DNA of 29,897 nt from a virus, in IMG/VR virus record IMGVR_UViG_3300005618_000046, positions 1 to 29,897 of that record, one strand, 5' to 3'. A program made the position numbers and the translations under genes. The notes under the pieces were generated by a model. It had not been told where the DNA came from. It ran no database searches and saw only the letters and a list, made by a program, of their open reading frames with translations. Below, in pieces: positions 1 through 29,897 of this stretch (position 1 is the stretch's first letter; each line of letters opens with the position of its first letter).

Positions 1-65
1 GGGCCGATGCTGGCACAAATCGCCTTTGCCACGGCCTTCACTGTCTCCACGCGCGGATCGGTCAT
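1..65 (-). CDS. Hypothetical protein, 5' part only
   Basis: The minus strand starts an ORF at ATG 65 that runs off the left edge of the window (21 codons visible, beginning MTDPRVETVKAVAKAICAS). The ATG overlaps the stop of the MazG-like gene upstream by four bases (ATGA), which indicates translational coupling in the same leftward operon. The visible part looks like an amphipathic helix. No function can be given from so little sequence; the reading frame itself is likely real because of the overlap and absence of stops. Confidence 0.6.
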   Translation of the reverse strand, partial: MTDPRVETVKAVAKAICASIG

Positions 66-376
66 TCTGCTAACTTTATCTTTCGGCGCTCTACAACCCG
101 CTGGAGCTTGTTTTGAACGCGCTCATCCAGTTTATCACCTTCGATGCCAAAGCACGCGGCGAGCAGCTCGAGATAAACCCGCACATCGGCGATTTCGTCG
201 CGAATTTCGTCGACATCCACCTTGTCACCGCGCCACCGTTTTTTGATAAAATTGGCCAGCTCTCCGGCTTCGCCACACAAAGCTAGTGCAAGATATCGCT
301 CGTCGGTGTGTGAGAATGGCGCAAATAAACCCTTAACCATCCGAGCGTGCATTTCAAGTATGTCTATTTTACCCAT
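62..376 (-). CDS. MazG-like nucleotide pyrophosphohydrolase
   Basis: 104 aa all-alpha protein. It carries the metal-binding signature of the MazG/HisE/dUTPase-2 superfamily: E36-A-G-E39 in the first helix and E61-I-A-D64 in the second (the ExxE...ExxD pattern). Members hydrolyse (d)NTPs to monophosphates and pyrophosphate in the cytoplasm. Phage copies are thought to clean the nucleotide pool or lower alarmone signals; which applies here cannot be told from sequence. The ATG at 376 is preceded by a GGAGG-type ribosome site and, 19 bases upstream, by the -10 box of a good promoter (395-423), so the gene is first in its own leftward transcript. It lies directly downstream of DNA polymerase, fitting a nucleotide-metabolism role. 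Its stop overlaps the next ATG by four bases. Confidence 0.8.
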   Translation of the reverse strand: MGKIDILEMHARMVKGLFAPFSHTDERYLALALCGEAGELANFIKKRWRGDKVDVDEIRDEIADVRVYLELLAACFGIEGDKLDERVQNKLQRVVERRKIKLAE

Positions 377-394
377 GTCGTCCTCCAGACCCCG

Positions 395-423
395 ATGATA
401 CCACGGCCGGTCGGCCGTGTCAA
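395..423 (-). promoter_or_regulatory. Extended -10 sigma70-like promoter for the MazG-like gene
   Basis: Minus strand: -35 TTGACA (423-418), 17-bp spacer, -10 TATCAT (400-395), with TGG directly before the -10. The spacer is a GC-rich near-palindrome (CGGCCGACCGGCCG) that could be an operator. The -35 begins just after the DNA polymerase stop codon. It belongs to a set of eleven promoters of the same build in this window. Confidence 0.75.
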
Positions 424-424
424 G

Positions 425-2212
425 CTACTCTTCGTACCTATCCAGTTTGCTTCCATACGATGCGCGAGCCCAGTCAGTTCCGCTGCCGAGCCCGAATGGT
501 ATTGGCACGATCAGCCCCATCTCGTTCGCCACGTTTTCGATGATTCGATTCAGCTCCGTTGCGTCGTGGTCCGGTCTTCGCTGCCACAGCAGGGAGTCGT
601 GAATAGACAACAACATCTGCACCTTATCGGGGTGCGCGTCCTCGTATTGGTTGGCGCGGAGGATGCACAGCTTTATGTGGTCGCCGCCATTATTCTGAAT
701 CAGGCGGCTCACGCCCCGATATGCGAACCGTGGCTCATCACAATAAGCGCGGCGGCCGAGCATGGTTCTGATATAACCCCGTCGCCGAAAAACGGACATC
801 ACCGTCTGCTGCATTTCTCTGATCTTGGGGAAGGCGTCGGATAGGAATGCGCCGTGCGCTTCCCTCGCCTGATCGATAGGCCAACGCATGTGTCCCGCCA
901 GCGTCGGAACAGACATCATCGTCAACATGCCCATCCCGAGCCGCTTGGCCACTTCTCGGTCGAGCCCCAGCACTTCGCTGGCCCTGTCGTGCATGTCCAT
1001 TGTACCGTTGCGGTACCCTTCGACGAGGGCTGGCTCTTCGCTGTAGTGGGTGAACAGGCGGGGTTCCTGCTGCTTGGCGTCCGCCTCTTCGATCAGCATC
1101 CCTTCATCCGGAACCACGAGTCTTCGCACGACACGCCCGATCTCGATGTTGCGCTTTGGAAACGCCTGTAAGTTCGGATCGGAACAAGATAGTCTGGCCC
1201 CAGCAACTCCATAGTCATCCGACTTTGACTGGTTGAGAATGGGGAAAACACGGCCACCCACGTTGTGTGTCTCCACCAGCGGCTTGATGAACGAATCTCG
1301 AGCTTTCTCGAGGCGTCGGACGGCCAATATGGTTTGACCAATATCGTTAGATTCAAGCCACTTTTCCCTAAACGATACTGCGCCTTGCTCAGTTTTGGAA
1401 AAGTCAGTATCTTTAAAGCCATTAGCACGGAACAGTCCCTCCACATCTTTCGGCGACCGGGCGTTGAACCCTAGTGGGAACTTCTTTTGAGCCTCTTCGA
1501 TGGCGGCCTTTATATCGACTGCCACTCGCTCGGAGTAATCGGCGTCAATTCGAAGCCCGCGGCTATGCATTCGTGCAAGGTAGGGGATAAGATCACACTC
1601 AAGCTTCCAGACCCGTCGAAGATCATCGCGGTCCAGTAATACTTGCTGCTTTCCTCGAAGCTCCAGTGTCGATGTCCCGTCCCCGGTGGCGTAATCAACG
1701 ACGACTGGATCGTCTCCCGCCATTTTATAAAAGTGCTGCATTTGCTTCCGGTCGGCCAGCCCGCCGAATTTGGCTGCGATGGCTGCATAAATCTCGGCTC
1801 CCTTTTTCGCTGCCACTTGGTGGCGGGCAGCACATTCTTCGAGGCCGTAACCAACGGTGAGGTCGTTGATCACGGACTCGTTGATCATCGTGTCTTCGAC
1901 TGGACCAGCGATCACAACCCCATGGCGAGCAGCAATCCGTAGATCAAACCCAAGGTTATGACCAACAGTACGAATTCCACTAAGATAACGACTATAAAAG
2001 GCGTTGTATAGGGCCTTCTCGAATTCCTCCGCATCGGGGATGTTCCCTCCCCCCTCGTGCCTAACAGGTACATATAAGGAATGGTGTTCATCGGTTATCA
2101 CCCATCCGCATACTTTATCCTTGACGGTTAGCCCCGTCGTTTCGGTGTCGAACGCTATCAGCGGCGACTCCCGGACGATGCGCAGCGCTAGTTCGGGATT
2201 GATATTGGACAT
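425..2212 (-). CDS. Family A DNA polymerase with 3'-5' exonuclease domain
   Basis: 595 aa replicative polymerase of phage type; no 5' nuclease domain. The proofreading domain is complete: Exo I D22-T-E24 (FDTETTG), Exo II N86...D90 (HNLGFD), Exo III Y174...D178. In the polymerase domain motif A is D378-A-K-Q-Q-E383-P-R385, matching the DxxQxExR pattern with the catalytic Asp. Motif B has R419 and K423, but the usual F/Y of the O-helix is M427 and the following Tyr-Gly is T431-M432. Motif C is H538-D539-S540 instead of HDE. So both metal-binding aspartates are kept while the nucleotide-selecting residues differ. The ATG at 2212 follows an AGAGGG ribosome site and overlaps the upstream exported-protein gene by 25 bp. 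It would act with the primase-helicase at 5131-7671. Confidence 0.93.
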   Translation of the reverse strand: MSNINPELALRIVRESPLIAFDTETTGLTVKDKVCGWVITDEHHSLYVPVRHEGGGNIPDAEEFEKALYNAFYSRYLSGIRTVGHNLGFDLRIAARHGVVIAGPVEDTMINESVINDLTVGYGLEECAARHQVAAKKGAEIYAAIAAKFGGLADRKQMQHFYKMAGDDPVVVDYATGDGTSTLELRGKQQVLLDRDDLRRVWKLECDLIPYLARMHSRGLRIDADYSERVAVDIKAAIEEAQKKFPLGFNARSPKDVEGLFRANGFKDTDFSKTEQGAVSFREKWLESNDIGQTILAVRRLEKARDSFIKPLVETHNVGGRVFPILNQSKSDDYGVAGARLSCSDPNLQAFPKRNIEIGRVVRRLVVPDEGMLIEEADAKQQEPRLFTHYSEEPALVEGYRNGTMDMHDRASEVLGLDREVAKRLGMGMLTMMSVPTLAGHMRWPIDQAREAHGAFLSDAFPKIREMQQTVMSVFRRRGYIRTMLGRRAYCDEPRFAYRGVSRLIQNNGGDHIKLCILRANQYEDAHPDKVQMLLSIHDSLLWQRRPDHDATELNRIIENVANEMGLIVPIPFGLGSGTDWARASYGSKLDRYEE

Positions 2213-2568
2213 TTAACCCTCTTTCCGCGACCGCCCCGCCGAATAACGGTGCCATCCTTTTCACTAAAGGTGTGATACTCCTTCTTACATTGTGCTACCC
2301 ACTCGGGATCGAATTCTGTTGCTGCCACAGAACCCGGTGGGGGTCCTGGTATTTTCGGTTCCGCCGGAATCAGCTTGATTAACGACTCCTGCGTGGCTGG
2401 CGAAACTTGGGGCTCCTCGTCGGCGTTGAGACAACTAGTGTAAGCCCGCAGCCACAGATACTTGACCATCATTTCGGTGGTCTGGGCGGCATATGGCTTG
2501 CAGTAGTCGATGGACGCGCCGAAAACAGGGGTAGCCATCAGCATTGCTACAGTTAGAGCGATCTTCAT
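2188..2568 (-). CDS. Small exported protein with signal peptide
   Basis: 126 aa, starting MKIALTVAMLMATPVFGAS: a lysine, a hydrophobic core of about 14 residues and a small-residue cleavage site near A18, i.e. a typical Sec signal peptide. The mature part is polar, with a few cysteines (Cys24 near the cut, one about residue 49, others near the C-terminus), a proline-rich linker around residues 75-85 and a basic end. The start is the ATG at 2568, not an upstream one, because AAGGAGG lies six bases before it. I do not recognise the family. A periplasmic phage protein expressed with replication genes could act in superinfection exclusion or envelope modification, but that is only a guess. Confidence 0.7.
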   Translation of the reverse strand: MKIALTVAMLMATPVFGASIDYCKPYAAQTTEMMVKYLWLRAYTSCLNADEEPQVSPATQESLIKLIPAEPKIPGPPPGSVAATEFDPEWVAQCKKEYHTFSEKDGTVIRRGGRGKRVKCPISIPN

Positions 2569-2589
2569 TACGACCTCCTTGGGGAAGTG

Positions 2590-2657
2590 GCGGGACCAGC
2601 CATGGGATAACCGGTCCCGCCTTCGGCGGCGCAAGTGGGCTGGGGGCTTTTTGCGCC
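2590..2657 (-). terminator. Cluster of hairpins between two leftward genes
   Basis: Three inverted repeats lie between the stop at 2666 and the next ribosome site: 2628-2634 with 2651-2657 (GGCGCAA/TTGCGCC), 2617-2621 with 2625-2629 (CCGCC/GGCGG, 3-base loop) and 2590-2597 with 2613-2620 (8-bp stem). The last two overlap and cannot form together. No T-run follows on the minus strand, so this may be a processing or attenuation site more than a simple terminator. Confidence 0.4.
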
Positions 2658-2665
2658 AACCGAAC

Positions 2666-3511
2666 CTAGAACTTGCTGGCCATCGCCTCGTTCGGCGCAG
2701 TCCGTTCCTTCGACGGCCGGGAATCCTCCGTTACGTCGGCGTCCTCCTCGTTAGCCTGCCACGCGGCCTCCTTGAACCGCTCATACATTTGGGAGGCGAT
2801 TTTTGCCTCGTGCTCGTCGGCGAAGCCAGCCCCGGCGTAGACATAGTTGTAATACGGCCCCTCGGCTCCCTTCGCCATCACGATGCCGATCTTGTACTGC
2901 TGCACGTAATGTGCGACGGGCTTGGAGTCGATCTTCGACAGGAGCTGCTGCATCGGCTTAATGCTGCTCCTTGTATTGATGATCACCGAAGGGCTGAGGT
3001 CCGGGAATTCGGGCAAGTACCACAGCATGTTGTATGTCAGGCTTGCCGCCGGTACCGATTGCGAGTCGCCGGGAACGCTGGAGCCGAATTGGTCTAGCCC
3101 GCTTTCGGCGACCGTCTCCTTGGTGTGGTAAGTTACCGATTGGGAGCTGCCCTTCGGCTTGACCGTAAATTCGGCGTTGGGCGGGTCCCAGTGAATCCCG
3201 TCCATCGCGCGGGCTAGAATACCGCGGTCATCGTTGCGGGGTGCCCACAGGATAAACGACTTCTTGATGACGATCGGAATCGCCAGCAGCTCGGCCCCCA
3301 TGTTCTGATTGGCTATAGTGTGCCAGAACGTACCGACCTTGGCCTCGTTGGGGAAGTCGATCAGCTCCGGCGAAAGCGCCTGCAGGAGCTTGATGCGGGG
3401 TATTACGAGATCGGTGCGATCGATGTTGCCGATCTTCGCCTTGGCGTAGCCTTGCAGATGGGCGGGAACGCCGCCGTTGGTAGGATTGGTCGCTACTTCC
3501 TTCTTTACCAT
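2666..3511 (-). CDS. Conserved phage protein of the replication module, PRIKLLQ type
   Basis: 281 aa. The N-terminal third contains VIPRIKLLQALSPEL followed by VGTFWHT and a hydrophobic strand ending ILWAPR, an arrangement I associate with uncharacterised phage proteins found next to replication genes. The C-terminal 40 residues are charged and probably disordered. I chose ATG 3511 over the in-frame ATG at 3535 because AAGGA lies about nine bases upstream of it, and because it overlaps the end of a 38-codon gene (3505-3621), implying coupling. No catalytic motif is visible. A ssDNA-binding or recombination-accessory role is possible from context, but not shown by the sequence. Confidence 0.75.
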   Translation of the reverse strand: MVKKEVATNPTNGGVPAHLQGYAKAKIGNIDRTDLVIPRIKLLQALSPELIDFPNEAKVGTFWHTIANQNMGAELLAIPIVIKKSFILWAPRNDDRGILARAMDGIHWDPPNAEFTVKPKGSSQSVTYHTKETVAESGLDQFGSSVPGDSQSVPAASLTYNMLWYLPEFPDLSPSVIINTRSSIKPMQQLLSKIDSKPVAHYVQQYKIGIVMAKGAEGPYYNYVYAGAGFADEHEAKIASQMYERFKEAAWQANEEDADVTEDSRPSKERTAPNEAMASKF

Positions 3512-3621
3512 TTGTCTTCGTCCTTCATTAGCCATTCTTTGAGGCGGATGGCAGGGTCATATCGGCGCGGTATTAATAGCACCAATACAACCAAGCCGAC
3601 TATCAAGAGCCATGGTTCCAT
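3505..3621 (-). CDS. 38-residue single-pass membrane protein
   Basis: A short ORF fills the gap between two longer genes: MEPW followed by a run of about 14 hydrophobic residues (LLIVGLVVLVLLI), then PRR and a charged tail ending KDEDKW. This is one transmembrane helix with an N-out or N-in short arm and a basic, then acidic cytoplasmic-looking tail. The ATG starts three bases after the upstream stop, and the TAA overlaps the next gene's ATG at 3511, so the spacing is that of a translated operon member. Function unknown; membrane-targeting or early host-interaction peptides of this size are common in phages. Confidence 0.6.
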   Translation of the reverse strand: MEPWLLIVGLVVLVLLIPRRYDPAIRLKEWLMKDEDKW

Positions 3622-3624
3622 GCT

Positions 3625-4116
3625 CTAAGCTTTCGTTATACTCGTGTAAGTCATGATGCCTGTTTTGAATACGTCCGCTGGTAGTTCCTTGCCCTCCTCT
3701 GTGCTCAGCTCCTTCGCATAAGCGGCTAGTGTCTGCGAATTCACTGTCTCGATTATGAGGCCCTCGGCCCCGTTTGCGCGCAGGTAGTCAAAGCCGAGCT
3801 GCTTGTCGAGCATCGTGCACGACCAGCGGTTCGACAGGGATACCCGCCCGATACCTTCGATGGTGATTGTCTTGACCCCGGCCCCTCTCATCGCTTCGGG
3901 GACCTGTTCGCGGCTTAGCCGCTTTTCCATCTCGTCGAGGGCTTCGCGCGCCTCTTTGATCTGCTCGGTGAGCTTGCGAACCTGATCGTAGTGTTTGATC
4001 AGCGCAACGTGATCGTTTGTCGCCACCGTGTTTGCGGTATCTGTCCGCACCATTTCGGCGACCTTGTTCAATCCCCCCAACACGCGGTTGAGGTAGTCTA
4101 TGTTTTCCTGCTTCAT
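3625..4116 (-). CDS. Conserved phage protein with coiled-coil N-terminus
   Basis: 163 aa. Residues about 35-65 form a charged helix (KLTEQIKEAREALDEMEKRL), followed by an alpha/beta part with GVKTITIEGIGRVSLSNRW and a terminal segment with ELPADVFKT. This layout, a coiled coil then a short domain ending in a threonine-rich strand, is one I have seen in uncharacterised phage proteins encoded near the PRIKLLQ-type protein; no enzyme motif is visible. The start is ATG 4116 because GGGAG lies eight bases upstream and a promoter (4143-4171) is just beyond. It leads a transcript that continues through 3621, 3511 and on to the polymerase. Confidence 0.75.
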   Translation of the reverse strand: MKQENIDYLNRVLGGLNKVAEMVRTDTANTVATNDHVALIKHYDQVRKLTEQIKEAREALDEMEKRLSREQVPEAMRGAGVKTITIEGIGRVSLSNRWSCTMLDKQLGFDYLRANGAEGLIIETVNSQTLAAYAKELSTEEGKELPADVFKTGIMTYTSITKA

Positions 4117-4142
4117 TTTACGCTCCCATGTTGGACGCCACC

Positions 4143-4171
4143 ATTGTACCACGCGGCGGCGTCCCTGTCAA
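4143..4171 (-). promoter_or_regulatory. Extended -10 sigma70-like promoter
   Basis: Minus strand: -35 TTGACA (4171-4166), 17-bp GC-rich spacer, -10 TACAAT (4148-4143), with TGG before the -10. It lies in the 62-bp gap between the Acb2-like gene and the gene starting at 4116, so it feeds the 163-aa protein and the replication genes after it. Confidence 0.8.
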
Positions 4172-4178
4172 GTCCCCC

Positions 4179-4394
4179 TTATATGCGCGGCGAACCATCC
4201 GGTTGCCGGGTAATGGCAACGTTTGCCCACATCGCCGTTGTGCGGTGATTTCGAATCACCCACGTTTTGTCCGGCCCATCCGGCAAATTCTTCTCCAGAA
4301 GGTCAGCGAAAAAGCGAGCCGCTTCCCTCACCACCCTCATTTGTTCGATTTGTTCGTCGGTGGGTTTCAAGTACTCGAATGTCGATGCATGCAT
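4179..4394 (-). CDS. Acb2/Tad1 hairpin-domain protein, candidate anti-CBASS factor
   Basis: 71 aa, two predicted helices. The segment from L37 (LPDGPDKTWVIRNHRTTAMW) runs into ANVAITR and resembles the hairpin signature of Acb2-type proteins, which bind cyclic di- and trinucleotides and so starve CBASS effectors; the same fold occurs in Tad1, which binds Thoeris signals. The usual LALTKLEEA stretch is replaced by WVIRNHRTTA, so this is a divergent member and ligand binding cannot be assumed. The ATG at 4394 was chosen over an in-frame TTG at 4406 because the GGAGGG ribosome site sits between them. The gene is separated from its upstream neighbour by about 175 bp with a hairpin, and from the downstream one by a promoter. 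Confidence 0.55.
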   Translation of the reverse strand: MHASTFEYLKPTDEQIEQMRVVREAARFFADLLEKNLPDGPDKTWVIRNHRTTAMWANVAITRQPDGSPRI

Positions 4395-4489
4395 TTTACC
4401 CTCCAAATGGAAAACTACTTTCGGCGATGGTGCGTCATCTTTACGAAGGGAAGGATAAACCGATCACGGAAGGCACGCACATTCCGCCA

Positions 4490-4570
4490 ATCCCCTCACC
4501 GAAAGTAATGGGGCGTCCCCGACACTACGCGAGAACGCCCCAGCCGATCCTAGCTTAGCCTTGAGGGGAT
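4490..4570 (-). terminator. Nested inverted repeats after the 4570-5055 gene
   Basis: The outer stem pairs 4490-4498 (ATCCCCTCA) with 4562-4570 (TGAGGGGAT) and includes the stop codon of the upstream gene. The inner stem pairs 4509-4516 (TGGGGCGT) with 4535-4542 (ACGCCCCA); on the minus strand it is followed by ATTACTTT. This looks like a terminator or attenuator that reduces transcription into the Acb2-like gene. The rest of 4395-4489 shows no ORF. Confidence 0.5.
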
Positions 4571-5055
4571 CAGAGCTGGCTAGTTACGGCCTCACCCTCG
4601 GCTCCTTGCTTTGCCGTTGCGGCGGCACCGCTCAGCACGGGCTTCGGCAGTGAGAGGGTAGCCTCGGAACCGTCGAGCCCGACGAGCTTGCCGTCGCGGC
4701 GCACGATGGTAGCGAGCATGTTGCGAAGGGTCATGCGAGCACGGCCCTGAGCACCGTGACGCTTCTCGGTGACCTGACCCGCGTAATGGTCCACCTTTTC
4801 GGCGGGCAGACCGTTCTTCTTGCACAACTCCCAGAACTTCGCAAAGTCGAACACGCCCTTCTCGGAGCAGTTCGCATTGATGAACTCGGCAAGGGCATCG
4901 ACGCCGCCCTTCTTGTACTTGCCAGCATAACGCGCCGGGACGATCGACTTGGTGGTTTTCGGCTCAGCCGCTGCGGTTTCGGTGGCGGGTGCCGCGTCCG
5001 AAACCGGCTCGGTGACCTCAACCTCGGGCTCGGTCTGTACTGCTTTCCTAACCAT
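4570..5055 (-). CDS. Early phage protein, member A of a three-copy paralogue family
   Basis: 161 aa. An Ala/Glu/Pro-rich, probably disordered N-terminus (residues 1-35) is followed by a conserved core: KSIVPARYAGKYK, a helix DALAEFINANC, FDFAKFWELCKKNGLP and GAQGRARMTLRNMLA. The same core, in the same order, is found in the products of 12634-13266 and 16602-17120. The GRxRMT motif is basic and could contact nucleic acid, but no known domain is recognisable. The ATG at 5055 is used with GGAG eight bases upstream; a GTG at 5058 is also in frame. It has its own promoter (5094-5123) and ends in a nested hairpin, so it may be a single-gene transcript. Confidence 0.75.
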   Translation of the reverse strand: MVRKAVQTEPEVEVTEPVSDAAPATETAAAEPKTTKSIVPARYAGKYKKGGVDALAEFINANCSEKGVFDFAKFWELCKKNGLPAEKVDHYAGQVTEKRHGAQGRARMTLRNMLATIVRRDGKLVGLDGSEATLSLPKPVLSGAAATAKQGAEGEAVTSQL

Positions 5056-5093
5056 CACAAAAACTCCTGTTGGTGTGGTGTGGCGACGTCTGC

Positions 5094-5123
5094 ATCATAG
5101 CACATCGCCGGATACGCTGTCAA
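5094..5123 (-). promoter_or_regulatory. Extended -10 sigma70-like promoter
   Basis: Minus strand: -35 TTGACA (5123-5118), 18-bp spacer, -10 TATGAT (5099-5094), preceded by TGC. It lies between the primase-helicase stop (5131) and the start of paralogue A (5055). Confidence 0.78.
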
Positions 5124-5130
5124 CTATCCT

Positions 5131-7671
5131 TCATACCTGTCCGAATAAGCGGCGGTTTAAGCCTCGCCATCCTTTCGGCTTTGCGAGAGTGGTGTCGTTG
5201 TCGCCCTTATCCTCGTCGGTAAATTGGAACCGAGGCTCCATTATCACCGAAATAGCGAGGCCAAACGCCTCCGTTAGGGTGGCGATCTTGTATTTAAATC
5301 GCAGCATGTTCCGTCCACTTTCGGTGTACGCTTCTAGGACACCGGCCTCACGGAATTCAGCCAGCACCCGCGCGCCCTGAACAGGGAGGGTGCCCATGTC
5401 GCGGCATACTTCGCCGACGCGCTTGTTGAGGTCTGCCACGGTGAACGGCATGGAGATATCGGAATCCTCCATTACGCGGCCGTCTTCGATGATGTACTTC
5501 GCCACACGGCGAGCATACGACATGTTCGACGACATTATGTCGTTGTCGGTGGCGGCTGAGTTTTCGGTGTTCTCTATCGCGTGCCGATCGGTGGGGAAAT
5601 TGGCAAAGTAGTGCATGTAATGCTCGCGGGCGTCTTTGCGGGCGAGCAAGTCGTTGAAATTGTCAAAGAATGGCTTGAGGGTAACCGCCCACCGCCGAAA
5701 ATCAGCGGCACTCATCTTCTTGTGCTCTCTGTCGTACGCTTTCATGTAGAATAGGGCACGGTCCTGAATGTTGGCTTGCCCCAAGTTCATGTCTATATTG
5801 TTGCTGGCAAAAATGACGCGGGAGAAGATGCGGTAATTTCGTGCCGACTGGAACTTCTCCGCACCACCGATGCTGACGTTACGGATCAGTTTCTTTATTT
5901 CCTCAGTACTCGCTTCGGAGTGGAACTTGGCCTCGTCTATGAAGACGAGCATCTTGCCGATGAACGGCTCGATGGCAAAGGCACCTTCCAGCAATTTTGG
6001 TGATGCCGTGCCCCACAGATTCTGGAACAGGGACATCAGAAAGGTGTTGCCGAAGAATGATTTGCCGACACCTTGACCCCCCACGATAACAGGCGCAACT
6101 TGCTGCTTCACGCCGGGATGTTGAACGACCCACGCTAACCACTGTTTTATCCATAACGCCTGTGCCTCGTTGTCGCGGGTTAAATATCCGAGGAGCTGGT
6201 CGAGGTGACTTACGCAGACATTCATGAGATCCTGGTTGACGGGGGCGGCGATGGCGATGGGCCAGCCTTTCCAGGTATTGAATGCTGTGTTTACTACCTT
6301 CTCGTCTTCGCTATCGTCGCTAATTTGGTCACCAATTCGATCAATTCGGAATATTCCTCCGGGGTTAAGCTCTGGATAGAGGTCTCGTGTGTTAACCCTC
6401 TTACGGATACTTGAAATTTCAAAGAGTTTAAAAGCCGGACGTGGCTTTCCTGCCACCCGGACAAAATCCCCGCGATGGCGTCGTTCCAGTTCTGCGCCCG
6501 AATGTGCATATTGTCCGAAGGATTGAAATCTCTCTCGATCGATATAGAGATCGTCAGTTTCGTCATAGACATACCTTTCGGCGAGCTTGGTGAGAATCGA
6601 TACGTCGGCACCCGGCATCAAAACAGCCCGGAGGGCGTTTACGGTTTCGTCGCCGAAAAGCTGGGACATAGTTGGCCAGCCCGGAATCTTCGCATCGGGG
6701 TTTCGCGCCAGCTTGCCGCACGCATCGCGGTATGTCCGAACCCGCATGTAAGGCTCGTCGTCGCCCAGCTCCTTGCATATGAACTCTATCATACTTTCGG
6801 CGATGCTGTCTGCGTCGATGGGGCAGAACACGTCGTCCGCAATCGCCTCGTGGTTGTTGAGCCCATAACTTTCGGCGACCACGCGAGCGAGCCAGCCACT
6901 TATTTTTTGGGCAGTGGTTTGTCGTGATCCTTCAACCCAATGGGGTTTGAATAGATATAAGGCAGTGCCAAATGCAATAGCTCGGATGATAGTGTTGAAT
7001 TCCGTTTTGCGCGGAGTAGTAATTGCCACATCGCCGACGGAATGTGCAACGGCGGTCCCGTCTCGATACCAGACCGAAATATCGTGATGGGTAGCCTGGA
7101 GTTTGTGGACATAAATCGACCCCGGCATCACTGTTTGTTTAGCTTCGCGGACGAGGTTGGATTGCTGTGTCGAAGTGGCGAGGCTGCGAAGCTCTACTTT
7201 GTGGCGCGCACCCTCGAGCCGGAACTCGTTGGGTTCAAACATCTTCAACTGATTGAAGTTGGTGGCTTCACTTTCGCTGAGCTGCACGAGGAGGTGAGAG
7301 GGGGCTCCCACCGAAAGTCGACCAAACTGGAAGCGCGTATCAACTCCGAGATGATTAAGAGCCGCAACGATGCAGAGGTTGTATTCGGCATTATAGGAGT
7401 CAATATCGATATCCACCCATCCAAATTGGAGATTAAATCCGACGTTGAGTGCTTGGTGTTCGGGTTCATCGATCCAGCTTTGGAGGTTAGTGTCGCGGTA
7501 CCCGCGCGTGAACCAGTCGTTCTCGAACGGTGTCTTGCCGCTTTGTTTCAGAAAGACAGCGCCGACTTGGATAAAGTTGTTGTTAATCAGATATGTTATT
7601 GAGCGCTGTTCTCGGAGTAGCTTCTCATCGGCTGGTTCAAACGCGAACCCGCCCGCGACAGCTGATAACAT
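5131..7671 (-). CDS. Primase-helicase (prim-pol-like N-terminus, SF3/DUF5906-type helicase C-terminus)
   Basis: 846 aa. Around residues 83-91 FGWVDIDID gives the acidic DxD of archaeo-eukaryotic primase/prim-pol domains, with H126 and E160 as further candidate active-site residues. The C-terminal ATPase has Walker A G531-GQGVGK-S538, Walker B MLVFIDEA (D579, E580), a polar sensor FASNN (621-625) and a downstream basic DRALF. This layout matches phage DUF5906 primase-helicases that unwind DNA and lay primers for a phage polymerase. The last 140 residues may be a DNA-binding extension. The start ATG 7671 has GAGGGG just upstream and the promoter 7695-7724 behind it. It probably works with the family A polymerase at 425-2212. 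Confidence 0.9.
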   Translation of the reverse strand: MLSAVAGGFAFEPADEKLLREQRSITYLINNNFIQVGAVFLKQSGKTPFENDWFTRGYRDTNLQSWIDEPEHQALNVGFNLQFGWVDIDIDSYNAEYNLCIVAALNHLGVDTRFQFGRLSVGAPSHLLVQLSESEATNFNQLKMFEPNEFRLEGARHKVELRSLATSTQQSNLVREAKQTVMPGSIYVHKLQATHHDISVWYRDGTAVAHSVGDVAITTPRKTEFNTIIRAIAFGTALYLFKPHWVEGSRQTTAQKISGWLARVVAESYGLNNHEAIADDVFCPIDADSIAESMIEFICKELGDDEPYMRVRTYRDACGKLARNPDAKIPGWPTMSQLFGDETVNALRAVLMPGADVSILTKLAERYVYDETDDLYIDRERFQSFGQYAHSGAELERRHRGDFVRVAGKPRPAFKLFEISSIRKRVNTRDLYPELNPGGIFRIDRIGDQISDDSEDEKVVNTAFNTWKGWPIAIAAPVNQDLMNVCVSHLDQLLGYLTRDNEAQALWIKQWLAWVVQHPGVKQQVAPVIVGGQGVGKSFFGNTFLMSLFQNLWGTASPKLLEGAFAIEPFIGKMLVFIDEAKFHSEASTEEIKKLIRNVSIGGAEKFQSARNYRIFSRVIFASNNIDMNLGQANIQDRALFYMKAYDREHKKMSAADFRRWAVTLKPFFDNFNDLLARKDAREHYMHYFANFPTDRHAIENTENSAATDNDIMSSNMSYARRVAKYIIEDGRVMEDSDISMPFTVADLNKRVGEVCRDMGTLPVQGARVLAEFREAGVLEAYTESGRNMLRFKYKIATLTEAFGLAISVIMEPRFQFTDEDKGDNDTTLAKPKGWRGLNRRLFGQV

Positions 7672-7694
7672 GATTTCCCCTCACAAGAACCATC

Positions 7695-7724
7695 AGTATA
7701 GCAGTACGCGGGGGCGCGTGTCAA
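7695..7724 (-). promoter_or_regulatory. Extended -10 sigma70-like promoter for the primase-helicase
   Basis: Minus strand: -35 TTGACA (7724-7719), 18-bp spacer, -10 TATACT (7700-7695), preceded by TGC. It is divergent from the plus-strand promoter at 7912. Between the two (7725-7911) I see no gene, only GC-rich, mildly repetitive sequence with the palindromic core CGATCG near 7827. Confidence 0.8.
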
Positions 7725-7911
7725 GATTGAATACAAATACATAATGTCGTTCATATGCACGGTGCGGGGACCTATACGCACGGGGCGGGACAGGTGGCAG
7801 GGCCTACAGGCGGCGGGCGGTATACGATCGATACGCTCGGGGCGCGGGAGTGTACGCCGTGACCAGCAGCGGGCCTACGCCCACGCGGGCGCGCGGGGGT
7901 AAGAAGAGGGC

Positions 7912-7941
7912 TTGACAGCGTACTACCGGGCATGGTATACT
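7912..7941 (+). promoter_or_regulatory. Plus-strand extended -10 promoter
   Basis: TTGACA (7912-7917), 18-bp spacer, TATACT (7936-7941), with TGG before the -10. It points at the small plus-strand gene starting at 7970, whose ribosome site CGGAGG follows within 25 bases, leaving a short leader. Confidence 0.82.
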
Positions 7942-7969
7942 TGGCGGGTCGACAACCCCGGAGGCTCCA

Positions 7970-8197
7970 ATGCCCGCTTTAAGACTAACGGACGAACAGC
8001 TGCTGACATTGCGCGCAGCTTGGCAATACTTGTTGGAAGACCAAGAGGCAATGTCTAGCATCGGCGAAGCGCTAGGCATCGACGATGAAGATCGCGGTGT
8101 TGATGAGGATGGTGAGTACACCGCCGAAGATGGCGAGGCCAACGACCCGCTCGTCAAGCGGATGGGTGAAGTGACGACACTCATTATGACAGATTAA
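7970..8197 (+). CDS. Small, strongly acidic protein, isolated plus-strand gene
   Basis: 75 aa. Residues 4-35 form a leucine-rich helix (LTDEQLLTLRAAWQYLLEDQ); residues 46-65 are packed with Asp and Glu (DDEDRGVDEDGEYTAEDGE), giving a very low predicted pI. It stands alone against the direction of all surrounding genes, with its own strong promoter and a terminator pair directly after it, which is the structure of a phage moron. I do not recognise the family. Acidic proteins of this size include DNA mimics that inhibit restriction or other defence enzymes; that is a hypothesis from charge and context only. Confidence 0.75.
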   Translation: MPALRLTDEQLLTLRAAWQYLLEDQEAMSSIGEALGIDDEDRGVDEDGEYTAEDGEANDPLVKRMGEVTTLIMTD

Positions 8198-8198
8198 A

Positions 8199-8268
8199 GT
8201 CGGGACGTCTCCTTCCCGACATGTGCGGCCCCGGCGTTTTCTGGTCATTTCGCCGGGGCCGCTTCTTT
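8199..8268 (+). terminator. Tandem hairpin terminator after the acidic gene
   Basis: The first stem pairs 8199-8205 (GTCGGGA) with 8214-8220 (TCCCGAC). The second pairs 8225-8236 (GCGGCCCCGGCG) with 8251-8262, a perfect 12-bp stem, followed by TTCTTT. The 14-base loop contains TTTCTGGTCATTT, a sequence that also occurs in the leaders of several early genes. Confidence 0.8.
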
Positions 8269-8461
8269 ACCTGTCGCCGAAATAGGCGACGTTATTGCCT
8301 CTATACACCATCATGAAGCCGTCGCGCATCCGCACCTTTTCGGCGCGGGGGTAGAGAATTTCGGCCTCAGCCAGCTCGGCCTGTTTCCTCTTTTGAAACT
8401 CCATCGCTGATTCGTTGGCGATTCGCGTGATGAACTTGCTGCAAGTGTATGACGGTCCCAT
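8267..8461 (-). CDS. Small early protein, paralogue of 16298-16510
   Basis: 64 aa. It aligns by eye with the 70-aa product of 16298-16510: both start with a Ser/Cys-containing segment, then KFITRIANE versus QFVSRIAGE, a charged helix, a proline, RDGF, and end in G-x-x-VAYF. The shared C-terminal RDGFxxxxxGxxVAYF looks like a small beta hairpin. AAGGAGAG lies just before the ATG, which directly abuts the stop of the upstream HTH gene. Function unknown. Confidence 0.7.
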   Translation of the reverse strand: MGPSYTCSKFITRIANESAMEFQKRKQAELAEAEILYPRAEKVRMRDGFMMVYRGNNVAYFGDR

Positions 8462-8734
8462 TTACTCTCCTTTTCGAGGTAGCTTCAGGTTCGGGAATCG
8501 ATCCTCAAGCTCTGGGGTCATGTGGAACTGGCAGAACGCCAGCTTTGATCCACGGAACATGAATTCCGTGAAGACGTGTTCGTAATTGGTTTTGCTGCAT
8601 CGCTGGATGTTTTGCACCGTCCTTCTAGTTACGCCGAAATACTCGGCTATCTCGTCGAAGTTCACGTCGCAGAGAATCAGGGCGAAGACCTGACACTTCT
8701 CCTTGTATACCAGCTTCGATACCCTATTGTTCAT
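8462..8734 (-). CDS. HTH DNA-binding protein
   Basis: 90 aa. Residues about 13-45 read as a helix-turn-helix: VFALILCDVNFDEIAEYFGV followed by TRRTVQNIQ. The block after it (YEHV..E...) parallels the HTH region of the 189-aa product of 9409-9978 (RCEILALYRTGVPRTVLAEA then RRTVTHIYNP), so the two are probably distant paralogues. It may regulate early transcription or bind phage DNA. The ATG at 8734 has GGAG seven bases upstream and overlaps the previous gene by 11 bases. Confidence 0.75.
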   Translation of the reverse strand: MNNRVSKLVYKEKCQVFALILCDVNFDEIAEYFGVTRRTVQNIQRCSKTNYEHVFTEFMFRGSKLAFCQFHMTPELEDRFPNLKLPRKGE

Positions 8735-8972
8735 TAACGAACTCCGTTAGCTGGTCGGAGTACGCCGAAAGCTGGTCAGACCAGCCGGGGTCAAGAATAG
8801 CCATGCCAAGCTCGAGCAGGGCGATCGCCTTGCCCTGCGCTTGCAGCTCCTCGGCGAAATGCTCCATGGAGGGGTTCGACTCGTTGCTCAAGTTGGCGGA
8901 TGCCTGTTTTGCCATTTCGGCGCGTGCCTTGACCCAGTTGAAGAGCCGGATTCTGTCGGCGAAGTCGATCAT
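8724..8972 (-). CDS. Hypothetical helical early protein
   Basis: 82 aa, almost entirely helical, with Gln/Ala/Glu-rich stretches (RAEMAKQASANL; EELQAQGKAIALLELGMAI). The start is ATG 8972, which overlaps the zinc-ribbon gene's stop as ATGA and has GGAGG nine bases upstream; the frame is open further upstream to 9038, but that lies inside the neighbour. I do not recognise a family. It is one of several coupled small genes between 8461 and 10122. Confidence 0.65.
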   Translation of the reverse strand: MIDFADRIRLFNWVKARAEMAKQASANLSNESNPSMEHFAEELQAQGKAIALLELGMAILDPGWSDQLSAYSDQLTEFVNEQ

Positions 8973-9181
8973 TGCCTCATGCCTCCACATTGTTCGCCAT
9001 CCCACGTTCCACAGTAGCTTGTGGTGCACCCCAAGCATTGATAATGAGGATGGTTCTGGCTGTTAATGCGGGTGATGAGAAACTCACACTCACCACAGTT
9101 TCCACACACAGCCATTTCGCCTGGTATTGCGTTACCGTCGATGTCGGTAAGCGTTACAATTTCCATTCTTAGTTCGGCCAT
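8969..9181 (-). CDS. Small zinc-ribbon protein
   Basis: 70 aa. Two CxxC knuckles are visible: CGNCGEC near residues 27-33 and CLGCTTSYC near residues 50-58, consistent with a zinc ribbon. Such small ribbons bind nucleic acid or protein partners in transcription or replication. The ATG at 9181 is chosen because GGAG lies seven bases upstream, right after the stop of the HTH gene. The frame upstream belongs to the neighbour. The exact role is unknown. Confidence 0.7.
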   Translation of the reverse strand: MAELRMEIVTLTDIDGNAIPGEMAVCGNCGECEFLITRINSQNHPHYQCLGCTTSYCGTWDGEQCGGMRQ

Positions 9182-9183
9182 CG

Positions 9184-9399
9184 CTATTCTCCTATCTTCA
9201 CGATGACACGGTGGAATCCCGCCGCCCGCAGGGCGAATTCCATCGTCTTGTTCTGCGGGCTGCGCGTTTTGCCGTTGCGCCATGCTCGAATCGTGCTGGC
9301 GCAAACCCCCGACGATACCTCGATTCTTTTCGGCGTCATTGCGGCGATTGCCCGCAGAACGTCGCGAAGGGTCGGATCTTCTCTGTTATTCGTTCCCAT
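9184..9399 (-). CDS. HTH regulator, Cro/XRE-like
   Basis: 71 aa. TLRDVLRAIA, then PKRIEVSSGVCASTIRAWRN gives a helix-turn-helix with the recognition helix ASTIRAWRNGKTRSPQ, followed by MEFALRAAGF. This arrangement occurs in small phage and transposable-element regulators. AAGGAG lies five bases before the ATG, and the stop of the preceding gene overlaps this ribosome site. A role in controlling the neighbouring early promoters is plausible, but not shown. Confidence 0.75.
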   Translation of the reverse strand: MGTNNREDPTLRDVLRAIAAMTPKRIEVSSGVCASTIRAWRNGKTRSPQNKTMEFALRAAGFHRVIVKIGE

Positions 9400-9408
9400 G
9401 TCTGCTCC

Positions 9409-9978
9409 TTAGATGTCGAATACTGCCTCTTTGGCTCCTTCGAGACAGGCTTTGCTGGTCATTCGTGACTCCTCGCCATTGTGGAGCCACTGTTCCGGCA
9501 CCTGCCCGTCGCGGTCTTGATAGTACCATCCCGCGCCCACGTTGTCAATCCCAGCTTCTCTCCACCCGATGATAATGCGGTGAGGCTTGGTGGTTCCATC
9601 ATTTTCGACGGTGTGAACGCCCTTGTACTTTGTGGCGTTGCGCATAGGCCGAAATTCGGACACCGGCTGGAAGTTGGTCATCGCCTTCTTCAGCTTGTCG
9701 TGGGCGTTCTGCGTTATGTACTGTTTCTGGAATTGCTCCTTTCCCAGCTTCTCCTCTTCGGCGCGGACGTTTCGATAATGCACGGACCGGGGGTTGTAAA
9801 TGTGTGTGACCGTTCTTCGGTCCAGCCCGTAAGCCTCGGCAAGCACCGTGCGCGGAACACCCGTCCGATAGAGGGCAAGTATCTCGCAGCGCTGGTCGAA
9901 GTCCAACTTGTGGTCGTACTTCCCTTGTCTCCCGAACTTCATGTCCTTAATGTTAGCCAGAATGTCGTCGTAGCTCAT
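9409..9978 (-). CDS. HTH DNA-binding protein with C-terminal domain
   Basis: 189 aa. The N-terminal half holds an HTH (FDQRCEILALYRTGVPRTV, then LAEAYGLDRRTVTHIYNP). The C-terminal half (about residues 110-189) is a separate beta-rich region with PHRIIIGWREAG and GWYYQDRDGQVPEQW, which I cannot assign. The HTH resembles that of 8462-8734. The ATG at 9978 follows GGAG at five bases. It may be a transcription regulator or a DNA-binding component of phage development. Confidence 0.75.
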   Translation of the reverse strand: MSYDDILANIKDMKFGRQGKYDHKLDFDQRCEILALYRTGVPRTVLAEAYGLDRRTVTHIYNPRSVHYRNVRAEEEKLGKEQFQKQYITQNAHDKLKKAMTNFQPVSEFRPMRNATKYKGVHTVENDGTTKPHRIIIGWREAGIDNVGAGWYYQDRDGQVPEQWLHNGEESRMTSKACLEGAKEAVFDI

Positions 9979-9987
9979 GTTCGCTCC

Positions 9988-10122
9988 TTACTGTGCGTTA
10001 CGTGCTGCTTCTGCCAGCTTTATTGCCAGCTCCTCTATTTCTTGTAAGGCACGCTCGATCTCTTCCTTCTTATACTTGATTAGATCGGCGTACATCCTTA
10101 CTGCTTCCATATTTTTATTCAT
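9988..10122 (-). CDS. 44-residue coiled-coil protein
   Basis: A short ORF beginning MNKNMEAVRMYADLIKYKKE and continuing with a heptad-like helix (EEIERALQEIEELAIKLAEA). It is predicted to be fully helical and highly charged, probably a small coiled coil or dimer. AAGGAG precedes the ATG, and its stop lies ten bases upstream of the next gene's start. No function can be assigned. Confidence 0.6.
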   Translation of the reverse strand: MNKNMEAVRMYADLIKYKKEEIERALQEIEELAIKLAEAARNAQ

Positions 10123-10141
10123 GCTCCACTCCTTGTGTGGA

Positions 10142-10166
10142 GCGCGCCCCGGTTCACGGGGCGCGC
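10142..10166 (-). terminator. Strong GC hairpin between early genes
   Basis: GCGCGCCCC (10142-10150) and GGGGCGCGC (10158-10166) make a perfect 9-bp stem. The minus-strand loop is GTGAACC, the same loop as in the hairpin at 16266. It lies just after the DUF2786 gene. No T-run follows, so it may stabilise or process the mRNA more than stop transcription. Confidence 0.45.
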
Positions 10167-10171
10167 GGGGG

Positions 10172-11149
10172 TCACCGAATGCGGGGGGCGGGTGCTTGCT
10201 CCTTCACCTGCCTCTCGATCTGCACTTCATCGCCCTTGGCCCATCCCTCGCGGTAAGCGGGGGTGGAACGGCGGATTTCCTCCGCCGTGGGCTTGCGCTT
10301 CCGCGCGCCGTTCTGCTTTGCCCAGTAGTTGTCGTATTGCTCCTTGTCGGCCTTTTCCTGCTGGGCGCGGAGCTTGGCTGCTTCCTCGGGGTGTTCCTCC
10401 GCCCACTTGGCGTACTTGCGGAGTTCCTCGGCGACTGCTGCTTCCGCTGCCGCTTGCCTCGCCTCGCGGATTACCCGCTGCTTGGCTGCCGTTCCCGGCT
10501 CCCACCCGTTCAGGTAGTCGGTGTTGAGGTCCTCCTCCGTGTTGATCACGTCCTGAAGGACCAGCGCGTTCTCGGTGTTGATGCCCGCCGAAAGGTTGCG
10601 TGCCCGTTCCTGCCGGATTCGATCCTGCTCGGCGGCGAGGTGCTCGTGGCGCTTGGCCCACAGCCGGTTCGTGAGCCTTCCGGCCAGCCCCTCGCGGTAA
10701 GCGATCGCATCCTTGATGAAGACCGACTTGCCGGGGTGGTTCTCCCTTACCCACTTTCTGGCCAGCCTTTCGGTGACCCCCTCTAGGTATTCCGCCATGA
10801 TGCGGGCACCGATTACGTTGGCCTTCGAGCCGATCAGCTGGTGTTCGTACTGGCTGCCGAGCTTGTTGCCCCGAATGTACGAGTACCGGCAGAAGTTCAG
10901 CGTTGCCGTGGCATACCACAACGCCCTCTGCCATTTGTAGAGCCCGCCACCCGTTCGCGTATCCTCGCGGACTGCGAATGTCTTGGTCTGCTCGTTCACG
11001 GTGGCCATGTCAAGGTTGTAAGCCTCGAGCAGGTCTTGGGCCTTTTGCGCGGCGCTCGCCGCTTCGGCCTCGTTCGTATTGTTCCCAGCCAGCGCCAGGA
11101 GCTTTCGCACCTTGGCAATAACCGCGTCGATGTCTATCTCAGTTCCCAT
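10172..11149 (-). CDS. DUF2786 domain protein
   Basis: 325 aa. The N-terminus (residues 10-46) matches DUF2786: KVRKLLALAGNNTNEAEAAS, then AQKAQDLLEAYNLD. The middle part (about 60-190) contains WQRALWYATATLNFCRYSY and corresponds to the region usually following DUF2786 in phage and plasmid proteins. The C-terminal third is a charged coiled coil rich in Ala, Glu and Lys. The family's biochemical role is unknown; it is frequent in phages and integrative elements. The ATG has GGAG nine bases upstream. It is one of the largest proteins of the early region. Confidence 0.82.
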   Translation of the reverse strand: MGTEIDIDAVIAKVRKLLALAGNNTNEAEAASAAQKAQDLLEAYNLDMATVNEQTKTFAVREDTRTGGGLYKWQRALWYATATLNFCRYSYIRGNKLGSQYEHQLIGSKANVIGARIMAEYLEGVTERLARKWVRENHPGKSVFIKDAIAYREGLAGRLTNRLWAKRHEHLAAEQDRIRQERARNLSAGINTENALVLQDVINTEEDLNTDYLNGWEPGTAAKQRVIREARQAAAEAAVAEELRKYAKWAEEHPEEAAKLRAQQEKADKEQYDNYWAKQNGARKRKPTAEEIRRSTPAYREGWAKGDEVQIERQVKEQAPAPRIR

Positions 11150-11194
11150 GACTTAGTTCTCCGAAAGGGGAGGGGCATTCGCGCCCCGCCGAAA

Positions 11195-11380
11195 CTACTT
11201 GCCGTACTTGAGCGTCACTTCCACGATTGCGCCGACGGACAGTTCGCCCACGGCGGATTTGCGAAGGTAGCAAACGCCCTGCACTTCGATGGTCTTCTCG
11301 CCCTTGTCATCGATTTCGTGCAGCTTGACTGCTCCGGGGGTGTGGCCAATCACTTGCAGCTGATAAGACTTGGTTTGCAC
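11195..11380 (-). CDS. Small beta-rich early protein
   Basis: 61 aa, starting with GTG at 11380 (GGAG six bases upstream). Alternating polar and hydrophobic residues (YQLQVIGHTPGAVKLHEID; VGAIVEVTLKYGK) suggest a small beta barrel. It is the first gene after the promoter at 11433-11461 and is followed by a weak GC hairpin around 11173-11190. No family recognised; OB-like or SH3-like folds are possible, but unproven. Confidence 0.65.
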   Translation of the reverse strand: MQTKSYQLQVIGHTPGAVKLHEIDDKGEKTIEVQGVCYLRKSAVGELSVGAIVEVTLKYGK

Positions 11381-11432
11381 GTTGTTCTCCTGTTACACGG
11401 CTCGCTATTGGCGCGGGGTGCGCTGCGTGCCC

Positions 11433-11461
11433 ATTGTACCATGGGCGCGCGGCCGTGTCAA
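11433..11461 (-). promoter_or_regulatory. Extended -10 sigma70-like promoter
   Basis: Minus strand: -35 TTGACA (11461-11456), 17-bp spacer containing CGGCCGCGCGCC, -10 TACAAT (11438-11433), preceded by TGG. It drives the gene starting at 11380 and probably the DUF2786 gene. Confidence 0.82.
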
Positions 11462-11472
11462 GTTGGCCTTCG

Positions 11473-11685
11473 CTATTCTACAGGCGGAGAGCTTAGCCGC
11501 CTGTGCATTTCTTTCATCGCCTCAGACATGTTCTCGTATGGGCCGAGCACAGGGCCATCGAAAGTGCGAAGGAACACTCGCTTCGAGCCGTCGCGGACGA
11601 ACTTTAATTCCGCCACGCGAATCTGCCCGATCCAGAACACTATTCCTCCGTCTTGCCTCTTGGATGTCATTACCCACTTCGACAT
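11473..11685 (-). CDS. Hypothetical small basic protein
   Basis: 70 aa with several short strands (GGIVFWIGQIRVAEL, KRVFLRTFDG) and a C-terminal helix (SEAMKEMHRRL). Net charge is basic. The ATG at 11685 lies two bases after the stop of the SSB-tail protein gene, with no clear ribosome site, so it is likely translated by coupling. It is the last gene before the promoter at 11433. Function unknown. Confidence 0.6.
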   Translation of the reverse strand: MSKWVMTSKRQDGGIVFWIGQIRVAELKFVRDGSKRVFLRTFDGPVLGPYENMSEAMKEMHRRLSSPPVE

Positions 11686-11687
11686 AG

Positions 11688-11951
11688 CTAGAACGGAATG
11701 TCGTCGTCAAGTACCTCGCGCGTTTCGTGCGGCGTGTTTCGCTGCGCGGGCTGCTGGTTTGGGGCGCGGTCGCGCGGCTCGAACAAGAGCATCCTTACCT
11801 GCCCCTTCTCGTCAGGGACGGGGTAAGCATCGAGGATTACCGAAATCTGACCCTTATCGGATTGGAACGCGGTGCCTACGCGAACCCAGTAAGTGCCACT
11901 TCCGTCGCTCTTCGGACGGGGCGTTGAAACGTCAAATCTTTTGCCTGCCAT
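11688..11951 (-). CDS. Mini protein with SSB-like C-terminal tail
   Basis: 87 aa. The C-terminus is DDDIPF, the acidic tip by which bacterial SSB proteins recruit replication and repair enzymes. The body (residues 1-60) is beta-rich (GTYWVRVGTAFQSDKGQISV, then a strand ending RMLLFEPRD) and the linker is Gln/Pro-rich, as in SSBs, but the body is about half the length of a normal OB-fold SSB domain plus flanks. It could bind ssDNA itself or compete for SSB partners. The ATG overlaps the upstream stop (TAATG). It lies within the early operon led by 13266. Confidence 0.65.
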   Translation of the reverse strand: MAGKRFDVSTPRPKSDGSGTYWVRVGTAFQSDKGQISVILDAYPVPDEKGQVRMLLFEPRDRAPNQQPAQRNTPHETREVLDDDIPF

Positions 11952-12226
11952 TACTTAGTCTCCTTGATCGGGGGTAGGTGCTTTGCCCATTCTTCGGGGG
12001 TTATCCCCGTCTTCAGAAATTCTCGCTCTTCGTCGGTGAGGAGCGGGAACGCATCTTGCAGCAGCCTCGGGTCTTCACCCCTCATCCACAGCTCGATCGC
12101 TTCGATGGTGGTGCCGCTGATGTTCATCATATTCATCGTGTGGGTTATGTCGGATAACCGCCGCACGAACACCGTGTCATGCTTTCCCTGTATCAGCTTG
12201 GTTGTTCCCATGTGCACTATTTTCAT
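11951..12226 (-). CDS. Hypothetical early protein
   Basis: 91 aa. The N-terminus forms a beta strand (MKIVHMGTTKLIQG); the C-terminus has LTDEEREFLKTGITPEEW, a pattern I have seen in short phage proteins of unknown role. AAGGAGAAG lies right before the ATG at 12226. It overlaps both neighbours by stop/start codons (ATGA upstream, TAATG downstream), making it a firm operon member. Confidence 0.7.
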   Translation of the reverse strand: MKIVHMGTTKLIQGKHDTVFVRRLSDITHTMNMMNISGTTIEAIELWMRGEDPRLLQDAFPLLTDEEREFLKTGITPEEWAKHLPPIKETK

Positions 12227-12477
12227 TTCTTCTCCTTTTGCATCTCAATGAACACGGCCTCACTCACCGTGTTCCATATCTTGCGCAGGACCGGCTTCAG
12301 CATGTCACAGTCTTGCCACAATATGCTTCCGTTCTCCTGCATGTCTTCGCGGGCTCGCCCGAGGTTCTGCACGTAAGTGCCCACTTCGATCGCATTGTTC
12401 AGCACCCGTTCAACGGAGCAGGTGCGAATCAGCATCGGCTCGTCCTTGCTCAGCTCAATTTCGACTAGCAGCTTCAT
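12223..12477 (-). CDS. Hypothetical early protein
   Basis: 84 aa, alpha/beta with an initial strand (MKLLVEIEL) and a long C-terminal helix (VLRKIWNTVSEAVFIEMQKEKK). It overlaps the upstream gene by 23 bases and the downstream gene by four (ATGA). No recognised motif. Operon placement supports it as a coding gene. Confidence 0.65.
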   Translation of the reverse strand: MKLLVEIELSKDEPMLIRTCSVERVLNNAIEVGTYVQNLGRAREDMQENGSILWQDCDMLKPVLRKIWNTVSEAVFIEMQKEKK

Positions 12478-12637
12478 TCTTCAGCCTTTCGATGATTGCT
12501 TCGAGGTCCCACCCGGTGAACTGATCGAGGAGCCAGTCAGCCGCCTCGGCGGGGTGGTGAAACCCCGCCATTAGCAGCTTCCTAGCTTCCTGCTTCAGCT
12601 CCGCCTTGGTGAGTTTGGGCGGGGCCGGTTTCTTCAC
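12455..12637 (-). CDS. Small helical early protein, GTG start
   Basis: 60 aa beginning at a GTG that overlaps the upstream gene's TGA (GTGA). Residues 10-60 form two or three helices (TKAELKQEARKLLMAG; PAEAADWLLDQFTGW; LEAIIERLKNEA). The frame is open much further upstream, but that part lies inside the 210-aa gene and is a shadow. Unknown function. Confidence 0.6.
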   Translation of the reverse strand: MKKPAPPKLTKAELKQEARKLLMAGFHHPAEAADWLLDQFTGWDLEAIIERLKNEAASRN

Positions 12638-13266
12638 GCTGCGACCTTCGCGGGCTTGCGGCGGCTCGCCATCCACTCTTCGCTGAGCTTGTACTCGGGC
12701 TCGGCGCCTTCGAGGGGCGTCTTCACGATGCCGCCCGCCGCGAAGACCTTTCCGGCCAGAACGTTGCGGCCGGTCATGCGAAGCCGGCCTTGCCACCCGT
12801 TCGTGGTCCTGTTGTACTTGCTCAGGTCGACTCCGTTGGCGTTGCAGATCGCTTCGAACCGGGGGATGTCGAACCCGGCCTTCGCTAGGCAGAGGTTGTT
12901 GATCAGGAGCGCCAGTTCGTCGCCGCAATGGGCGGGATGGCCCGCTTCGGCGTACCTTGCGCGGTATTCTGCCTTCACGACTGATTTCTCAGGCTCTTCA
13001 TCGCCTCCCTCGCCGCCATCTTCAGCAGCCTCTTGCTCCCGCTCTTCGTCCACCTCCATAATTGCCTTCGTGCTCGTTGCATTGGCGTCCCATGCTTCCG
13101 CTGCATTGTCCCATTCCTCGTTCCACACGTCGAACTGCTCCGTCCCCTCTTCGAAGGGGCAATCGGCCGCCGAAAACCCGGCAGCGTGGGCTTCCGCCCC
13201 GTTTTCGGGGACCGGCTTCGGCTCTTCGATCCTCAGGTTCTTGGTGCTCTTGGACTTCTTGGCCAT
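12634..13266 (-). CDS. Early phage protein, member B of a three-copy paralogue family
   Basis: 210 aa. The first 90 residues are acidic and probably disordered (runs of Glu and Asp). The core then reads KSVVKAEYRARYAEAG, HCGDELALLINNLCLA, FDIPRFEAICNANGVD and GWQGRLRMTGRNVLAG, parallel to members A (4570-5055) and C (16602-17120). B and C also share a C-terminal EEW/DEW segment. The GRLRMT block is the best conserved. GGAG lies eight bases before the ATG and promoter 13315-13343 is upstream; the gene heads a long operon. Function unknown; nucleic-acid binding is a guess from the basic core. Confidence 0.75.
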   Translation of the reverse strand: MAKKSKSTKNLRIEEPKPVPENGAEAHAAGFSAADCPFEEGTEQFDVWNEEWDNAAEAWDANATSTKAIMEVDEEREQEAAEDGGEGGDEEPEKSVVKAEYRARYAEAGHPAHCGDELALLINNLCLAKAGFDIPRFEAICNANGVDLSKYNRTTNGWQGRLRMTGRNVLAGKVFAAGGIVKTPLEGAEPEYKLSEEWMASRRKPAKVAA

Positions 13267-13314
13267 TTTCTACGTCTCCTGTTGCGGTTCGTGCGGGGCG
13301 CGCGACCGAGCCCC

Positions 13315-13343
13315 ATTAGAGCACGGCCGCGCGTTCCTGTCAA
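13315..13343 (-). promoter_or_regulatory. Extended -10 sigma70-like promoter
   Basis: Minus strand: -35 TTGACA (13343-13338), 17-bp spacer with GCGCGGCCG, -10 TCTAAT (13320-13315), preceded by TGC. It feeds the operon from 13266 to 11473. Confidence 0.75.
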
Positions 13344-13354
13344 GTGGGTCTTCG

Positions 13355-13645
13355 CTACGCGGGCAGCAAGCCCGTCGAAACGTCGACCCATTCCATTGCT
13401 ACGTTGCTTACCATCAGTTCGCTGGTGTCCTTGCCCTCCATGTTGCCAAACGCCGCGAACGTACCGGTGTCTTCGTCGGTTGGTTCAATTCCGCCCGTGT
13501 CGGTGATTCGCACCTGGAACACGTAAGACACCGGGAGCGGGTCCTTCCGATTGCGAAGCCAGTATTCGTTGGCCTTCTCAATTGCGAGATCGGCGAGGGC
13601 CGCGCTTCCGAACGTGAAGTTACGTATTTCCCAGTTCTTGTGCAT
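13355..13645 (-). CDS. Hypothetical early protein
   Basis: 96 aa. An N-terminal helix (AALADLAIEKANEYWLRNRK) is followed by strands (VSYVFQVRITD; SELMVSNVAMEWVDV). No family recognised. Its ATG at 13645 is directly preceded by the 21-bp leader repeat (13645-13665), which contains a small ATG ACC AGA AAG frame that overlaps the start. Promoter 13711-13739 lies upstream, so this is probably a one-gene transcript. Confidence 0.65.
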   Translation of the reverse strand: MHKNWEIRNFTFGSAALADLAIEKANEYWLRNRKDPLPVSYVFQVRITDTGGIEPTDEDTGTFAAFGNMEGKDTSELMVSNVAMEWVDVSTGLLPA

Positions 13646-13665
13646 TTGCGTGCTTTCTGGTCATT
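13645..13665 (-). repeat. Leader repeat copy 1 before 13355-13645
   Basis: 21 bp identical to 15022-15042. On the minus strand it reads AATGACCAGAAAGCACGC then AAA and runs into the start codon of the 96-aa protein. Shorter versions occur at 17108-17121 (true N-terminus of paralogue C) and 8238-8250 (terminator loop). Confidence 0.7.
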
Positions 13666-13710
13666 TCGACCGGTTGGTTGCTTCAGATAGCGAGCCGCGC
13701 CCGCGCCCCG

Positions 13711-13739
13711 ATTATAACACGGCGGCGCGGCGCGCGCAA
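13711..13739 (-). promoter_or_regulatory. Extended -10 promoter with TTGCGC -35
   Basis: Minus strand: -35 TTGCGC (13739-13734), 17-bp all-GC spacer, -10 TATAAT (13716-13711, perfect consensus), preceded by TGT. It drives the gene at 13645. Confidence 0.78.
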
Positions 13740-13767
13740 GTGGTCTTTCGGCTTTCCTATTCGAAAC

Positions 13768-14058
13768 CTAATGCTTGTCCTCTTCCAACATGTTCCACTC
13801 GTGGATGAAGTCCCAGAACACCTGCTCTTCGTGGGTCTTATAGGTGCCGGGGTCGAACAATGAGAGTTCGTTGGTTGATTTATTGTCGTATTTATCGATT
13901 ATGTCTTGCACCTCCTCTGGTGTTATGTGGTGTTTGTCGGCGACGAGCCGCACGAATGCGGCTGATTGTTGTGCTTGCTTGATCTTCTGGTTGGCGCTCA
14001 GCGAAGGGTTGGTGATCCCTTTCACGATTCGCAGCGTCAGTTCATCCAGTTCAGGCAT
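13768..14058 (-). CDS. Hypothetical early protein
   Basis: 96 aa starting MPELDELTLRIVKGITNP. Helical, with a middle helix KIKQAQQSAAFVRLVADKH and ITPEEVQDIIDKYD. I chose ATG 14058 because it overlaps the stop of the 53-aa gene by eight bases; the frame stays open further upstream, but only within that gene. The C-terminus is acidic. No recognised domain. Confidence 0.65.
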   Translation of the reverse strand: MPELDELTLRIVKGITNPSLSANQKIKQAQQSAAFVRLVADKHHITPEEVQDIIDKYDNKSTNELSLFDPGTYKTHEEQVFWDFIHEWNMLEEDKH

Positions 14059-14212
14059 TTGGATATTTTTCCTGTGTTGCACGCGCGTCTTCTTCGGTGT
14101 CGAAGGGACCAATCGCGTCGTAATTGTATTCCGGCTGGTCTTCGTCACAGTAAACGATGTACCAACCGGTTGTGGCTTCTTCCTCTGTCTTCACAAATTC
14201 GATCTTTTCCAT
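14051..14212 (-). CDS. 53-residue early protein with IGPF motif
   Basis: A short ORF: MEKIEFVKTEEEATTGWYIV, then YCDEDQPEYNYDAIGPFDTEE and a short C-terminal helix. It is very acidic. The segment IGPFDTEEDARATQEKYP parallels IGPFGDRAAAQKWIESKG in the neighbouring 106-aa protein (14214-14534), suggesting a shared small alpha/beta unit. The start lies two bases before the upstream gene's stop region, and its own stop overlaps the next ATG. Confidence 0.65.
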   Translation of the reverse strand: MEKIEFVKTEEEATTGWYIVYCDEDQPEYNYDAIGPFDTEEDARATQEKYPNA

Positions 14213-14213
14213 G

Positions 14214-14534
14214 TTACTTGGTCTCCTTCTCTGCCTCTATGACCTTATCCACGATTTCCTGCCACTTCTCTGCGTGGTCTTCGTTGCCCCATTCCAGCTC
14301 CTCTGGCGCTTCAACGGGGATTTCTTGGACGATTTCGAACACTTCCAGTGGTTCGTCTTGGTTGGTTGCCCACGCTCCGATGTTGTTCGGGTCGTTGTAG
14401 TTCCATTCTACCGGCTTTCCGCCCTTAGATTCGATCCACTTCTGCGCGGCGGCGCGGTCGCCGAAAGGCCCGATGAACTTCAGCTCGCGAAGCATTCCGT
14501 CTCTGTCGTTGTGTTCTGCGTATCTTACATACAT
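14214..14534 (-). CDS. Hypothetical early protein with IGPF motif
   Basis: 106 aa. MYVRYAEHNDRDG, then IGPFGDRAAAQKWIESKGGK resembles the 53-aa neighbour; the second half is acidic (VQEIPVEAPEELEWGNEDHA) and ends in a charged helix. ATG 14534 is used because GGAG lies eight bases upstream; the open frame upstream to 14651 runs into another gene. Function unknown. Confidence 0.68.
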   Translation of the reverse strand: MYVRYAEHNDRDGMLRELKFIGPFGDRAAAQKWIESKGGKPVEWNYNDPNNIGAWATNQDEPLEVFEIVQEIPVEAPEELEWGNEDHAEKWQEIVDKVIEAEKETK

Positions 14535-14554
14535 TCTGTGTGCTCCGTGTGTTT

Positions 14555-14572
14555 GGCCGCATTTGCGCGGCC
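14555..14572 (-). terminator. Short GC hairpin between early genes
   Basis: GGCCGC (14555-14560) and GCGGCC (14567-14572) with a 6-base loop lie ten bases after the stop of the 72-aa gene. There is no T-run on the minus strand, so termination is uncertain. Confidence 0.3.
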
Positions 14573-14581
14573 TTGGGTTTA

Positions 14582-14800
14582 TTACTCGATTCGCCAGACG
14601 CGAATCCCGTTCTCTGCTTGCCTGATCGCGAAGCGGTGGCCTGTTGTCCACCTTGCTTTTCTTACGTAGTCTTGCACTTGGGTTCTTGTCTTGTCGGTGA
14701 TTAGCACGCTGTCGCCGACTTCCATGCTTCGCAGGGCCGCCGAAATAGGGTGCAATTCCTTGCTCCCTTTCGGCATGGGGACGTTCTTGTCGATCTTCAT
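14582..14800 (-). CDS. Small early protein, DUF7303-like
   Basis: 72 aa: MKIDKNVPMPKG, a helix PISAALRSMEVGDSVLIT, then a basic helix DYVRKARWTTGHRFAIRQA and a final strand GIRVWRIE. This compact alpha/beta layout with a basic helix resembles small phage proteins grouped as DUF7303, which I recall only by pattern. It may bind DNA. ATGA overlap with the upstream gene shows coupling. Confidence 0.6.
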   Translation of the reverse strand: MKIDKNVPMPKGSKELHPISAALRSMEVGDSVLITDKTRTQVQDYVRKARWTTGHRFAIRQAENGIRVWRIE

Positions 14801-15021
14801 CTGCTGGTTTCTGCGTTCTCCTGCGCCTCGATCTCTTCGTCGTATTGTAGCACCGTTGCGTCGATTATCCTTATTTCAGTGCCCGTGTTCTGCGTGTTTG
14901 CGAAGGTGAGGCCCTTGCGCACCCAGAAATCGAGGGCCGCTTCGATGCCGATTTGAATCGCGTCTTTGTCTTCTCCATCTGCTTCGGCGATGATTCGGAT
15001 GTCGAGAATTACTTGTGCCAT
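14797..15021 (-). CDS. Hypothetical early protein
   Basis: 74 aa: strand-helix-strand (MAQVILDIRIIAEADGEDKD, AIQIGIEAALDFWVRKG, TEIRIIDATVLQYDEE), probably a small ferredoxin-like alpha/beta fold. ATG 15021 follows the second copy of the 21-bp leader repeat. Promoter 15090-15118 is upstream. The open frame upstream of the ATG is not coding. Family unknown. Confidence 0.68.
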   Translation of the reverse strand: MAQVILDIRIIAEADGEDKDAIQIGIEAALDFWVRKGLTFANTQNTGTEIRIIDATVLQYDEEIEAQENAETSR

Positions 15022-15042
15022 TTTGCGTGCTTTCTGGTCATT
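15022..15042 (-). repeat. Leader repeat copy 2 before 14797-15021
   Basis: Identical over 21 bp to 13645-13665 and placed the same way, ending at the start codon. It encodes the beginning of a ten-codon frame (MTRKHAKWHK) that overlaps the real gene start in another frame. Confidence 0.7.
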
Positions 15043-15089
15043 CACATCGTTGCCCGCATTCGCGGGGGCGCGGGGGCCGCGCCGGGACC

Positions 15090-15118
15090 AGCAAAGCACG
15101 GCCGGGGCCGCCGCGCAA
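15090..15118 (-). promoter_or_regulatory. Extended -10 promoter with TTGCGC -35
   Basis: Minus strand: -35 TTGCGC (15118-15113), 17-bp spacer with GGCCCCGGCCG, -10 TTTGCT (15095-15090, weak), preceded by TGC. It faces away from the plus-strand promoter at 15167 and would serve the gene starting at 15021. Confidence 0.6.
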
Positions 15119-15166
15119 GGGGGGTTTCGCATTTCGCGCGCCGAACACGGGGTAGTGGAAAGAACC

Positions 15167-15195
15167 TTGACAAACGAGCGCAGGCGTGGTACACT
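15167..15195 (+). promoter_or_regulatory. Plus-strand extended -10 promoter
   Basis: TTGACA (15167-15172), 17-bp spacer, TACACT (15190-15195), preceded by TGG. It is followed within 25 bases by the ribosome site GAGGAG and the ATG at 15220. Confidence 0.8.
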
Positions 15196-15219
15196 ACTGA
15201 GGGTACAGAGGAGAGTGAA

Positions 15220-15453
15220 ATGACGGACATTCCATACCTTGGAAAACGCCGAAGAATCAAAGCATCGCGAGCCACAGGAAATGCTGAAATATGGAACATG
15301 GTCAACGAAGTAAATCATCGAATCTCTGAAGCGGATCGCCTGCTGAAGCAGATACGAGCGATTCTAGAGCGTAAAGTTAAGAAGGGTGAGGCGCTTAACA
15401 TCACCGAAATGATAGAGGTGTTGCAAACCATAAACGCCGAATTAGGACCTTAA
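15220..15453 (+). CDS. Small basic coiled-coil protein, isolated plus-strand gene
   Basis: 77 aa. A basic N-terminus (LGKRRRIKASRATG) is followed by a long helix with heptad spacing (IWNMVNEVNHRISEADRLLK, QIRAILERKVKKGE) and a second helix (NITEMIEVLQTINAEL). It is transcribed against all neighbours from its own promoter, like the gene at 7970. The codon choice looks less GC-biased than its surroundings. No family recognised; the basic tail plus coiled coil suggests a DNA- or protein-binding role, and the context that of a moron. Confidence 0.72.
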   Translation: MTDIPYLGKRRRIKASRATGNAEIWNMVNEVNHRISEADRLLKQIRAILERKVKKGEALNITEMIEVLQTINAELGP

Positions 15454-15877
15454 ATTGTTAGATACGCTCGTCCATCTCTGTCCTCTTAATATCCTTTTTC
15501 CCTTTACCACACCCTACGCGCCGGAAAAAGGACCGAGAGGCTTATGATGTTATACGGCGTTGTAGCGCCTCGCCGCCGCGCGGCGGGGCGGTAAAGGGAA
15601 AAGGCGCATAGGGCGGGTGAGTATGGCTGAGCGTACGAACGCTTGCGAAGCGTGTCGCGCAGGTTGCTAGCTTTTCGGCGGGCGCTGTCGAAGGCCTTCG
15701 CGACGCAACGCGCGCGAAACGTTTCTTTTGCGCAGGTTGCGCGCTTTTCGGCGCACAGTTCGGAAGCGCTTCGCGCAAGCGAAACGTTTCGCACTGATTC
15801 GCAGATACAGGTTCGCCCCCGGAGAGTTTTCGCTCGCCGAGGGCGCGTTTCGTGTTAGCGAAGAGCTTCGCTAAAGG
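15454..15877. other. Non-coding 424-bp region rich in palindromes and repeats
   Basis: No convincing gene. It holds a perfect 10-bp inverted repeat right after the plus-strand gene (15492-15501 with 15523-15532), whose left arm can also pair with 15590-15604. There is a 14-bp palindrome at 15573-15586, and a direct repeat GCGCAGGTTGCnnGCTTTTCGGCG at 15657-15680 and 15730-15753. GAAACGTTTC occurs at 15716-15725 and 15781-15790, and a 9-bp-arm palindrome at 15855-15874. The first 100 bases are relatively AT-rich. Candidate roles are replication origin, regulatory RNA, or recombination or host-derived repeat. Confidence 0.6.
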
Positions 15878-16066
15878 TTAGTGGTGGTAGCCTTCACCTT
15901 CGCTTACGTAGCGCTTCGCCGCGTCTGCCCACTCGTGAAGCTCTTCCTTGGTTCGCCGCGCGGTTGCGGAAACCACGTACCACAACCCGTCGTCGCATTT
16001 CACCGCTAAGACGGCTGTCCACATTTCGGTGGTTGTATCGAACTTGGTAAACGTTTCGAATTCCAT
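15878..16066 (-). CDS. Hypothetical small early protein
   Basis: 62 aa: strands MEFETFTKFDTT, TAVLAVKCDDGLWYVVSATA and a C-terminal helix (KEELHEWADAAKRYVSEG) ending in two histidines. ATG 16066 has GGAG six bases upstream, which overlaps the previous gene's stop. It is the end of the first early transcript, next to the palindromic region. Function unknown. Confidence 0.65.
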   Translation of the reverse strand: MEFETFTKFDTTTEMWTAVLAVKCDDGLWYVVSATARRTKEELHEWADAAKRYVSEGEGYHH

Positions 16067-16076
16067 CACAAGCTCC

Positions 16077-16235
16077 TTAGTGCGAGTAAACCGGCTCGCC
16101 GGGTTTCGTGTTCGTCAAGTCAAGCGCGAGCTTCCCGTCGAGCCACAACTGAAAAGCTTCGTCCTTGTGAAGGAGGTAATCGCGCTTCGCGTCGCGAGGA
16201 TCGCGAATCACGCGGACGTAGAGGGGTTTCTGCAT
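16077..16235 (-). CDS. Hypothetical small early protein
   Basis: 52 aa: MQKPLYVRVIRDPRDAKRDY, then a helix KDEAFQLWLDGKLALDL and a short tail. AAGGA is eight bases upstream of ATG 16235; the frame upstream belongs to a hairpin region. Basic in the first half. No family recognised. Confidence 0.6.
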   Translation of the reverse strand: MQKPLYVRVIRDPRDAKRDYLLHKDEAFQLWLDGKLALDLTNTKPGEPVYSH

Positions 16236-16265
16236 TTCGATGTTCCTTCTTGTTCCGGGTGGGGT

Positions 16266-16296
16266 GGGCGTGCCGTGAACCGGCACGCCCGTTTTT
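16266..16296 (+). terminator. Rho-independent terminator facing plus-strand transcription
   Basis: GGGCGTGCCG (16266-16275) and CGGCACGCCC (16281-16290) form a 10-bp stem with a 5-base loop, followed by GTTTTT. The T-run is on the plus strand, where no gene ends nearby, so it may stop antisense read-through from the plus promoter at 15167. Confidence 0.65.
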
Positions 16297-16297
16297 G

Positions 16298-16510
16298 CTA
16301 CTCGAAGTCGATTCCGACCTGCGAGAAGTAGGCAACGCGCCTGCCTTCGTTCAGGACTTCGAAACCGTCGCGTGTGTCCCGCTCGGTCGCGTTCGGGAAT
16401 TTCTCGCAGACTTCGTTATAGGCTTCGCAGAACCGATCGAAATAGTTCTTGCGAGTTTCGCCTGCGATGCGCGACACGAACTGGTGGCAGCACGAAGAGA
16501 AAGTAAGCAT
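16298..16510 (-). CDS. Small early protein, paralogue of 8267-8461
   Basis: 70 aa with the pattern QFVSRIAGE, a charged helix, P-x-A, RDGF and RRVAYF shared with the 64-aa product of 8267-8461. It has two adjacent cysteines near the N-terminus (SSCC) and one in each of two later helices. GGAG lies nine bases before ATG 16510. The sequence between, AATGACCA, is the shortest form of the leader motif seen at 13645 and 15022. Function unknown. Confidence 0.68.
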   Translation of the reverse strand: MLTFSSCCHQFVSRIAGETRKNYFDRFCEAYNEVCEKFPNATERDTRDGFEVLNEGRRVAYFSQVGIDFE

Positions 16511-16569
16511 TGGTCATTACTCCTGAGTGCAACTGGACTCATCAGCGCTGGCTTCACCAGCGGAGGGGT

Positions 16570-16589
16570 GGGGCGCATTCGCGCGCCCC
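16570..16589 (-). terminator. GC hairpin after paralogue C
   Basis: GGGGCGC (16570-16576) and GCGCCCC (16583-16589) with a 6-base loop, just downstream of the stop at 16602 on the minus strand. It is followed by ACCCCTCC and no T-run, so it is a weak terminator candidate. Confidence 0.35.
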
Positions 16590-16601
16590 GTCCCTTTCGT
16601 C

Positions 16602-17120
16602 CTAGGTGCGGTATTTCGCGATCCATTCGTCCGGCGCGACCAGCTGCTCGGGCTCGCCGCCTTCCTCATCCGGCACGAGCAGAACGCCCGCGTCCGCAAC
16701 CATCGGGCGAAGCACGAGCCCGATCGTCATCCGGAGCCGTCCTTCCCAGCCCTTGCTCTGGTTCGGCCAGCGCTCCTGCGGATCTTCGATTCCGTTCAGC
16801 TCCGCAATCGCGACGAGTGCCGCGATGTCGATCTTGCTGGCCTTGTCCAGCACGTTCGCCGCGAGGCTCGCGGCCAGCCAATCGCCGGTTGAGCGCTTGG
16901 CCCATTTCGCGCGCTGGCCGTTCGCCCGTGCGCGATCTTTGTAGCGGACCTTGTAGGTCGGCTTCACGACCGAGTTGGTGAGCTTGATCTGCTCTTCGAT
17001 CTCGGCGTCGTCGAGGATCTCTTGCGCCGTGGGCGTCTCCTCAACCTTGGGTTGTGCAACCGATGCGAGCAGCTCGTTGGCTTCTTCGAGGACGCTCAGG
17101 GTTGCGGGCTTTCTGGTCAT
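16602..17120 (-). CDS. Early phage protein, member C of a three-copy paralogue family
   Basis: 172 aa, the first gene of the leftward early block. It starts MTRKPATLSVLEEANELLAS; the core has NSVVKPTYKVRYKDRARANG, GDWLAASLAANVLDKA, IDIAALVAIAELNGI, GWEGRLRMTIGLVLRP and DEWIAKYR. The same order occurs in members A (4570-5055) and B (12634-13266). Here the RNxLA part after RMT is changed to IGLVLR. GGAG is present before the ATG and promoter 17208-17236 is upstream, so it should be among the first genes expressed. Function unknown. Confidence 0.75.
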   Translation of the reverse strand: MTRKPATLSVLEEANELLASVAQPKVEETPTAQEILDDAEIEEQIKLTNSVVKPTYKVRYKDRARANGQRAKWAKRSTGDWLAASLAANVLDKASKIDIAALVAIAELNGIEDPQERWPNQSKGWEGRLRMTIGLVLRPMVADAGVLLVPDEEGGEPEQLVAPDEWIAKYRT

Positions 17121-17207
17121 TTCTGCTTCTCCTGCGCGCGGGTTGCGCGCTTTCTGATTGCACGCGGGGCGGGTTCGCCTCGCGCGGTCGGCCGCGCCGA
17201 CCTCGCG

Positions 17208-17236
17208 ACTTTAGCACGGCGCGGCCGCGCGCGCAA
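17208..17236 (-). promoter_or_regulatory. Extended -10 promoter of the first leftward early gene
   Basis: Minus strand: -35 TTGCGC (17236-17231), 17-bp GC-only spacer with GCGGCCGCGCC, -10 TAAAGT (17213-17208), preceded by TGC. It feeds paralogue C and the genes to its left. Confidence 0.7.
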
Positions 17237-17301
17237 TGCGGCGGCTCGCCGCGCCCACCCCAGGACACCCGCCCCGACGCACGAACACCCCCCTGATCCG
17301 A

Positions 17302-17336
17302 CCGCTCAAAACTCGTTTTGAGCGGGGGCCCCGCTC
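17302..17336. promoter_or_regulatory. Three-armed inverted repeat between early and late blocks
   Basis: 17302-17312 (CCGCTCAAAAC) pairs with 17315-17325 (GTTTTGAGCGG), and 17320-17327 (GAGCGGGG) pairs with 17329-17336 (CCCCGCTC). The middle arm is shared, so only one hairpin can form at a time. It sits in the 338-bp gene-free stretch 17121-17458. Downstream a weak plus-strand promoter candidate is TTGCAA (17350) and ATCAAT (17372). The element could be an operator, an attenuator or a transcription boundary. Confidence 0.55.
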
Positions 17337-17458
17337 GAAGCGCAACGCATTGCAAGCGCGTATGGGCGTGCATCAATCCCCAACCCGTATACCCCATTGA
17401 CCGCGTATGGGAGGACGTTTCCACTACCCCAGTCCCCCTTCCAACCGGAGTTTTTTCG

Positions 17459-17968
17459 GTGACCCAAGCACAGCCCCACGACCCGAAGCCTGCTTCTGCT
17501 ACCGTGTCCCAGAGATACCCAGCTGTCGAAGAGGCCTCTGGCCCGGAAACACGGCATTACAATGTTCCCCTTTCGGTGGCCGAGCAGGAAGCTATTCTCG
17601 GAGCCGAAGGCAAAGAAATTCGAGAAGGTAGAGCTTCACGGTCCGTCGACGGCGCTACCCCGAATACCAGAGACATCTGGTACGTGTATCTCGACGAAGA
17701 AGGCCACCCCACGGGTTCGCTGATGCAGGAAATGCCCAAAGGTGACGACAAGCCATTCGCACCCGTCACTTTTACCCCATCGTCACCGGCAGACGTGCTC
17801 ATGACACCCTCTGGAGCGCCACTGACGGAACACATGAATCCGCTTCATTCCCATTACGACGCGGGCCTAGAAGAGCGCAACCCAACCCCAGACATAGCGG
17901 CACCGAAAGTAGGACAGAAGGTGGCCCCGAAGACACCGCCGAAGTCAACCGAACCATCGAAGAAGTAG
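17459..17968 (+). CDS. Hypothetical protein at the head of the late operon
   Basis: 169 aa from GTG 17459, chosen because CGGAG ends eight bases upstream; the frame is open back to 17318 through the hairpin region, but without a ribosome site. Residues 30-50 hold a helix (LSVAEQEAILGAEGKEIREG) and residues 70-95 a small beta region (DIWYVYLDEEGHPTGS). The last 50 residues are Pro/Lys-rich and disordered. It precedes TerS and may be a packaging accessory or minor structural protein; not recognised. Confidence 0.7.
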   Translation: MTQAQPHDPKPASATVSQRYPAVEEASGPETRHYNVPLSVAEQEAILGAEGKEIREGRASRSVDGATPNTRDIWYVYLDEEGHPTGSLMQEMPKGDDKPFAPVTFTPSSPADVLMTPSGAPLTEHMNPLHSHYDAGLEERNPTPDIAAPKVGQKVAPKTPPKSTEPSKK

Positions 17969-17979
17969 TCTATATTTCG

Positions 17980-18468
17980 GTGACCACAGAGTTTCCTCAG
18001 GACCTGATTCCGCTACCAACGGCACCTTACCCCGAAAGGCCAGTAAGCGAGCCGTTGGTTCCGGAAGAGTGCAGAACGGCAATCTGGCTCGTACGCGGGA
18101 ATATCACCGAAGCAGCGAAGCTGCTCAAAGTGACATCCCTCCGCCTGCGCCAGTTCGTCAACAAATCCCCGTATCTACTTTCGGAGATGCAAGAGGCGAA
18201 AGACCAGCTCACAGACATAGCAGAGACAGTCGTCTACGAAGCACTCACCGACGAAGACGACAAAGGTCGCAAAGACACGATGGCCCGTTTCGTGCTCGGC
18301 TCGCAAGGTAGAAACCGAGGATGGGGGCACTCATCTTCGGCGGGCGTGAACATAAAGAACTCAGGCGGCGGAACCATAGTTGTGCAATGGGCTGACGGTA
18401 CCGTTTTCGGCGATTCCGAGGAGAAGCCACCCGATACGATAGATATAACACCTGAGAAGGTGGCGTGA
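17980..18468 (+). CDS. terS: Terminase small subunit (TerS)
   Basis: 162 aa starting at GTG 17980. After a proline-rich arm, residues 33-66 form a helix-turn-helix (TAIWLVRGNITEAAKLLKVT, then SLRLRQFVNKSP) followed by a helical oligomerisation part (AKDQLTDIAETVVYEALTD) and GRKDTMARFVLGSQGRNRG. This matches small terminases that bind the packaging site and feed DNA to TerL. The C-terminus is acidic. It is separated from TerL by a 31-codon gene coupled on both sides. There is no clear ribosome site; TTTCGGTGACC surrounds the GTG, as at the 17459 start. Confidence 0.8.
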   Translation: MTTEFPQDLIPLPTAPYPERPVSEPLVPEECRTAIWLVRGNITEAAKLLKVTSLRLRQFVNKSPYLLSEMQEAKDQLTDIAETVVYEALTDEDDKGRKDTMARFVLGSQGRNRGWGHSSSAGVNIKNSGGGTIVVQWADGTVFGDSEEKPPDTIDITPEKVA

Positions 18469-18563
18469 TGGATTGGCGAAACATCATGTTGATGACCCTC
18501 GGCGGCGCGATAGCCCTCGCGGTGCTATATCTAAGCACCAACAAACCCAAGCCGTGTTCCTGA
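18468..18563 (+). CDS. 31-residue membrane peptide between TerS and TerL
   Basis: MDWRNIMLMTLGGAIALAVL, then YLSTNKPKPCS. One hydrophobic helix (about residues 6-22) with a short basic tail ending in cysteine. Its ATG shares a base with the TerS stop (TGATG), and its own TGA shares a base with the TerL ATG (TGATG), so it is built into the packaging operon. A tiny holin or other membrane-acting peptide is possible; no homologue is recognised. Too short for most gene callers. Confidence 0.6.
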   Translation: MDWRNIMLMTLGGAIALAVLYLSTNKPKPCS

Positions 18564-19894
18564 TGGAATCAGCCGCCATCCAAGAAGTGGGGCCAAGGAC
18601 GTACACAATACCGTACGTAGCCCGGACCCACTTTCGGCCTCTGCATGCGAGCAAGAAGCGGTGGACATTCGTCGTAGCCCATAGACGAGCCGGCAAAACA
18701 GTTGCGCTGTGTAACAAGATTATTCGGAAAGCGCTCGAAAATAAGCGCGTGTTCCCTCCACCCCGATACGGGTATATCGGACCCTCCTTCGCACAGGCCA
18801 AAGATTTGGTCTGGGGATATTGCAAATATTACACAGGGGTGCTGCCGAATATCAAGGTGATCGAAGGGGATTTGCAGATAGTGCTGCCGAATGGCGCATT
18901 AATAAACTTGTATGGCGGAGCGGCCGCTTACGAACGAATGAGGGGTCTCTATTTCGATGGGATAGTTGCCGACGAGTATCCACTCCTCAATCCGAGCATG
19001 CTCGGAAGTGTCGTGCGGCCGTGTCTAGCCGATTACCAGGGTTGGGCAGTCATAAGCGGCACCTCCAACGGTGACGACCACTTCAATGAACTGAAGAAGC
19101 GCGCCGAAAAAGACCCAGACGCGTGGGACATATTTTCCATACCGGTCAACGAAACCGACGCACTCGACCCCGACGAAGTTTCGGAGATGCGAAAGGACAT
19201 GACTGCGGACGAGTACGCCCGCGAAATGATGTGTTCTTTCGATGCACCTGTCGAGGGGTCCTATTACGGCGAAGTAATCAACGAAATATCTCTCCTGAAT
19301 CAGGTAACCGGCGTTCCGTACGACCCTGCGGCCCCAGTTATGACTTGGTGGGACCTCGGAATCGACGATGAAACCGCCATATGGTTCGTGCAGCGTGTCG
19401 GCAGAGAACTTCATGCGATCGATTTCCTCCAGAACACCGGAAAAGGGCTCGAGTGGTACGCGACGGAAATCAAGAATAAGTCGTACCACTACGCGGTCCA
19501 CGTAACACCCCACGACATCATGGCGAGAGAGTTGGGAACGGGCAAAAGCCGCTACGAGATACTCCTCGCACTTCTTAACAACGTGTTCGTATGTCCCGGT
19601 CACACGCCCGAAGACGGAATCACCGCCGCAAGAGCCACAATAAGAATGACGTGGTTCGACAAGGTGAAGACAGAGGCTGGCCTTTCGGCGCTCAAGAATT
19701 ATCACAAGTCGAAGACGGGCAAGCCAGTCCACAACTGGGCGAGCCACCCGTCCGACTCATTCCGGTACGGCAGCGTAGCCCTGAACCACGTGGCGTCGTA
19801 TCTCGGAAGCACTAGCAATGTAATACCCCTGAACGGGCCCCTTCGGCGAAACCTAAAGCGAATGTCCAACGTTCCGAGATTGGGGCGCAGATGA
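18563..19894 (+). CDS. terL: Terminase large subunit (TerL)
   Basis: 443 aa. The ATPase domain has Walker A AHRRAGKT (39-46), Walker B GIVADE (D137, E138) and coupling motif GTSNG (166-170). The C-terminal RNase H-like nuclease has WWDLG (D264), PHD (D318) and SHPSDSFRYG (D398), the three acidic positions expected for DNA cleavage. It packages phage DNA into the prohead through the portal at 20103. The start is ATG 18563 because it overlaps the preceding short gene; frame extension upstream to 18473 has no good start. It ends in ATGA, coupling to the next gene. Confidence 0.95.
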   Translation: MESAAIQEVGPRTYTIPYVARTHFRPLHASKKRWTFVVAHRRAGKTVALCNKIIRKALENKRVFPPPRYGYIGPSFAQAKDLVWGYCKYYTGVLPNIKVIEGDLQIVLPNGALINLYGGAAAYERMRGLYFDGIVADEYPLLNPSMLGSVVRPCLADYQGWAVISGTSNGDDHFNELKKRAEKDPDAWDIFSIPVNETDALDPDEVSEMRKDMTADEYAREMMCSFDAPVEGSYYGEVINEISLLNQVTGVPYDPAAPVMTWWDLGIDDETAIWFVQRVGRELHAIDFLQNTGKGLEWYATEIKNKSYHYAVHVTPHDIMARELGTGKSRYEILLALLNNVFVCPGHTPEDGITAARATIRMTWFDKVKTEAGLSALKNYHKSKTGKPVHNWASHPSDSFRYGSVALNHVASYLGSTSNVIPLNGPLRRNLKRMSNVPRLGRR

Positions 19895-20103
19895 AGCCTC
19901 CTCGCCGAAAGCGCCGGACTATTCAGGAGGACCCCCGTTTCGATGATTTGGGGTTCCAAGAGTCGAATTCCAAGGATGCGTACATCTACGGGCGGAGCCA
20001 GAAAATAAATCCGTCGGAACTGACCCCCTCTTTCGGCGGCGAAATACCGATTCCAGGTATCTTGGCGCGGCGTAAGTACCCCAGGAAATTCGGGAGAACG
20101 TAA
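19891..20103 (+). CDS. Small basic protein between TerL and portal
   Basis: 70 aa, very basic N-terminus (MKPPRRKRRTIQEDPRF) and C-terminus (ARRKYPRKFGRT), little predicted structure. It overlaps TerL by ATGA and the portal by TAATG. Positions like this often encode small head-completion or DNA-binding proteins, but no family is recognised. Confidence 0.72.
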   Translation: MKPPRRKRRTIQEDPRFDDLGFQESNSKDAYIYGRSQKINPSELTPSFGGEIPIPGILARRKYPRKFGRT

Positions 20104-22433
20104 TGGCGGCCGTCGAAAGAATATTCGGTAATTCCGTCGGCCACACGAATCGTGTCGGCGGGCCGAATCGCGACCCCAATGCCGATGATCCATACAACGC
20201 GTTGGTTCGTGACCTGATCGACGATTCCATCATGTACGAAGAATCGATCCTGATGCCGGATCGTGAGGAGAACCTCGAATATTTCTACGGCGAGACGCCA
20301 GCCCCCGAGGGTGAAGGAACCTCCACCGCTATTTCGACGGACTTCCGCGACACGGTGATGGCTATCATCCCCTCGCTGATGCGAATCTTTACGAGCGCAG
20401 AGCATGTCATTTCGTGTCAACCGAATTACGCCGGACAGGAAGAGGCAGCGAAGCAGTGCACAGACTACCTCCAATACGTTTTCTGGGAGGACAATCCTGG
20501 ATTCCTCATTCTTCACGACGTCTTTAAGGACTCTCTCCGCTGTAAAATCGGCGTCGTCAAGTGGTACACCCAAACGGAAGAAGAGGTAACGCAGCAGACA
20601 TACCGAAATATTACTGCTGAACAACTACAATTGTTAATTTCTGAAAATCCGTCGGTGGAAGTGCTGAGCGCTCGACCCTCTCAGAAGCAAGCCCCGACGG
20701 GTGAAGGCGCTCCGAACGTGCCAACCTACGGAGCGTCGGCCCCGGAAGCCCTCCCCGACCTTACCCAATCGCCGCAAGGTGATTCGATGGCGGGCCAACC
20801 GCTTTCGGGGCCACCCCAACTTTTCGAAGAAGTGCAGATTCGCTTCGTCAAGTCCACGCCGATTACGAAGATCGAATCAGTACCTCTCGACGAATTCCGC
20901 ATCGATCGTCGTGCAAAGAACGTAAAGACGTCGAATCTAGTTGGCCACGACCGAATCACCAACGTGGGTGAGCTTATTTCGGCGGGCTATGAAATGGGTG
21001 TTCTGGAGGAGCATCTTGGCGCAACGTCGTCATTTTCGTCCGACCGTCAGTTTCGGAATGCGGGATTGGATGAAACTAATATTCAGGATGATCTCGATAT
21101 TCGTTATGGTTGCTATTTTATTCGAATTGATCGGGACGGTGACGGAATTCCTGAACTCCGCGAAATACACACGGTCGGGGACAATCACGTCATCATTCAC
21201 GACGAAATTGTCCAACACCCCAACTACGCCGTCTTCTGCTCGGATCCGGAACCCCACACCGTAGTCGGCGATAGCCCCGCCGAGCTGGTCAAAGATATTC
21301 AGGTCATCAAGACGAACATGCTGCGGGGGTCTCTCGATTCCCTCGCGCAGTCGATTTGGCCTCGAGTGGTATTTAACGAAACCCTCGTGAGCGCCGAGGA
21401 TGTGCTGAACGATGAGATTGGCGCGGCGATCCGTACGAAGGGTGATCCAGCATCGACGGTCCAGTCTCTACAACACCTGTTCATCGGTCAGCCAGTCTTC
21501 CAGATGTTCGAGGTAATGGAGGTATTGCGACAGCAGCGAACTGGTATCTCGGACGCTTCGAAGGGCGTCGATCCCAAGGCGTTGCAGTCGACGGCACTCC
21601 AAGGGGTCGACGCTATCGTTACAGGGGCACAGGAGAGAATCGAACTATGCGCGAGGGTCCTCGCCGAAACTGGTATGAAGGACTTATTTCAAGGATTGTT
21701 GCGCGAATGCGTAAACAACCCAAACCAGGAACGGACAGTTCAGTTACGGGGCAAATGGACGGACGTCAACCCAAGCACGTTCGACCCGTCGATGAAGATA
21801 TCGGTGAACCCGACCCTTGGTCGCGGCTCCGATATGACCCGATTACTGGTACTCCAAGATATAAAACAGACCCAAATGCTGACGATGGAGAAGTATGGCG
21901 TTGACAATCCGCTCTGCGGGCCGATGGAGTTTCGGAACACTCTCACGGACATGATGGCCATCGGGAACATTAAGAATGTCGATCGGTACTTCAAAGTCAT
22001 TACGCCGGAGGTTATGGCGCAGATTACTCAAACGCCAAAAGAGCCCGATCCCGCTCTCATGCTCGCACAAGCTGAGATGGAAAAGACTCGATCGAAGACT
22101 GCTTCTGAGATCGCGAAGAGAGAGTTCGAGGATCGCAAGCTCCGTGTCGATGATGATTTCCGCAGAGATCAGCTCACTGTTAAGAGCATCTTGGACGCCG
22201 CTACCGTCGAAGGTCAATGGGGTCAGCACGTCGACGGAACTCTTCTCGAAATGGCAAACGTCGCCAACGCCTTGGATAAGATCGACAACGAAGCTGCAAA
22301 CACCGATGCGGGTATCATCAAGACCCAGAGCGACATTGAACTAGGTCAGCGACAGGCCGACATAGCACAACAGGGCGCGGATACGGCGCAACAGGAGGCT
22401 GCCAATGCCAGCGCCGAAACCAGAGCGGAGTGA
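20103..22433 (+). CDS. Portal protein, P22-type long form
   Basis: 776 aa. The N-terminus (residues 28-120) holds DPYNALVRDLIDDSIMYEES, a helix-rich clip/wing start, and IIPSLMRIFTSAEHVI, characteristic of podovirus portals of the P22/SU10 type. Further along are YGCYFIRIDRDGDGIPELRE (a wing beta segment), the stem region with VKDIQVIKTNMLRGSLDSLA, and a C-terminal helical barrel (residues about 650-776) rich in Gln, Ala and Glu. The portal forms the dodecameric channel at one capsid vertex. It follows the terminase and precedes scaffold and capsid. Confidence 0.9.
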   Translation: MAAVERIFGNSVGHTNRVGGPNRDPNADDPYNALVRDLIDDSIMYEESILMPDREENLEYFYGETPAPEGEGTSTAISTDFRDTVMAIIPSLMRIFTSAEHVISCQPNYAGQEEAAKQCTDYLQYVFWEDNPGFLILHDVFKDSLRCKIGVVKWYTQTEEEVTQQTYRNITAEQLQLLISENPSVEVLSARPSQKQAPTGEGAPNVPTYGASAPEALPDLTQSPQGDSMAGQPLSGPPQLFEEVQIRFVKSTPITKIESVPLDEFRIDRRAKNVKTSNLVGHDRITNVGELISAGYEMGVLEEHLGATSSFSSDRQFRNAGLDETNIQDDLDIRYGCYFIRIDRDGDGIPELREIHTVGDNHVIIHDEIVQHPNYAVFCSDPEPHTVVGDSPAELVKDIQVIKTNMLRGSLDSLAQSIWPRVVFNETLVSAEDVLNDEIGAAIRTKGDPASTVQSLQHLFIGQPVFQMFEVMEVLRQQRTGISDASKGVDPKALQSTALQGVDAIVTGAQERIELCARVLAETGMKDLFQGLLRECVNNPNQERTVQLRGKWTDVNPSTFDPSMKISVNPTLGRGSDMTRLLVLQDIKQTQMLTMEKYGVDNPLCGPMEFRNTLTDMMAIGNIKNVDRYFKVITPEVMAQITQTPKEPDPALMLAQAEMEKTRSKTASEIAKREFEDRKLRVDDDFRRDQLTVKSILDAATVEGQWGQHVDGTLLEMANVANALDKIDNEAANTDAGIIKTQSDIELGQRQADIAQQGADTAQQEAANASAETRAE

Positions 22434-22680
22434 TTTCGAGGTTGACGAGCGGGCAACGGCTGCGTTGTTGCTGCTCAACGACAAATACATCGTGGAGGCT
22501 TTCACGGCGTTACGAGAAATGTACATCAATATTCTCGAGAATTCGCCGGTCGGCGGAGAGGCAGCCGCGACAGCCCACACAAGTCTGAAGGTCCTTCAGG
22601 ATTTCCGGGCTAACATCGAGTCGATGGTAACAGACCAAAAAATGCGAGTCAAATACAGCGGGAAACCAAGAAATGCCTGA
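22405..22680 (+). CDS. Small head-module protein
   Basis: 91 aa, helical (AALLLLNDKYIVEAFTALRE; TAHTSLKVLQDFRANIESMV). It starts inside the end of the portal gene (29-bp overlap), with GGAGG six bases before ATG 22405, and overlaps the scaffold start by eight bases. Proteins in this position often assist prohead assembly; no family is recognised. Confidence 0.72.
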   Translation: MPAPKPERSDFEVDERATAALLLLNDKYIVEAFTALREMYINILENSPVGGEAAATAHTSLKVLQDFRANIESMVTDQKMRVKYSGKPRNA

Positions 22681-23743
22681 TCCAATGGATGACGCCGCAA
22701 AGGCGTTTGACGCTGACATCGCACGGGTGTCGACGTCAACCAAAGCTGTTCCCAAGGTAGACCGAACGGAGGGTCCCCCCGAGCGCATGTTCGAGCGCGT
22801 CGGCGAACTGGAAGTGGATGACGAGTCGCCCCCCAAGGCCCCCGGCGATGATTACGAAGCCCCGCCGGTTCGTACGGAAGACGACGAGGAAGACGATGAG
22901 GACATTGGGGAAGAGGTCGACGAGGAGGCCGATGAGGAAGAGGCCGAAGGGCCAGATGATGAGCTACTTACTAAAGAATTTACCGTCATGGTTGATGGTG
23001 AAGAACAAACCGTACCCCTCAAAGAAGCGCTTGAAGGGTATGACCGAACACAGACGTTTCATCAACGGATGAATGAGGTCGACGAGGCCAAGAAAATCAT
23101 TCAACGGACTGCCGCTGACGCCGTTCACAACTACGAGTACTCGGTGAACGTGGCGAAGGAAATCGAGGGATATCTTCAGGCGCTGGTTCCGCCCGAGCCG
23201 AACTGGGACGAAGAATTTAAGAATAATCCTGTCAAAGCACGGGAAATGCAGAAATACTACGACCACGTGCGCGGGTTCAGGAAAACGATGCAGGAGAAGC
23301 TCGGAGCGGCTGCCGAAGAGCGCCAGAAGAGCGATGCTGTCCAGCTTTCGGCCTATGCCGAGGAGGAGTCCAAGAAGTTTGATCGTGCCAACGCCAAGCA
23401 TTGGGCGACCGATCCGAAGCGGAAGGGCAAAGACCTCAATGCGATGCGCCGGACAGCCCTTACTCACGGCTTTTCGGAAGAAGAGATATCGCAGGTCTAC
23501 GACAGCCGGATGCTCAACATATTGTTGAAGGCAAGCAAGTACGATCGTATAATGGCGAGCCGTCCGAAGCCGGTACAGCAAGGCAATGGCACCCGCCCGG
23601 TTCCGACCGGGGGTGGGGCTACCCGGAAGAAGGTAGTTAACCGAACGTTCTCAACGGCGTCCAAGCAACTAAGCAAATCTGGAAGTATCGATGACGCTGC
23701 CGTCGTTTTCGACCAGATTATCAGCAGGGAAAAGAAGCGCTAG
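22673..23743 (+). CDS. Scaffolding protein
   Basis: 356 aa. The first 100 residues are extremely acidic and disordered (runs of D and E near residues 60-95). Then comes a small beta motif FTVMVDGEEQTVPLKEALEG and YDRTQTFHQRMNEVDEAKK, seen in phage scaffolds, followed by long coiled-coil helices (residues 130-280) and a basic C-terminus (KKVVNRTFSTASKQLSKSG). It would direct capsid protein assembly and leave the head before or during packaging. It lies directly upstream of the capsid gene, as expected. Confidence 0.85.
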   Translation: MPDPMDDAAKAFDADIARVSTSTKAVPKVDRTEGPPERMFERVGELEVDDESPPKAPGDDYEAPPVRTEDDEEDDEDIGEEVDEEADEEEAEGPDDELLTKEFTVMVDGEEQTVPLKEALEGYDRTQTFHQRMNEVDEAKKIIQRTAADAVHNYEYSVNVAKEIEGYLQALVPPEPNWDEEFKNNPVKAREMQKYYDHVRGFRKTMQEKLGAAAEERQKSDAVQLSAYAEEESKKFDRANAKHWATDPKRKGKDLNAMRRTALTHGFSEEEISQVYDSRMLNILLKASKYDRIMASRPKPVQQGNGTRPVPTGGGATRKKVVNRTFSTASKQLSKSGSIDDAAVVFDQIISREKKR

Positions 23744-23861
23744 TCGCAGCAAGTTCAGGAAGGCCCGGACCCGCACAGACGGAACGGGCTTATGCTCGGC
23801 GAATTTCACTAACCGATCGGCGCAAGGTTAGGTGGAATCTCCGCGTTCCTAGGAGTCAGGA

Positions 23862-23930
23862 ATGACAACTATCAACCCGGAGATTCACCATGCCGAAGGT
23901 TACAGGCGCATTCACTACGTACGATGCTAA
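23862..23930 (+). CDS. Possible 22-residue leader peptide overlapping the capsid start
   Basis: ATG 23862 follows AGGAGTCAGG and opens a 22-codon frame (MTTINPEIHHAEGYRRIHYV, then RC) whose last third overlaps the capsid gene in another frame. The stretch before it (23744-23861) contains a stem 23809-23814/23826-23831. It may be a translational coupler for capsid synthesis or just chance. Confidence 0.3.
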   Translation: MTTINPEIHHAEGYRRIHYVRC

Positions 23931-24879
23931 GGCGAACAGGGAAGACCTGTCGAACAGCATCTACAACATCGATCCGTTCGACACCCCCATCCTTTCGATG
24001 GCGCGTCGGCGCAATGTGAAGAATCGTTCGTTCGACTGGCAGACCGAAAACCTGCCGGTGGTCGATCCGAACAATGCACAGATCGAAGGTTTCGAGCTGG
24101 TTCGTTCCAACTCGACCCCGACTGCGCGTCTTACCAACGTCACCCAGATTTCGAAGCGCGATGCGACCGTTTCCGGCTCGCAGGAGGCTTCGGACGCCGC
24201 TGGTAAGGGCTCCGAAATGGGCCACCAGATGGCGATGGCTTCGAAGGTCCTCAAGTCGGACATCGAGGTCATTCTCTCGAGCCGTCAGGCCCGCGACGAC
24301 GGTACCGCCGCAACCGCCCGTAAGACCGAGGCCATCGCACATTGGCTCGGTAGGGCAACGGACAAGCTCGGCGCTCCTGCGGCGGCTGTCATTGGTGTTA
24401 CTGCCGGTCTGCCGGTTCTGTCCACCGACGCTTTTGCTGCTGTCGCCGGAGCCTCGCAGGTGGCGATGACCGAAGTGATGGTCGGTGATGCCATGCAGAA
24501 GGCATTCACCAACGGTGCTCAGCCCGACCAGATGATCGTTCCTCCCGGCATCAAGCGCACTATCTCGACCTTCGAGGGTCGCGGTATTTCGCAGGTGCTC
24601 GTCGGAAAGACCGAAGTGGTGGCGACCGTCGACGTTATCGCCACCGATTTCGGCCGCATCAAGGTGATGCCGTCGCTCTGGATTCCGGTCGACATTTCTT
24701 ACATCCTCGACCCGGATTATGTTGCGGTGGGCTACTTCCGGAACTTCCGGCAGTTGCAGATCGCCAAGATCGGCGATGCCGAAACCCGCCTCATTCTCGC
24801 CGAGTGGGGCGTCGAGATGCGCAACCCGCTCGCGCACATCCTCTTTAACGGCGTGAAGCAGGGCGCCGTTATAACCTAG
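23890..24879 (+). CDS. Major capsid protein, SU10/DUF5309 type
   Basis: 329 aa. The N-terminus (FTTYDAKANREDLSNSIYNI, then DPFDTPILSMARR) and the order of the following strands (FDWQTENLP, GFELVRSNSTPTARLTNVTQ, PDQMIVPPGIKRTISTF) match the DUF5309 family of HK97-fold capsid proteins. The C-terminal part (VDISYILDPDYVAVGYFRNF, then RQLQIAKIGDAETRLIL) fits the P-domain end. It has GGAG seven bases before ATG 23890. A strong terminator follows. Codon use is more GC-biased than in the late genes after 24.9 kb, as expected for a highly expressed gene. Confidence 0.92.
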   Translation: MPKVTGAFTTYDAKANREDLSNSIYNIDPFDTPILSMARRRNVKNRSFDWQTENLPVVDPNNAQIEGFELVRSNSTPTARLTNVTQISKRDATVSGSQEASDAAGKGSEMGHQMAMASKVLKSDIEVILSSRQARDDGTAATARKTEAIAHWLGRATDKLGAPAAAVIGVTAGLPVLSTDAFAAVAGASQVAMTEVMVGDAMQKAFTNGAQPDQMIVPPGIKRTISTFEGRGISQVLVGKTEVVATVDVIATDFGRIKVMPSLWIPVDISYILDPDYVAVGYFRNFRQLQIAKIGDAETRLILAEWGVEMRNPLAHILFNGVKQGAVIT

Positions 24880-24896
24880 TTGCCCGCGAGAAACTT

Positions 24897-24938
24897 GGGG
24901 CGGCGTCTCGAATTCCCTCATCTGCGCCGCCCCCTTTT
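24897..24938 (+). terminator. Rho-independent terminator after the capsid gene
   Basis: GGGGCGGCG (24897-24905) pairs with CGCCGCCCC (24925-24933), a 9-bp stem with a 19-base loop, followed by C and TTTT. It probably lowers transcription into the less-needed downstream genes. Confidence 0.8.
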
Positions 24939-24949
24939 GGGAGAATATT

Positions 24950-25258
24950 ATGTCTAGTTCAACACATCGAATACTACTCCCTGTCGGGGAGTACACCAAC
25001 ATATCGAACGGCAACACGAATTGTTTTGTGTTTTTGGAGTACAACCAGCGTTTGAGGGTGGTTGTTGGGGGTATCTTACCTCCGGCGGATACTTTTGAGT
25101 ATTTCGATGTTGATTCCAGCAACGAGAATAGTTACGCTGGACATCGACTTGGTTTTAAGGTTGGAAACCTCCTCCTTGAGGATGACGTGTTCGTCATGCC
25201 CGACGGGGAATACCAAATGGACATCGTGGTGGTGAGAGGAGAAGTCAATGCCCTTTAA
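24950..25258 (+). CDS. Small structural protein, decoration-like
   Basis: 102 aa, beta-rich (THRILLPVGEYTNISNGNTN, then CFVFLEYNQRLRVVV; YQMDIVVVRGEVNAL). No coiled coil or signal peptide. The location directly after the capsid and terminator suggests a head decoration or minor structural protein, but the family is not recognised. GGGAG lies about seven bases before ATG 24950. Confidence 0.65.
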   Translation: MSSSTHRILLPVGEYTNISNGNTNCFVFLEYNQRLRVVVGGILPPADTFEYFDVDSSNENSYAGHRLGFKVGNLLLEDDVFVMPDGEYQMDIVVVRGEVNAL

Positions 25259-25409
25259 GTCGCAAGCTCAGCGAAATCTGTTCCACGCGGCGGAGAACGA
25301 TCCCAAGCTCCGAAAGAAGAAGGGAATTTCTAAAAAGACCGCTAAGAAGATGACGGAGCACGATCAGGGTGGCTCGCTGCCCTATTACGCCGGGAAGAAA
25401 CGAAAGTGA
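25248..25409 (+). CDS. 53-residue basic phage protein
   Basis: MPFKSQAQRNLFHAAENDPK, then LRKKKGISKKTAKKMTEHDQ and a tail GGSLPYYAGKKRK. A Lys-rich small protein starting MPFKSxAQRxxF is frequent in phage and prophage structural clusters; its role is unknown. It overlaps the upstream gene by 11 bases. Too short for many gene callers. Confidence 0.75.
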   Translation: MPFKSQAQRNLFHAAENDPKLRKKKGISKKTAKKMTEHDQGGSLPYYAGKKRK

Positions 25410-25410
25410 A

Positions 25411-25518
25411 ATGGACCTGTGGTCCTTCACTTTACTCGGCATGATAGTTGTGGGAGGTGTATTTCTGTTTGCGGTGATTAAAACGTTGCTGCGTAGACGA
25501 AGGAGGCTGATAAAATGA
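25411..25518 (+). CDS. 35-residue single-pass membrane protein, holin candidate
   Basis: MDLWSFTLLGMIVVGGVFLF, then AVIKTLLRRRRRLIK: one transmembrane helix (about residues 6-24) and a strongly basic tail. It lies directly before the GH19 endolysin with an ATGA overlap, the common position of holin or pinholin genes. It could also be a spanin or other membrane helper. It starts one base after the preceding stop. Confidence 0.65.
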   Translation: MDLWSFTLLGMIVVGGVFLFAVIKTLLRRRRRLIK

Positions 25519-26072
25519 ATCGGATCGCCTACTTTGACAGTGTTAGATCGTCCCTTTTCGGCGGGGCGATGACGCAGCAACAAGTTGATGGCCAGAGCGT
25601 TATCCTTGCACTGTGGGAGGGTGACCAAACCGGCACGCCAATGGATGATATCCGTTGGCTTGCCTACATGCTCGCTACGGCCTACGTCGAAACAGACCGA
25701 AAGATGTGGCCGATCGAGGAATACGGTAAGGGAAGCGGTAAAGATTACGGCACCACCTATTACGGTCGCGGCTTCGTACAGCTGACATGGGAAGAAAATT
25801 ACGACCGTGCTGGTGCTGCCCTTTCGCTGATCGATGATCGCGATCCTGTTGACCACCCCGAGATTGTTTTGGACAGTCTTATCGCTGCGCGGATCATGTT
25901 TCGTGGCATGGCGGAGGGGTGGTTCACCGGTCGAAAGCTTGGTGATTATTTCAATGATGAAGTCGATGATCCAATCGACGCGCGGCAGATCATCAATGGT
26001 AATGACCGTGATGAGGAGATAGCAGGGTATCACGAGAAGTTCCTCGAAGCTCTAGAAGGAGCATCGGTATGA
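25515..26072 (+). CDS. Endolysin, glycoside hydrolase family 19 (chitinase-like lysozyme)
   Basis: 185 aa. RWLAYMLATAYVETDRKMW carries the candidate catalytic Glu59; a second acidic site is IEEYGKGSG (E68/E69), and YYGRGFVQLTW (82-92) is the substrate-binding loop of GH19 enzymes acting on peptidoglycan. No signal peptide, so export depends on a holin. The length agrees with single-domain phage GH19 lysozymes. It is flanked by membrane proteins at 25411-25518 and 26069-26230, forming a lysis cassette inside the structural block. Confidence 0.92.
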   Translation: MNRIAYFDSVRSSLFGGAMTQQQVDGQSVILALWEGDQTGTPMDDIRWLAYMLATAYVETDRKMWPIEEYGKGSGKDYGTTYYGRGFVQLTWEENYDRAGAALSLIDDRDPVDHPEIVLDSLIAARIMFRGMAEGWFTGRKLGDYFNDEVDDPIDARQIINGNDRDEEIAGYHEKFLEALEGASV

Positions 26073-26230
26073 CAGTCACAACCATTCTGATCATTGTTTT
26101 GATCTTGATTCTGATTGGTGCATTGCCAACTTGGCCTTACGCGCGCGGTTGGGGGTACTATCCTTCGGGGCTTCTTGGAATTGTACTAATAGTTTTGATT
26201 ATATTGTTGTTGACCGGGCGGCTTGGTTGA
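26069..26230 (+). CDS. DUF3309 membrane protein, possible holin or lysis helper
   Basis: 53 aa with two hydrophobic helices (TTILIIVLILILIGALP and LLGIVLIVLIILLLTG) around a conserved hinge PTWPYARGWGYYPSG. This is the signature of the DUF3309 family, small proteins common in proteobacteria and their phages. Overlap ATGA with the endolysin gene suggests function in lysis, e.g. as a second holin, but the family's role is not established. Confidence 0.8.
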   Translation: MTVTTILIIVLILILIGALPTWPYARGWGYYPSGLLGIVLIVLIILLLTGRLG

Positions 26231-26253
26231 CAGCGTATGGGAGCACTGGTACG

Positions 26254-26559
26254 GTGGAAATCAAGCGCGTATATCGAAATTCGGATGGTGTTCGTCGTAC
26301 CTCTATCTGGGAAGACGATAAGCCCGAAATACTACATGTAAAGACGGAAGTAGACTTAACGCAGGCGATTGAAAACAATCACCGCCTGCGGGAACTGCAC
26401 CCTAGACGCTCGATGAATAAATTGGTCGCGCGAGGGGTGCCACTCACCGTGTACGAACAGTCGGTGCGAGAGCAGTGGGATGACAAGCGCTGGGCTCAGT
26501 GGCTTGACGACCCCGATAATGCCGCATTCCGCGTTTGGCAGGGTAGAGTGGGGAAATGA
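26254..26559 (+). CDS. Conserved podovirus protein, head-completion or connector-associated
   Basis: 101 aa from GTG 26254, with GGGAG ten bases upstream; the frame is open back to 26131, but that part overlaps the DUF3309 gene. The C-terminal segment MNKLVARGVPLTVYEQSVRE followed by WAQWLDDPDNAAFRVWQGRV is typical of small phage proteins encoded just before the adaptor. The start is not certain. It ends four bases into the adaptor start (ATGA). Confidence 0.65.
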   Translation: MEIKRVYRNSDGVRRTSIWEDDKPEILHVKTEVDLTQAIENNHRLRELHPRRSMNKLVARGVPLTVYEQSVREQWDDKRWAQWLDDPDNAAFRVWQGRVGK

Positions 26560-27161
26560 CAGCACTCAGCGACCACTGTAACACACTTCGCGATTGGGTC
26601 AATTTGGGTCCGGATGTCTACCCCGATTCGGTGGTAACGTCGTGGATTCGCATGTGCGAGTCCATCCTTAGCAAGCAACTTCGCTGCAAGGAGATGCTCC
26701 AGATTGACACGGGGCTGTTGTTTAATCAACGTCTTCTTCTTCCCGATGATTGGCGACAGCTCGATTTCGTGCGTGTCGTTGGCGGGAAGCCCCTTCGGTA
26801 CACCCCTAGGGATGATTTCTACAACCCCGATTTGGCCGACGATCAAAAGAATTGTTACACCATCACGGGGAATTACCTTATTTGTGGCGGAGTTTCTTCC
26901 GACGGACTTCGGGTTGAGCTGTCTTACTACCAAAAGCTCCCCCCGCTCGGCAATGATCCTACTTGGCCGCTCATCGAATACCCGATGCTGTTCACGCTGC
27001 AACCCCTTGCCGTTGCTTCGACCTACGCTTTCGAGGATGAGCGCGGCGATCGATGGGAAGCACAGTCAGCGAAATTAATCGATGATATCAACGTGGAACA
27101 CTTGCAAAGCAAAGCTAGCGGGTCACGATTGACCGCCCGCCGACGAAGGAGTTTTGGATAA
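26556..27161 (+). CDS. Head-tail adaptor protein
   Basis: 201 aa. TALSDHCNTLRDWVNLGPDV, then PDSVVTSWIRMCESILSKQL is the helical start of phage adaptor proteins that sit below the portal (SU10/P22-type). The middle has LLPDDWRQLDFVRVVGGKPL and the typical ICGGVSSDGLRVELSYYQKL strand pair; a basic tail (RLTARRRRSFG) ends it. The role is inferred from motif order and genome position. Confidence 0.8.
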   Translation: MTALSDHCNTLRDWVNLGPDVYPDSVVTSWIRMCESILSKQLRCKEMLQIDTGLLFNQRLLLPDDWRQLDFVRVVGGKPLRYTPRDDFYNPDLADDQKNCYTITGNYLICGGVSSDGLRVELSYYQKLPPLGNDPTWPLIEYPMLFTLQPLAVASTYAFEDERGDRWEAQSAKLIDDINVEHLQSKASGSRLTARRRRSFG

Positions 27162-27524
27162 ATGCCACTTGCATCGAGCGGTGAATCGACGGTCCTCGCG
27201 TCGTTACTTGCAGCACGATTTGTATCACTCCACACGGCTGCGCCGGGGGATTCGGGTATTAACGAGGTTTCCGGCGGCGCTTATGCACGTCAGGCGGCTA
27301 CCTTCACCAATACCGGTAACAACCCCACCGTGGCGGCAAACTCCACGGTGATCCAATACCCAACGGCAACGGCCTCGTGGGGGACCATCACCCATTTCGG
27401 CATTTGGTCTGCTGCCACGGGCGGCACGTTCCTAGCCTGGAACACGGTTACAACGGCAAAAGCTATCGGTATCGATGACATTGCGCGTTGGGAAATTGGT
27501 AAGCTGACGGTAACCACCGACTAA
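27162..27524 (+). CDS. Minor structural/tail protein with HTAAPGDSG motif
   Basis: 120 aa. SLHTAAPGDSGINEVSGGAY, then ARQAATFTNTGNNP and ITHFGIWSAATGGTFLAWNT resemble phage proteins that are called tail fibre or minor tail proteins in many genomes. It forms a compact beta sandwich. AAGGAG precedes the ATG, which abuts the upstream stop. It overlaps the next gene by one base. Confidence 0.78.
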   Translation: MPLASSGESTVLASLLAARFVSLHTAAPGDSGINEVSGGAYARQAATFTNTGNNPTVAANSTVIQYPTATASWGTITHFGIWSAATGGTFLAWNTVTTAKAIGIDDIARWEIGKLTVTTD

Positions 27525-28321
27525 TGGCTTCTAAGTACGGCAAACAGAAGTACGGGGCAGATCTTTACAGCTCGGCTTTAGCCCAGCTGGAAGGGAGTAC
27601 GTCTGCCTCCTTTACCCTTGCTGGTAGAGTTACTGATTTACGAACATTTATCGGCGCGGTCCCGTTTACTGCAACACTTAGTGGTGGGTTTGCAAAACAG
27701 AACTCGGTTGAAGGTTCTGTTTCATTCACTATGACCCCCGGTGTTGCGTTGTTGACTAAGATGCCGGGGTACAGAGGGACCACCATATCATTTTCGATGA
27801 CGCTTGCCGGTGATTTACGTGAAATAGAAGGATTGCGGGGTGATGTTTTAATTGCCCCGGATGTGGCTGGTAGGCTTACAAAACTAAATACTTTCATCGG
27901 TGCGTTGCCATTTACCGTTACGTTGGCGGGCCTGCCGACGCGCGGCATTACTTATGTTGGAAATTTGCCGTTTACGATGGGTGCGGCTGGCGTTTTGCTA
28001 GCTACTTGGAGGCTAAAAGGAAACGTTGCTGTTACACCCATTATAGTGGGTGATATTGCAACGTCGGGTACCAAGAAATTTGAAGGTGCGCTGCCTGTTG
28101 ACGTTATTTTCGGCGGTTCTTTAACTGCTGCTAAACCATTGATTGGTGGGACTATCACTTTCACAGTAACACCGAGTGATATGGGCATTTATCTTGGATC
28201 ATTTTGGGGGCCGGATAATCCTGATTCAGGATTTTGGACTCCCGATGTACCTGGTTCGGGGCCATGGGTTCCGGATGTGCCGGTTGATGAATTTTGGGAA
28301 CCTATCCCGAGGAGCGGATAA
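27524..28321 (+). CDS. Tail protein with ten 20-residue beta repeats
   Basis: 265 aa. From residue 22 to about 220 the chain is made of ten units of 20-22 residues: [F/L/Y]-x-G-x-[V/L]-x-FTxTxxG followed by a variable loop (starts near 22, 42, 62, 83, 104, 124, 144, 164, 186, 206). The best copies are FIGAVPFTATLSG, FIGALPFTVTLAG and YVGNLPFTMGAAG. This predicts a beta-solenoid or fibre shaft. The last 40 residues repeat FW-x-PD-x-P units (FWTPDVPGSGPWVPDVP). It is encoded before the glycine-rich receptor-binding protein. TAATG couples it to the gene upstream. Confidence 0.75.
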   Translation: MASKYGKQKYGADLYSSALAQLEGSTSASFTLAGRVTDLRTFIGAVPFTATLSGGFAKQNSVEGSVSFTMTPGVALLTKMPGYRGTTISFSMTLAGDLREIEGLRGDVLIAPDVAGRLTKLNTFIGALPFTVTLAGLPTRGITYVGNLPFTMGAAGVLLATWRLKGNVAVTPIIVGDIATSGTKKFEGALPVDVIFGGSLTAAKPLIGGTITFTVTPSDMGIYLGSFWGPDNPDSGFWTPDVPGSGPWVPDVPVDEFWEPIPRSG

Positions 28322-29551
28322 ATGGCCGACACAACTACTACAAAACATGCTTTTGTGAAGCCGGAAGTCAACGCGTCTGATGACACGTGGGGTACGAAAC
28401 TCAACGCTGATTTGGATTCTATCGACAATTTACTGGATGTTCGAGCTTCCAATGCCGAAGTTCTTACCGGAACGGCGACTAACCGTACGGTGAACCCGGA
28501 TTCCCTCGCAGCGTTGTGGGAAAGGGGTGCGGATATAGCTTCAGCCACCGTTTTAACGCTGGGCGACGGGGCTGCCTTCAACGTTACCGGTGCCATTAAC
28601 ATTACGGACATTGATTGGACAGTCCCAAAAGATGGTCGTGGAGCGTGGCTTCGTTTTGCTTCTGCTGGCTTAGTGCTTACTCACAGCGCAAATCTTCAAC
28701 TGCCGTACGGTGTAAACATAACAACCGTGGCTGGTGATTGGGGGTATTTTATACAATATTCTGGTGACCAGGTTATTTGTCCTTGTTTTTTCAGTGCCGA
28801 TCCTAAAGCGCCGACGCCCACGGCGGGGGATAATGATACTTCGATCGCTACGACGGCGTTCGTCACGGCGGCGAAGGGCATTGGCAGCGTTGTCAAGCGC
28901 GTCTTCACCACGTCGGGACCCTTTGTGGCGACTACCGGGATGATCTTCGCCTTGATCGAGGTCGTCGGCGGCGGCGCTGCTGGCGGCAGTACTGGCAACT
29001 CGGTGGCTGGCGAGACTTTTGGTGCCGGTGGTGGTGGTGGCGGGGCTTATTCGGCTGCCGTGAAGACGGCGGCGCAGATCACCGCTTCGGGCGGCGCGAT
29101 AGTCGTCGGCGCTGCCGGTACGCCCGGTGCGGCGGGCAACCAACCCGGCGGCAACGGCGGCGACAGTTCGTTCGGCGGTGTTAGCTTCGTCTTCGCCAAG
29201 GGCGGCACGGGCGCTGCTGGTGCAGCGACAGGCGGAAGGAGTAACGGCGGGCCGGGCGGCGACGACACGCTTGGGATCGGCGACTTCAAGGTTCCCGGTC
29301 AAGCGGGCGGCCCCGGCGTAAATTTCCCCACGACGAACCCTCTTGCTCAAACTGGCTTCGGGGGGTCTGCGGGCATGGGCTTCGGGGCTGGCGGCGCTAC
29401 CCAGAGCCAAGCGACGCTGGCGGGGCTTCCCGGCGGACTTTACGGCGGCGGCGGCGGCGGCAACGGGACGCGGGCTGGCGGCGGCAACGGTGCCGGTGCG
29501 GCTGGTGCGCAGGGCGTCGTCGTCGTCACAGAATTCATCAAGGGGCCATAG
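28322..29551 (+). CDS. Tail fibre / receptor-binding protein with glycine-rich tip
   Basis: 409 aa. Residues 10-45 (HAFVKPEVNASDDTWGTKLN, then ADLDSIDNLL) look like an N-terminal anchor. Residues about 55-190 form a beta region with LPYGVNITTVAGDWGYFIQY, then a linker ending TSIATTAFVTAAK found before the tip of many fibres. From about 220 the chain is glycine-rich (blocks GGGGGGAYS, GGNGGDSSFGG, GGGGGGNG), as in polyglycine adhesin tips such as T-even gp38 and related fibre domains. The base composition shifts to GC-rich at this point, hinting at an exchanged receptor-binding module. The target receptor is unknown. Confidence 0.85.
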   Translation: MADTTTTKHAFVKPEVNASDDTWGTKLNADLDSIDNLLDVRASNAEVLTGTATNRTVNPDSLAALWERGADIASATVLTLGDGAAFNVTGAINITDIDWTVPKDGRGAWLRFASAGLVLTHSANLQLPYGVNITTVAGDWGYFIQYSGDQVICPCFFSADPKAPTPTAGDNDTSIATTAFVTAAKGIGSVVKRVFTTSGPFVATTGMIFALIEVVGGGAAGGSTGNSVAGETFGAGGGGGGAYSAAVKTAAQITASGGAIVVGAAGTPGAAGNQPGGNGGDSSFGGVSFVFAKGGTGAAGAATGGRSNGGPGGDDTLGIGDFKVPGQAGGPGVNFPTTNPLAQTGFGGSAGMGFGAGGATQSQATLAGLPGGLYGGGGGGNGTRAGGGNGAGAAGAQGVVVVTEFIKGP

Positions 29552-29553
29552 CC

Positions 29554-29844
29554 ATGACCAGCGCAGCTCTCGTCAACGCCTCGAATATCGTCGAGAACCG
29601 CATCGTCCATGACCCCGACAGCGGCTTCGAGCCGCCCGACGGCCAGACCCTCGTCGAAGAGACGGAAGCTACCGGCACGGCATGGATCGGGCTTGGCTGG
29701 GACGGCACGATCTTCGAGCAACCGGAACCGGGCGTCGATCCGCTGGACGATCCCAACTTCAAGCCGGCCCCCGATCCGACGATCGACCGGATCGACAAGC
29801 TGGAAGCACAAATCGCCGATTTGATGCGGATGATTAAAAAGTGA
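29554..29844 (+). CDS. Putative tail-fibre assembly protein
   Basis: 96 aa. N-terminal NASNIVENRIVHDPDSGFEP, then a strand-turn unit (TAWIGLGWDGTIFEQPEPGV) and a C-terminal coiled coil (IDRIDKLEAQIADLMRMIKK). The V/I-x-N-x-I-x-x-D start, the IGxxWDG turn and the terminal coiled coil are features of small chaperones or tip-associated proteins encoded after fibre genes. Its start lies two bases after the fibre stop. Not a firm family assignment. Confidence 0.65.
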   Translation: MTSAALVNASNIVENRIVHDPDSGFEPPDGQTLVEETEATGTAWIGLGWDGTIFEQPEPGVDPLDDPNFKPAPDPTIDRIDKLEAQIADLMRMIKK

Positions 29845-29897
29845 CACCTGTTGAATTTCCTCCCGGCGTTACTACTCTTGCGTCGAAAAACGCCAAG
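29841..29897 (+). CDS. Tail protein, 5' part only
   Basis: A GTG overlapping the previous stop (GTGA) starts a frame that runs off the right edge (MTPVEFPPGVTTLASKNAK). The FPPGVTTxxSKN beginning resembles the N-terminus of large podovirus tail or tail-hub proteins. Only 19 codons are visible, so the assignment rests on that motif and the position. Confidence 0.55.
   Translation, partial: MTPVEFPPGVTTLASKNAK

Follow-up and report, generated by a model that had tools for sequence, protein, structure and literature searches.

A putative replication origin combining a long hairpin with one-sided palindromic iterons in podophages related to Ochrobactrum phage vB_OspP_OH

Positions 15454-15877 of the window, by which the whole 29,897-nucleotide stretch of viral DNA analysed here is meant, are probably a replication origin, composed of a hairpin of about 170 bp on the left and an array of palindromic iterons within about 400 bp on its right. 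The anatomy of this element, its conserved position and polarity in relatives, and the presence of a primase-polymerase gene in the same phage were established by computation. The features of the element and of its surroundings are collected in Table 1.

The DNA of the window comes from a tailed phage, of which it represents a fragment, and IMGVR contig 3300026095_000032 (L002) is identical to it across window positions 11551-26095. The terminase encoded at 18473 has 60% identity to the terL product of Ochrobactrum phage vB_OspP_OH, and the primase-polymerase has 56% identity to its counterpart there, which is annotated as a DNA primase-polymerase. This virulent Ochrobactrum phage (Wolominvirus) is the nearest named relative, and the window phage is a podophage related to it. 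Among named phages, no near relative was found by megablast of window positions 1-25000 or by distant blastn of 15000-16300, and none of the 59 pattern matches in bacterial genomes was confirmed as a terL relative. The left part of the window carries, on the minus strand, a DNA polymerase I-like gene (425-2212) and the primase-polymerase/helicase gene. The right part carries, on the plus strand, the terminase gene together with portal and capsid genes assigned from the gene order of vB_OspP_OH. The element is situated in the control region between these two sets of genes.

Table 1. Features of the element and its neighbourhood (window coordinates)
Feature	Position	Strand	Remark
Replication protein, candidate initiator	5131..7671	-	Primase-polymerase with SF3-type helicase (DUF5906/VapE-like) and possible C-terminal winged helix
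Sigma-70-like promoter TTGACA-17-TACACT	15167..15195	+	Reads via the 77-aa ORF toward the hairpin
77-aa ORF, accessory gene adjoining the element	15220..15453	+	Scan matched its own phage (L073) only
Long imperfect inverted repeat (hairpin/cruciform)	15463..15635		Arms about 15463-15513 and 15585-15635
Hairpin interior with secondary stems	15514..15584		Holds the 15523-15532 partner and most of the GC palindrome CCGCCGCGCGGCGG (15573-15586)
46-bp direct repeat, copy 1	15657..15702	+	Includes the 24-bp repeat
Palindromic site GAAGGCCTTC	15690..15699		
Palindromic site GAAACGTTTC	15716..15725		
46-bp direct repeat, copy 2	15730..15775	+	76% identical
Palindromic site GAAGCGCTTC	15763..15772		
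Palindromic site GAAACGTTTC	15781..15790		Within GCGAAACGTTTCGC
Palindromic site GAAGAGCTTC	15860..15869		
Small ORF, right border of the element	15878..16069	-	
Palindromic site GAAGCTCTTC	15937..15946		Within the minus-strand ORF 15878-16069
Protein A, conserved, operon right of the element	16602..17120	-	Matches in 47 loci; paralogue K at 12634-13266

The paralogous proteins A and K flank the control region, and in many relatives (e.g. L005, L006 and L012) K is encoded on the strand opposite to that in the window and in L004. The protein A of the window has no Pfam match, no PDB-sequence match and no confident fold match; in its family, four Pfam families are each weakly matched by one of the 23 members. 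The interval between the plus-strand promoter and the hairpin, occupied by the 77-aa ORF in the window and by a different small ORF in L004 (about 3054-3259), is perhaps a slot for accessory genes.

The minus-strand DNA polymerase gene at 425-2212 has DpoZ as its best NCBIfam match, with 268 bits against a cut-off of 500. An adenylosuccinate-synthetase/PurZ-like gene is present in all seven contigs searched (e.g. G001, 27149-28000), always below the PurZ cut-off, and all 14 control genomes likewise match below it. In vB_OspP_OH, the gene annotated as adenylosuccinate synthetase adjoins a pyrophosphohydrolase gene and is near a 5'-nucleotidase gene. The DpoZ-like polymerase and the PurZ-like gene could possibly represent a gene set for 2-aminoadenine (Z) DNA.

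The hairpin of the window has a pyrimidine-rich left arm and a purine-rich right arm. Among inverted repeats spanning 120-210 bp, this one of 173 bp ranks first in the 29.9-kb window, with a score of 15 against 13 for the runner-up (two places), and its score was attained in one of 300 dinucleotide shuffles of 15454-15877. RNA folding of the whole stretch 15454-15877 gives z values of -4.7 on the plus and -4.2 on the minus strand, and DNA folding of the hairpin alone gives -3.1 and -3.4, respectively. The trinucleotide GTG, a primase recognition motif taken as a lead from the accessible text of the NrS-1 primase paper (PMC8718748), has a z of 2.0 on both strands in the hairpin interior, so that its enrichment is not clear. 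The hairpin was also considered as coding DNA, and this was rejected, as no conserved ORF overlaps it in the window. Four ORFs with matches extend into a hairpin in relatives (two in L012, one in L110 and one in L118), and these apparently continue into adjoining genes or their antisense.

An earlier note on this DNA had claimed stems, repeats and palindromes for the stretch, and these are real. Positions 15492-15501 (TCCTTTTTCC) are the exact reverse complement of 15523-15532, and a longer arm pairs with 15590-15604 (GGTAAAGGGAAAAGG) save for one additional T on the left. The stems described there as competing are present but form a minor part, the main feature being one long hairpin with a separate palindrome array. 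The AT-rich segment is only mild, since the AT content is 60% and 54% in two 50-bp windows over the left arm and the remainder is GC-rich. The 24-bp direct repeat ending in TTTTCGGCG was found at 15657 and 15730, within a 46-bp repeat of 76% identity, and the repeated GAAACGTTTC at 15716 and 15781. Moreover, six of the ten GAA-N4-TTC sites of the window are located within 15690-15946, to the right of the hairpin. Five of these sites are observed in 15454-15877, whereas 500 shuffles contain 0.18 on average and 2 at most.

Relatives were gathered by a terL scan, giving 71 loci, and by a profile scan, from which the best 80 of its 591 confirmed matches contributed more distant loci. Where a locus contained terL only in its 3' part, as in seven cases (L063, L064, L066 and L068-L071), it was excluded from the hairpin and palindrome counts. 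A conserved hairpin was defined as an inverted repeat with a score of at least 18 and a span of 120-210 bp. Such repeats occur 26 times in the 117 kb at -5600 to -2500 of terL versus once in the other 722 kb scanned, the region 2.5-5.6 kb upstream of terL having been picked after the first matches had been seen. Five of the 26 come from near-duplicate loci, and the remaining 21 hits are in 19 loci. Counted by locus, 19 of the 36 non-duplicate loci that have 3.8 kb or more upstream contain a hairpin that passes the threshold. The window hairpin, scoring below the threshold, was placed by its position, its neighbours and the similarity of its left part to L004, and the elements of L004, L012, L031, L043 and L056 were assigned by position and weaker pairing; in L056, the counted inverted repeat adjoins the one listed as the element. 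In most loci the span is about 140-198 bp and the element is 3-5 kb from terL. L107 has arms with 53 bp perfectly paired, and L118 a nearly perfect 53-bp arm.

The pairing is kept while the sequence letters are not, because plus-strand similarity (E 0.001) is found in only five of 253 element pairs while hairpins recur. A trial alignment of 15 hairpin interiors has no invariant column. A miniature transposable element with terminal inverted repeats would fit the size and the inverted arms. However, there is one such region per genome in the loci scanned, its place in the gene map is constant and the arms are unrelated between phages (the five similar pairs out of 253), and this reading is disfavoured as extremely improbable.

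Some further inverted repeats were seen during this survey. In L149, a phage at a greater distance (primase-polymerase 47%), an inverted repeat of 153 bp is found on the reverse strand at 11348-11500, 5.5 kb from the primase-polymerase gene, with no GAA-N4-TTC within 450 bp and, by eye, a leftward promoter-like sequence nearby. Others, apart from the element, are found in L012 (746-851), L031 (1479-1615), L034 (438-544) and L050 (2498-2591), with TTGACA-like boxes in their arms. A second inverted repeat of vB_OspP_OH at 748-981 (L074) also has arms with TTGACA-like boxes, and it lacks adjoining GAA-N4-TTC sites. By eye, all five look like paired divergent promoters.

The palindromic sites are concentrated in the same part of the genome as the hairpin. 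Among the 10-bp palindromes located 1.8-5.6 kb upstream of terL, GAAACGTTTC (16 versus 2 outside) and GAAGCGCTTC (13 versus 1) rank first and second. GAA-N4-TTC occurs in this region 143 times (1.03 per kb) versus 101 times outside (0.15 per kb), and the iteron often takes the form GAARCGYTTC. To the right of 23 hairpins, the density of sites in the first four 100-bp bins is 7.0, 11.7, 4.8 and 2.6 per kb, and beyond these it is 0-1.3; to the left, there are three sites in total over 15 bins of 100 bp. Within 450 bp of the arms, 62 sites are on the right versus two on the left, namely 47 versus 2 in the first 15 elements and 15 versus 0 in the later eight, which are no strict hold-out because all 23 loci had been inspected when the general form GAA-N4-TTC was set. 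At least two sites accompany 18 of the 23 elements, and in L100 the motif is absent within 450 bp of the element. Of the 23 site spacings of up to 60 bp, 12 measure 16, 18 or 20 bp, and L107 features a perfect tandem array with a 16-bp unit in 4.3 copies. Clustered short related repeats, a trait of iteron origins, are thereby present. Comparison with relatives, in the spirit of the alignment proposed in the earlier note as a check, has found the repeats and the hairpin kept in position and form.

It is very unlikely that a regulator of the phage or its host uses the palindromes as operators, with the hairpin acting as a transcription insulator or an RNase III site between operons. Such a role would agree with the resemblance of GAAACGTTTC to LacI-family operators, with a minus-strand promoter-like site 19-55 bp left of the hairpin in seven of 23 loci, and with a minus-strand terminator right of the hairpin in four of 23, where it separates the right-hand operon from the element. 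However, the hairpin separates the sites from the minus-strand promoter, no promoter is seen consistently beside them, and the hairpin and the sites stay while the directions of the left-side genes change among relatives.

Phage vB_OspP_OH is outside the loci that defined the hairpin and palindrome pattern and provides an independent case for the proposed origin. Its record contains a 151-bp inverted repeat with a score of 23 at 1674-1824. Two of the eight GAA-N4-TTC sites in its 41 kb are on the predicted side (right, in window orientation), 100 and 123 bp off the hairpin, and these are the only ones within 800 bp to the right of it. Small hypothetical CDSs p05 and p06 are annotated over the element stretch, and, unlike in the window, the hairpin overlaps one of them, the 36-aa p06. 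No promoter-like site is present on either strand within 330 bp left of the hairpin. The terms stem-loop, hairpin and iteron are absent from the paper describing this phage, and its accessible passages name no origin for vB_OspP_OH.

The element could also mark genome ends, serving as a packaging or concatemer-processing site, which is quite unlikely. In phage T7, a hairpin near the terminal repeat has been proposed. Among the matches listed, seven of the 15 contigs with a length of 42 kb or more terminate no farther than 6 kb upstream of terL (L008, L011, L016, L093, L098, L116 and L117), the vB_OspP_OH record ends 1.7 kb from the hairpin, and the usual distance of the element from terL suits such a site. 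The ends of these seven contigs may be true genome ends or assembly breaks at the variable hairpin. However, several near-complete contigs run through the element, three of six contigs have ends with exact overlaps of 69-127 bp, as in circular assemblies, and the 55-bp end repeats of vB_OspP_OH would likewise seem to be an assembly overlap. Moreover, a one-sided iteron array would be unexpected for a cut site.

Another reading is that the hairpin is transcribed into a structured non-coding RNA, such as one with a protein-binding or regulatory role, with the palindromes being part of this RNA or of its control region; this is unlikely, although several observations speak for it. Arm mismatches on the plus strand are G-T more often than A-C (51 versus 25, p 0.004), the plus-strand fold is more stable than the minus-strand fold in 23 of 23 elements by MFE, words such as TACAAT and GTTGTA recur in the interiors of five and seven of 23 elements, respectively, and a plus-strand promoter reads toward the hairpin in the window and in L004. 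However, the plus-strand advantage disappears against dinucleotide shuffles (11 of 23), so that folding does not decide between DNA and RNA, and the composition of the arms alone may favour G-T. Promoter-like sites within 330 bp to the left are on the plus strand in five of 23 loci and on the minus strand, pointing away, in ten, with both in one locus; in three of the loci the left flank is shorter than 330 bp, and these counts are without shuffle control, the expectation in the window being about 0.6 per 3.1 kb on both strands. vB_OspP_OH has a promoter-like site of neither kind. Rfam gave no match at the gathering score for the window and ten relatives, and a permissive search of 15000-16300 gave two hits far below that score. 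A regulatory RNA is less likely because neither strand is favoured against shuffles and the nearby promoter points away in ten loci. A role at the DNA level fits better.

The candidate initiator is the primase-polymerase/SF3-helicase protein that the phage encodes. In nine homologues, Pfam finds DUF5906 and VapE-like domains in all nine and a sub-threshold Prim-Pol match in five. The AlphaFold2 model of the replication protein is poor (mean pLDDT 55.7), and Foldseek returned nothing for it at E 0.001. With VIA-align, this low-confidence model has the pRN1 primase 9aam as its best match (Z 7.4), and NrS-1 chains (Z 5.2-6.2) and CRISPR-associated primase-polymerases are among the best matches. 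Residues 710-814 of the same model match Cdt1/ORC winged helices with Z up to 6.3. Unrelated folds score alike, including bestrophin with Z to 5.5 and, for residues 710-814, Roquin ROQ with Z 6.4. As no Z value reaches 8 and the scores of some unrelated folds come close, the structural matches are support and not proof.

The closest precedent in the accessible text consulted is the stem-loop origin of the Sulfolobus plasmid pRN1 (PMC4234260). According to that text, a 100-bp stem-loop is needed for replication of pRN1, shows conservation of its structure rather than of its sequence, and is still functional when moved, and its authors noted a similar stem-loop in Bordetella phage BIP-1. The element described here shares with these a long non-coding stem-loop whose structure is kept with little sequence conservation. 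As in pRN1, a single protein unites a primase-polymerase of the archaeo-eukaryotic type with an SF3 helicase and, possibly, a winged helix. In contrast to pRN1, the span here is about 140-198 bp in most loci instead of 100 bp, and a one-sided palindromic iteron array is present, whereas pRN1 is described in that text as being without iterons. Furthermore, the pRN1 stem-loop is just 3' of the replication gene (PMC4234260), whereas the element here is situated in the early/late control region, at a distance of 7.8 kb from the 5' end of that gene. The best reading, by analogy, is that the element would work like the pRN1 stem-loop origin. Membership is not claimed because the position relative to the replication gene differs, iterons are present and the function is inferred only.

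Two other systems treated in the same accessible text (PMC4234260) are similar in part. In the oriV of RSF1010, iterons adjoin hairpins (ssiA/ssiB) in one origin that is served by a dedicated primase, but the RepA, RepB' and RepC proteins are separate and the stem-loops are short. The alpha protein of satellite phage P4 combines primase, helicase and a winged-helix domain acting on repeats, but its primase is of the Toprim type, and a long hairpin is not mentioned for P4 in that text. The earlier note had called the stretch a possible origin or regulatory RNA. The first half of this proposal has gained support from the hairpin and repeats conserved in relatives and from a primase-polymerase/helicase of the pRN1 type (PMC4234260), whereas the second half is not borne out, as Rfam gave nothing at the gathering score, neither strand is preferred over shuffles and promoters do not consistently read inward.

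We infer that the iterons are bound and that the DNA is melted and primed at this element, which would thereby function as an origin. The hairpin may extrude as a cruciform, or fold once one strand is exposed. The iterons would be bound by an initiator, the most likely candidates being the primase-polymerase/SF3-helicase and a DNA-binding protein adjacent to it or to the element. The hairpin would then open and the helicase would assemble at it, the primase domain may prime on the exposed single strand, and DNA polymerase I could extend the primers. GC skew, a further check proposed earlier, was calculated cumulatively for six near-complete contigs, where the minimum falls within or close to the control region and the maximum is distant from it. 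The minima (raw or detrended) are about 1.5-4 kb from the element in four of the six contigs with the element called, which is only consistent with an origin because gene direction changes in the same region.

To our knowledge, few origins have been mapped for phages with primase-polymerase replisomes. There is slightly less than an even chance that the element represents a new bipartite type of origin, in which a fast-evolving hairpin, its arms rewritten between phages with the pairing kept, is combined with palindromic iterons on a fixed side and serves a primase-polymerase/SF3-helicase replisome throughout a clade of podophages, most of them uncultivated. No such element has been described for this phage group in the parts of the literature searched, which were mostly outside subscription journals. 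The rule of a long hairpin with iterons at 0-400 bp on one side would allow origins to be called in metagenomic genomes. Moreover, the cultured phage vB_OspP_OH carries the module, and thus the origin idea is directly testable. The element would also provide a defined DNA substrate for asking how a primase-polymerase starts a genome.
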